The translations under genes and the position numbers were made by a program. 64,000 nucleotides of DNA, taken from Bolinopsis microptera. Lineage: Eukaryota > Ctenophora > Tentaculata > Lobata > Bolinopsidae. Location of the stretch: positions 7,288,726-7,352,725 of the forward strand of contig NC_087074.1 of the NCBI RefSeq assembly GCF_026151205.1, written 5' to 3'. The notes beneath the pieces were generated by a model, which was not told where the DNA came from, made no database searches, and was given only the letters and a program-made list of their open reading frames with translations. Within the stretch, counting starts at the first letter, position 1. Every line of letters starts with the position of its first letter. Below are positions 1 through 64,000 of the stretch, in pieces.

Positions 1-1355
1 TACTATTTGGCATATCTATCACCCTATCCCAGTATACATTTCACATGGCCCCTTTCCCTGCTCCGAATCTCCATATTCGCATTAATAATACAGCAATGAC
101 ACCTACCTAACGGCTCCCTCCCAAATATTGACAAATACAGTGCTTATAGTTCTATTAAATCTATACCTGTACCTCTGATTCGCTGCCGGTGGTCCCCGAG
201 TTTGACGAATTGTTGGCTATTTAGAGTAGAGCACGGCTGGAGAGTAGTGAAAAGGAGAAACATTAACAGTTGCTACATTAAATGTCAGTAGTGCTAATCT
301 TACCTGCAATTAAATTAGCATCAATTGGAGGTATACATTAAGACAGCCAGAGACTGTGTCACCACGTCGCACCCCCTATTTTACAGTGCCTAATTGGGTT
401 ACTAGATATATCTATATTTTGTTGTGGCCCCACGGGGCTCAGACGCGTGCACTGCTCCCCGCAGATAGGCACTACTAATTAATTTAATGGACACACTTAC
501 TACTACTAGATTAAATAGGGGACTTGTAAGGCTTTCAGTATGGAAGCTTTCTAACGACAACTTGGGGCTAATGAAGATTGACTTTTCATCCGCCGATATT
601 AAGTCCTGAAAACGTTTTGACCACTGATTTTAACCACAAATTTAATAAAAGGATTAGGTAAGGATCCGGGTTAGCGTTTTGTTAAAACAAGACGTGTCTA
701 ATAATCATGAATATTAAGCAGGGGTGTAGGAATAATACCCCTGATATTAAGGGCTTGGTACTTTGGGCTAAGTTGTAGCTCACATTGGAGCGGTAAAAGC
801 CGAAGCTCCTCACTTATTTGTGGTAGGATCTGCAAAATAAAGTAGATAATTCTCAGCTAGATAATGTGGTAATACCAGTATTATATCCACAGCATATATC
901 CACATACACAGTTAGCATTATATCCACATGGTAGTCCTATTACTTTAGTGATATAAATACGGTGCTGATACTTTTAGCAAGTTTTCTCTCCTATTGTCCT
1001 GCCTTATAATATAACCCGCTGCTTAGTCTCAAATACTGGCGAGAACTGCGAAGAAGAATAATCCCAGATACTGTGTGCAGAGGTAGACAATACTCCTTCC
1101 ATCCCATGATTGCATTAAGAGTGCAGATAGTTTACTGTACTAGCTTACTAGCTATTATACTGCAAGGCTACTAGCTGCGTATTAAGTGCGTGGTTACTTG
1201 CTGCGACCTGTGAATTGTGATGAGTAGTTGCCACAAACTTCTCGTGAGGCTAGTGAGTTGTAATTGTCTTATTATCCTGTCTGCAACGTGTAGATTTAGT
1301 ATACAGCATGTGGTAAATAACACGTGTCTTATTTTGACGTTGCAAATAAAATCTG

Positions 1356-1407
1356 TGACGTCACGCGACGTGAAGTGTGACGTCTCCCGTCACGCCACGT
1401 GACGTCA
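1356..1407. promoter_or_regulatory. Cluster of CRE (TGACGTCA) and E-box (CACGTG) sites
   Basis: Two perfect 8-bp TGACGTCA palindromes (1356-1363 and 1400-1407) flank further half-sites, and a CACGTG overlaps the second (1396-1401). TGACGTCA is the classic CREB/ATF site and CACGTG the bHLH E-box. The density in about 50 bp suggests a promoter or enhancer. No transcript start can be assigned. Confidence 0.35.
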
Positions 1408-2041
1408 TAAGATGTTCGAGAATACTCCGTGTTTTTTTTTGCATCCTGGCTCGTGCCTCCAAGAAATGGGCCGAATGTGAAGACTGCACATGCGCCAACT
1501 GCGATCTGAAGTCCTTACAATAAATAACTAAATTAGACCCTTACGTTCGATTGTTAAACCTGATTCTTGAAAATTCTGTTAGATTTGACGAGATTAACAA
1601 AAGAAGGAGGCTTGTTAACAGGATGTTAATCAAGTGTAGAGAATTAAAGGAATCAAATTAATGAAAATACTCTGATTTTCCGGCCATCATCAGGTGTTTG
1701 TGACTGACCACGTGACACAGTACTTCTTCCTGATTGGAGGGCCAGACTCGGCTGTGGTCGCTGATTGGCTAACTGTGGTTTCTATCAGACAGTGTCTAAC
1801 TTGATTCCATAAAACAAGAAAACACCTAGCCACTGAAAATCTGGGTATTGTTTAGCTTTTACTCGAGTACTATTCCCTGAGAGCAGCCTCTACTTTATAA
1901 GTGTAGTGAGGACAGGATTAATTTTAGGAACAAATTATGAGAATAAATCAATCAGTTGTAAAACTCTATCCCTCATCTGATTACCGTGGTTATTATTATC
2001 ATTACCATTGTTAAAAAGAGAATCTCACCCACACCCTTCTC

Positions 2042-2070
2042 AGAGAGGGAGAGAGAGAGAGAGAGAGAGA
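2042..2070. repeat. (GA)n microsatellite
   Basis: A near-perfect GA dinucleotide run. Confidence 0.9.
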
Positions 2071-2981
2071 TGTTTTTACAAGTTTACAGTGTCTTCGTTA
2101 GAGCGTGAAATGTAATTATGGTTGAAAGTTTGGATCTATCTTTGGTGGCTTATTCTGTTCGTGTAACCATTACAGGTGGAAAGTGTTATAGAGCGCTGTA
2201 GAGCCTGAGATACGTGCTTAACCACTGGCAAACGCCCCTACAATACTCGAACACATATTCTTCCAATACTTGCAACACTTACACATATACTTCCAGTACT
2301 TACAACACTGATAAATACTTACAATACTTCCAATACTGATAAATACTCGGGGGGATTGTACGAGGTTTGACCCTCCCCTCTTGGCTTTTGTTAAGATGTT
2401 TTAGCAATCCAGATAAAATCGTAGACTCCATCTCCCATCTCTATTATGAAATCTATTAAACTGCCTCACCAATACGCTAGTATCTGTTTAGCTACCTACT
2501 GTTTAGCTACTTACTGTTTTAAGAGCATCACATCTTCCAATATTAATCAAATTTCACGGACCAGTAAACCGATTACCTAACAGTGAGACGCTATTTTAGC
2601 AGAATCAACTCAGCCAACTGAATCTTATGTTAGAATTTATCAACCATATTACTGACTAACCCATCACTATCTTCATAATCTGCTTCTTTATCAATCTTTA
2701 TCATCTTCATAATTGTTATACTCCGTTATCAATAAGTCAAGAGCTATAGCCATAGCACATACATAGTCAGCTTATATAAGCTGTATCAAACAGAAAGAAC
2801 ACTAGTTTAGCAATATTCTATAAAGTTATTGCTCTCTTGCAAAATATGCGAGATTGTGCGTAGTTATCTTGAATAGTGACACTGTACGTTGATGTCTAAT
2901 ATCCGAATATTACATAGTTATCTTATAGTTTGTGGACGATATATAAATCAAAATAGTAAGTTAACAGTGTCCCAACTTCAG

Positions 2982-4728
2982 TGTACCTGCGTTTAAACTG
3001 GGAGAAGAAGGAAGAGAAGAAGGAGGTTCCACGTCTCCCTCTAACGGCACTGTAAAGTGCGAGCAGGGCAGCTCACCTATGGAGACCTCTCCCAGCAAGA
3101 TCAACAGCTGTCCTAGGGACTTCTCTCCTAAGGTAAGACTTGGGTTCTCTTTGGGGTTAAGTCTCGCAGTAAAGCCAACTGTAGTCACTACCTTCTATTT
3201 CCATTTTTCCCTTTATTAATAAAGTTATGAACCTCAAAATCTGCCTCTAAACCACTACCTCCCTGTTATAGTCCCCAATATAACGTATATCCCCTTTAGT
3301 CGGACAAGTCAGATGGAGGAGGATCAGTATCCTATCCCAGCTACACGGAGCAGACGAGAAGTGTAGGTTCCCAGAAGTACCCAAGGCAGGAGTGTTGTCA
3401 TGAAGCTTTCCACGTAATGTTACAGCACGTCCGCGAAACCAGCTCCAAGAATCTCATGCTTTGCAATCGTGAGTATTGTTTTTCAACTGGTTTAGTTTTG
3501 TTTTGTAACGGTTACTTTGGTGATGATGTTAGGGGCCCACTTCCCCAGACAGGGCCCAGAGAAAATTTGATTTCAAAATTCTTCCTGATACTGGGTTCCT
3601 TTTTAATTGTCGTCTCAATTATCGGAATCATCCGTCGGGATAAGGAAACAAAATTTTTAATAAAATCAGAGTTTGCAAATTTGAAATATGCGTTATAATT
3701 CGCTCTTAGTTTAATTAATGCATTATATGAGTTATTTGAAATGTAAGTTATGTAGCACGTCACTCTCTCGTGCTCATTGTTTATTACAATCGTGGCCCAG
3801 GATTTCCGTCGAACAAATGTCGATTAAATGACAAGAATGACTTGTATTCGACGCGCTGGAATCCAGCCAATTAATTCCTCCATTAGCTCAAAGTTCATAG
3901 CACATAGCTGCTTGTCACGAAATATTCTTTAGACGTGATTAAATGGGACTGATAATCAAAATATTGCAAATATGTTTCGATAAGATGAACTGCTCGGCGA
4001 GCTTGTCGCGTATTCAGTAACAATGGAATTCCTGCACGCCAAAAGTAAACAAAAATCCGCTAGTTTTGTGAACTGTTAAGTATTGAGTATTGATTTTTAC
4101 TCTGCATTTCTCGGGCAGCATGCCAAGTTAACGAACTTACGCGTCACGTGATTGCACGTGGGCTGTTTTTCGCGTGCACACTGTTTTCCGATAGATAAAA
4201 TGATTTGTTACGATTATCAGACGTTTTAACTTTCAATTCGAATAAAACCTGCGACCTGTCAGAAGGTTCTAAAATACTAGTGGAGTTCATATTTTATATG
4301 ACGTTAGTAATTAAAACAATTGATATTAATTTGACAAATTGATTGAACAAAATAACTAATCAATAATAATTTCAGACCTGGAGCAGATTTATAAACATTT
4401 AGCGCCCGTCAAAAGAGATCGGACATGGACTTCCCCAAATACTGGTAAGTTGAAAACTATTTAAGTTTCAGTATTAATATTTTTAAATAATCTGCATAAA
4501 CATTACCCTTAATATTACCCTTGAATTTCAAGTCCATCTAAAACAGGACCATAGAAGGACTGATAAGCAGAAGGGCTATTGAATAACCAACTATATTTGC
4601 CACCTATTTAAAAAATGCCTCTATAAGAACTAATAAGCGTAAGTAGTAGTGAATAACCAGCTACCTTTACAGAGACTGACCTGGACAACCCAATGAAGAG
4701 AATCAGGATGTCGTCCCCTAACAGCTGA
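2982..4728 (+). CDS. 3' end of a multi-exon gene of unknown function
   Basis: Four exons join with matching phases: 2982-3132 (acceptor after CTTCAG, ends phase 0 before GTAAGA), 3300-3468 (acceptor after CCTTTAG, ends phase 1 before GTGAGT), 4376-4444 (after TTTCAG, ends phase 1 before GTAAGT) and 4673-4728 (after TTTACAG, TGA at 4726-4728). The joined ~147-residue tail is Ser/Pro/Gly-rich at first (residues ~1-85), then has a compact, probably helical segment around FHVMLQHVRETSSKN and LEQIYKHLAPVKRDRTW, and ends in a basic stretch (MKRIRMSS) that could be a nuclear signal. I do not recognise the family. The first exon starts mid-codon (phase 2), so the 5' part is missing or lies upstream. 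Good splice sites and four unbroken phase matches are the evidence that it is real. Confidence 0.6.
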
Positions 4729-5149
4729 AGAAAACAACACTGCAACATGTAGACATTCTACCCCTGGAACTAACCAGCTGATGACATCACATGATCTGAA
4801 TTGATGACATCATCATCACGACGTGATCTGGACAATATGACAGCTTTTTAAGACTGTAATATGAACTGAGAAGTGAGAAACTCTGAAAATACGAAGAAGA
4901 AACTTTGCGCGCGAAATTCTTTGTTGTATTATACAGTAGTGTGATAAGAGAGATAACGTTAAGTTATTGTTGTTGTGAAGTATATTGGCTGGACTATACG
5001 TATATTGTAGGGGGTTGTCATGGTGCCCCCCCCCCCTATATTGCGGGGGTTGTCATGGTAACCCCCTAAATTGCCCACTTTATCACATCTTAACGGTGGT
5101 CTTCTTTGCTCAATGAGCATTTTGTATACCTCGTCCTTACCGGTCACAG

Positions 5150-5304
5150 TAGATTTACTCAAAATCATCGCTATCATATTGGAATTATCACTGAACGATT
5201 TGGCTCCCAAAACATGGTTAATTTATGACACTCTGAAATGCGATGATACTCCACGTGTGAGCGATGATTTTGTTAATTTAGATTGGGTAAAACACTCGTT
5301 CTAA
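5150..5304 (+). CDS. Possible alternative terminal exon
   Basis: After an acceptor-like GGTCACAG the frame stays open for 51 codons including a TAA stop, in phase 1. It would therefore also fit after the exon ending at 4444, in place of 4673-4728. The predicted peptide starts DLLKIIAIILELSLND and ends VNLDWVKHSF. It could equally be an unrelated exon or chance. I see no strong polyA signal nearby. Confidence 0.25.
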
Positions 5305-7018
5305 ATGCTGTAAAGGGCCATTCGGACGGGGTCTAAGTTCATAAATATTGGGCTCATATTTTGAATAACTGTTTTATTAATATGTTTACATCCTTGTTTT
5401 GTTAGAGCTTACCATATTTGGAGTGGTAACATGACCATATAAGGACTTATAGCATAGCACCCATATAAGGAGCGACATTTTATCTGAAAGTTTGACAAGT
5501 CACGGTACTGACTGTGTATCACGTGATATTTTGACATTTTCTGTAGTGTTGATTGTAGTGTTGTATCAGGATTTGCTTATAGTCAGTTATATCTTAATGA
5601 CCATGTAAGGAATATTTGTTGACCATTTATGGAGTGAGCTGTGACTTTCTTCATACTTACGATATGCAGGTTTAGGCTAGTTTTTGACGTCTCTTTTATA
5701 ATAATAATAATATTGTCATTATTTATTTATTTAACATTTATCGTAGAGATGATTTGCAAGAGCATTCTGGTGTAGAAGTGAACACAGTTTATTATATTTA
5801 TCAATTTATTTATCATAGATGAAATTACTTTTTCCAGAAAATGTGAGATTGTTGATAATTTGCCAGGGGGTTATAGATATATTTGTTATCCGCATTTGGA
5901 CTTGTAACATGACCATATTAGGACTGATAGTGATAACCAAGGAATTCTAGATATATTTGCAGTGTAGTAGTACATAGTGTTGCTTGACGAATTTTTACGG
6001 CAGTTTTGAACTTCTAGAATATTCGGTTAATTTTCCGCGAGAATTTTGAATTTTTAAATTTGTAAGACACGACAGGTCTATATGGTTTATTATTTGACAC
6101 AATATTGCAATTATTTTAACGAAGCTGTACAGTTGACCATATGCAGCTAGGTGAAGGGTTGTTTAGAATCTGACAAGGTCCAATCATTAACTACAGCACT
6201 TCTGGTTCACCCTAACTACCGGGCTCTGTTGTCATAACAACCGTGCCTTTAAGCCGAACTATGCTATTAATTAATTAATTGGATAATTAACATGCTGATG
6301 ATTATTTAATATATGCGTGTTTGTACGCTGTATCATTGATTTTCAGAAATTTAATTTCTGAGTTTTTCTTGGTAGTAAACAGTACACTTCTAAGTTTATT
6401 ATATAAAAAACGATCTGAAAATCTATCAAACGATCTGGAAAATCCGGAAAATATAACCGTTTTCAGACTTTTTCGAAGAAAAAATAACCACAAATCAAAA
6501 ATGTTGTCAATTTATGAGCTATAAAGAGACTTCTAAATTTTCTCTCCTCCTGGAGTAAACTCACATTTTTTCATAAATAACTTTCACTAAATTCTCGAAC
6601 GTTTCTTATAAAATAAACTGAGTGTTAAACAAAGCCTTTAGGGACCACCCATTAATGGGTTCACCCCTAACAGTATTAGTAGGACTGTTTAGTTTGTTGA
6701 AAATTATCATCCTGCTTTCTCCCCTGTAAAATCCTGCTTTCTCCCCTGTAAAATCCAGAACATTATTTATAAGTCGCATGGTTTAAATGTTTCTTGGGTA
6801 GAATTTGTACTGATCCCGTTTGATGCGACAAGGAGAAGGCTCTTATCAGGAAAGGAATTATTCTTCTTAGTATGCTAATTTCTCCCGGTGAAACTTTTAT
6901 CTGTACGAAAGTTCTGATGCTTTGAGAAGACATACAGTGATAGTGATCAGCTGACTGTTGAGTTTGCTTACAAACTCAAATTCCTGGTAAATTGCGTGTG
7001 TCATGTGATTTGACAGTG
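5305..7018. other. Intergenic, nothing recognised
   Basis: AT-rich sequence with only short chance frames. No repeat family, exon or RNA gene is recognisable. Confidence 0.5.
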
Positions 7019-7208
7019 CTGCCCTTACATGGTCTTTGTCAACCACGTGACATGACGCGAATGCCCTTATATAGCTATCGTGAACCACGTGACGTAATAT
7101 GACAAGTATGCCTTTATATGGCTATTGTCTACCACGTGACTTGACCACGATAACTTGAGGAAGATCACGCCGCAACTTCTCATGTTCCATTATCCGACCC
7201 TTCACGTG
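7019..7208. promoter_or_regulatory. Degenerate tandem units each with a CACGTG
   Basis: About three diverged ~45-bp units (each containing CCTTATAT-like text followed by ACCACGTGAC) place CACGTG at 7044, 7086 and 7133, with a fourth at 7203. The conserved core is the E-box and its flank, as if the binding site is what has been kept. Confidence 0.35.
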
Positions 7209-7867
7209 GTCCCGCACTGTTGGTTAAATATTTAACTGAAAAATGTAATATCCTTGACGGTGATATTAATGGAAAATATTCACGACAATTCAAATCTTGG
7301 TAAGTAGGATTAGAAAGCCCGTGTTAAATGCTCTGCTGAAAAGGGGGACTCTCCAAGTTTGTAGCGAGGTGTTAGAAAGTCCGTCAACAACTTATCACTC
7401 GCAGATTTACCGGCCATACTCTCCTCCTTTCCTCCCATTGGTCGCCCTGTTACGTCCTGCTCTCTGATTGGTCAGCCTCTTGTCACGTGGTCCAGCCCTG
7501 CCAATCACACAGCAGCAGAGCAGCAGAGCATAGCATATAAACGATAATGCGAGGGATTCCCAATGCTTGTTGGGCTCGATTGAACTGGGATAGTCGAGAG
7601 TAGGGAGCCCTGCCCCCCTCCTGCCCCCTCCTGCCCCTGCACTGATTGGGCCTCTTATCCTGCTTGCCAGAAGCTACTAATGTTATCTTCTCTTTTCCTT
7701 CTTTTTCTCAGGGGAAATCGTGAAACCAATGTACAGTTGTCATAACAAAAACTTTACAGGTCCCTGCTGGTAGGCTAGTTCGATTACTGGAGAAGCAAGT
7801 AGTGGTGGCCAGTTACCAGGAAGATTACAATTCCCCAGTCTTTTATTGGTGAGTTGGTGTGTGGTGG

Positions 7868-8248
7868 CCAGTTACCAATTACCAGTTATTTAATTATCAG
7901 TTACCAGTTATTAAATTACCAGTTACCAGTTATTTAATTACCAGTTACCAGTTATTTAATTACCAGTTACCAGTTATTTAATTACCAGTTCCCAGTTATT
8001 TAATTACCAGTTACCCGTTACCAGTTATTTAATTACCAGTTATTTAATTACCAGTTACCAGTTAGTTACTTACCAGTTACCAGTTACCAGTTACCAGTTA
8101 TTAAATTACCAGTTATTCAATTACCAGTTACCAGTTAGTTACTTACCAGTTACCAGTTACCAGTTATTAAATTACCAGTTACCAGTTATTTAATTGCCAG
8201 TTACCAGTTAATTAATTACCAGTTACCAGTTAGGTAATTACCAGTTAC
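7868..8248. repeat. Minisatellite built from CCAGTTA words
   Basis: Repeated TTACCAG/TTATTTAA words of mixed period (7 bp, with 14-24 bp combinations). Non-coding in all frames. Confidence 0.85.
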
Positions 8249-10224
8249 TTCTCAGTAACTTACTGGGAAGTAAAAGAGCTAATACAACTGTATCCAACTT
8301 CCTAATTAATTAAATACAGTATATTTAATCCCTATCTATTCGAGGGGATATCTATCTAAAGAAAAATACTTGCATTAATGAGACTTTGTGCTATTAAAAT
8401 CATACCAGTTATGAGTTATGATTCAGACTATAAAAATAAATATTTCTACAGAAGGATGGTTTCCACAGAAACTATCAGAAGATATTTGCGGGCAAGGGCT
8501 ATGGCCACGTTGCGAAGAAAACACAAATATACCAGTATATTTTGTAGATAGCTGCTGTAAGAAAACACCAATATCTGGTATCTGTAGGTATTATATATAT
8601 ATATAAGCTGCTGTAATAATGGTTATTGCAGGTAGATGATACGCCTGACCTAGCAGCTAGGGTGCCATAAAACACCTCCATTCAACATCAGCCGAGGTAG
8701 AAACAGTAATTCGTTAACCATTGATAGTCAAGGGGAGGTTGCGTCACTGGCCTGTCACGTGATATCTAACAGTCACATGGGCCGCCCACGTGCACTTTCA
8801 AAACTATACGTGACATACTCTAAAGATCACGTGACACGCTGGTTTCTTAACTCCACTTTCTGATACCGTCCAGCCGTTTGTTTGACTTGCATTATGCAGC
8901 AGTCTCAATAAAAGTTGCCAATTGGAATTGAAGCTGAGTATCATGACCTGTAGATATAGGTGCTACTGCTTTACTCACTTACCGAGGGTATTTAATGACA
9001 TTCTATAAAAAACAATGCAGCTCCGGCCCTTTATAGTTCCCAGCACTTCTGTCACACTGCTCAATTGGGTGGTTTGGAAAACTGCACGTCTCCGAAGAGA
9101 GAAGGTATAATAGAGGGGGGTGTGTTTCACTGTTGTGTCATTAGTTCCTCAGTAGCCACAACTTGAGCAGTTCTCTTAATGGCCACCTACTGTTACAGCG
9201 TTATGAATCATTTTATTAGGGATTTGCAGGTTTTTAAGTTTAGTTGGAGGACCAATAAAGTTTACATGCTGATCAGTATAAAGAACACCCAGTGTAAACA
9301 CTCACTAACAAACAGTGTAAACACTCACTATCAGATTATAGTAAAGAACTCACGGTATTTTATGCCCGATACTCCAGAAACTCTGGATTTAATTTACATG
9401 GCGTAATTTTTACCGTAGCATCGAATAAAAGAGGTCCGGTTAAAGTTGATCTGATTTTTAATTAATTTTTAAATGGCTGACCTTAATGAGAATCTAAAAC
9501 CACCAATTCTAAATCAGAACATTATATCAGTGTTACAAAACCTCCACCAGTTAAATCTACCACCGGAATCTCGTCAAGTAGTTGACACTAGGACTCTGAT
9601 TCACCGCCTAAAAATCGTCAAGTAGTTGACAGGAGACAGCATTGTTGCGCTCAAATCACATCAATACTGCTTTGAGTTAAGCACGCTAAACTAAACACAT
9701 TCCATCACTCTTTCCAACTGATACACCACTCGTTCTAGCATGGTTCTGGTTGCAGTCTGGTATAGTTACAATGTGGTTACAGTACGGTCAGAGTCAAAAG
9801 TACGGGGTTTTGTATGGACTGTGGAGGAGTATAGAGCGTGGTGGGTTATTGGTCACCACAGTGTGGTCACATATAGTCACATATAGTCACATATAGTGAC
9901 ATACAGTCACATATTGTCTGTTATTGTTGAAACGATAGAGGTACTAGCATTAGTAAATTGAGTAACAGCTGCCAACATTAAACCGCTGCGGTAAATACCG
10001 GAAAGATAATAGTCCGAGATGAATGGCTTTTTACTCAGCAGATAAATCATTTCGTCAGACACTAATACTTACTGAGAGAGACTATCGGGGCTGAGAGATT
10101 GTTAACAGCTTATGAATATAAATGAGGGTGGTTCGCAGACCCAATATTAGATAAAGTGTCTATTGATAATGTTAATTCCACAGCGAGGATTGGACAGAGT
10201 CTGCGTCCAGGAACTATCTTTAAT
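8249..10224. other. Intergenic, no gene seen
   Basis: Contains a (TA)n run near 8590, CACGTG sites near 8756-8825 and a short 10-bp repeat (AGTCACATAT) at 9868-9918. No exon is supportable. Confidence 0.5.
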
Positions 10225-10396
10225 GGGCTCCATTACTGAGCCCTGTTATTACAATAACATAAACCCGCCACGCAAAGGGTTTATATAACAGATCATCCCG
10301 CGCTAGCGGGATGATCTGATAAACACATACGAGTGCGCGCAGCGCACGAGTTTTGTGTTAATATGTAATCCCGAAGCGCCAGCTGAGGGATTACAT
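10225..10396. other. Cluster of five consecutive hairpins
   Basis: Five non-overlapping inverted repeats follow one another: 10225-10243 (6-bp stem), 10259-10284 (8 bp), 10289-10318 (13-bp perfect stem, 4-nt loop), 10322-10359 (6-bp outer and 6-bp inner stems) and 10363-10396 (10 bp). Each has a different stem sequence, so this is not a tandem repeat. Function unknown. Confidence 0.7.
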
Positions 10397-10715
10397 TTAT
10401 TTAGCCCTGAGCGTGAAGTGTTTATGGATTATAATTATCTCCGGCGATTTCGACAAGGGATTTATACTTTAGAAGAGAGTGATAAAATAGTTTAAACCGA
10501 TCTGTCATAGTGGAGCAATAGCTTGAACGTTAGCAGGAACAAGAGCTGGAAGGAGAGCAAGCAAAACAATACTATTTTTAGGGCACGGACAAGGGTAGCT
10601 GGCTAGTCGCCAACTTCTCACGCCACGCGTTGGAGAAATTCCAAGAATTAGCTGCGTTAGTAACGTTCCCAGGAATTTGCGTGTAAAAGAAGTGGACGGT
10701 TACGATGTTTCATAT

Positions 10716-10799
10716 CACGTGGTGCGCTTTCGTGTCACGTGGTATAGACTCGGCGTATGCTATTGGTGGCACGTGGTACGCACGTGACGCGCCCACGTG
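10716..10799. promoter_or_regulatory. Five CACGTG E-boxes in 84 bp
   Basis: CACGTG occurs at 10716, 10736, 10770, 10781 and 10794. The chance expectation is about one per 4 kb. A bHLH-type regulatory element is the natural reading. No gene is visible next to it. Confidence 0.4.
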
Positions 10800-11110
10800 A
10801 TCGCGCGTCTAACTGTTCTACTATTATCGAGTTCTAATCAGCAGTATCATTGATTATTGTAAGTCGGAGAATTGAATGATAAACATCAGTTACGACTAAA
10901 AAGCGGGCCGGGTTTATACAAATTTCCGGGGCGGGATGATATCACCTTGAGATGTTTATCTAACAGCGGGCCGGGCTGAGTGATAATATGATCCCGCGTC
11001 GAAATCCCGGAGATATTTATATACTACTGCAACTTACATTCATTACTGGAGGTATTGGCCCTGGGACTTTATTAATATTCATAACTCTTTATCAAGCTAT
11101 CAACCTTTTT

Positions 11111-11345
11111 AGGGGTCCTTACTGCTCCTGATATAGGTTGAGAGTGTAAGATACTTTTTAGGGATCCTTACTACCCCTGATATAGGTTGTAAGTGTAGGA
11201 TACTTTTAAGGGGTCCTTACTACCCCTGATATAGGTTGTGAGTGTAAGATACTTTTTAGGGATCCTTATTACTCCAGATATAGGTTGTGAGTGTAGGATA
11301 CTTTTTAGGGGTCCTTACTACCCCTGATATAGGTTGTGAGTATTA
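11111..11345. repeat. 49-bp tandem repeat, about five copies
   Basis: Units begin at 11111, 11160, 11209, 11258 and 11307 with AGGGRTCCTTACTACCCC-like text. The period is exactly 49 bp with few substitutions. Confidence 0.85.
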
Positions 11346-12657
11346 AGGACCCACTATCCATCCCATCTTGCTAGAATTAGAGTTTATATATCTGGTTAAC
11401 AAATCATACTTCCTCTAATAAATAGCTCAGAATACATTCTGGGGGTGGGGGTTATATTGTCATGTCGTGTCTATTTCTTATCACCTACGTATGGGCCATG
11501 GGCGTCCATGTCCAATAACTTCCTGGCCAATTTTATAAAACTAGGACGGCCTCATTTTCATGCTAAATCCACGTAAGGATAATAATCCAGACTTATTAAT
11601 CTGATTAATTATAACATAATTGACATAAAAGGGAGGATGCAAGGCCTGGCAAGGCACCTGATATTTGGCACAAGGGGTCCCGGGCCGGGCCGACAAGGTG
11701 TGTTTTTGTGCGATATTCCTGAATATCTTAATCAGTAAAGTGACCTTTAACAAGCGGTTATTATTGTCCAGGATAGCATAAATCAGTTAAAATAGCATTA
11801 ATTAACTTCTGCCGTGTCCTTTAGAACAATATTAATTAAAACATGAACTTTTAGCAGATTAAATGGTTAAATACATAACTTTTATTAGATGATACTTTGT
11901 CATTGATATGTGAGTAGGCTAAACCATTGCCTGGTCCGGTTTTTAGCCGCCATTAACCTCCCCCATACCCCTTATCCTAGTGCTTGTTTGAGTCTGATAA
12001 TATACTTGCCACTGGCAACCGTATTGTGAGCCGTGGACCATCTCTAATAGCCCGCTAATGGGCAGCTCCTTCATCAATATATTCATAAGTTCAGATTAAC
12101 CCAGTCAAGTATTGGAAGGCCTGCACTCGTAAAAAGCTGGGGATGCCGGCTTCTGATTAGTCGAGAGAGCGCTCAGGATGACGTCTCATTGGACCAGCTC
12201 TTGTCTACGGTGGAAGAACAATGTAGTTAATTTCAATAACCGATCATTACGGCTGGTTGAGCGGCTATTGTTTGAGCCTGACATCAAATTGAGGGGTTTG
12301 TCTCTGGTTTTGAGGGGAGAGGAGGGTTTAAGTGAGATTGAGAACAGCGTCCTCTGTCATGCTAATATCGCTAGGTACACTTCTAAATGTAATGCCAGGC
12401 TTTGTTTTGGGGGGGGAGTCCATTGATTTACATTACAAGAATCCCTGTTGTTATGCTAATGATGTGATTATTACAATCTCCAAAGTTACCTTAGTTACCT
12501 ACTTAGAAACAATGTTATGCTCTTTTACAATCTCCCTTAATATCTGGAAACTAGCTCGGTCACACTACCCAGTGCCCAGTACTAAACAAGCTGCAATATA
12601 CTTACAATCTTATAGCAGGATCAAACTTCAAATAGAATATTCCGCCTTACAAGCCAA
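11346..12657. other. Intergenic, no gene seen
   Basis: Open frames here are short, without codon or splice support. Nothing recognised. Confidence 0.5.
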
Positions 12658-13447
12658 CATAGCAACATTCCCCGTTACATAGCAACCTACCCCGTTACAT
12701 AGCAACAAACCCCGTTAAATAGCAACCTACCCCGTTACATAGCAACATACTCCGTTACATAGCAACATACCCCGTTACATAGCAACACACCCCGTTACAT
12801 AGCAACCCACCCCGTTACATAGCAACACACCCCGTTACATAGCAACCTACCCCGTTACATAGCAACATACCCCGTTACATAGCAACCCACCCCGTTACAT
12901 AGCAACAAACCCCGTTACATAGCAACATACCCCGTTACATAGCAACACACCCCGTTACATAGCAACCCACCCCGTTACATAGCAACAAACCCCGTTACAT
13001 AGCAAGTAGCAACATACCCCGTTACATAGCAACACACCCCGTTACATAGCAACCCACCCCGTTACATAGCAACAAACCCCGTTACATATCAACCTACCCC
13101 GTTACATAGTAACAAACCCCGTTACATAGCAACATACCCCGTTACAAAGCAACCCACCCTGTTACATAGCAACCCACCCCGTTACATAGCAACCCACCCC
13201 GTTACATAGCAACACACCCCGTTACATAGCAACACACTCTGTTACATAGCAACGTACCCTGTTACATAGCAAAATACCCCGTTACATAGCAACACACCCC
13301 GTTACATAGCAACACACCCCGTTACATAGCAACATACCCCGTTACATAGCAACACACCCCGTTACATAGCAACGTACCCTGTTACATAACAACCCGACCT
13401 GTTACATAGCAACACACCCCGTTACATAGCAACGTACCCTGTTACAT
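12658..13447. repeat. 20-bp minisatellite (CCCGTTACATAGCAACAYAC), ~39 copies
   Basis: The unit is exactly 20 bp over almost 800 bp, with variation concentrated at three bases after CAAC (ATA, ACA, CCA, AAA, CTA). Not coding. Confidence 0.9.
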
Positions 13448-14491
13448 ATTTATGTTTATGTTTATGTTTAATTCCGTTTAATTCCATAGCAACCAGCAAC
13501 CTACCTTGTTGGCTGTAGAAACGCCGCACAGCGACATGTTTTAGAAGTAATGCTGAACAAAAGCTAGCCAGTATTGGTCATGACAATGCAGTCTATCCTG
13601 TCAATCCCTGAATTTAGTGCAATAGCGCGGTTCATTGTGGGGTTCTCATTGTTTGTGACTAAATGATGACGATAACCAAGCAGCTAATCAGGTATGATCC
13701 CCCAATACCGTCCTCTCATTCCCTTCTCTGCTAGCCATCCTGCCGCACCAACCAAACTAGTCTGCTCATAATAGTAATTTCAGTCGACCAGAGAGATTTA
13801 GCCATTGAGAGGTCCTCCTGTGGTCCACAAGTGAGCCCGGAACTTGGCATGATCTGTGAAATAGGGAACTCTCAAAACAATACCTGAGTAGGAATTGTGG
13901 GGTTAGAGTGGCACATTATAATCAGAATTATAGAATAATTATACCGGATAGTTGGAATTATAGAAGTTAACAAATTAACCCCAACCTCCCGACTATCACT
14001 ACAGATTACAGGCCTGAATTAGGAGAATTAAACTTCTTAATGATAGGCCTGCACGGTTAGCATGGTATTTAGTTTATACTAAATCTACCTCATTAATTCA
14101 ATGTAATACAAGTAATTCGGAGCGAGTCTATAACTCCAATATAAGAGGAGGAGGTAAGGAAGAGGGAGGTTGAGGACCAGGGTTGCCAGGACAACCCTGA
14201 TAGTCCGTGCCTGGCAACCCTGTGCGCTACCTGGCGACCTGGCCTGCTGGTTAGTGACCACTGGTTACTGGGTAACCGTCATCCGGCTACCTACTGATCG
14301 TTTCATCCTACAATCAGACTCTAATGCAGCAGTAATGAATACTGTATTGACTGGCTACGTCCGTTTAATTTTGCCATATTTACGACTAGTTGTGCCGGAT
14401 TATAGGAAATTGTTGAAATTATTGAAATTATTGAACTCGTCTAAATTTGTGTAATGGGGAGTAAAGGATTCATCAGACGGGAGATTTTACT
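13448..14491. other. Intergenic, nothing recognised
   Basis: No repeat or exon seen. The 94-codon plus frame at 14170-14454 has no splice or family support. Confidence 0.45.
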
Positions 14492-15384
14492 TGGAATTCA
14501 GGAGTTGTAGTGGGTACTGGAATTCAGGAGTTGTAGTGGGTACTGGAATTCAGGAGTTGTAGTGGGTACTGGAATTCAGGAGTTGTAGTGGGTACTGGAA
14601 TTCAGGAGTTGAAGTGGGTATTTGAATTTAGGAGTTGAAGTGGGTATTTGAATTCAGGAGTTGTAGTGGGTACTGGAATTCAGGAGTTGTAGTGGGTACT
14701 GGAATTCAGGAGTTGTAGTGGGTACTGGAATTCAGGAGTTGTAGTGGGTACTGAAATTCAGGAGTTGTAGTGGGTACTGGAATTCAGGAGTTGTAGTGGG
14801 TACTGGAATTCAGGAGTTGTAGTGGGTACTGGAATTCAGGAGTTGTAGTGGGTACTGGAATTCAGGAGTTGTAGTGAGTATTTGAATTCAGGAGTTGTAG
14901 TGGGTACTGGAATTCAGGAGTTGTAGTGGGTACTGGAATTCAGGAGTTGTAGTGGGTACTGGAATTCAGGAGTTGAAGTGGGTATTTGAATTTAGGAGTT
15001 GAAGTGGGTATTTGAATTCAGGAGTTGTAGTGGGTTACAGGAAATCAGGAGTTGTAGTGGGTACTGGAAATCAGGAGTTGTAGTGAGTATTTGAATTCAG
15101 GAGTTGTAGTGGGTACTGGAATCAGGAGTTGTAGTGGGTACTGGAATTCAGGAGTTGTAGTGGGTACTGGAATTCAGGAGTTGAAGTGGGTATTTGAATT
15201 TAGGAGTTGAAGTGGGTATTTGAATTCAGGAGTTGTAGTGGGTACTGGAATTCAGGAGTTGTAGTGGGTACTGGAATTCAGGAGTTGTAGTGGGTACTGG
15301 AATTCAGGAGTTGTAGTGGGTACTGGAATTCAGGAGTTGTAGTGGGTACTGGAATTCAGGAGTTGTAGTGGGTACTGGAATTAA
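14492..15384. repeat. 26-bp minisatellite with higher-order variants, ~34 copies
   Basis: The unit is GGAATTCAGGAGTTGTAGTG plus GGTACT. A recurring variant block (TTGAATTTAGGAGTTGAAG) appears near 14620, 14990 and 15195, so blocks of several units were copied together. Confidence 0.9.
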
Positions 15385-18300
15385 GGAATAGAAATACCTG
15401 CCCGTATGAAGTGATATTTTCTATTCTTGCGCAATCTTGGTTAAAGAAATGGCGGACCAAGACCCGGTAACTTCCCCATAATTTCACACGCGGCTCAGAA
15501 ATGCCACCTTAAACTGCTCTTGCTCCTTCATAAAATCATTGTGCTTAGTGCTAACCCCGGTCCTTCCCTTCATAATCGTAACGAAGTTGATGGTTGCAAC
15601 TACAAAACCACTGCGTTTGCCAATTAAAGACCATTAGCTCTGACATGCTTGTAATAACCGTCCCAATAACCCCCTCTCCACTATTGCTCCATAATAATCT
15701 CTACTCCTAACACCTGAGTGGTAGCTCAAGAGCAATTCTCCGCTCTGAGAGCACTCTGACAACACAGCTCAATCAGTTAAACCACTGGGAGGGGGGGGGG
15801 GGAGCTGTCAAATAATGTCAAATACTGTTTCAATGATCATTCCTAGTGGGTAACAGTAATTACTCTGAGAGACATATCGAGATTTGGAGATCTCCATCAC
15901 CACGATACTGCTCCATCTCACGTTCCAGTATTTCAGCAGTGCTCTCTCCCTGACAGAAGCCCCGAATCAACATGACAGTTCCAATACCTACTCACTAATT
16001 TAGTGGTTACTTCCCCGCTCCGCTCCCTGATTGGCTAACCCCAAATCCTTCTGGCCGCTGATTGGCCACACAAAATTCGTGATTCTAGGATTTAATCAAC
16101 AGCTTTTAAATCCATTACAGTTTTGCTAGTGTCACTTATTAGCTGTACTGGACAATAAACCACAGCTATTTAAGCTAAATTCTAGTCCTAAACTGCGTTC
16201 AGGGAATACCAAAGGCCAAGGGAGTTAATTTGTGCTTTTAAAACAGTTCTACTGTTTTGTATTGAAATACTACGTAAGATTATGGTCAATATACTATAAT
16301 ATCTCAGTTCTCGTATTGGATATATAGAGGTGTTCACCCGCACCATCATGGTGATAGTGGTTTGATGATCTGAAATTCACTAACAAGGTTTAATCTTCTT
16401 ATTAATAAAGTTATGTCTCGTTTTCTGCACCTTGTTTGGAAAGTAAACGCAGTAAACACACCTAATATTGACTGATTGCATCACCAAGTTTGCACGGGTT
16501 TTAAGGTTTCAAAGATGAGTCACTGTTCATGTGTGATCAAACTATTTGAGGGGGTCAGTAGAAAGATACACGTGGGCAGCGACCAGACAGGTCAAATTAA
16601 TCTGCTCAATTTACTAATAAATTGTGGTATTTGAAAACAAGGGCGCATGCAGATCCACTAATACCATTGGTTACCAAAAAAGCTATAACTTTAACATAAA
16701 CCATCAGATCAGGCGTCGCGAGTTTCATCTAGAAAATTAAAAAGTTTGATCGATTAAATTGGACCGCTATTACTTGGTCTAAACGTGCAATATTTGAACT
16801 TCTTAGGGAACTTAACGACCCTACAGTCTCCGAATTACGGAGATTAATTAAAGAATAGTAGGATCGCTGGCTAGGGACCCCCAAACCACAGGGGCTATAA
16901 ACACAGTATCACTCTCTTTACAGTGGTGTTGTTGAAAGAATATTGTAACAACAGCAGTGCTGAAACACAAGAGTTTATTGCAATTCAGATGGTGTTTTCT
17001 AACAGCTAGAAACGTAGACTGACACAATAACAACAATGGGGTGTTTCTCTAACAATGTAAGCTCTTCTGCCCGGGTAATCAAATGAGTTAATCTATATTC
17101 TTTAATCAGGAGATTGAGCTCCTGTTTTATTACAAAGAACAAGGTGAGCTGGATTGTGAGTATTTGTTTTTGTAAAGGAGCACGTGTGTTGACACGGGAA
17201 GTACTGTAATACAGTGGCCGGACATAAAATGCCCGGAGAAAATAAAAGGTGTAGCTTTAATTTCAACTAATTTCAATGACGGATCCCCATGCAAACAATG
17301 AAATTCTGAGACGGTTGTGAAACTGAATTGAAAATAGGTAAAATTTTTTCAAGTTTTGTAACAGCCGAAACAAAAGAAAACTGTCGAAAAAGATAAAGCT
17401 ATTTATTGTTAAATGATTAAAATTAACTTCTTCGCTTAATTATTGGTCTAAAAAGAATCGCAATGCCCAGCGAACTTGACCAGTTTTCAAATCGCTGACT
17501 TGAACTTGTCTGTCACATGCTATAAACAAGTGTGCCAAAGACTCGGTCACATAACCTTGTAATCTCAACTTTACGTCGCGCGCGATAAGATTTAGGTAAC
17601 AAAAGTCTACACATCTCTATCCACAATAACTTCAATTGGCTGGTAACGCGCGCGCGTCTACGACACAGCAAAACTTCGTCTAGTTATAAAGTTAGAAGAT
17701 GATTTAAATCAATATATATTATGCAGTAAAAATCTTGCTTAAAAATTTGATATGGATAAATCAGTATGAAAGTAAATACAGAAGCTTTAAAAATCTTCAT
17801 ATATATACGAAGATATATAGTATAAAACTTCAAACAAGTGTGAAAAAGCGATTTATAGTAAATACGATTACAAATCCGAAATTGTTTACTTCATATAAAA
17901 AACAATATAAATACCAACCTAAATTCGCAGTCCAGGAGAAGTGACCAACTCTGAATTAACTCAGACTGGATCTCTTTTAAACTCATCCAACGGTTCAGAA
18001 TGTCACCAGATGTTCTTTTGAAAATATATTTAAACTCATTTTTGGACGCAATAAAATGGTGTATCGGGAAACAGTATACTTGATCAACTATCTAGTTAAT
18101 ACCGAGTTTCAGAATTTAGCCATAAAGGAATCTAATCACGATCATATTTGTTGAATACTAACTACGTTACTATGGCCGTAATCAGGTTATACTTACTAAC
18201 AACCCAAGATTTTCTAAAAACAACATCTTCGACTGGTGCTGGCTGGAGACCAGATTACTTCAGGTCATTTTCAGAAAGAGGGACAGATTGAGAAGTAACT

Positions 18301-18505
18301 ATTACACTAACAGTACTGCATACCCGTCTACACTCTACATGCTACAGGCTATATTAACTAGTGGTACAAATGAAATATCTGAGTTAGGTATTTGCGGTGA
18401 TTTTGAAATAGTTTTGATTTGTGTTTGTTGAAATATATTGAACCTGGTCCCCCCATTTTTAATACCAACCCCACTTGCCACTATTTGCAGTGCGAACTGT
18501 ACTAC
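15385..18505. other. No exon recognised; expected 3' end of gene W not found
   Basis: By analogy with genes X and Y, a short Cys exon and two membrane/PLAC8-like exons should follow the sushi exon of gene W on the minus strand. I find no trace of them here. A poly-G run lies near 15790. Either W is truncated or it ends in diverged exons. Confidence 0.45.
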
Positions 18506-18703
18506 CTGGCCTCGAGCAGCTAGGATTCTTTACAAAAGTAAACTCTTTCTCCGCTGTGCAGATCACTTTACTGCTACCTTTGTTGAGGGCTACTGAATCA
18601 GAACAGGTCACCTCAACCACCGCTCCTGGTACTACTGGGAAGTCTGATAACGGGGTAATCGTACTTGTCCACTCAGCCTTCAGTCCAGTGCAGTCAACTA
18701 GAA
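18506..18703 (-). CDS. Sushi/CCP-like exon of gene W
   Basis: 198 bp, phase 1-1, acceptor after ACCGGCAG, donor GTAGTA. Encodes [22 protein letters not shown] and GSSKVIC segments ending in PSC. Four cysteines spaced ~30, ~20 and ~14 residues apart, plus the Val-Pro-Gly turn, resemble the sushi fold. It lacks the most typical Tyr/Trp pattern, so the call is CCP-like. Confidence 0.65.
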
Positions 18704-18865
18704 CTGCCGGTAAAAAGCTTGTTGGTAATAATTGGAGCTGACTTGAAGTAACCATCACATTAGGTTTGTAACATGCAAAGTGAATCTAGATCTGACAGAG
18801 ATATTTACCATATTATTTAGTTTACTATGGAATAAAGATTGAATGTAGGTAAACACTAAACATAC

Positions 18866-19009
18866 CACATTCAGTTTTTCCAGTGTTGGCTTCTTTTCCA
18901 GTTTCACAAGGAACACAGGAACCAGCACCAGTTGAACTGATGGTACTTCCAACACACTTCTCACATGTGATTTTATCTCCTGACCTGTAACTCCCTGCTG
19001 CACATGAAA
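18866..19009 (-). CDS. GCC2/ephrin-receptor-like exon of gene W
   Basis: 144 bp, phase 1-1, acceptor after TTATTTCAG, donor GTATGT. Residues follow the pattern SCAAGSYRSGDKITCEKC, then CVPCETGKEANTGKTEC: the CxxGxY...CxxC...CxxC signature of the GCC2_GCC3 (ephrin-receptor-like) module. Confidence 0.8.
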
Positions 19010-19144
19010 CTGAAATAAAACGAATATCACTCCGAATTATTTTAAAGACGTATGTTATATTGGTTAATTAAGTTCCCATTACGCTCAGAATTAGCTTACA
19101 ATAATATAATTAGATCGACTAAGAGTTAGTACAAATTACTATAC

Positions 19145-19291
19145 CGCAAGAAGTCTGAGCGTCATTAGAAACGTGTCCAGGGCCACAAGAAGTACAGAAT
19201 GAAGCCCCGTCCTGTTCAGCAACATAGTTCACTTTGCACTTAGTGCAGATGGTGAGAGTGTCGTCTCTATACGTCCCGGTCATACAATTAT
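19145..19291 (-). CDS. GCC2/ephrin-receptor-like exon of gene W, divergent
   Basis: 147 bp, phase 1-1, acceptor after ACGTCTCAG, donor GTATAG. Encodes NCMTGTYRDDTLTICTKC ... CTSCGPGHVSNDAQTSC. Same cysteine pattern as its neighbours but clearly diverged, with no counterpart in X or Y. Confidence 0.75.
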
Positions 19292-19480
19292 CTGAGACGT
19301 TTTGAGTAACAGTAAAAATATAAAGTAACTGGTAACAGTAGATCGTGAAAATACCCGTGAGTAAAACACCGGATTTCACACGATCTCCCAGGTTTACAGA
19401 ATTTGGGCGCGAATTAGTTTTCATTCTATGTTATTTTACGATTGTTCGTGGCTTTATGAGATAATAAGACTTATTGTCCA

Positions 19481-19782
19481 GTTACCACTAGTTACCACTA
19501 GTTACCACTAGTTATCACTAGTTACCACTAGTTATCACTAGTTACCACTAGTTACCACTAGTTACCACTAGTTACCACTAGTTACCACTAGTTACCACTA
19601 GTCACCACTAGTTACCACTAGTTGTCACTAGTTGCCACTAGTTAGGTACCACTAGTTATTACTAGTTACCACTAGTTGCCGCTAGTTACCACTAGTTACC
19701 ACTAGTTACCACTAGTTACCACTAGTTACCACTAGTTACCACTAGTTGCCACTAGTTACCACTAGTTACCACTAGTTACCAC
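19481..19782. repeat. 10-bp minisatellite (GTTACCACTA), ~30 copies
   Basis: Perfect or one-mismatch decamers in an intron of gene W. Confidence 0.9.
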
Positions 19783-19922
19783 ATTGGAATGCCTCACTAC
19801 AGTAATGGAGTCATGCACAATATAACTTAGAGTTAAGATAACAATTCAAAAACCTTCGAATAATTTACAAAATAATAAGTCAATGCAGGGAAGCATCAGC
19901 TTTTTGGGCTAATAAAAATACC

Positions 19923-19961
19923 TCATTCAGTTTTTCCAGCGTTTGCTTCTTTTCCAGTTTT
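19923..19961 (-). pseudogene. Relic of a GCC2-type exon
   Basis: The minus strand reads like the last ~12 codons of the exon at 18866-19009 (KTGKEANAGKTE) and then runs into non-homologous sequence. It is an exon fragment left by a partial duplication. Confidence 0.6.
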
Positions 19962-20498
19962 ATATCACACAGTGCATCTTAACAATTTTGTAATTTATAC
20001 TTACAACCTGGATCATTTGATACATTTGGCCGTGTTTACAAATTAAGCTGGTTATGCTCTTAGTGTTACCGTCACTACTTTAACGAGATCTCTTAGCGTT
20101 ATCAATTTACAGCAATAGGACACAGCAGTTTTAAGACTTATTAGTGCATTTTTGTTTGATAAGTAGTGCTAGCCACTGCTTATCAGCTTTACCAAAGTGT
20201 TTAGTTTGTTTCATACTATACTATAATTTTCCATCCATAATTACTTAGATGCTACGAATTTTGACTGATTAAATTTTGCCTGCCATTTTTTACGCTTGAG
20301 TTAATGAACTATGATGATTGTATATGAATTTTACTTGATAGAGTGCTTATCTTAAAGTTAAATGTTGTTACAGGCTCTAATGATGTAGTTTTACGAAGAT
20401 TTCAAGCCTTACGTTGTGTGTTTCCCTTCGTGTCCAAAAGCTTTATATCTATATATAGATATAATCATCTCAGCTCGGTTCTTGTTAACAATTCTTAC

Positions 20499-20642
20499 CA
20501 CATTTTGTTCTCCCTGAGTTTCGTTCGTGGCCAAGTTCACAAGTTGTACACAAGGCTGCTCCTTCTGAACTGATCGTGTTATCAGGACATTCTTCACATG
20601 TGTTCATCGCAATGTTCTTGTAGCTTCCAGCTGGACATGGCT
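20499..20642 (-). CDS. 144-bp GCC2-type exon (type B) of gene W
   Basis: Phase 1-1, acceptor after AATTCTTCAG, donor GTAAGAATTG. Encodes [18 protein letters not shown] ... [17 protein letters not shown]. This B type recurs six more times in the array. Confidence 0.85.
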
Positions 20643-20800
20643 CTGAAGAATTAGAAAATCTTTAAACAGCAATTCGTTTGAACTACCTTATTAAGAAGTT
20701 ATTGTGAGTACCAATATCCTCGGTTTTCATTCTATAGCACAGTTAATTCAAATTTAAAATATAACCATAATATCAAATATAAGCTTTAGAGTTATCTTAC

Positions 20801-20896
20801 CACAGGCTGTTTTGTCAGAGTTTGGTGTCAATCCAGCGTCACATGTCTCACAGCTTGTCATAGCATCATTCCGATATGTTCCTTCTCCACACGGCT
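20801..20896 (-). CDS. 96-bp GCC2-type exon (type A) of gene W
   Basis: Phase 1-1, acceptor after TAATTCCAG, donor GTAAGATAAC. Encodes [18 protein letters not shown] and [11 protein letters not shown], i.e. a half-length cysteine repeat that alternates with the B type. Confidence 0.85.
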
Positions 20897-21238
20897 CTGG
20901 AATTATAACGTTACAACTAACAACTGGCAAATCGTAGTGGAAGATAAGAAAATCGTTATTATATAATTAGTACTTAAGTACACTTCAGATGTGTTAATAT
21001 AACATTAGATTTAAAACAATATGTGACAAATTAAATATCCACACAACCACGATTTTTTAATAGAATTATTACCACCCAGATTCTTACGGTTCTTGTCTTT
21101 TCGTATCACAAATTTGCCTTCTTGCATCTAAGCCCTATCTGGCGCCTTATCCTTATCCCGTTTTAACCATTAGCCTATCTTTGCCCATTTACATATAGAT
21201 ATAATCATCTCAGCTCGGTTCTTGTTAAAAATTCTTAC

Positions 21239-21382
21239 CACATTTTGTTCTCCCTGAGTTTCGTTCCTGGCCAAGTTCACAAGTTGTACACAAGGCTGCT
21301 CCTTCTGAACTGATCGTGTTATCAGGACATTCTTCACATGTGTTCATTTCAATGTTCTTGTAGCTTCCAGCTGGACATGGCT
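21239..21382 (-). CDS. 144-bp GCC2-type exon (type B) of gene W
   Basis: Same phase, splice sites and cysteine pattern as the exon at 20499-20642, with an intact frame. No type A exon precedes it here; in X and Y one sits at the equivalent place. Confidence 0.85.
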
Positions 21383-22568
21383 CTGAAGAATTAGGAAATC
21401 TTTAAACAGCAATTCGTTTGGACTACCTTATTAAGAAGTTATTGTGAGTACCAATATCCTCAGTTTTCATTCTACAGTTTTCATAGCACAGTTAATTCAA
21501 ATTTAAAACACAATATGCGAAAAATTAAGTATTCACATAATCCACGGTTTTTCGAGGAAATGATTGCTACCCAGACTCTTGCGGTTCATGTCTTTTCGTA
21601 CCACGAATTTTCCTTCTTGATTCTAAGCTCAATACTAATTCAAATTGTTATCAGTCATTAGAGTTAACGTTAAAAATTCGCCTCATCAACAAACTATGAA
21701 GCACAATGCACATTGTACAATGTACAATGCACATACTGTGTAAACTCTGCAAAATAAATATTGAACCAAAACAGTTTTGAGTTTGTTTGGTAAAATAACT
21801 TTATACTGCTTATGTTCAAAATATTTTGTAAAAACGTCAGTTTTCGATTAATAATTGTTTCAACCTTTAGTAGCTGAAAATGGCTTGTCTCTATGATGTC
21901 TACTACAAAATATGCAATATTTCTAAATTATAGTTAGCTATTTTGCAATCCGCTATACCAATATTAATATAACTCTGCCTTCAATGAAAGAATTGGATTT
22001 TATCTCATTCAGAGGACAGATAAAATTATGACCACTTTATTAAGTTACTAGAGAACCCGTGGTCGCAGGGAGGAAGCTAATAGTATTTTTTGTTAGTAAG
22101 TTTAAATCGCGTCAAAAAATATACTACACAACCGAAGATACAGCCGATTAAAATGTTGCTCGCACTAAACACAACGTAATATCAACAAAACTGATAAAAA
22201 TGCCCTTCTAACAATCTTTGCACGTGCACGTGCGTGTTAAACCCTCGTTACCATGGTTACTTTGCAACCTTAAGCTTTTTACCTAAAGCAAAGTAATTTG
22301 CACGTGGGTGGTTTACAGACAGACATTCTACAAAAAGAATCTTTTGAATTATAATATTGATAAATAACAATATGCTAACTATCCTAAATCCCATATCCTA
22401 TACCTCTATACTATATATGTAATGTGTTATATTATGTTAAATAACACACTTGAAATTTAGACATAAAAACACGTAATCACGAGCTTACGAGAGAATCAGC
22501 AAGGTGGTTTATTCATAAATTAGAGTTATTGTTACTTTGTTAAACCAATGCTTGTTGTTATTAGTCAC
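21383..22568 (-). other. Intron of gene W, paralogous to introns in X and Y
   Basis: Non-coding. It aligns by eye with ~33.4-34.13 plus 38.33-39.37 kb (X) and ~46.98-47.73 kb (Y). It contains the empty target site (near 22175) of the composite transposon present in X. Confidence 0.7.
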
Positions 22569-23381
22569 CTGGTTGTGCTCTGTAGTAATCAGGTGCTGTG
22601 GAAGTTAACTTTATCTTGCTACGTCTTTACTCCAGTACGTGCTCCAACTACCGTCTATACACGTTGTGTCTGAGAACAGGATGTTGAGCACCTCCACCTC
22701 GTTACAGTGTATCACTAGTCGGACACCTGCAGTTCTGGTTAGAGTGATGCGCCAAACCTTGTCAGTAGGAGAGGGGGGATTAACAGGGAAGTTAGTGTAG
22801 GATTCGTCGCACCAGTTGAGACGGTAGTTTAGACTTTTAGAGTAGTGGAGAAGTTGAGGTCGACTATTCCTACATACCTTAGTTCCCAAAAATTTGTGTG
22901 CCATTATATTGAGCACAATTTATTTGAGCCCGAAAAATTTGGGCAGAAAATTTGAACTCATTTGGGCGACCGAAAATTTGGGCACAAATTCTTCGAAAAA
23001 TGAACGATTTTCCACTAAAATTTCAGTTAGATATTTGCCAATTTTAAGCATGTAGGTGGTAGTCTGAGTTGTTTCACATTATGAAATTTACGATCTGCCC
23101 AGTAACTACTAAAAAATACAGTGATGATGGCACAGTACAAAATGATAGATATATAATAGTGATATTTAGTCTCTCAATCAGATAGTTTAGTCTACTTACA
23201 CTCAGCATATCTTATCATACCCCTTTCACATACAATTATCATTATGACGCCTCACCAGATGGTCGAAAGGTTTGGAAGAAAATTAGAAGGTTTACATCAT
23301 GATCTATCAAACTAAGCGGCACATACGCTTAGCTTTGGGGAAACAAAGGTGTACAAAATTGTGTGTTGCGCATGGGCTACA

Positions 23382-23420
23382 TCACCGGGGGGCAGGGGGG
23401 GCAGCTGCCCCCCTGGGATT
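23382..23420. other. GC-rich palindrome
   Basis: GGGGGGCAGCTGCCCCCC is a perfect 18-bp palindrome inside the inverted-repeat element. Confidence 0.7.
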
Positions 23421-23739
23421 TGGGGGACAAGTTTACAAAAACATGAAAATGTATTCTTCAACATAACATTAAACCAGACGGCTATGGTATACAGTTTTGT
23501 TTTCGCACCCACTGCTCTGTAGCCCCACTGCACTGTAGCCCCCCCCCCCCCCTACATTGTGTTATCTTTAAATACCTTGCCAGTTACCACGAACAATGGA
23601 TGAATTCCGTGTATGTACTGTCAAGCTTAAATTCGGACTACTTACATTAATTTGCTTTTTCTTTTAGTTGCTGCTAACGTAAATTCGTGTCCCTCAAGTA
23701 CTGGAAAATGCGTCAAAATTGTCTAATTTCCTTATAACT

Positions 23740-23825
23740 TTTCCGGGGGGCTTCGCCCCCCTATCCCCCCGACAAGGGGCTCCGCCCCTTGACCACACTG
23801 GGGGCTGCGCCCCCAGACCCCTGCT
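23740..23825. other. Three consecutive GC-rich hairpins
   Basis: Three stem-loops follow each other, each with a GGGGC-type arm and a CCCCC-type arm around CTTC, CTCC or CTGC loops. The region is far more GC-rich than its surroundings. Confidence 0.7.
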
Positions 23826-24195
23826 ACTTGGTCAAGCCATGAATGACAGATTAGAAAACTAAAATTTCAAATATTTTTTCACTTGGATATGAAGAAAAAG
23901 CCATCTTTCTATAGATTTCAGGGCCACAGGCCAAATGCCAAAAGTTTGGTTGGCAAAAAATTTAGCAGGCGGAAAAGATTTATGCAATTAATTTGGTCTG
24001 CAAAAAATTTGGGCGAGAGGCCCGCTCAAATTTTTGGTCGCCCCAATTTTTGGGAATTAAGGTACTCTCCCCCAGCAGAGTAACATCTCACTATCGCATT
24101 ATCGCCACTCCCCAGCACACTATTAGTTTTAATTTCTAAAGGTGTCGACTCAAGATCCCACTCTATTTCCACATCTCGCTGCACTGGTAACCAAC

Positions 24196-25366
24196 CTGTT
24201 AATTGTATGTTTAACTCATGACTACTGAGCAACGATTCATGTTATCATGAATTTAAGGAGGAGGTGTTCAGTGTTGTAGCAAAATTGTAAAGGAATTGTA
24301 AGAATTTCGCCAATAATTTATTCTCAGAATTTAAGGGCCCGACCATACCATGACTTTTGTCACCATGACTGTTGTCATGTCAATCAGTAAATTCAGTTTC
24401 TAGCTTCTTTACAAGACGTCGTATTGTCCTATCATCAAGTTTGCTGTAGCAAACGCCTAGCACTTGTCACTCTGCCTCCACAAATCCAATAAGTCCTCAC
24501 AATATCAAGTTTTGTTTTTTTGTGAACCCCATTTTTCTCAAAATTCGACTTTTTGGAACAGAGCCAAACAAATTAACAAAGTTGAATCGCTGGAACAAAT
24601 GAGCTTAAAAAATTAAATTTGTAAGCTTTATGAACTAATGCCAACCGATAATGGGCATTTTGCTCCTTTATAAAAAATTTTATTGTTTGTTAAAATCAGG
24701 ACATTATTTTTGAAACACCCTGTAGTGCGGTCAGAATGCCAACAGGCACGACAGTCATGACCAGAGGCACCTAGTGTGTTTAGAGGGCGTGCAAAGGATA
24801 CGTGACAACTCCTCAGGCACATCGGGCACGTCTTTTCAAATGCCGTGCCTAGCTAAAAATCCGTGCTTGACGTGACTGCAGGCACAGTCTGTTTAGTACT
24901 TGTGCCAACACTCAACAGTCATGGATAACGCGACGTCACGATTACCTTATAAGGTCAATATTTTACGTGATATGGACATTGGCAGCACAGACTTACAAAG
25001 TGCAATTGCAAAAATAGTACAGACAGATCCGTCTGAAAAATCGATTTACTGACACAAGAAGCTTCCGAAGGATTTATGATGTTTTTAGGTTCAATTTTTA
25101 GGTTTCATTCGGTTAAATGAGTAAAACTGTAACACTTACCCTAGCGAGAACGAGAAATTATACCAACTTCCTTATATGGTCATATCACGTGATCGTGAAC
25201 TTTTCATGGTTTTGAATGCCTTTGAGCGTTCATTTTAATGTTTGTTTAAAATTATATGTCCGTTTCTTTTTTCTTTTTAAATTTTTTTATTAAAAATTGT
25301 GTTTTATTTCACACAATGTCCGGTCAAATAACGTCCGATAAGGTAAAGTTAAACATAGAAACATAC
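24196..25366 (-). other. First intron of gene W with pogo-end relic and short plus-strand frame
   Basis: A 43-codon plus frame (24921-25052, starting MDNATSRLPYKVNILRD) lies here. Its homologue in X is frameshifted and in Y is split by a transposon, so it is not conserved as a protein. At ~25180-25343 is an old pogo-like right end (ending GTCCGATAAGGTA). Two copies of a 15-bp repeat that is expanded in X occur near 24350. Confidence 0.5.
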
Positions 25367-25487
25367 CATTTTGGTTAGCAGCAGCGGCCCCCGGCCCCCT
25401 AATGAAGATAGTCAGAATCAAGATGGTCAAGATATCCTTGGTGCTGACTATTGTGAACTCTTCGGAAACCCAATGGCAATAGTTCAT
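25367..25487 (-). CDS. Signal-peptide exon of gene W
   Basis: 121 bp from ATG to a phase-1 donor (GTATGT). The hydrophobic core [11 protein letters not shown] is followed by RGPGAAAA, a good signal-peptide layout. An internal start before STKD would give a conventional 28-residue signal in the X and Y paralogues, where that Met is present; in W it is Ile, so translation would start at MNYCHW. Confidence 0.7.
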
Positions 25488-26800
25488 CTTTTCAACACAA
25501 GCCTACTTTTCAACACAAGCCATTACCATTAGGCCTAGACAGTGTCTAGGCCTAATGGTAATGTGGACCATTTTCTGTCTGGTAGCAATCCACCAATCGC
25601 GATCTTGAGTCTTCCCTCTCTGAGAGCCCTCGGTGGTGGGACGGCTTTTTATAAAGATGGGCTAATGATCGAATAACTTGTACGCATACAGCAAGTTCTT
25701 AAAGTGCTAATGCTCTAATGCTATTCAAAGAGGTTGCTATTATACTACAGATCATAGTTTTAAGCATATATTTCAAGGAAACGGTGTGCCCACAAGAGCT
25801 CTCAGCTTATATTAGGACAATACTATGGGAGATAACATTTCATGAGCATTCAGATGACAGAACATTAGCGCTTTGGTACCGCCACCAGATGGACTTTTAA
25901 AGTGAATCCCTCTCTACAGAAAGAACAATCGTTGCGAAAAAATGATTAGCCTGAGGTCATCTGGTAATATCTCAATTATTTGCAATTTTACATAATTCAA
26001 ACATTTATTTAGATAATAGTAAAAATAGGTTGTGACATTTAAATCAATAAAATTTGACGTCTAAAATAGTGAACAAATATTACTCTAATTTATTTTTAGT
26101 TCTTCAAAACTAAAAATCAATTAAGTGAAATCAAAAAACTGCCTCAATATGTGATTTGTTAACCGTTTAACGTAAACTAGTCAACCTAAAATTAAATCAT
26201 ATCTTAGTTCGCGAAAAGGTCACAATTATACAGGTCATGTTGAAAAGTAACTCTAAAGAACTATTCCATCACACATCAGCGGACCTCTGTTGCAACAAAA
26301 GACACCCATGTTAGCATAAGCAAAATTTGCCAAGTTTTCGTGTGTAAACATAGTTATCTAAACAATTTAACTACTTAACTTAAACTATTAACTAAACATA
26401 TTACGTCTGTAAACTTAAACAAAGTCTGATATCTAAACAGATTTAGAAGGTCTGGTATTGAGGAGCTTGTTGGAGCAGGTAGGACATGAGTAAGACTAAG
26501 AGGTGGTGGATGAAGGACTGGCGTGGGTGACAGAGTTATAGGAATCATAGGTCTCGGACTCTCGCTACTTGACTCATTCAAGTGCTGCTACTTTCGATTA
26601 ATTCGTGAATTCTTGAGCATCAGATTTTAACAACTCTTTGTTTATATATAGTTCTCACGTTGCTAACTTTATAAGTTTGATCAGTCGGTTGATTTTAACC
26701 GCGGCGTTGATATTGTGTTTATAGCTAGGTTACAATCTTAATAACCTCCACGAGCGAGAGTTCAGTCTCTAGAGACCTGACTATAAAGAAGACGATCTAT
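25488..26800. other. Spacer between gene X (3' end) and gene W (5' end)
   Basis: Non-coding by comparison of the three copies: short plus frames near 25718 and minus frames near 26375 are not kept in frame between copies. It holds a perfect palindrome at 25521-25563. Confidence 0.6.
25521..25563. other. Perfect 21-bp-arm palindrome
   Basis: Arms CATTACCATTAGGCCTAGAC... and their exact reverse complement are separated by one base. The other block copies have only one arm, so the palindrome arose by a local inverted duplication in this copy. Confidence 0.85.
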
Positions 26801-27137
26801 TTAAACTTGATGAGCAGCAGAGTTGCCGTTCTCAATAACCAGACCGTTGACATGATGACTGTTTGTGGCTCCGTTGCCATTAGCAACTGGCTCTTGTGGC
26901 ACAATAGTAGTCAGTCCCTGTTTCTTGTGAACAGTCTTCAGCTGTATAGCTACACTCGGGTAGACTAGCAGGGTTGCGAAGAAGTCCTCTAGAGGGTTCC
27001 CGTTTATATCGTACTCAGCTCGAACTGAGGATCTGAAGCTAGCCACCAGGGTCACAAACCCGATGTAGAATATCCAGGCAATGGCGTAGGAACCGGGCAC
27101 TTCAATCTCTACTATGTGTAGGGTTATCCAGCTCAAC
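26801..27137 (-). CDS. Terminal exon of gene X: second TM and PLAC8-like tail
   Basis: Acceptor after CTCTCTCAG, phase 2, then 111 codons to the stop. Contains the rest of a first hydrophobic segment ([13 protein letters not shown]), a second membrane segment ([19 protein letters not shown]) and a tail with [19 protein letters not shown] and IQLKTVHKK. The arrangement Arg-x-x-Tyr-x-Ile-x-Gly...Asp...Ala-Thr-Leu...Pro...Gln resembles the second half of PLAC8/cornifelin-type domains, but their usual cysteines are replaced (VYPSVAIQ). The last ~40 residues are Asn/Gly/His-rich and probably disordered. Confidence 0.7.
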
Positions 27138-30100
27138 CTGAGAGAGTGTTCGGGTGGTGATGTGTGATCAGAAACCATTGCACCTCATTGCAACTAATGT
27201 TAAATAAGTAAAAATCATTTTTATGTTGTAAAAAATAATGACAAACTTATAACTTTTAGGAACTAAAGATACTTATAATGCTATCTTAATGTGGATAAAA
27301 CTCATAACTTAAAAGTTTTAAGAATTAGAGATACTATAATGCTTCTTACCACAGAACGGAGGCAGCAATAGCAACCATTGTTGAACCCGTCTTCTGACCT
27401 CCCTGCCTCATGTTTGTCTTGTAGAGAACAAGTGGTCTGAAGGATTATTGGTTAATAGACACCCAAACACGAAGTTATAAATGTGTTCGCTGCTTTTAAC
27501 ATATTAACACAGGACGTAATAAATGTTACTGAGAGACACTGGCAGTGGTCCATTCTAACCATGATTATGGGTTAATTTGGTCAAATTGATTGAACAATTT
27601 TTTGAAAGATTTCGACGAAAAGAGTAATCCTCCGCTTTTTGTACTTACTGCTCACAGCTTATAAAATGGTCAACAAAGGATTCACATTTTGTCTTTTCAG
27701 TTGAACGGTTCGTTCCCGCTGAGCAAGGGTCTGAAACAAAGTGTTATAATATGATATAATAGCAATACATCAAACCTTTGTTAAATCTTTGAATAGATTT
27801 TGAATTTAATTTAATGTTAAATACATATTTATAAATAAAATGTATTTAAAGTTTATTTGGGTTAGAAACGACATCTGGGTCCCTACCATCGCACAAGATT
27901 ATTCTCAATTTTCTTGTTGTGTTCCACAACTAACATTGAATAATGTTTATAAATGTTTAAAAACACAAATGTGTCTCACAGTGATGGAGTTATGTGTATT
28001 TTTTCAGGGTATTGATCATTACTTATCATGCAATGCCATGAAGCTCGTTTCTGTAATCTGTATTCTGAAATGGTGATTTGATTGCCGAGTGACACATTAT
28101 TTCTGGTATTGTACATGTAATTTCTGGTAATCAACATAGTTCATGTTCAAAATAAAATTTGGTCACAGCCAAATTGAAAATAATTTAGATAATAGCAATG
28201 TGTGTTAAACAGCGATCGAATTTTAGGAATTCAGCACAATAAAAGTATTGCAGTATATGACGAAAAAAACACTTTAAGTGGACATTTTTCTTGCTAATCT
28301 TGAATCCTCATAAATTAATTGGAGCTGACATTCTGTCTCTTTCTTCCTGTTCATCTCTATTCTGTCAACATTCGTCTAGACTTTATACAGCATCGTCTTC
28401 GTTCCTGGGGTTGTTAATTAATAACTTGAGATAGGAGTAGATTATCATTGGACCTTATTAAGATCTTCTGGTTTTTGTCATTTGAAATGGAAATCACCGG
28501 ATTTGCGGTTAGTTTCTAATATTTGCTAGACTATATCATCAAGGATTTATATTGTGACATTGAGCTAGATTCTACGTACATCTCACGATTGTATTAAGTG
28601 TTTAAATTGATTTTACATTTTATTTTGCTTTGTCAAATGCTGTTCCCTGTGTTGAGATCTCAGAGCAGGTTACCTCGATATTTTTTTGGGGACCTCTGGG
28701 TACTGGGTTTCTGCTGTCATACTTTTCCACCCGTGAAACTTAAACATACATTTTCTTATTTAGATATCTAAGTTAGATTGCAGTATCATCTGAGCTATTG
28801 TTCATAGCCCATCAACTGTAAGATTAAATTAAATTAGTTGTCTATAGTTATATAACTAACTCTTCCCCTTACGACATTATTTTACCCCCTTTCGTCAGTT
28901 GTGATGATACTATCCTGGTTGTATGAAGAGTTTAGTTATCCTTTTGTAGTGATGCTATGGTAATTTAGCATGTTTGCTTCTACAATACCTGTATTTATAC
29001 ACTCGGGTTCATTAAAATCGAAAATAAATTCCGTTCCTGAGGTGCAGGTCACCTCGCTGCTCCCTTGATTGAGAGCTCTGGATTCAACACAATTCACTTC
29101 CACCACGGTTCCTGGGACTACTGGGAACTTTGTTGATGTTCTGATCGCAGTTCTCCACTCAGCCTTCAGTCCCGTACAGCTCACTGTCGATATGTCATAT
29201 TAAATCACGTTGAACTAATTAATTGGGTTGTGTGATACAATTATAAGGGTTATTTTGACGGTTTCTTATGTTCTCTTCCGCGATTTAGTTTTCCTGTCCC
29301 AACCCAAACCCTTTCATGCAACCTCTAACATAATTATAGTATCGTTTGTTCGGGGGTCAAAGTCTCAAATACTGTATACCGTTTACCATTCTGTAGCACA
29401 GTTAATTCAAATTTAACACTCAACAATAATATAAGATTTAAAATTATCTTACCACAGCCAGTTTTGTCAGAGTTTGGTTTCCATCCACCGTCACATGTCT
29501 CACAGCTTGTCATAGCATCATTGCGATATGTTCCTTCCCCACACGGCTCTGGAATTATAACGTTACAACTGGAAAATCGTTGTGGAAGATAAGAAAATCG
29601 TTATTATATAACTATAAGTACACTTCAGATGTGTTACAATAACATTAGATTTAAAACAATATGTGAAAAATTAATTATCCACGCAACCACGGTTTTTTGA
29701 TAAAATTATTACCACCCAGACTCTTACGGTTCTTGTATTTTTGTACCACAAATTTGCCTTCTTGATTATAAGCCCTATCTGGCGCCTTATCCTTATCCCG
29801 TTTTAACCCTTAGCCCATCTTTGCCCATCTATATATAAATATATTCATCTCAGCTCGGTTCTTGTTAACAATTCTTACCACATTTTGTTCTCCCTGAGTT
29901 TCGTTCCTGGCCAAGTTCACAAGTTGTGCACAAGGCTGCTCCTTCTGAACTGATCGTGTTATCAGGACATTCTTCACATTTGTTCATCTCAATGTTCTTG
30001 TAGCTTCCAGCTGGACATGGCTCTGAAGAATTAGGAAATCTTTAAACAGAAATTCGTTTGAACTACCTTATTAAGAAGTTATTGTGAGTACCAATATCCT

Positions 30101-33100
30101 CGGTTTTCATTCTATAGCACAGTTAATTCAAATTTAAAACATAACCATAATATTGAATATAAGCTTTAAAGTTATCTTACCACAGGCTGTTTTGTCAGAG
30201 TTTGGTGTCAATCCAGCGTCACATGTCTTACAGCTTGTCATAGTATCATTCCGATATGTTCCTTCTCCACACGGCTCTGGAATTATAACGTTACAAATCA
30301 TAGTGGAAGATAAGAAAATCGTTATTATATAATAGTACTTAAGTACACTTCAGATGTGTAACATTAACATTCGATTTAAAACAATATGTGAAAAATTAAA
30401 TATCCACACAACCACTGTTTTTTGATAGAATTATTACCACCCAGACTCTTACAGTTCTTGTCTTTTCGTATCACAAATTTGCCTTCTTGAATCTAAGCCA
30501 TATCTGGCGCCCTAATCCAGGGTTGGGAAAAACGCAAATGGAATCTTTAAAAAACGCAAAAAATGCAACTTTTTCCATTTTCTTAAAAAACGTCAAAAAA
30601 ACGTTCAAAAAACGTTCTCGAACCCAAATCAAACCTGATATAATGATATCCCGCCAAATATGAAATAGCTAGACGTGTACACTGTACTGTGTATTTACTA
30701 TTTAAAGAAGTCTTCTAGAATGTTCGCTTGAATGTTATGACAGATATTTACTAATCCACAGTTCAAATCTTTGACTATTTTTTTTTTTTTTTTAAGAGAG
30801 GCTGGGCCAAGATAGCCCACGAGAGGATAGCATTGAGATGCTCTGCCTACCTCTGGGGTGTGGCAACCTTGGGGAAGGTTGCCGGTGAAATCAGAGTGAT
30901 TGGTGGAGGATGGTGTAAGATGATATATGAGTCAAAATGATACGCTTAAATGCCAGCTGGGTTTGGAAAAGTAAAACGAGACGAGACAGCATATGAGATA
31001 ATACTTTAAGTCACCCCGGTCTGATCCAGCTCTTCCGGCACAATTAAGCGTTTGGTGCGGTTTGCGAAATTGACAATTGTGGTGATGTGTTGGTTGTCGA
31101 ATAAAATCTTTGACTATGAAATTGTAAATGTAGTTGAAATTAAGAAATGTTTAACACCCCTGCTTGCGTGATGTTCAGAAATTTGTTGATTTCTGGCATT
31201 TTCAAAACTTTTTTTCCTAAAAAAACGCAAATTCGTCTTTTAAAAAACGCAAAATTCATTTGAACTACCTTATTAAGAAGTTATTGTGAGTACCAATATC
31301 CTCGGTTTTCATTCTATAGCACAATTAATTCAAATTTAAAACCTAACCATAATATTAAATATAAGCTTTATAAAGTTATCTTACCACAGGCTGTTTTGTC
31401 AGAGTTTGGTGTCGATCCAGCGTCACATGTCTCACAGCTTGTCATAGCATCATTGCGATATGTTCCTTCCCCACACGGCTCTGGAATTATAACGCTACAA
31501 CTGGAAAATCGTTGTGGAATATAAGAAAATCGTTATTATATAACTATAAGTACACTTCAGATGTGTATTGTGTTACAATAACATTAGATTTAAAACAATA
31601 TGTGAAAAATTAAATATCCACGCAACCACGGTTTTTTGATAAAATTATTACCACCCAGACTCTTTGCCCATCTATATATAAATATAATAATCTCAGCTCG
31701 GTTCTTGTTAACAATTCTTACCACATTTTGTTCTCCCTGAGTTTCGTTCCTGGCCAAGTTCACAAGTTGTACACAAGGCTGCTCCTTCTGAACTGATCGT
31801 GTTATCAGGACATTCTTCACATGTGTTCATCTCAATGTTCTTGTAGCTTCCAGCTGGACATGGCTCTGAAGAATTAGGAAATCTTTAAACAGAAATTCGT
31901 TTGAACTACCTTATTAAGAAGTTATTGTGAGTACCAATATCCTCGGTTTTCATTCTATAGCACAGTTAATTCAAATTTAAAACATAACCATAATATTGAA
32001 TATAAGCTTTAAAGTTATCTTACCACAGGCTGTTTTGTCAGAGTTTGGTGTCAATCCAGCGTCACATGTTTTACAGCTTGTCATAGTATCATTCCGATAT
32101 GTTCCTTCTCCACACGGCTCTGGAATTATAACGTTACAAATCATAGTGGAAGATAAGAAAATCGTTATTATATAATTAGTACTTAAGTACACTTCAGATG
32201 TGTAACATTAACATTCGATTTAAAACAATATGTGAAAAATTAAATATCCACACAACCACTGTTTTTTGATAGAATTATTACCACCCAGACTCTTACAGTT
32301 CTTGTCTTTTCGTATCACAAATTTGCCTTCTTGAATCTAAGCCATATCTGGCGCCCTAATCCAGGGTTGGGAAAAACGCAAATGGAATCTTTAAAAAACG
32401 CAAAAAATGCAACTTTTTCCATTTTCTTAAAAAACGTCAAAAAAACGTTCAAAAAACGTTCTCGAACCCAAATCAAACCTGATATAATGATATCCCGCCA
32501 AATATGAAATAGCTAGACGTGTACACTGTACTGTGTATTTACTATTTAAAGAAGTCTTCTAGAATGTTCGCTTGAATGTTATGACAGATATTTACTAATC
32601 CACAGTTCAAATCTTTGACTATTTTTTTTTTTTTTTTTAAGAGAGGCTGGGCCAAGATAGCCCACGAGAGGATAGCATTGAGATGCTCTGCCTACCTCTG
32701 GGGTGTGGCAACCTTGGGGAAGGTTGCCGGTGAAATCAGAGTGATTGGTGGAGGATGGTGTAAGATGATATATGAGTCAAAATGATACGCTTAAATGCCA
32801 GCTGGGTTTGGAAAAGTAAAACGAGACGAGACAGCATATGAGATAATACTTTAAGTCACCCCGGTCTGATCCAGCTCTTCCGGCACAATTAAGCGTTTGG
32901 TGCGGTTTGCGAAATTGACAATTGTGGTGATGTGTTGGTTGTCGAATAAAATCTTTGACTATGAAATTGTAAATGTAGTTGAAATTAAGAAATGTTTAAC
33001 ACCCCTGCTTGCGTGATGTTCAGAAATTTGTTGATTTCTGGCATTTTCAAAACTTTTTTTCCTAAAAAAACGCAAATTCGTCTTTTAAAAAACGCAAAAT

Positions 33101-36100
33101 TCATTTGAACTACCTTATTAAGAAGTTATTGTGAGTACCAATATCCTCGGTTTTCATTCTATAGCACAATTAATTCAAATTTAAAACCTAACCATAATAT
33201 TAAATATAAGCTTTATAAAGTTATCTTACCACAGGCTGTTTTGTCAGAGTTTGGTGTCGATCCAGCGTCACATGTCTCACAGCTTGTCATAGCATCATTC
33301 CGATATGTTCCTTCCCCACACGGCTCTGGAATTATAATGTTACAACTGGCAAATCGTAGTGGAAGATAAGAAAATCGTTATTATATAAGTACTTAAGTAA
33401 AGTTCAGATGTGTTACAATAACATTAGATTTTTTAAAAATATGTGAAAAAATTAAATTTCCACATATTCCACGGTTTTTCGAGGAAATTATTTCCAGCCA
33501 GATTCTTGCAGTTCATGTCTTCTCGTACCACGAATTTTCCTTCTTGATTCTAACTCTAAGCCCAATACTAATTCAAATTGTTATCAGTCATTAGGGTTAA
33601 CGCTAAAAATTCGCCTCATCGACAAACTATGAAGCACAATGCATATTGCATAATGCACATACGGTGTAAACTCTGCAAAATAAATATTGAACCAAAACAG
33701 TTTTGAGTTTGTTTGGTAAAATAACTTTATACTGCGGACTGCCTATGTTCAAAATATTTTGTAAAAACGTCAGTTTTCAATTAATAATTGTTTTAACCTT
33801 TAGTAGCTGAAAATGGCTTGTCTCCATGATATCTACTACAAAATATGCAATATTTCTAAATTATAGTTAGCTATTTTGCAATCCGCTATTGCCAATATGA
33901 TTATAACTCTGCCTTCAGTGAAAGAGTGAATGAATAGGATTTTATCTCATTCGGAGGACAGTAATTGATAAAATTATGACCAAGCTTTGATAAGTTACTA
34001 GAAAACCCGTGGTCGCAGGGAGGAAGCTAATAGTATTTTTTGTTAATAAGTTTAAATCGCGTCAAAAAATCCTACACAACCGAAGATACAGCCGATTAAA
34101 ATGTTGCTCGCACTAAACAGAACGTAATACCTTATCGGACCTTATTTGGACGGACATTACTTGAACGCTGGAGGCCCTAGCGTTCATCTTAATGTCCGTT
34201 CAAATAAAGTCCGTTCAATTAATGTCCGTCCAAAATATAGTCTGTTGAAATTTTTTCAAACATTTTTCCATTTCGAACTTTTTGTCCAGAATATGACAAC
34301 TTTGAAAACTTTATTGTGCCGTAAGTTAACGACGGAAAGGTTCTCCTTGGTCTGCCGGAGGCACAGCAAACTCTACTAGTATATGATGTTTTCAAGGGTC
34401 ACTTTGCGGAAAAAAGTCAACAAAATTATGGCACTCAACAACATAGTTCATGAACTAGTCCCCGCCAACATGACAAACTTGTTCCAGCCTCTAGATATTA
34501 CGGTAAATCGTGTTGCCAAGGACATTATCCGACGTTGTTATCTATACTATAATTTAAACTTGACGAAATTTCCCCGGCAACGGGGACATAGAAGAAAAAA
34601 CACCGAAAATCGACCTCAAAATGACCCTCTGGTGAAATCAAACCCAGCTCGCAAATGGAGTTGAAACCTCGCCATTTTTAACAGGGTTGTAGAAAAAGGA
34701 TAGGAATAGGCTATAGCATTCTTAGAATTTTGATTTAGGCTTTAGATTTTTTATAATTAACGTCGGAAGTGAGATTAAATAATCGTTAGAATAATGGCGT
34801 TATTTTAGCAAAGGTTTACTGCGCTGTTGCGTAGCAACGATAAAAATGCACGTGCGCGAGCAAGAACATCTTAACTTCTTAACTACGCGCGTTGTTATGC
34901 TGTATGCTACGTCATAACTTCAAAACTAGCTCACATTTACGCTCACGCTATGACTTATATTCATAACTTTGGTTGTGATTGGTATTTTTTGATGCGGTAA
35001 AAAGTATCGTTTTGGGAATCCGAATACTAACAACGCTGTCGCCATTCTTAAATAAATTACATTATGTCTACTGTATAACAGAGCTGTATGATGAAGAGAA
35101 ATTAAAACATAACTGATTTTTAAAATTTCCTCGAACAAAGCTTTCGACTAGCGGGTTTCTAGTAGTTCATATTACTGAGGGGAGGTAATGAAACAGTGCT
35201 AGGAAAGCTCTACGTGATGTTAAGGTTAACCTAAAGTTGTCTAAGATAAAACCACTTCACGCCGAATGGCTTGTAAAAGTTAACAATGAAATGCAGGACC
35301 GGGGTAGTTTGATAAAAAAAGATTTCCACAAAGCTAGAAATCACTGATGCTTGTTTAAGCATGGACTATTTCATGCACGAAAACCCATTTAATGAAGATG
35401 ATGTGTGATATTAGACACTGATCATGTACACATATTTTAACATTTTTACTGCATAATGACTGCTTTTCTTACTTACTGTATGAAAAATGGATTAAAAAAT
35501 CATTTGCTGAAATTTTAAAAAAATCAAAAAATTGAAAAAAATTCGGATTTTTTATGGTTTTGAATGCTTTCGAGCGTTCATATTAATGTCCGTTCACAAT
35601 TATGTCCGTTCATGTAATGTCCGTCCAAATAAGGTCCGATAAGGTATACATTATATATATAGAACATAATGAAAAAGTTGTAAAAACTGTAAAAACTGTA
35701 CACATTAAATTACTATAATACTTACTAGAAGGAGAATAAAACACATCAATCTCTGCGAAAGACAATGTATATGGTGCCGTTTTATCCCTATCGGTCATCA
35801 TAACCTGATCTCCAACAAGATTGCAATAGAATGTGTATGTTTGATCCTCTACTGTTTTTGAATTGCTATTAACAACAATGACTCCACATAGAGATTTTTC
35901 ACCAGTTCCTGTGTTGACGACATTTACCTCAGTGTTGCTAAGTATATTCCAGCAACAGTTGATCCTATTGATGACTACTATCTTTGTGATGGAATATATC
36001 TTTCCAAAATTAAATTTCACCCAGTTCTCTTTACTAAAATCACCGCCATCTTTTGGGGCATATATGGTGTTCACGTCATCATCATACGCTTTTTCTGGCT

Positions 36101-39100
36101 TCCGCCCGCCCGCGCTCGGATGAATGCTCTGTGCCTCTGACGATACTATTGTTATCGGCTGGTCAGTTCCCTCTGAAATAAGTGTATCTATTATAATGTC
36201 AAAATACTGTAATAAAAAGCATCAACCTCTTATATTTATGCAAATATTCTCTCTGTAAAGTAAGGAGAAATTTAACGGGTGATACTCGTAAAATATCTGT
36301 TCCATATATTGACCGTCGACGAGTCCAACTCGGCGCGCGTCCTGGTAGGTTGTAAACCTACAAGGAGAAATATCTGATGAAACCATTTTTAGAATGATAC
36401 TACGCGTATTATTTTTGCATTTGGACCACCGATGTTGCTGCGCAGTAAAGCCAGGCACAGCTGGCACATAAATGAAATATTAGGAGCAAGAAAAATAATT
36501 TCTTGGTTGAACTAGAACTGGTAAAATAGTAGTTATAAAAGTATAAAGTGAGTAACCTTAATACCATTTGCCCCAATGATCAGTACTCTGACTCAGTAGG
36601 AAATACAAACTAGACAAATAACTACCTTATCGGACCTTATTTGGACGGACATTCAATGAACAGACATAATTATGAACGGACATTAATATAAACGCTAGAA
36701 GGCATTCAAAACCATCAAAAATCCGAATTTCTTTCATTTTTTTGACGTTTTTTATTTCAGCAAATGATTTTTAAATCCATTTTTATACAGTAAGTAAAAA
36801 AAGCAGTCGTTACGGTTGAGCAGTAAAAATGTTAAAATATGTGTACATGATCAGTTTCTAATATCACAAATCATCCTTATCGATTGGGTTTTCGTGCATG
36901 AAATAGTCTATGCTTAAAGCATCAGTGATTTCTAGCTTTATGAAAACTTTTAAAAAAAATCAAACTACCCCGGTCCTGCATTTCAGTGTTAACTTTTACA
37001 AGCCATTCGGCGTGAAGTGGTTTTATCTTAGACAACTTTAGGTTAACCTTAACATCACGTGGAGCTTTCCTAGCACTGTTTCATTACCTCCCCTGCGTAA
37101 TATGAACTATAACAACGTCGGACAATGTCCTTGGCAACACGATTTACCGTAATATCTAGAGGCTGGAACAAGTTTGTCATGTTGGCGGGGACTAGTTCAT
37201 GAACTATGTTGTTGAGTGCCATAATTTCGTTGACTAACTAAAAACCAACCTGCAGCTGACGAAGAAGCTATCAGACCAAGAAGAATTGTTGCCCGCATCA
37301 TTGTATAAATATACATCCTAAATTTAAAAATCGATGTGACAACCGTAATTTAGTTGGTTGGTTTTTGAACAGAATAAATAATTTGCATAACTTATAACTT
37401 TATAAGCACAAAATTATGAAACCCCGATAAGTTTGATCGAGACAAAAATTATACTTCTTAAATGCTAACAAGGCAGAACTTTTCGAGCTCTGTTCAACAA
37501 AGAAAAAAAGACACGGATATATTCCACTTGGTAACGTCTAATCTTGTCCTCCAATATAATTATAATAACTTTGTTCGCCATATTAGAGTGTTGCTACAAC
37601 TTTGAAAACTTTATTGTGCCGTAAGTTAACGACGGAAAGGTTCTCCTTGGTCTGCCGGAGGCACAGCAAACTCTACTAGTATATGATGTTTTCAAGGGTC
37701 ACTTTGCGGAAAAAAGTCAACAAAATTATGGCACTCAACAACATAGTTCATGAACTAGTCCCCGCCAACATGACAAACTTGTTCCAGCCTCTAGATATTA
37801 CGGTAAATCGTGTTGCCAAGGACATTATCCGACGTTGTTATAGTTCATATTACTGAGGGGAGGTAATGAAACAGTGCTAGGAAAGCTCTACGTGATGTTA
37901 AGGTTAACCTAAAGTTGTCTAAGATAAAACCACTTCACGCCGAATGGCTTGTAAAAGTTAACAATGAAATGCAGGACCGGGGTAGTTTGATAAAAAAAGA
38001 TTTCCTCAAAGCTAGAAATCACTGATGCTTGTTTAAGCATGGACTATTTCATGCACGAAAACCCATTTAATGAAGATGATGTGTGATATTAGACACTGAT
38101 CATGTACACATATTTTAACATTTTTACTGCATAATGACTGCTTTTCTTACTTACTGTATGAAAAATGGATTAAAAAAATCATTTGCTGAAATTTAAAAAA
38201 AGTCAAAAAATTGAAAAAAATTCGGATTTTTTATGGTTTTGAATGCTTTCGAGCGTTCATATTAATGTCCGTTCACAATTATGTCCGTTCATGTAATGTC
38301 CGTCCAAATAAGGTCCAATAAGGTATCAACAAAACTGATAAAAAATGTCGTTCTAACAATCTTTGCACGTGTACGTGCGTGTAACAACCCTTGTTACCAT
38401 GGTTACTTTGCAACCTTTTGCTTTTTACCTAATTTGCACGTGGGCGGTCGTACAGACAGACATTCTACAGCAGGGTGTCAGAATTATTGGCGTGTTTGAA
38501 ATTTTATGTGTATTTTATGATGAAATCGATATTTTTCGACGGGTCATAACTTTACTTCTGAATATCGAAATTACAAAATTCAAAAACTGGTCTGTAGAAA
38601 ATCGTCTGAACTTTTTCTTAATTTCAGAATTTTGTGTTGATGTACCTCAAAACCCATAATTTAGGCCGTTATTTAAGGGGTCGATTCCATACTTGGTTAG
38701 ATTTACGAAGGAGTAAGGGATTTATGTGTAATTTTTTTTCGATGAATTTTTTCTGAAATTATTCTTTAGTCTTAGACTAAAGTGCACAGCTCTTCAGGCA
38801 ATAGCGAAACATATAAAAAAACTATAGATTTTATAAAAGCTCTCTTTCTCCTCTAACTGACGCAATAAAATTTAGTCGGGCGGACTCATCCCGGAATTCA
38901 GAGGAAGCAGCCGAAGACTTCAAACCAATAATCTAAATTTTTCTCTTTCGTCGTGATTATCGACGAAATTTAACTTCTTTCGGACTTCGTTTTTAAACTG
39001 AACTGTAATATAAAGGATTATCTCTCGAATGATCAAGACTCCATAGGAAACTGACCCTCAGAAGTCAAGTAATGATCTTTTCTGAAAGCTTAGGTAAGCT

Positions 39101-41206
39101 AAAATTGTACGCAAAATTGTCTACGCGCCAATAATTATGACACGATGCTGTACGAAAAGAATATTTTGAATTATAATATCGATAAATAACGATATGATAA
39201 CTATCCTATATCCCATATCCTATATATGTGTTATATTATGTTAAATAACACACCTGAAATTTAGACAGAAAACACGTAATTAGGAGCTTACGAGAGAATC
39301 AGCAAGGTGGTGTATTTATAAATTAAATTTATATTGTTACTTTGTTAAACTAATGCTTGTTGTTGTTAGTCACCTGGTTGTGTTCCGTAGTAATCAGATG
39401 CTGTGTCGGAGGAAGGGAACCTTATCTTTGCTACGTCTCTGTTCCATTCAGTGCTCCAACTACTGTCTATACACGTTGTGCCTGAGAACAGGATGTTGAG
39501 CACCTCCACCTCGCTACAGTGTATCACTAGTCGGACACCTGCAGTTCTGGTTAGAGTGATGCGCCAAACCTTGTCAGTAGCAGAGGGGAGATTAACAGGG
39601 AGGTTAGTCCAGGCTGTGCACCAGGGTGAGATAGTATCGTGGAGTAGATTTGAACCAGAGGTAGACTACTCCTGTATACTGATCTCCCCCAGCAGAGCGG
39701 AGGTGCACTACCACAATATCGTCACTCCCCAGCACACTATTAGTTTTAATTTCTAAAGGTGTCGACTCTAGATCCCACTCTATTTCCACATCACGTTCGA
39801 CTGGTAACCAACCTGTTAATTGTATGTTTCACTCATGACTACTGAGCAACGATTCGTGTTATCATGAATTTAAGGAGGAGGTGTTCAGTGTTGTAGCAAA
39901 ATTGTAAAGGAATTTCAAAAATGTCGCCAATAATTTATTCTCAGAATTTAAGGGCCCGACCATACTATGACTGTTGCCACCATGACTGCTGCCACCATGA
40001 CTGTTGTCACCATGACTGTTGTCACCATGACTGTTGTCACCATGACTGTTGTCACCATGACTGTTGTCACCATGACTGTTGTCACCATGACTGTTGTCAC
40101 CATGACTGTTGTCACCATGACTGATGTCACCATGACTGTTGTCACCATGACTGTTGTCACCATGACTGTTGTCACCATGACTGTTGTCACCATGAATGTT
40201 GTCTTACTCATAGTACGGTCAGATGTAATTTATTCTCAGAATTTAAGGGCCCGACCATACTATGACTGTTGCAACCATGACTGTTGTCACCATGACTGTT
40301 GTCACCATGACTGTTGTCACCATGACTGTTGTCACCATGACTGTTGTCACCATGACTGTTGTCACCATGACTGTTGTCACCATGACTGTTGTCACCATGA
40401 CTGTTGTCACCATGACTGTTGTCACCATGAATGTTGTCATACTCATAGTACGGTCAGATGTAATACCAACAGGCACGACAGTCATGACCAGAGGCACGTA
40501 GTGTGTTTAGAGGGCGTGCCAAGGATACGTGACAACTCCTCAGGCACGACGCACGTCTTTTCAAATGCCGTGCCTAGCTAAAAATCCGTGCATGACGTGA
40601 CTGCAGGCACAGTCTGTTTAGTACTTGTGCCAACTGTCATGGATAACGCGACGTCACGATTACCTTATATTTATAATAGTACCACGATTACCTTATATAG
40701 TTATAATATTACCTTTACAATATTTTACGTGATATGGACATTGGCAGTACAGACTTACAGAGTGCAATTGCAAAGATAGTACAGATAGATCCGTCTGAAA
40801 AATCGATCCACTGACACAAGAAGCTTCCAAAGGATTTATGACGTTTTTAGGTTCAATTTTTAGGTTTAATTCGGCTAAATGAGTAAAACTGTAACACTAT
40901 AACCCTAACGCGAACGAGAAATTATACCAATTTCCATATATGGTTATATCACGTGATCGTGAACTTTTCATGATTTTGAATGCCTTTGAGCGTTCATTTT
41001 AATGTTTGATTAAAATTGCATGTCCGTTCACACAATGTCCGGTCAAATAACGTCCGATAAGGTAAAGTCAAACATAGTAACATACCATTTTGGTTTGCAG
41101 GAGCGGCCCCCGGCCCCCTAATGAAGATAGTCAGGATCAAGATGGTCAAGATGTCCTTGGTGCTGACCATTGTGAACTCTTCGAAAACCCAATATTTCAT
41201 CTTCAT
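26801..41206 (-). CDS. Gene X: receptor-like protein (signal, module, GCC2 repeats, sushi, two TM, PLAC8-like tail)
   Basis: Exons from high to low: signal 41086-41206; module 39374-39812 (frameshifted); GCC2-type 33230-33325, 32024-32119, 31722-31865, 31385-31480, 30181-30276, 29879-30022, 29453-29548; sushi-like 28989-29183; Cys exon 27649-27730; membrane exon 27350-27436; membrane/tail exon 26801-27137 with stop. Phases run 1-1 through the ectodomain, then 1-2, 2-2 and 2 to the stop, all consistent. The likely product is a cell-surface protein with a cysteine-rich ectodomain and a short cytoplasmic tail; ligand unknown. A 4.2-kb composite transposon carrying FTP-lectin exons lies in the intron between module and GCC2 exons. 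The +1 frameshift in the module exon means a full-length product needs that exon skipped. No start other than the signal-exon ATG is needed. Confidence 0.65.
27350..27436 (-). CDS. Membrane exon of gene X
   Basis: 87 bp, acceptor after TCCTTCAG (phase 2), donor GTAAGAAGC (phase 2). Encodes [16 protein letters not shown] then the hydrophobic [11 protein letters not shown], which joins the next exon to make one membrane segment. It could also act as a first coding exon from the internal ATG (27409-27411), giving a 132-residue two-TM protein. Confidence 0.7.
27649..27730 (-). CDS. Short Cys exon of gene X
   Basis: 82 bp, acceptor after TTTGTTTCAG, donor GTAAGTAC. Phase 1 in and phase 2 out bridge the phase-1 sushi exon and the phase-2 membrane exon. 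Encodes PCSAGTNRSTEKTKCESF and ISCE, a final small cysteine knot-like segment before the membrane. It is kept in copy Z (61368-61449) and deleted in Y. Confidence 0.7.
27731..28988 (-). other. Intron of gene X with a sushi-exon relic
   Basis: Non-coding, apart from a decayed second sushi-like exon at ~28633-28720 (minus; TQYPEVP then a frameshift, then CSEIS). The same relic occurs at ~43478-43548 and ~62353-62425. Confidence 0.6.
28989..29183 (-). CDS. Sushi/CCP-like exon of gene X
   Basis: 195 bp, phase 1-1, acceptor after ATATCGACAG, donor GTATTG. Encodes [28 protein letters not shown] and NEPEC, homologous to the W exon at 18506-18703. Confidence 0.7.
29453..33325 (-). CDS. GCC2/ephrin-receptor-like exon array of gene X (seven exons)
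   Basis: Type A (96 bp) at 29453-29548, 30181-30276, 31385-31480, 32024-32119, 33230-33325. Type B (144 bp) at 29879-30022 and 31722-31865. All are phase 1-1 with GTAAG donors and open frames. A ~1.85-1.93 kb segment, including A-B-A exons and a retroposon, is duplicated in tandem (29453-31384 against 31385-33229), which explains the two near-identical halves. Each exon has the CxxGxY...C..C pattern of the GCC2_GCC3 family. Confidence 0.8.
30513..31255. mobile_element. Insertion in a GCC2 intron containing a retroposon
   Basis: Relative to other array introns this stretch is extra. It starts near CCAGGGTTGGGAAAAACGC and ends in repeats of AAAAAACGCAAA. Its class is unclear; the left end is hAT-like in flavour only. 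It is duplicated at 32356-33100. Confidence 0.45.
30779..31103 (-). mobile_element. SINE-like retroposon with polyA and 14-bp target duplication
   Basis: On the minus strand a ~310-bp sequence ends in a run of A and is bounded by exact AAATCTTTGACTAT duplications (30765-30778 and 31104-31117). This is the hallmark of LINE-mediated retroposition. No open frame; no tRNA-like head recognised. Confidence 0.75.
32623..32948 (-). mobile_element. Second copy of the SINE-like retroposon
   Basis: The same element with the same target duplications (32609-32622, 32949-32962). It was copied as part of the intragenic tandem duplication, not by a new insertion. Confidence 0.75.
33326..34127 (-). other. 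Intron of gene X up to the composite transposon
   Basis: Non-coding; parallels the W intron 21.45-22.17 kb. Confidence 0.6.
34130..35644 (+). pseudogene. Pogo-type (DDE) transposase remnant with both ends
   Basis: The plus strand carries [20 protein letters not shown] and LDITVNRVAKDIIRR, the conserved block of DDE_1 pogo/Tigger transposases (VPxNxTxxxQPLDxxVN). A C-terminal piece (KIKPLHAEW) lies near 35240-35290. Between them a ~620-bp insertion (34541-35163) and frame breaks make it inactive. Confidence 0.7.
35726..37301 (-). CDS. FTP (fucolectin/pentraxin-like) lectin mini-gene inside transposon
   Basis: Signal exon 37250-37301 (MMRATILLGLIASSSAAG, phase-1 donor GTTGGT) and lectin exon 35726-36172 (447 bp, phase 1-1, acceptor after TTATTTCAG, donor GTAAGTATT). 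The lectin exon has NWVKFNFGKIYSITKIVVIN, then RINCCW, LCGVI, FYC..VGDQV and TLSFAEIDVF. The Cys-Cys-Trp and closing E-I-x-V strand are typical of FTP/eel-fucolectin domains, which bind fucose-type glycans. A possible extra exon at ~36300-36455 is unresolved. An inverted pogo fragment sits in its intron. It has the same orientation as gene X and its 1-1 phase would allow splicing into X. Confidence 0.65.
36625..37231 (-). mobile_element. Inverted pogo right-end fragment
   Basis: Reverse complement of the right half of the neighbouring pogo copy, ending at a TA-flanked terminus (36623-36624). It includes the [12 protein letters not shown]-coding stretch on the minus strand. Confidence 0.7.
37596..38323 (+). 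mobile_element. Second direct pogo right-hand fragment
   Basis: Repeats 34300-34540 joined directly to 35164-35644, i.e. the pogo copy without the 620-bp insertion. It ends in the outer right terminus. Confidence 0.75.
38468..39150. mobile_element. 683-bp TA-flanked inverted-repeat element
   Basis: Ends CAGCAGGGTGTCAGAATTAT and its inverted match CAGCATCGTGTCATAATTAT are flanked by TA (38466-38467, 39151-39152). W has the empty site (ATTCTACAAAAAGAAT). No transposase; a MITE-like element in the intron of X. Confidence 0.75.
39374..39812 (-). pseudogene. Unassigned-module exon of gene X, +1 frameshift
   Basis: 439 bp where the intact Y copy has 435. One extra base at ~39624, just before the conserved Trp-Cys, shifts the frame. 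Upstream and downstream halves both match the family ([49 protein letters not shown]). Donor would be CCAG before GTGACT, phase 1. Confidence 0.75.
39967..40440. repeat. 15-bp minisatellite (ATGACTGTTGTCACC) in two blocks
   Basis: Blocks at 39967-40205 and 40261-40440. The unit length is a multiple of three, so long frames stay open on both strands (MTVVTMTVVT, MVTTV), but they are an artefact of the repeat. W has only about two units. Confidence 0.9.
40441..41085 (-). other. First intron of gene X with pogo-end relic
   Basis: Parallels 24.7-25.37 kb. It contains a frameshifted copy of the MDNATS frame (40639 on) and an old pogo-like right end at ~40950-41062, next to the signal exon. Confidence 0.55.
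41086..41206 (-). CDS. Signal-peptide exon of gene X
   Basis: 121 bp, phase-1 donor [24 protein letters not shown], then [11 protein letters not shown] and RGPGAAPA; an inner Met (before VSTKD) gives a more standard signal peptide. The frame is open further upstream in this copy only, so that part is treated as untranslated. Confidence 0.7.
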
Positions 41207-42532
41207 CTTGTCAACACACGCCTTCTTCAGACTCGATTGTGTGAAACTTTGGAGAGCTAGAGAATTGAACGCAAAGGCAAAGGGTTGAACGTAGTTGTGG
41301 TGACCTTGGAAGCTTGGAGAGAGTTTGCTCTTAGTCTCATGGCTAATGCTACAGATAATGGTCCACATTACCATTAGGCCTAGTTTTTATAAAGATGGGC
41401 TAATGATCGAATAACTTGTACGCATACAGCAAGTTCTTAAAGTGCTAATGCTCTAATGCTATTCAAAGAGGTTGCTAGTATACTACAGATCATAGTTTTA
41501 AGCATCTATTTCAAGGAAACGGTGTGCCCACAAGAGCTCTCAGCTTATATTAGGACAATACTATGGGAGATAACATTTCATGACCATTCAGATGACAGAA
41601 CATTAACGCTTTACCACCGCCACCAGATGGACTTTTAAAGTGAATCCCTCTCTAGTCTCTACAGAAAGAACGATCGTTGCGAAAGAATGATTAGCCTGAG
41701 CTCATCTTATCTGGTAAGATCTCAATTATTTGCAATTTTACATAATTCAAACATTTATTTAGATAATAGTAAAAATAGGTTGTGACATTTAAATCAATAA
41801 ATTTGACGTCTAAAATAGTGAACAAATATTACTCAAATTTATTTTTAGTTATGCAAAACTAAAAATCAATTCAGTGAAATCAAAAAAATGCCTCAATATG
41901 TGATTTGTTAACCGTTCAACGTAAACTAGTCAACCTAAAAATAAAATTAAATCATATCTTAGTTCGCGAAAACGTCACAATTATACAGGTCATGTTGAAA
42001 AGTAACTTTAAAAAACTATTCCATCACACTTTAGCGGACCACTGTTGCAACAAAAGCCACCTATGTTAGCATAAGCAAAATTTGCCACGTTTTCGTGTGT
42101 TAACATAGTTATCTAAACAACTGAACTACTTAACTTAAACTACTTAACTAAACATATTACGTCTGTAAACTTAAACAAAGTCTGATATCTAAACAGCTTT
42201 AGAGGGTCTGGTATTGAGGAGTTTGTTGGAGCAGGTAGGACATGAGTAAGAGGGGTGGAGGAAGGACTGGTGACAGAGTTATAGGAATCGTAGGTCTCGG
42301 ACTCTCGCTTCTTGACTCACTCAAGTGCTGCTACTTTGATTAACTCGAGAATTATTGAGCATCAGATTTTAACCTCTCTTTGTTTATATAGTTCTCACGT
42401 TACTTACTTAATAAGTATGATCAGCCGCTTGATTTTAACCGCGGCGTTAATATTGTGTTCATAGCTAGGTTACAATCTTAATAAGAACCACGAGCAGTCT
42501 CTAGAGACCTGACTATAAAGTAGACGATCTAA
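41207..42532. other. Spacer between gene Y (3' end) and gene X (5' end)
   Basis: Paralogous to 25.49-26.80 kb; no conserved coding frame. Confidence 0.6.
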
Positions 42533-42869
42533 TTAAACTTGATGAGCTGCAGAGTTGCCGTTCTCAATAACCAGACCGTTGACATGATGACCGTTTGTGG
42601 CTCCGTTGCCATTAGCAACTGGCTCTTGTGGCACAATAGTAGTCAGTCCCTGTTTCTTGTGAACAGTCTCCAGCTGTATAGCTACACTTGGGTAGACTAG
42701 TAGGGTTGCGAAGAAGTCCTCTAGAGGGTTCCCGTTTATATCGTACTCAGCTCGAACTGAGGATCTGAAGCTAGCCACCAGGGTCACAAACCCGATGTAG
42801 AATATCCAGGCAATGGCGTAGGAACCGGGCACTTCAATCTCTACTATGTGTAGGGTTATCCAGCTCAAA
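42533..42869 (-). CDS. Terminal exon of gene Y: TM and PLAC8-like tail
   Basis: Intact homologue of 26801-27137 (111 codons plus stop). Acceptor after CTCCCTCAG. The first residue over the junction becomes Cys instead of Trp. Carries [19 protein letters not shown]. Confidence 0.7.
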
Positions 42870-45800
42870 CTGAGGGAGTGTTCAGGTGGTGATGTGTGAT
42901 CAGAAACCATTGCACCTCATTGCAACCAATGTTAAATTAGTAAAAATCATTTTATGTTGTAAAAAATAATAATACAACTTGTAACTTTTATGAACTAAAG
43001 ATACTTATAATGGTATCTTAATGCGGATACAACTTATAACTTTATAACTTAAAAGTTTTAAGAATTAGAGATAGTGATACTATAATGCTTCTTACCACAA
43101 AACGGAGGCAGCAATAGCAACCATTGTTGAACCCGTCTTCTGACCTCCCTGCCTCATGTTTGTCTTGTAGAGGACCAGTGGTCTGAAGGATTATTGGTTA
43201 ATAGACACCCAGACACGAAGTTATAAATATGTTCGCTGCTTTTAACATATTAACACAGGACGTAATAAATGTTACTGAGAGACACTGGCAGCGGTCCATT
43301 CTAACCATGATTATGGGTTAATTTGGTCAAATTGATTGAACAATTTTTTGAAATGGTCAACAAAGGATTCACATTTAGATTCTGCGTACATCTCACGATT
43401 GTATTAAGTGTTTTAATTTAAACTTAATATATTTATGAAACAAAGTGTTTTACTATGTTATAATAACAATGCATTTGTTGAGATCTCAGAGCAGGTTACC
43501 TCGATAACTTTTCTGGGGACCTCTGGGTACTGGGTTTCTGCTATCATACTTTTTCACCCGGGAAACGCAAACATACATTTTCTTATTTAGATATCTAAGT
43601 TAGATTGCAGTATCATCTGAACTACTGTTCATAGCCCATCCACTGTAAGATTAAATTAAATCAGTTTTCTATAGTAATATAACCAACTCGATCTTCCCCT
43701 TACGACATTATTTTACCCCCTTTCGTCAGTTCTGATGATACTATCCTGGTTGTATGAAGAGTTTAGTTATCCTTTTGTAGTGATGCTATGGTCATTTAAC
43801 ATGTTCGCTTCTACAATACCTGTATTTATACACTCGGGTTCATTAAAATTGAAACTAAATTCCGTTCCTGAGGTGCAGGTCACCTCGGTGCTCCCTTGAT
43901 TGAGAGCTCTGGATTCAACACAATTCACTTCCACCACGGTTCCTGGGACTACTGGGAACTGTGTTGTTGTTCTGATCGCAATTCTCCACTCAGCCTTCAG
44001 TCCCGTACAGCTCACTGTCGATATATCATATTAAATCACGTTGAACTGATTAATTGGGTTGTGTGTTACAATTATAAGGGTTATTTAGACGGTTTCTTAT
44101 GTTCCGCGATGTAGTTTTCCTGTCCCAATCCGAACCCTTTCAAGCAACCTCTAACATAACTATACTATCGTTTGCTCGGGGGTCCAAATCTCAAATACTG
44201 TATGCAGTTTACCAAATTGCACAGTTAATTCAAATTTAAAACACAACAATAATATAAGATTTAAAATTATCTTACCACAGGCAGTTTTGTCAGAGTTTGG
44301 TTTCCATCCAGCGTCACATGTCTCACAGCTTGTCATAGCATCATTCCGATATGTTCCTTCCCCACACGGCTCTGTAATTATAACGTTACAGCTGGAAAAT
44401 TGTTGTGGAAGATAAGAAAATCGTTATTATATAAGAACACTTCAGATGTGTTAAAATAACATTAGATTTAAAACAATATGTGAAAAATTATATATCCACA
44501 CTAACACAGTTTTTTTATAAAATTATTAACACGCAGACTTTTACAGTTCTTGTCGTTTCGTACCACAAATTTACCTTCTTGATTCTAAGCCCTATCTGGC
44601 GCCTTATCCTTATTCCGTCTTAACCCTTAGCCTAACTTTGCCCATTTATATATAGATATTATCATCTCAGCTCGGTTCTTGTTTACGATTCTTACCGCAT
44701 TTTGTTCTCCCAGAGTTTCGTTCCTTGCCAAGTTCACAAGTTGTACACAAGGCTGCTCCTTCTGAACTGATCGTGTTATCAGGACATTCTTGACATGTGT
44801 TCATTTCAATGTTCTTGTAGCTTCCAGCTGGACATGGCTCTGAAGAATTAGGAAATCTTTAAACAGCAATTCGTTTGGACTACTTTATTAAGAAGTTATT
44901 GTGAGTACGAATATCCTCCGTTTTCATTCTATAGCACAGTTAATTCAAATTTAAAACACAACAATAATATTAAATATAAGCTTTAGAGTTATCTTACCAC
45001 AGGCTGTTTTGTCAGAGTTTGGTGTCATTCCAGCGTCACATATCTCACAGCTTGTCATAGCATAATACCGATATCTTCCTTCCCCACACGGCTCTGGAAT
45101 TATAATACCTTCCGGGAATTATATCCACTAAAAGTCTCCGACACTGAGAGCTGATAATTTGCCGATATATCCCGCAAGGGAAGCCAAGGTATTATCAGCA
45201 TAGACCTCAGACTGGCTGGCGGCAAGTTGTAAAACAAATAACACTGGCGTTCTATATATTAGACACTATATTGTATCATGCGCACGTATCGGATTACACC
45301 CCTTCCAATTCGGAACCGGAAAATATTATAAAATATAATACCTCCGCAACTTCGTGCCCGCAAATTCCCTCCAGCAAGCTGTCGGGAATTATAGCGCGCA
45401 GCACTCAGTGGCGGAGGTATTATAGTATTATAACGTTACAGCTGGAAAATCGTTGTGGTAGATAAGAAATTCGTCATTTCATAAGTGCTTAAGTACAGTT
45501 CAGATGTGTTACAATAACATTAGATCTAAAACGATATGTGAAAAATTAAATATCCACACAACCACGGTTTTTGATAGAATTATTACCACCCAGACTCTTA
45601 CGGTTCTTGTCTTTTCGTACCACAAATTTGCCTTCTTGATTCTATGCATCTGGCGCCTTATCCTTATCCCATCTTAACCCTTAGCCTATCTTTGCCCATT
45701 TATATATATAGATATAATCATCTCAGCTCGGTTCTTGTTAACAATTTTTACCACATTTTGTTCTCCCTGAGTTTCGTTCCAGCCTCCAGGCCAATATCAC

Positions 45801-48800
45801 AAAATGTACACAAGGCTGCTCCTTCTGAACTGATCGTGTTATCAGGACATTCTTCACATGTGTTCATCTCAATGTTCTTGTAGCTTCCAGCTGGACATAG
45901 CTCTGAAGAATTGAATCTTTAAAGTACCAATATCCTGGTTTTCATTCTATAGCACAGTTAATTCAAATTTAAAACACAACGATAATATTAAATATAAGCT
46001 TTAGAGTTATCTTACCACAGGCTGTTTTGTCAGAGTTTGGTTTCCATCCAGCGTCACATGTCTCACAGCTTGTCATAGCATCATTCCGATATGTTCCTTC
46101 CCCACACGGCTCTGGAATTATAACTTTACAACTTGAAAATCGTTGTGGAAGATAAGAAAATCGTTATTATATAAGTACACTTCAGATGTGTATTGTGTTA
46201 CAATAACATTAGATTTAAAACAATATGTGAAAAATTATATATCTTCACAAACACAGTTTTCTTTAATAGAATTATTAACACCCAGACTCTTACAGTTTTT
46301 GTCGTTTCGTACCACACATTTACCTTCTTGATTCTATGCCCTATTTGGCGCATTATCCTTTCCCGTCTTAACCCTTAGCATATTTTTGCCCATCTATATA
46401 TAGATATAATCATCTCAGCTCGGTTCTTGTGAACAATTCTTACCACATTTTGTTCTCCCTGAGTTTCGTTCGTGGCCAAGTTCACAAGTTGTACACAAGG
46501 CTGCTCCTTCTGAACTGATCGTGTTATCAGGACATTCTTCACATGCTGTCATCGCAATGTTCTTGTACGCCCTCTTGTAGCTTCCAGCTGGACATGGCTC
46601 TGAAGAATTAGGAAATCTTTAAGCAGCAATTCGTTTGAACTACCTTATTAAGAAGTTATTGTGAGTACCAATATCCTCAGTTTTCATTGTCTATTCTATA
46701 GCACAGTTAATTCAAATTTAAAACAAAACAATAATATTAAATATAAGCTTTAAAGTTATCTTACCACAGGCTGTTTTGTCAAAGTTTGGTGTCCATCCAG
46801 CGTCACATGTCTCACAGCTTGTCATAGCATCATTCCGATATGTTCCTTCTCCACACGGCTCTGCAATTATAACGTTAGACTGGCAAATCGTAGTGGAAGA
46901 TAAGAAAATTGTTATTATATAAGTACTTAAGTACAGTTCAGATGTGTTACAATAACATTAGATTTAAAACAATATGTGAAAAATTAAATATCCACATATT
47001 CCAATGTTTTTCGAGGAAATTATATCCACCCAGACTCTTGCAGTTCATGTCTTCTTGTGCCACGAATTTTCCTTCTGGATTCTAAGCCCAATACTAATTC
47101 AAATTGTTATCAGTCATTAGGGTTAACGCTAATAATTCGCCTCATCAACAGACTATGAGGCACAAGCCACAATGCACATTGCACAATGCACATTGCACAA
47201 TGCACATTGCACAATGCACATATACTGTGTAAACTCTGCAAAACAAATATTGAACCAAAACAGTTTTGAGCTTGTTTGGCAAAATACCTTACTGCTTAGT
47301 GCTTATGTTCAAGATATTTTGTAAAAAATCAGTTTTCAATTGATAATTGTTTCAACCTTTAGTAGCTGAAAATGGCTTGTCTCCATAAAATATGCAATAT
47401 TTCTAAATTATAGTTAGCTAATTTGCAATCCGCTATCGCAAATATGATTATAACTCTGCCTTCAATGAAAGAATGTGATTTTATCTCATTCGGAGAACAG
47501 TAATTGATGAAATTATGACCACTTAATTAAGTTATAAATAAAAATAAGCTAAGAATCCTATATCCCATATCCTATATGATATATATGTGTTATATTATGT
47601 TAAATAACACACTTGAAATTTAGACAGAAAACACGTAATCACGAGCTTACGAGAGAATCAGCAAGGTGGTTTATTTATAAATTAGAGTTATTGTTACTTT
47701 GTTAAATCAATGCTTGTTGTTATTAGTCACCTGGTTGTGGTCCGTAGTAATCAGATGCTGTGTCGTAGGGAGAATGGAACTTTATCTTTGTCACGTCATT
47801 GTTCCAGTACGTGCTCCACCTACTGTCACTACACGTTGAGATCAGTTTGTTGATCACCTCCACCTCGTTACAGTGTATCACTAGTCTGACACCTGCAGTT
47901 CTGGTTAGAGTGATGCGCCAAACCTTGTCAGTAGGAGAGGAGAGATTAATAGGGAAGTTATTGTGGGATTGTTCGCACCAGATGAGTATGTATTGTGGAG
48001 TAGAGGTGAAGAAGAGGTAGATTGCTCCTGCATGCTCTCCCCCAGCAGAGTAGAAGTACACTCTAACCTGATCGTCACTCCCCAGCACACTATTAGTTTT
48101 AATTTCTAAAGGTGTCGACTCAAGATTCCATTCTATTTCCACCCCTCGTTCGACTGGTAACCAACCTGTTAATTGTATGTTTAACTCACATTTAACAGCA
48201 CATTATTTACGTTGCACAATGCCAGCAGTGTAGGACTATTGAGGGATCTGAGGACACTTACTTTGGGCAGACGTTGACTCCATTCCACATTAGGCTCAAT
48301 GGGCACCGGAACAAGTTCAACATTGACGACCGTGCCCTCTACGAGCACTCAGCCTTATCAATGCATTGTTACGATGTACACAAGGACACTTTCAGTTTTG
48401 ACTGTTTCAAATTCGGGATTGTGAAAAAGACTAAACCTTCTCTATTAGATAGGGAAGAGGCTAGATTTTGTGCAAAGTTTAGAACTAATGTTTGGGGTTT
48501 AAATAGGATGGAAATTAAAAGATAGTTTTTTTGTGGTTTTTACCAATATCTGTAATTAATTAATTTTAACAATTTTGTGCCAATTTTGCGTCATTTTTCC
48601 TTATAAATTTTATCTACCACGTTATCAGTGAAACAATTTTATCGTATTCCAATTTCTGATCGACTTTCATGATATTCTCTAATCATGACCTTTTTATAAA
48701 TTTTTGAATCTCTTTGACTGAGTATTATGATTGATTTTATCTGACTAATTTATTTCTTTTTTGTAGGCTCTAGCGATGTAATAAACGAAGTTTCCAAGCC

Positions 48801-51800
48801 AAATTTGTGTGTTTCCCTTCGTGTCCAAAATCAATCATATGTTTAACTCATGACTACGGAGCAACAATTACGTAACAACTCCTCAGGCACGTCTTTTCAA
48901 AAGCTGTGCCTAGCTAAAAATCCGTGCCTGACGTGACTGCAAGCACATTCTATTCAGTACTCGTGCCAATATGGATAACGCGACGTCACAATTACTTTAT
49001 AAGATTAATAGTTTACGTGATATGGACATACCTTATCGGACCTTATTTGGACGGACATTACTTGAACAATGGAGGCCCTAGCGTTCACCTTAATGTCCGT
49101 TCAAATAAAGTCCGTTCAATTTATGTCCGTCCTAATTAAAGTCCGTTGAATTTTTTTCAAAAATGTTTCCATTTCGAACTTTTTGTCCAGAATATGACAA
49201 CTTTAAATTTCAGTAAATTTCAATAGCTATCATTAGACTAAACTATATCGTTGAATCAATGAAAACAAGTAATTATATGTACTTTAAAGATCTAAATTGT
49301 AAATATCACATTATATGGCATGACCACTATCTTGATCTAAATTTTTTTGCTCATGCAGTTGATCTACGAGGGAAAAACAAAGCAATCACTACTTATTCCT
49401 AAATATACATTTCCGAAAGACTTTGAGGTTATTTTTAACGAGAAACATTGGGTAAATGAATCTACAACAATACATTTTATCAAGAACATCATAGTGTCGT
49501 ATGTTAATGACGAAAAGGTTCTCCTTGGTCTGCCGGAGGCACAGAAAAATTTGTTAGTATATGATGTTTTCAGGGCCGGTCACTTGACGGAAAAAGTCAA
49601 CGAAATTATGGCAGTCAACAACATATAGCTGCAAGATTTAAGTGTATATTGGTTTATACTTTTATACCAAGAGCAGCCTTATTAGATTTCCTCATCATCT
49701 GATATTGATCAAATAAGCTCATCTGCACAACAGTTAACTCGTATGTTAGGCATTCCTTTATTGAAGTCTCTCTATCAGCAACCAAGACTAGACGGTTAAA
49801 ACACTTCAACGGATCGACTGCAATGCTTTCTTAGTTGTGTCAAATTCTTTGCTTTACCTTTGATACTTATCTTATCGATGAATGTCAACCCATCTAGCTC
49901 ACGTTGAAGGACAGCCCCAACGGCCAAACATTCCTCGGGATTCACCTCATCGTTCCCAGGCTGTGATATAAGACCAGTCGACAAAGATATTAACTTAGTC
50001 TTATCTTTGGATTCTGTAAAGTCGACAGTAACTTTAAACCAAGTTAATAATTTTCCAAATACATCACAGTTTTTCTTGATTGATGACTTGGTAAGTGGAT
50101 GGCAGCTTTAGTTGGTACTCCTCGCTTCGATGAATTAGCTAATGAATCTCCAAAAGACTGATTTATTAAAGCCATCTGATTCAGGGTGGCCACCCATAAC
50201 TTGTGAGCGGACTCACGATTACGCATCCTTCCACTTGTTAATCCACCACTAGATTTAGCTGCCCTCATAAGACTCTGCTCTATGGAGAGGTCAGTCCACA
50301 CTCCGGCCCACTCGTGGTCGTTGTAACAAACCGTGTGAAGCCCAGTTACTTTAAAGGTCTTTCAAAGCGCCCCATACTTGACTTTAAAAATAGCATCCTG
50401 CTCCAAATACAATCTTAAAGCTTTTGCATACTGTCCCCTCCCAGCTGCTGCGAAGTAGGGCAGCATCAAAGCTACTGCTGATAAATGCATTTTGTAGTCG
50501 TGCAACCTCTCTGCTCTTATGAAGTCCTTTACTAGTGTTATCATGTTGTGGTAAGTAAACCATAGAGCTGCTGTTCTACTGTTTGAAAACAGGTTCTTTA
50601 GAAGCAGAGTTATTTTCTCTGATAGATCCTGAATAGATTTAGTCTTAAAGTTAACACCTATATTTTCGTTCACACATTTGTTGATGTAACCTTCCAAGTC
50701 TACTAGTTCATCGTCGTAAACTTCTTCCTCTATAATGAAACAACAAAGAGCAGCGACGATCAGAAAGTGGGCTCTCAACGCTTTATAGTAAGATCCTCCA
50801 TCCGACATATGCGTGACGTCTCCAGGATACACGAGTTTGATGAGCTCCTCTAAACCCGAGTCTGTCATTATATAGCCTATGCAGCCTTACCTGAGGACCC
50901 CAGGCTTTAATGTTGGTAAAACATTCCGAGATTAGGCGGAATGACAGGCTGAGCGCGGCCCAGTAAATGCAGCCAAGAAAACTCGTGAGAGTGTGGAAGC
51001 CCCCAACCCTGACCACAATAGGCATCCCAGTTTCCAGTACTATTCGGGTGGCCTTAATCCACAATGGCAAATCGAATGTGATTATCATCGGCTCACTGTA
51101 GGATAACTTAAGACATTCAACCAGAGTAGCATGTACCGTCGAATAGCTGTCTGGGGGTTGGTCAATAATCTGTTGTTTGTTAGTTAACCTTGATATTTGT
51201 TAATTGAAGTTATTTCCCGAGTAAGATTTGAAATAAGCGTTAAAAATCGTTCTGAAACTATCATTCCCCTGCCATAATGTGGCCATTGCAGTCATTTTGC
51301 ACTCCCTATGGAAATCTCAAGACCTTCGGGAGCCGAATAACCAATATTAGGGGTGGGGCGTATGGGTTCCTGGAGAAAAATGACTATAAAAATTTTTGCC
51401 AAAAAGTTTCAGCTGGACGGTTTTTTTTTGTGGTTCCTGGGACTATGGACAACACATTCCAGTAGACAAACCTTTGTTACGAATTTGTTCACAGAAAAAT
51501 CAACTCTTGCCCTAACTAATAGTCCATGAGCTAGTCCCCGCCAACATGACAAACTTGTTTCCCATTTCATCCTCTAGATATTACGATAAATCGTGTTGCC
51601 AAAGACATTTTCCGACGTTGTTATAGTTCATATTACTCAGCGAGGTAATGAAACAGATAAGTGGTGGGAAATTTCCACGTGATGTTAAGGTTAACCTAAA
51701 GTTGTCAAAGATAAAACCACTTCACGCCGAATGGGTGGTAAAAGTTTACACTGAAATGCAGGACCGAGGTAGTTTGATAAAAAGAAGGTTTCCAAAAAGC

Positions 51801-54800
51801 GGGTATTACTGATGCTTTAAGCATGGAATATTTTATGCCCGAAAACCCATTTGATGAAGATGATATGGAATATTAGACAATAATCATGTTGATGTACACA
51901 TATTTTAACATGTTTACAGCTGATTAAAGACTGCTCTTCTTGCTTACTGTATGAAAAATATATTTATAAATCATCTGCTAAAATTTAAAAACGTAAAAAA
52001 AATGAAAAAAAATTTCAATTTTTGATGGTTTTGATTGTTCAAGTAATTTCCGTCGAAATAAGGTCCGATAAGGTAGTGGAAAACTATGGAAAACTATCAT
52101 GTTTGATTAAACGTTTTAAAGTTAAAAGTTAATGGCAAACTCAAAAGTATTTAATGTCAAATTCAAAAAAGAGTTTATTAAAACTCAACCTGGGCAATTT
52201 TCTTCATCTGACCCATCTTCACAATCTGGATCTCCGCCGTCACAAACATATGATTCCCGAATACATTGCTCTTGATCCGCGCACTTTACAAATCCAAGTA
52301 CACATTGGGCGGCCACTGGTGAAAGTAATCGGTATTAACAAACTTCTGAGTAGTTGATATTAATAGACTTTTAATTATGAGTATTTAGTTGATATTAATA
52401 AACTTTTAGTTATGAGTATGTATTTGATACTTATAGACTTCTGAGTAGTTGAGATTAATAAACTTTTAGTTATGAGTATGTAGTTGATATTTATACACTT
52501 CTGAAATATGAGTATGATAAAAGGCTCTTTCCCTTTTATATTTTGTTCTGCAAGGTGACAAGGGAAAATACTTCAATTTGAATAAACCGTTAAGAATTGT
52601 AATTACAATATCTCAGTGTTCCTCAAATACCATATCAATAATTCGAATAGCCTAGTAAACATTAACTGTAAACGTCTGCTGTATCCAAACCAAAAAGTGT
52701 CCTGCCATCCAACAGGCCCACTCTTAAAAATCCTTAGATTGTATAAACAATCTCCCACTCGTTTTAGCAATCCCTAAACAAATCCCAAACTATCCTTCCT
52801 ATAGCCAAAACAGAGGTGTAAAATTGAACTCTCTGATAACCAAAACAGAGATGTTAAAATAAACTTTCTGTTTCCCTAAAACTCTCTGCCCTTAACAATA
52901 TCTTTAACTATCCTCCTATAGCCAAAACAGAGTTGTTAAACTGAACTCTTTGATAACCAAAACAGAGATGTTAAAATAAACTTTCTGTTTCCCTAAAACT
53001 CTCTGCACTACCCTGCTGTACTAAATGTCGTACACTAATAAATGCCCTAAAATACTACGGTAAAATACTGTTTAATGTCTAGTACTAAAACTGCTAAAAC
53101 GAGTATATAACATATCCTCCCCACAAAATTTTGTGGAAGTTCTCCCGTTGCAATTGCAATGGATAACTTTACAAATTCTAATATATATCAAATCTACCTA
53201 CAAAGTGTTTTTTAAAACCCAAATAAAATTGAAAGAAAAAAAATGTGTCTCTCTAGCTATCAAAACTGGCACCAAAGCTGGCCAAAATAATTGTCATCAC
53301 CAAGTTGAAAATAACCATGTTCTAATGAAAATCTTGATTAGTATTACTTTAAGTAAAGTGTTGTTATGATTCAAACTGAATGTAAAAAAGAGGTAGCTAA
53401 TCTCCAGAATACGGTAGGAATCAACACTCAGGGCCCTAGTAATACAATATGACTGTTAAAACGGAAAGGGCAACAACAAGGTCTATCTTTACGATATACT
53501 GTTCAAATTCCGGATACCGTGATATTGTTGTGAATATTTAAACAAAATACCATCGTTTTTAATTGTAGTTAACTCATAAGAGCAAAACAAGATTACCACA
53601 AAATACCATTGTGCACAATAATTAATATATATATATATATATATCACGTAAATAACCTTTCAGGCTATCTTACTTAATTAAAGTTATTCCAGGAATCTCA
53701 CCTGTACTAAACGTACTTCGGTTTATTCCTTCTCGGTCTGAGTTCGTACTTTCTCCTCGGATTTCTGCCGTCTTCCTCACGACCTATCTCAGCAAGAGTA
53801 AGTCCTCTACTATATATTTCTCCGAAGTGCATATTACCCTCTCTGCTTGGTTTAGCAGATGCAGCCGCTACTTCCGGACTAGAGTCAATGTTTTGAGATT
53901 GACTTGAATCTAGTGCATCGTGAAAAGATTCGGTGGTGTCTGCACTTAGATTTAATTGTGGATCGTCTTCCTGACGCGGTACATCGTTGAGTGATGAGTT
54001 TACTATCGTGTCATCCAATCCTCGTTCCTCCTCTTCCACCACAATGGCCGGATCTCCGCTTCCAACTTCAGTCTGTGGTACATCATTTCCAGAACTTGTG
54101 AGATTCACTGGTGCTGACGCTACTCCTCCACTTTTACTGATGTTAATTGTTAGATGAGGGACAAGGAATTCCTTGATCCCTCTTCTTCTTCCGACTCCTC
54201 CTGATGATGTGATAATCATCTGAATCATCTGAATCACTATCAGTGACTAGGATCACTTCACTCATATCATGTTGCCTTCACTTTCCCCAGAACAACCGTT
54301 GGGAAATCCCACAGCCGCTCCAGGAACCTTGGTGAGTGGCTCTCCCCCTTTATAAGGTTTCATCTTCGTGATGCTGGTTACCTTCTTCTCCTGTCCCACC
54401 TGTACTTCCATTGTACTGTCGGTTGAATTCTCCCCCGGATCTTCTTCTCGCCCAGCAGTTAGCTCGTACATGTCCGGTCTTGTTGCAATTACAGCATGTT
54501 ATGTTCTTGTAACTCCGCCATCCGTCTCGTTCTCTATCTTGCACTGGTCTAGGTCTTGACGAGTTTCTGTTATCTCCTCGCCGCTTGTCCCTATTTTCAC
54601 CGGACCCAGATCTCGATCTGTCATCCCCTGTAGGTCTCTGATAAGTAGTCTCTTCTCCCTCCTCACGATTATTTTGCCTTGAAGGCGAGGGGTCGTGGAT
54701 GTTTGGCTTGTCAAAAAATGTCGTTTGTTTCATAATCGAAGCAACGGGAATTTCTCTTTCGTTATCATTCATCATCTTCTCAACGCCTTCTATTTTCTCT

Positions 54801-57800
54801 GCCAATTTCACTGCTTCCTCAAATGAAGCAAAGGTAGCTATATTGAGCTGCTGCATCATATTTTTGCTCCTTACTCCTCGTAAAAGAGCCAAAAGACAAT
54901 TGTCTTCCGCCACTGTTACATCCAAGTAAGCTACATTCGACTTCACTCTCAATCGAAAAACGTACTCACCAATATCTTCTCCCTGCCGCTGACGACAGTT
55001 AAGCAGTTCGTTCTTAAGTGTGGTAGCTTCGTTGCCATAGATGGCTCGCTTGTAGAGCGCACAAAAAAGCTCAGGATCTTTTTTCTCCCTATCACTCAGC
55101 TTGACTGCCCTCAATACCGAATAGGTTTTATCGTCCACACTTTGGAGCAAATGCTCATACAGTAATGGACTCTTTATCCTGGTTATTCTCACGTATGAGA
55201 GAAATCTCTCACAGTACATAGAAAAATCTTCTCCTTTTTCAAACCTCTTCAATTTAGCTGCTCGGGATAATTTTGAATTCAAAATTTTCCCTGATCCGTC
55301 AAGATCATTTTCGCTTCCGTTATCCTCCAAATCCGAATCGCCCACTTCCAGCATCTCTTTTTTAATCTTTTTCTCCTGCACTTTGAGCTCTTCCAGTGCG
55401 GTTCTGATTTTCTCTCGTTCAGCTTTGATTTTTTCTCGTTCAGCTTTGATTTTCTCCAACTCCTCTTCTGCTGCAGCCGCTGCTGCAGCCTTTTCTTCCT
55501 TGTCACTTTCGTCAGTCATCTATGCTCAATTCACTTCGAGGGTATTGACCAATTGATTAATCAGGCTCCAGTTGATAGAAGGCTCTTTCCCTTTTATATT
55601 TTGTTCTGCAAGGTGACAAGGGAAAATACTTCAATTTGAATAAACCGTTAAGAATTGTAATTACAATATCTCAGTGTTCCTCAAATACCATATCAATAAT
55701 TCGAATAGCCTAGTAAACATTAACTGTAAACGTCTGCTGTATCCAAACCAAAAAGTGTCCTGCCATCCAACAGGCCCACTCTTAAAAATCCTTAGATTGT
55801 ATAAACAATCTCCCACTCGTTTTAGCAATCCCTAAACAAATCCCAAACTATCCTTCCTATAGCCAAAACAGAGGTGTAAAATTGAACTCTCTGATAACCT
55901 AAACAGAGATGTTAAAATAAACTTTCTGTTTCCCTAAAACTCTCTGCCCTTAACAATATCTTTAACTATCCTCCTATAGCCAAAACAGAGTTGTTAAACT
56001 GAACTCTTTGATAACCAAAACAGAGATGTTAAAATAAACTTTCTGTTTCCCTAAAACTCTCTGCACTACCCTGCTGTACTAAATGTCGTACACTAATAAA
56101 TGCCCTAAAATACTACGGTAAAATACTGTTTAATGTCTAGTACTAAAACTGCTAAAACGAGTATATAACAAGTAGTTGATATTGATAGACTTTTAGTTAT
56201 GAATATTAAGTTGATATCAATAGACTTTTAGTTATGAGTATGTAGTTGATATTTATAAACTTCTGAGTAGTTGATATTAAAAGACTTTTAGTTATGAGTA
56301 TGTAGTTGATAGCAGTACGGAAGTCTTTATTGAATGCGTAAAGTTTTTTGTCGCACTTTAGTTCGTGTCGCACTACAGTCCAGGTAGCGTACTTTAGTGC
56401 GACAGTGTCTCTCTGGAAGGTTTCGCACTAGGGTATGTTTCGCACTAGGGTACGTGTCGCACTACAGTACGGGAACCTTCAAAATACATGTGTAAATCGT
56501 CTTCAGCTGATGTCATCAGTCATATAGTGTATCAGATGACTTTAATCGTGAGAGGTTTTAATTTAAGTATAGCATCTGATCAACCGACGTAAAGATCACT
56601 TATTATCATCGCACCACATGAATACATAGCTAGAACAACTTATATGTTATATGGGTGGGGCGAGACTCTGGAGTTTGGGATACCAATGGGAATTGGCCAT
56701 TGTGAAACATGGCCAACAGTGCAGGACAAAATTTAAAAAACGTAAAAAAAATGAAAACACATTTCAATTTTTGATGGTTTTGATTGCCTTCCATTTATGT
56801 CCGTTCAAGTAATGTCCGTCCAAATAAGGTCCGATAAGGTAGGCAGTGCAAAGTGCAAAGATAGTACAGACAGATCCGTCTAAAAAAATCGATATACTGA
56901 CACAAAAAGCTTCCAAAGGATTTGTGACGTTTTAAAGTTCAATTTATAGGTTTCATTCGGCTGTCCGGCTGACCAACTTTTCCAAAATTTTCCACGTGTC
57001 TTAAGGCCACTTTTTGCCACTTTTGCCACTTTTACCTCCTTTCTTGTTTGTCAAATATCTTCAGCTGTGAACATCGTAGACGGTTACGAATTAATAAGGG
57101 GTGATTATCATATTGGCGAGAAAAACTTTTGTCCGAAAAATGTTCATGTCAGACAATCAGATAATTGGATAATTACTAATTAGCTAATTACCAAAAATCA
57201 TAACAAAGAGATATTTGGCTCAAAATGATCGGAATTTTTTGAAACACGGGGAAAGGTAGTTTTAAAAAAAACTTCGAACATATTTCACATGGACATTTGC
57301 ATTTTTTCAAATTTTGTTTTCCGCCAAAAGTTTTTTTCGAAGCTCTACACCATGGTTTGGCGGCCGAACTGCATCCGACCGAATTGGTCCTCACTGGAAA
57401 TCGAACCCCAGTCGTCTGTGTGGGAAGCAGATGTATTAAAACCACTAAACCATCCGGCTAACGTGACAACACTTACTTTTTACTATTTTTATCCCGATTG
57501 TCATAGTATGTTTAGAGGTCGAGCCTAAAATCATGACAAATGGCTCAGTGTGTTAAGAGGCCGTGCCTGTACAGTGTACTCGTGACAACAGTCATAGTAT
57601 GGCTCTTTTATCTTTTATAATCCAATTTAACCAAAACCCAATAAATGGGTAGGATGGACCGTCGACTGGTTACTGTTTGTGCTGTTAAATATGCTGTAAA
57701 ATTTTAAAGATAATATAAGTCAGCTATTGAAATTATAATGCTACTTATCACCTGCGTTACATAAAGCTGCAATAAAAGTATAATAAAACGAGTCAAAGAT

Positions 57801-58926
57801 GTGATAAAAAATAGTGACCGTTCTTGTGACTTGTCTCGTAACACTAACAGCGCGGTCGCAATTGCATTGACTGTCATGTCAATTATTGTAATAATAAGTC
57901 TAACCAAATCCCTAACTAAAGCCTATAATCCTGGAACTGGAAAAAGTACTGCTCACATTGGGACTTTCTCGATATAATCCGACTTATATGACCCTAAATA
58001 ACACAGTTGACTCAGGTACCCTTTTTCACCAGTGGGGCATTTCTCGGAATCACACCCTTTTTGACCGCACCCATATTGTGACCCCCACTATAAATTATCT
58101 CGGCTTCTGATTGAGATACAGACCTCAGCCATGAACCAAAATGTGCCCAAGATGAATGTTTACATTAGTGCTATGAAGATACTTGTGGCATAAGAGACTA
58201 AGTTTTTGAGAAATCGCTAAAAATCCGATTTTACTATACTAGCAGTAGCAGTCTCGCGAGTAACAATTATCACACTTATTATCACATTTTAATACCCAAG
58301 ATGAATGCTTAGCTCCAATCAGAAGCTGAGATATTTTGAAATAAGTGTGATAATTGTTACTCGCGAGACTGCTACTGCTAGTATAGTAAAATCGGATTTT
58401 TAGCGATTTCTCAAAAACTTAGTCTCTTAGGCCACAAGTATCTTCATAGCACTAATGTAAACATTTATCTTAGGCACATTTTGGTTCATGGCTGAGGTCC
58501 GTATCTCAATCATATTAGGGTCATATAAGTCGGATAACATCGAGAAACTTACAGTTAGCGCAAGTCCCAATGTGAGCGGGACTTTTTCCAGTGCCAGGAT
58601 TACTACGCTAAATGAGTAAAACTGATAACCCTAACGAGAAATTAAACCAACTTCCTTATATGGTCATATCACGTGATCGTGAACTTTTTATGGTTTTGAA
58701 TTCCTTTGAGCGTTCATTTTAATGTTTGTTTAAAATTATATGTCTGTTCACGCAATTTCTGGTCAAATAACGTCCGATAAGGTAAAGTTAAACATAGTAA
58801 CAAACCATTTTCGTCAGCAGCAGCGACCCCCGGCCCCCTAATGAAGACAGTCAGGATCAAGATGGTCAAGATGTCCTTGGTGCTGACCATTGTGAACTCT
58901 TCGGAAACCCAATAGTTCATTTTCAT
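42533..58926 (-). CDS. Gene Y: receptor-like paralogue
   Basis: Exons from high to low: signal 58806-58926; possible LDL-receptor class A exon 52190-52315 (inside a composite transposon); module 47731-48165 (intact); GCC2-type 46765-46860, 46444-46599, 46016-46111, 45752-45902 (frameshifted), 44998-45093, 44696-44839, 44276-44371; sushi-like 43820-44014; membrane exon 43096-43182; terminal exon 42533-42869. The Cys exon that links phase 1 to phase 2 is deleted here, so the sushi exon (phase 1) cannot join the membrane exon (phase 2) in frame. The membrane/tail exons are otherwise intact. The gene may be a pseudogene, or may use a different joining exon. Confidence 0.6.
43096..43182 (-). CDS. 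Membrane exon of gene Y
   Basis: 87 bp, phase 2-2, nearly identical to 27350-27436. Confidence 0.65.
43820..44014 (-). CDS. Sushi/CCP-like exon of gene Y
   Basis: 195 bp, phase 1-1. [20 protein letters not shown] and [11 protein letters not shown]; same splice sites as the X copy. Confidence 0.7.
44276..46860 (-). CDS. GCC2/ephrin-receptor-like exon array of gene Y (seven exons)
   Basis: Type A at 44276-44371, 44998-45093, 46016-46111, 46765-46860. Type B at 44696-44839, 45752-45902 and 46444-46599. The middle B exon has 7 extra bases (frameshift) and a weakened donor. The last has a 12-base in-frame insertion (an extra KRAY-like quartet after SYK). The others are open, phase 1-1. Perfect A-B alternation is best preserved here. 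Confidence 0.75.
45105..45430. mobile_element. Pair of small inverted-repeat elements in a GCC2 intron
   Basis: Extra sequence between the acceptor of the exon at 44998 and the usual intron. Two units have TACCTT/AAGGTA ends (~45105-45202) and TAATACCTCCGC/GCGGAGGTATTA ends (~45338-45425). MITE-like; they remove the usual sequence upstream of the acceptor. Confidence 0.5.
47160..47222. repeat. Short GCACATTGCACAAT repeat
   Basis: Self-complementary ~14-bp repeat, 4-5 copies, in the intron of Y. One to two copies occur at the W and X equivalents. Confidence 0.75.
47731..48165 (-). CDS. Unassigned-module exon of gene Y (intact)
   Basis: 435 bp, phase 1-1, acceptor after AATTAACAG, donor CCAG before GTGACT. 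Encodes ~145 residues with [66 protein letters not shown] and [12 protein letters not shown]. The alternating polar/hydrophobic pattern suggests a beta-sandwich, with probable disulfides between its 3-4 cysteines. I recall similar text in other invertebrate surface proteins but cannot name a family. If the donor is unused, translation stops two codons later, which would make a short secreted protein. Confidence 0.65.
48196..48525 (+). pseudogene. Penelope-like element GIY-YIG endonuclease fragment
   Basis: Plus strand, open from after a TAA to a [13 protein letters not shown] ... [19 protein letters not shown]. This is the (I/V)Y...C..C...Y-x-G-Q-T...R..GHR layout of GIY-YIG endonucleases at the 3' end of Penelope-like retroelements. 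No reverse transcriptase is present upstream, so it is a 5'-truncated copy. Confidence 0.6.
48526..49028. other. Intron of gene Y, no exon seen
   Basis: Contains a partial copy of the MDNATS frame (from ~48972) interrupted at 49028 by the composite transposon. Confidence 0.5.
49347..49628 (+). pseudogene. Pogo-type transposase fragment
   Basis: Encodes [30 protein letters not shown] and [20 protein letters not shown], the middle of a DDE_1 transposase including the D-x-F...H motif. It stops at VNNI, just before the QPLD block seen in the other copy. Confidence 0.7.
49796..51088 (-). pseudogene. Decayed mobile-element-associated ORF (DUF6589-like)
   Basis: Minus-strand pieces in order: [19 protein letters not shown] and [15 protein letters not shown] (51088 on), [12 protein letters not shown]...[16 protein letters not shown] (50868-50362), then [20 protein letters not shown] (50301-50044) and [10 protein letters not shown]-like text (49984-49796). 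It is broken by a frameshift near 50880 and an in-frame TGA near 50362. I associate this GGFH...AHFL...WTDLSIEQ layout with a protein family spread widely in invertebrate genomes (probably DUF6589). The function is unknown to me. Confidence 0.55.
51089..52073. mobile_element. Right half of internal pogo copy
   Basis: From ~51520 the sequence matches the pogo 3' half (QPLD-coding, KIKPLHAEW-coding) with extra decay, ending at the internal right terminus (TA at 52074-52075). No gene seen at 51089-51520. Confidence 0.6.
52190..52315 (-). CDS. LDL-receptor class A domain exon
   Basis: 126 bp, phase 1-1, acceptor after CTTTCACCAG, donor CCAG before GTTGAG. Encodes [21 protein letters not shown] then [16 protein letters not shown]: six cysteines and the acidic D-x-SDE calcium-binding end of LDLa modules, which bind Ca2+ and ligands. 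It lies on the same strand as gene Y and between its signal and module exons, so it could be spliced in; no counterpart is seen in W or X. Confidence 0.8.
52352..52514. repeat. ~36-bp minisatellite interrupted by the LTR element
   Basis: Units of TAGTTGATATTAATAGACTT plus TTAGTTATGAGTATG. The array resumes at 56171-56312 on the other side of the LTR retrotransposon. Confidence 0.85.
52515..53112 (-). repeat. 3' LTR
   Basis: 598 bp, TG...CA ends on the minus strand, next to the purine tract. Confidence 0.85.
53113..53706 (-). other. Non-coding part of the LTR element
   Basis: Purine tract at the LTR edge, a (TA)n run near 53626-53644 and no frame. Confidence 0.6.
53707..54237 (-). CDS. C-terminal tail of pol polyprotein (remnant)
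   Basis: 176 codons ending [16 protein letters not shown], a basic ending like those after integrase in Gypsy-type pol. The middle is acidic, Ser-rich and probably disordered. Same frame as the short frame at 54262-54471, from which a stop separates it. Confidence 0.55.
   Translation of the reverse strand: MIQMIQMIITSSGGVGRRRGIKEFLVPHLTINISKSGGVASAPVNLTSSGNDVPQTEVGSGDPAIVVEEEERGLDDTIVNSSLNDVPRQEDDPQLNLSADTTESFHDALDSSQSQNIDSSPEVAAASAKPSREGNMHFGEIYSRGLTLAEIGREEDGRNPRRKYELRPRRNKPKYV
54350..55519 (-). CDS. Retrotransposon Gag with CCHC zinc knuckle
   Basis: 389 residues. An Ala/Glu/Lys-rich coiled coil at ~8-60 ([20 protein letters not shown]) is followed by an acidic linker. A capsid-like gag domain at ~85-245 has [20 protein letters not shown] and [11 protein letters not shown] segments. 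Then comes an Arg/Ser-rich linker and a C-x2-C-x4-H-x4-C knuckle ([14 protein letters not shown], ~342-355). The frame is unbroken and overlaps the pol-frame remnant in another frame, as expected for gag-pol. Role: RNA packaging into particles in the cytoplasm. Confidence 0.85.
   Translation of the reverse strand: MTDESDKEEKAAAAAAAEEELEKIKAEREKIKAEREKIRTALEELKVQEKKIKKEMLEVGDSDLEDNGSENDLDGSGKILNSKLSRAAKLKRFEKGEDFSMYCERFLSYVRITRIKSPLLYEHLLQSVDDKTYSVLRAVKLSDREKKDPELFCALYKRAIYGNEATTLKNELLNCRQRQGEDIGEYVFRLRVKSNVAYLDVTVAEDNCLLALLRGVRSKNMMQQLNIATFASFEEAVKLAEKIEGVEKMMNDNEREIPVASIMKQTTFFDKPNIHDPSPSRQNNREEGEETTYQRPTGDDRSRSGSGENRDKRRGDNRNSSRPRPVQDRERDGWRSYKNITCCNCNKTGHVRANCWARRRSGGEFNRQYNGSTGGTGEEGNQHHEDETL
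55573..56170 (-). repeat. 5' LTR
   Basis: 598 bp, almost identical to the 3' LTR. Promoter and polyadenylation signals of the element are expected here. Confidence 0.85.
56313..56727. other. Cargo DNA of composite transposon with TCGCACTA repeats
   Basis: Short reiterated TCGCACTASRGTACG-like words at ~56340-56470. No coding frame. Confidence 0.5.
56728..56839. mobile_element. Outer right end of the second composite
   Basis: Matches the last ~110 bp of the internal right end (51960-52073) and finishes GTCCGATAAGG before TA. Confidence 0.7.
56842..57387. other. Start of an insertion absent from W and X
   Basis: From ~56960 to ~58605 the sequence is extra relative to W and X (whose text runs CATTCGGTTAAATGAG). 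No gene; contains the retroposon and foldback listed next. Confidence 0.5.
57388..57458 (-). mobile_element. tRNA-derived SINE head (tRNA-Gly-CCC-like)
   Basis: The minus strand reads GCCGGATGGTTTAGTGGTTT..., with a Pol III A box (TGGTTTAGTGG), an anticodon-like loop TTCCCAC and a near B box (GGTTCGATTTC). The acceptor arms do not pair and the T stem has a mismatch, so it is not a working tRNA. It continues into a non-tRNA body towards ~57240. Confidence 0.55.
57926..58602. mobile_element. Foldback element, ~680 bp
   Basis: The two halves are long inverted repeats: TAATCCTGG...GACTTTTTCCAGTGCCAGGATTA at the ends and an almost perfect inner palindrome around TCTCGCGAGTAACAATTATC. The loop is ~58285-58335. 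No frame of its own; absent from the other array copies. Confidence 0.75.
58660..58782. mobile_element. Old pogo-like right end beside signal exon
   Basis: Ends GGTCAAATAACGTCCGATAAGGTA. The same relic is at ~25180-25343 and ~40950-41062, so it predates the tandem duplication. Confidence 0.55.
58806..58926 (-). CDS. Signal-peptide exon of gene Y
   Basis: 121 bp to a phase-1 donor (GTTTGT, weaker than in W and X). [18 protein letters not shown], then [11 protein letters not shown] and RGPGVAAA. Confidence 0.7.
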
Positions 58927-60620
58927 CTTGTCAACACACGCCTACTTCGGACTCGATTCATGTGTGGTGAAACTTTGGAGAGCTAGAGAATTGAACGCAA
59001 AGGCAAACGGTTGAACTTAGTTGTGGTGACCTTGGACAGAGTTCGCTCTCAGTCTCATGGCTAATGTTAAAAAAATGGTCCACATTAATACCATTAGGCC
59101 TGGACAGTACGTACTAGCAATCCACCAATCGCGATCGTGAGTCTTCCCTCGGTCTCTCTGAGAGCCCTGGTTAGTGAAACAGCTTTATTTAACCCATTAG
59201 GGACGATAGGGTCGTTTTTATGACCCACTTTTTCTAGACGAAAAACCAAATTACTAAACGCTATAACGAATCTATAGCATATATGCTCAAAATTTATTGG
59301 GCTTCATTATATGTAGCCCAATAAATTTTGAGCATATATGCTATAGATTCGTTATAGCGTTTAGTAATTTGGTTTTTTGTCTAGAAAAGGTGGGTCATAA
59401 AAACGACCCTATCGTCCCTAATGGGTTAAAGTTGCTACGATGGGCTAATGATTGAATACCTTGTACGCAGACAGCAGGTTCTTATAGTGCTAATGGTAAT
59501 ACTAATCACAGAGGTTGCTTGTATAATACAGATCATAGTTTTAAGCATCTATTTCAAGAAAACGGTGTACCCACAAGAGCGCTCAGCTTATATTAGGACA
59601 ATATCAATATATCATGGAGACATACCAATTCATGAACATTCAGATGACACGAACATTAGCTCTTTGGCACCGCCATCAGATGGACTTTTTAAGTGAATCC
59701 ACCTCTACCGAAAAAACGATCGTTGCGAAAGAATGATTAGCCTGAGGTCATCTGGTAATATCTCAATTATTTGCAATTTTACATAATTCAAACATTTATT
59801 TAGATAATAGTTAAAATAGGTTGTGACATTTAAATCAATAAAATTTGACGTTTAAAATAGTGAACAAATATTACTCAAATTTATTTCTAGTTCTGCAAAA
59901 CTAAAAAATCAATTCAGTGAAATCAAAAAACTGCCTCAATATGTGATTTGTTAACCGTTCAACGTAAACTAGCCAACCTAAAATTGAATCATACCTATTA
60001 GTTCGCGAAAACGTCACAATTATAATATCAATAAAGGTCATGTTGAAAAGTAACTCTAAAGAACTATTCCATCATACATCAGCGGACCTCAGCTACTTAA
60101 CTACTCAACTTAAACTACTTAGCTAAAGTGTAAACTTAACAAAGTCTGATATCTATATAGGTTTAGAGGGTCTGGTATTGAGGAGCTTGTTGGAGCAGGT
60201 AGGACATGAGTAAGAGGGGGTGGAAGAAGGACTGGCGTGGGTGACAGAGTTATAAGAATCGTAGGTTTCGGACTCTCGCTTCTTGACTCACTCAAGTGCT
60301 GCTACTTTGATTAACTTGTGAATTCTTGAGCATCATATTTTAACAACTCTTTGTTTATATAGTTCTCACATTACTAAGTTTATAAGTTTGATCAGTCGGT
60401 TGATTTTAACCGCGGCGTTGATATTGTGTTCATAGCTAGGTTACAATCTTAATAACCACCACGAGCAGTCTCTAGAGACCTGACTATAAAGAAGACGATC
60501 TATTTAAACTTGATGAGCAGCAGAGTTGCCGTTCTCAATAACCAGACCGTTGACATGATGACCGTTTGTGGCTCCGTTGCCATTAGCAACTGGCTTTTGT
60601 GACACAAAAGTAGTCAGTCC
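58927..60620. other. Spacer between gene Z (3' end) and gene Y (5' end)
   Basis: Paralogous to the other spacers, with a foldback element at 59189-59429. No conserved frame. Confidence 0.6.
59189..59429. mobile_element. piggyBac-type foldback MITE at TTAA
   Basis: TTAA at both ends (59189-59192, 59426-59429). The element starts CCCATTAGGGACGATAGGGT and is an almost perfect palindrome with ~110-bp arms around a short loop near 59300. TTAA target and CCC ends are piggyBac hallmarks. Copies 1 and 2 of the block lack it. Confidence 0.75.
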
Positions 60621-61449
60621 CTATTTCTTGTGAACAGTCTCCAGCTGTATAGCTACACTCGGGTAGACTAGCAGGGTTGCGAAGAAGTCCTCTAGAGGGT
60701 TCCCGTTTATATCGTACTCAGCTCGAACTGAGGATCTGAAGCTAGCCACCAGGGTCACAAACCCGATGTATAATATCCAGGCAATGGCGTAGGAACCGGG
60801 CACTTCAATCTCTACTATCTGTAGGGTTATCCAGCTCAACCTGAGGGAGTGTTCGGGTGGTGATGTGTGATCAGAAACCACTGCACCTCATTGCAACCAA
60901 TGTTAAATAAGTAAAAATCATTTTTATGTTGTAAAAAATAATGATACAACTTATAACTTTTAGGAACTAAAGATACTTATAATGGTATCTTAATGCGGAT
61001 ACAACTTATAACTTTATAACTTAAAAGTTTTAAGAATTAGAGATAGTGATACTATAATGCTTCTTACCACAGAACGGAGGCAGCAATAGCAACTATTGTT
61101 GAACCCGTCTTCTGACCTCCCTGCCTCATGTTTGTCTTGTAGAGGACCAGTGGTCTGAAGGATTATTGGTTAATAGACACCCAGACACGAAGTTATAAAT
61201 GTGTTCGCTGCTTTTAACATATTAACACAGGACGTAATAAATGTTACTGAGAGACACTGGCAGCGGTCCATTCTAACCATGATTATGGGTTAATTTGGTC
61301 AAATTGATTGAACAATTTTTTTGAAAGATTTCGACGAAAAGAGTAATCCTCCGCTTTTTGTACTTACTGCTCACAGCTCATAAAATGGTCAACAAAGGAT
61401 TCACATTTTGTCTTTTCAGTTGAACGGTTCGTTCCCGCTGAGCAAGGGT
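60621..61449 (-). pseudogene. Gene Z: 3' end of another paralogue, truncated tail
   Basis: Exons: Cys exon 61368-61449, membrane exon 61068-61154, terminal exon 60621-60840. Phases and splice sites match X. A C-to-T type change turns a conserved Gln codon into TAG after VHKK, removing the last ~37 residues that X and Y share. The sequence beyond the stop is still similar. The 5' part of this gene is not in the window; sushi relics lie at ~62353-62425. Confidence 0.65.
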
Positions 61450-62506
61450 CTGAAACCAAGTTTTATAATATGATATAATAGCAATACATCAAACCTTTGT
61501 TAAATCTTTGAATAGATTTTGAATTTAATTTAATATTAAATACATATTTATAAATAAAATGTATTTAAAGTTTATTTGGGTTAGAAACGACATCTGGTTC
61601 CCTACAAGATTATTTTCAATTTTCTCGTTGTGTTCCACAACTAACATTGAATAATGTTTATAAATGTTTAAAAACACAAATGTGTCTCACAGTGATGGAG
61701 TTGTGTCTTTTTTCAGGGTATTCATTACCATGAAGCTCGTTTCTGTAATCTGTATTCTGAAATGGTGATTTGATTGCTGAGTGACACATTATTTCTGATA
61801 TTGTTCATGTAATTTCTGGTAATCAACATAGTTCATGTTCAAAATAAAATTTGGTCAAATGGAAAATAATTTAGATAATAGCAATGTGTGTTAAACAGCG
61901 ATCAAATTTTAGGAATACAGCACAATGAAAGTGTTGCAGTATATGACAAATAAAAAACCACTTTAAGTGGACATTTTTCTTACTAATCTTGAATCCTCAT
62001 AAATTAATTGGAGCTGATATTCTGTCTCTTTCTTCCTGTTCATCTCTACTCTTTCAACATTCGTATAGACTTTATACAGCATCGTCTTCGTTCCTGGGAT
62101 TGTTAATTAATAACTTGAGATAGGAGTAGATTATTATTGGACCTTATTAAGATCTTCTGGTTTTTGTCATTTGTAATGGAAATCATCGGATTGGCGGTTA
62201 GTTTCTAATATTTGCTAGACTATATCATCAAGGGTTTATGTTGTAACATTGAGGTAGATTCTACGTACATCTCACGATTGTATTAAGTGTTTTAATTTAA
62301 ACTTAATATATTTATGAAACAAAGTGTTTTACTATGTTATAATAACAATGCATTCGTTGAGATCTAAGAGCAGCTGTTACCTCGATAACTTTTCTGGGGA
62401 CCTCTGGGTACTGGGTTTCTGCTATCCTACTTTTTCACCCGGGAAACGCAAACATACATTTTCTTATTTAGATATCTAAGTTAGATTGCAGTATCTGCAA
62501 GTTTCC
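61450..62506 (-). other. Intron of gene Z with sushi relic
   Basis: Parallels 27.73-28.75 kb. The relic at 62353-62425 carries an extra frameshift (GTAACAGCTGCTC). Confidence 0.55.
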
Positions 62507-63880
62507 ATAAATAAAATTTTACTATGAGCGCTCATTGTCGCCTACTGAGCGCTTATTTAGCGATTATAATCGGTTTAGGCTGTTTATAGCGATTATAATT
62601 GATTCAAATAAAAGCGCTCATAACCGATTATAATTGCTGTAAATATTTTTAAAAGCGATTACCTTATTTTTTAGCGCTTATAATCGCTTTTTGGTCGTTT
62701 CTAATCGATTAAATCGCTTCGAAAGCGATTTTTCGAAGAATAAAGCGATTATAAGCGCTGGAAAAGCGGCCGCTCAGAAAAGCGCTTATAAGCGCCGTTT
62801 ATAAGCGATAAATAAGCGATTATACGTTGACTGCAATTTAGCCTTTTTGAAAGCGCCTACTGAGCGACTACAAAGCGCTTTTTTGAAAACCACTTATAAG
62901 CGATTTTTTATCGCCAATTGTCGCTCCTTGTCGCTTATTGTCGCTTTTTATTTTACCGCTTTTTACCGCTTTTTCAATATTTTCCACCGCTTTTTACCGT
63001 TTTTCCTATCAACATGGTTCTAAACGTGGTTGCACAAAAAAGCGCTTATAAGCGCTTCTTTTTAATACCGGCTGGAACGGAATTGAAAAGCGCTTATTAG
63101 CGATTATAATCGCTTTTTTATTCACCGTTCTTTACCGCTTAACCCATCAACATGATTCGGACCTTTACTGATAGTTGAAATTCGACATATGAAGTCATCT
63201 AGTGTCATCTAGCGTGAAATATCGCCAGATGATGATAGATGACGCTAGATGACGCCAAATAGCGACATTGTCGCTAATTGCACGGCACCTTTCGAATGTC
63301 GCTATCTGACGCTTTCTGGCGCTATCTAGCGCTATACATGACACTATATGACGCTGTATGACACTGTATGACGCTAGACGACGCTAGATGACGCTAGGCA
63401 CGCAGCACTGACGCCAGGCGCTATTTTCATGAAAATTCTAGGGACGACATCTAGCGTCATATGTTGCCGCAACATCTGACGCTATCTGACGCCATCTAGC
63501 GACATCTGACGACATCTGACGACATCTGACGCGACGACATCTGACGCAGGCGACATCAAGCGCTGGATAGCGGGATAAGTCAGTTTACGACAGTTCACGC
63601 TAACTAGCGCTATATAGCGCCAGATAGCGCTATATAGCGTCAGATGTCGTTGCGACATATAGCGCTAGATAGCGCTAGATAGCGTTAGATAGCGCTAAAT
63701 AGCGTTAGATAGCGCTAAATATTGAAGAATTTTGGGTCGTGACAGTCCAGGCTATTTAGCGCTAGATGTCGCAATCTAGCGCTATATCAATATGTCGCTG
63801 CACGTCAGGTGTCGGTGTGTCATATAGCGCTAGATAGCGTTAGATAGCGCTGCATCAGATGTCGTCGCTACATATAGCAG
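62507..63880. repeat. Palindromic AGCG/CGCT word-repeat region
   Basis: About 1.4 kb of reiterated short self-complementary words without fixed period. It begins with AGCGATTATAATCGCT and AGCGCTTATAAGCGCT types, and changes near 63180 to TAGCGCTAGATAGCGCTA and GACGCTAGATGACGCTAG types. No coding frame. Confidence 0.8.
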
Positions 63881-63925
63881 AAGATATCATATCCTATCAC
63901 AGTAACACTAATAGTAACCCTAACT

Positions 63926-63966
63926 CTGTGTGTGTGTGCGTGTGTGTGTGCGTGTGTGTTTGCGTG

Positions 63967-64000
<34 letters not shown>
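63926..64000. repeat. (GT)n microsatellite
   Basis: GT run with occasional GC steps reaching the window end. Confidence 0.95.

Follow-up and report, generated by a model that had tools for sequence, protein, structure and literature searches.

When DNA transposons shuffle exons, the event is as a rule deduced from ancient remnants, and the question raised by this locus of Bolinopsis microptera is whether one such step can be caught before it has decayed. The window, i.e. the whole stretch of 64,000 nucleotides that was analysed, contains a receptor-like gene, here called X, one intron of which holds a block of about 4.2 kb (34130-38323) with a signal-peptide exon and a single lectin-like exon. 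Judged from the sequence, a jumping element seems to have brought both exons into this intron recently, leaving the shuffling step preserved, and one genome still displays the element ends, the target duplication, seven empty sites, and relatives of the donor genes together with their own empty element sites.

Borders of the block and its empty target sites

The earlier note on this DNA had described a TA-flanked block with pogo-like inverted ends, and the borders bear this out: on the left the TA is followed by CCTTATCGGACC, starting at 34130, while on the right CCAATAAGG runs up to 38323 and is followed by the second TA (Table 1). The terminal inverted repeat (TIR) arms, taken over 41 nt with the flanking TA counted in, agree at 98% between 34127-34167 and 35607-35647, and at 95% between 34127-34167 and 38286-38326. 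An uninterrupted target had been proposed near 22175 in paralogue W; there, homology to the left and right flanks of X is indeed joined at one TA, and six more loci show the same. These loci were found by searching the genome with the left flank of X, which gave 49 non-self matches among the best 40 of 1007 candidates scored. The border is reached (query position 523 or beyond, of 530) by W and the six other loci, all seven of which carry CGTAATATCAACAAAA over the site, with one TA and no insert; this count covers only the border-reaching matches, the other 42 ending earlier, and at most five of the sites are independent, as two pairs among the seven score identically. The right flank of X has three weak matches in the genome (72-75%).

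Table 1. Positions of the block, its component parts and the surrounding exons of gene X in the window.
Feature	Position	Strand	Basis or remark
Empty target TA in paralogue W	22180-22181	.	alignment of W with both flanks of X
Gene X exon following the insert, encoding a Cys module, phase 1-1, open	33230-33325	-	two-module query matches Ephrin_rec_like
TA target-site duplication, left	34128-34129	.	one TA only in W and in the six further empty sites
Element A, full-length pogo-type element of ~890 bp with a later MITE inside	34130-35644	+	aligns with genome copies including the left end, MITE left out
High-copy MITE nested in A, unrelated, missing from C	34542-35162	.	of 39 further genome copies scored, nearly all match over query 1-621
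Putative donor FTP-gene segment (FTP exon 1 with adjoining portions of introns 1 and 2), TA on both sides	35645-36624	-	C8 relative continuous across both borders, single TA at each
FTP-lectin-like exon, phase 1-1, open	35726-36172	-	PF22633 E 1.7e-6; best solved chain 1k12 (lectin) E 0.0014
High-copy repeat of ~90 bp in intron 1	36272-36361	.	absent there from the C3, C8 and C7 relatives
Element B, inverted piece of A's family, left end missing	36625-37235	-	outer TIR 92% to that of A
Putative promoter, 5' region and first-exon fragment	37236-37595	-	joined to both B and C without TA
Signal-peptide-like coding exon (MMRATILLGLIASSSAA), phase 1 at its end	37250-37301	-	signal peptide recognised by visual inspection
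Element C, left-truncated near-copy of A, supplying the right outer TIR	37596-38323	+	4 substitutions in 726 columns against A
TA target-site duplication, right	38324-38325	.	junction reading and empty-site comparison
Gene X exon preceding the insert, frameshifted by +1 in the assembly	39374-39812	-	intact paralogue without Pfam match
Signal-peptide-like exon of gene X itself, open, ending in phase 1	41086-41170	-	3' end read by eye

Three pieces of one element family

The block is built from a single non-autonomous family of pogo-type elements of about 890 bp, of which it holds three pieces, denoted A, B and C. Their assignment to the pogo superfamily follows from sequence features, viz. the TA target-site duplication, the terminal inverted repeats and a partial remnant of DDE_1, the pogo/Tigger-type transposase domain. 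Among family copies with a recognised left TIR, TA is present on the left in 15/15 and on the right in 13/15. Two out-of-frame pieces of the transposase remnant in the block, when joined by an X, match DDE_1 positions 74-131 of 177 (25.7 bits against a cut-off of 22), and at least 11 DDE_1 matches above the cut-off sit within scored copies of the family; a Pfam profile search with the second remnant piece gave nothing relevant, and the three best DDE_1 loci, considered as candidate autonomous partners, lacked a matching TIR motif within about 3.4 kb.

Elements A and C are 0.55% apart, and in a tree with 20 other genome copies, B and one distant copy they are sisters with a support of 0.997. 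Seven changes are common to the two and occur in none of the 20 other copies, and of the four differences between them one is private to A, two are private to C and one is ambiguous. The closest of the 20 copies to either is 97.9% identical, although only the best 40 of 4050 candidates were scored and a closer relative may have been missed, and some other pairs of copies in the family are 99.3-99.6% alike. The first base of C is also the exact start of its match to A (at 34296), and the 166-bp left end that C lacks is kept in A and in all seven genome copies aligned; at its left junction, with the first-exon fragment, C has one base of overlap. A match to 49028-49207 had raised the suspicion that the left part of A came from a different subfamily, which the alignment with these seven copies ruled out. 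The inverted piece B, the 621-bp MITE within A and the repeat of about 90 bp are further constituents of the block that had gone unlisted in the earlier note.

The lectin-like exon and its relatives

By profile match, the cargo exon is an F-type lectin (FTP) domain: PF22633 scores 29.0 bits against a cut-off of 27.8, with F5_F8_type_C just under its own (27.9 versus 28.2). As had been claimed, the exon is in phase 1-1 and in the orientation of gene X; it is also open, and its splice sites are consensus-like and resemble those of its relatives. The fucose-binding motif of F-type lectins, given as H-X24-R-X-D-X4-basic in the accessible text of PMC5712786, is incomplete in this exon (FTP1) and in its relatives, with His at position 44 in 0/4 and a basic residue at position 76 in 0/4. 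Arg69 and a Cys pair are conserved in 4/4, and the RxD position carries Asp71 in all but the X copy, which has the change D71N.

Besides X, three close relatives of FTP1 occur in the genome (128/128 candidates scored), denoted C3, C8 and C7, and the next best match has 46% identity. The inner ends of A and B adjoin intron DNA of an FTP-type gene at TA, and in the C8 relative both element sites are empty, with homology running to both element ends; in C3 the A site is empty by alignment, the BLAST match beginning only at 35704. All three relatives retain a second exon after FTP1, which has 23-25% identity to FTP1 (E about 1e-5) and no relevant match in a Pfam search. Searching with this second exon gave three matches of 90-100%, each paired with FTP1, the others being at or below about 50% and the next full-length one at 40%; a donor scar, i.e. 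a lone copy of this exon, was not found among the best 150 of 157 candidates scored, nor was a donor with A, B and C together found among the three close relatives. The closest relatives of both the FTP exon and the first-exon fragment lie at C3:3.60-3.67 Mb, on the same contig and 3.6 Mb from the block, but the outer part of intron 1 (36413-36624) is matched by C8 and not by C3, which leaves an origin from C3 alone unestablished. Between X and C3, FTP1 has dN 0.040 and dS 0.071 (NG86) from few changes, and the private nonsynonymous/synonymous changes (X 3/2, C3 4/1, C8 9/1) are too few for a selection test; on these sequences, FTP1 in X is too young for selection to be judged.

The first-exon fragment

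The presence of a signal-peptide exon in the block, also claimed before, is upheld in so far as it is signal-peptide-like by eye. Its inclusion with FTP1 in a ‘mini-gene’ is not supported, as the three FTP1 relatives keep the following exon and the signal-peptide fragment has its relatives in another family. Apart from X, the fragment matches C3:3.60-3.67 Mb only (6/6 candidates scored), and there only first-exon regions that are not directly followed by an FTP exon. On C8 and C7, a search upstream of FTP1 over about 16 kb and about 10 kb, respectively, found no signal-peptide exon native to the FTP gene, while on C3 the nearest upstream signal-peptide copy is 24 kb from FTP1 and is followed by a Cys-rich exon; the two may nevertheless have belonged to one long gene that was later shortened. 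On sequence similarity, then, the cargo consists of one FTP exon and of a promoter/first-exon fragment that has its relatives elsewhere, in a different family. This fragment has no TA junction, its two junctions of cargo with element interior showing a 1-base overlap and short filler, so its joining is a separate, unexplained rearrangement. Neither cargo search revealed other copies of the block, which thus appears to be single-copy in the genome.

A probable composite origin

Probably the block is a Pack-type DNA transposon of composite structure, derived from a non-autonomous element of the pogo superfamily and moved by means of the left TIR of A and the right TIR of C. As read from the junctions, A lay at a TA in the intron that follows exon 1 of an FTP-type gene, and B likewise at a TA in the preceding intron. 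A rearrangement may then have trimmed B and placed the promoter/first-exon fragment beside it, and a tandem duplication with breakpoints at 34296, inside A, and 37595, beyond the fragment, would have produced C, so that the left TIR of A and the right TIR of C framed the whole segment. With these two outer ends cut by a pogo-type transposase acting in trans, the segment could have been integrated at a TA within an intron of X, presumably after the divergence of X and W. The landing of the MITE in A was most likely later than the A/C duplication, because C lacks it. Within X, the segment presents a sense, phase 1-1 lectin-like exon along with a sense 5' region and signal-peptide exon.

In favour of this composite origin are the TA duplication, the seven clean sites, the empty A and B sites in relatives, the sisterhood of A and C, the TA-flanked family copies, DDE_1 in those copies and in the block, and relatives 3.6 Mb away on the same contig. 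Against it count the missing donor with A, B and C, the part of intron 1 found in C8 only, and the non-TA junctions of the fragment. Gene conversion inside the block could alternatively have kept A and C alike. Origin from a circle, or by crossover into an unrelated resident element, is disfavoured by the likeness of A and C.

Competing explanations and use by gene X

The strongest competitor, which we consider unlikely but well short of negligible, is gap filling without transposition, in which a plain element in the intron of X suffered a break that was repaired by template switching, with the C3 region as template and a final switch back into the element, so that the outer TIRs and TA would belong to an older plain insertion. 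The block is apparently single-copy and intrachromosomal and has the 1-base overlap and short filler noted above, and Tan et al. 2021 (PMC8277862), in the text available, infer gap filling for the majority of single-copy Pack-TIRs, their sources tending to lie on the same chromosome and their microhomology being short. This route predicts, however, that the resident element should differ from the donor's A as ordinary copies do (97.9% at best), in place of the observed 0.55% and seven shared changes seen in none of the 20 copies, and a plain element is also missing from all seven paralogous sites, although none of these is an orthologous outgroup.

Under either origin, transcripts of X might already include the FTP exon, joined between the 39374 and 33325 exons or running from the block's signal peptide through FTP to the 33325 exon, to give a receptor with a lectin-like domain. 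Orientation and phases suit this, the frame is open, the splice sites are relative-like, and the block's signal-peptide exon, FTP and the next X exon can be joined without a stop. Of the two phase-1 exons between which the insert was said to lie, however, only the one after it stands as described; the exon before it (439 nt) is blocked for reading by the +1 frameshift near 39624-39627. The X-only changes in FTP1 are uninformative and include D71N. Use of the block's exon by X is possible, but such realised shuffling is doubtful, and at present the block is most likely young, unproven cargo. Still more speculative is that the composite transposon gave X a new 5' end, the block's promoter, signal peptide and FTP exon splicing in phase to the open Cys-module exons and bypassing the frameshifted exon, by which one transposition would have made a new lectin-receptor gene. 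Of the exon-shuffling interpretation in the earlier note, the TIR composite at TA and the sense, in-phase FTP exon survive, but the mini-gene and the ready host frame do not. Should RNA reveal use of the exon, the block would illustrate how a receptor family has recently gained a domain.

An assembly artefact has very little probability: three near-identical repeats within 4 kb invite mis-joining, but the TA duplication, the empty sites and the element ends at the borders of A and B are all exact, which a mis-join is unlikely to produce. Pogo-type elements can excise, but precise loss of the block from W, which would have undone the earlier reading, is rejected given six further clean empty sites, and its loss from all seven, at differing divergence and each with exactly one TA and no footprint, is scarcely conceivable.

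Relation to known systems

Macrotransposition, or composite transposition, is known between neighbouring DNA transposons (Ac/Ds and similar), and the block resembles it in that two nearby elements provide the outer ends and the DNA between them is carried along; it differs in that one of its ends seems to have arisen by partial duplication of the other, and that the cargo lies in phase in a gene. Like plant Pack-TYPE elements and Pack-MULEs, the block is a non-autonomous TIR element that moves coding DNA, but those are described in plants, whereas the block is pogo-type and in an animal-like genome.

On present sequence evidence, the closest known kind is the animal Pack-TIR element, as the block has a host-derived duplicate between TIRs with a target-site duplication. 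In the accessible text of Tan et al. 2021 (PMC8277862), Pack-TIRs, which include a TcMariner (Tigger1) example, are likewise TIR transposons with duplicated host DNA including exons, a same-chromosome source and little junction microhomology. Compared with the Pack-TIRs described there, the cargo of the block lies partly between complete element ends rather than only inside one element, its outer ends come from one element and the truncated near-copy of that element, and its two pieces of cargo add up to about 1.3 kb, where the Pack-TIR median is 224 bp. Their products, as far as that text describes them, are UTR, retained-intron and ncRNA chimeras, with Ssk-FB4 as a near-complete gene capture, unlike the coding exon seen here, which lies in a host intron in sense orientation and with matching phase. 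Among the matches listed in full-text literature searches, none was by title on a eukaryotic composite pogo element, and none brought together ctenophore, pogo and exon shuffling. The block suggests a route by which partial tandem duplication of a short TIR element would give the neighbouring segment a second end, such that flanking exons could become cargo.

Insertion into gene X

The block in an intron of the receptor-like gene X carries matching terminal inverted repeats at both extremities and a TA on each side, as the earlier note had claimed, and the uninterrupted intron that it had placed near 22175 in the paralogue W is also there, around a single TA. A genome search with the left flank (530 bases) gave 49 non-self matches (40 of 1007 candidates scored), seven of which, W and six loci on contigs C2, C3 and C13, extend at least as far as position 523. 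All seven (at most five independent sites, since two pairs have identical scores; 42 shorter left-flank and three weak right-flank matches are left out) join left to right flank at a single TA, with no block. From these alignments the insertion is best read as a derived state confined to X. Just right of the block, the same intron holds a high-copy repeat of ~690 bp, with 40 further copies scored in the genome, which W lacks at the corresponding place.

Coordinates of the block, its parts and other features
Feature	Position	Strand
Block	34130-38323	
TA left; TA right	34128-34129; 38324-38325	
Single TA in W	22180-22181	
Element A	34130-35644	
FTP-type gene DNA	35645-36624	
FTP1, F-type-lectin-like exon	35726-36172	minus
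Outer intron 1	36413-36624	
Element B	36625-37235	
First-exon fragment	37236-37595	
Signal-peptide-like exon of block	37250-37301	minus
Element C	37596-38323	
X exon after insert	33230-33325	minus
X exon before insert	39374-39812	minus
W regions with the counterpart of the latter and the changed ATG	22614-24211; 25371-25490	
X own signal-peptide-like exon	41086-41170	
~690-bp repeat	38466-39152	
TIR-family remnants	40965-41064; 58685-58784	
~3-kb TIR-family relative	49028-52075	
Its inner open frames	49796-51199	minus
Direct repeats	52515-53112; 55573-56170	
Tandem repeat arrays	12657-13448; 14491-15387; 39964-40439	

Elements A, B and C

Inside the block are three pieces of one family, which carries a DDE_1 transposase remnant and whose genome copies are ~890 bp long. 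Element A is full length once a nested, unrelated 621-bp high-copy MITE is set aside, B is an inverted piece with its left end missing, and C is without the left 166 bp. In 20 of the 39 other scored copies (the 18 best and two with extra left-end matches), the left TIR was recognised in 15, all of them with a left TA and 13 with a right TA. A and C differ by four substitutions in 726 compared columns (one private to A, two to C, one shared with some other copy) and one real single-base gap; they have in common seven changes that all 20 copies lack, and form one clade with support of 0.997. Their likeness begins at the exact start of C. Divergence of 0.55% between A and C, against 11-14% between X and W flanks, suggests that the insertion is probably recent compared with the duplication that gave X and W.

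In the simplest history, A would have aged inside the FTP gene, the segment 34296-37595 would then have been tandemly duplicated to give C, and C would have provided a further, correctly oriented right TIR, so that transposase could act on the A-left and C-right ends. In the main rival reading, a resident element would have received the segment by gap filling (Tan et al. 2021, PMC8277862). We infer the duplication step rather than observe it, because gene conversion inside the block is another way in which A and C could have stayed similar, and identities of 99.3-99.6% are seen between some other family copies as well. Another compound arrangement of this family, in which a full copy has additional left and right ends next to it, lies at C13:4509545-4511300.

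Origin of the cargo

FTP1 has three close relatives, at C3:3640340 (91% protein identity), C8:10428238 (86%) and C7:16368531 (80%), the next match being 46%. Each has a second exon within ~0.2 kb, weakly resembling FTP1 (23-25%) and without a relevant Pfam match; the block holds exon 1 alone because A sits in the intervening intron. The target TA of A is empty in the C8 and C3 relatives (read from the alignment in C3, whose BLAST match ends at 35704) and that of B in the C8 relative, where homology extends to both element ends, so A and B resemble ordinary insertions that flanked exon 1 in a donor copy of the gene. In its outer part, intron 1 matches only C8 (79%), while the exon itself is nearest C3. 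No donor copy turned up: with the second exon as query, the genome gave high-identity matches to the three known pairs only.

The first-exon fragment, a 5' region with a signal-peptide-like exon, otherwise matches solely first-exon regions in C3:3.600-3.665 Mb. Of four signal-peptide exons there, two have a Cys-rich exon ~0.4 kb after, a third lies near an inverted, partial copy of it, and the fourth precedes PLAT-like and weak Cys-rich matches; a PLAT exon in this cluster matches Pfam PLAT. None of the four is directly followed by an FTP exon, and the fragment joins B through short filler and C through a one-base overlap, neither at TA. The earlier description of an FTP-lectin 'mini-gene' is therefore too strong, and the two exons appear, from their junctions, to have been joined by rearrangement; one long gene, later shortened, that held both is a possible alternative.

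Fit to gene X

FTP1 lies sense to gene X with phase 1 at its borders, as had been claimed, and has splice sites like its relatives'. Use of the block's exons by X is possible: the signal-peptide exon, FTP1 and the next X exon read through when joined, and the expected Cys modules downstream were found by a scan for phase 1-1 exons, which retains open exons only and would miss a broken one. Against such use, the X exon before the insert (439 nt) has a +1 frameshift relative to the intact paralogue at 47.7-48.2 kb, which may be a one-base assembly error; if the frameshift is genuine, the exons downstream would be better reached from the start that the block itself brings. X's own signal-peptide-like exon is still present. 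In W an interruption of ~1.2 kb divides the counterpart of the frameshifted exon, whose frame also seems to be broken, and the ATG corresponding to the start codon of X at 41170 has been altered.

FTP1 keeps a fold-level match, and its open frame, with five X-only changes in 444 bases (three nonsynonymous, two synonymous), is as yet uninformative about selection. The fucose motif, in the form that PMC5712786 gives, is absent from FTP1 and its three relatives (four sequences compared), and the motif Asp is lost in the X copy.

Relation to Pack-TIRs and other elements

Judged by its sequence, the block is an element that would work like a Pack-TIR, and it has the defining structure of one. Sections 8-10 of PMC8277862 describe Pack-TIR chimeras involving UTRs, retained introns and ncRNAs, as well as the capture of a nearly complete gene; none of the cases given there is a domain exon placed in phase within a host intron. 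Within those sections and our literature searches, the composite build and phase-matched coding exon would be what is new here and what distinguishes the block from the Pack-TIRs described there.

The ~3-kb relative of the TIR family may be a further element carrying cargo of captured or foreign origin; its two longest inner frames gave no Pfam match. Remnants of the family lie at matching places, shortly after the first exon, in X and another paralogue. Direct repeats 99.7% alike surround a frame that has a CCHC-like knuckle; together they seem to form an LTR-type retroelement of recent origin.
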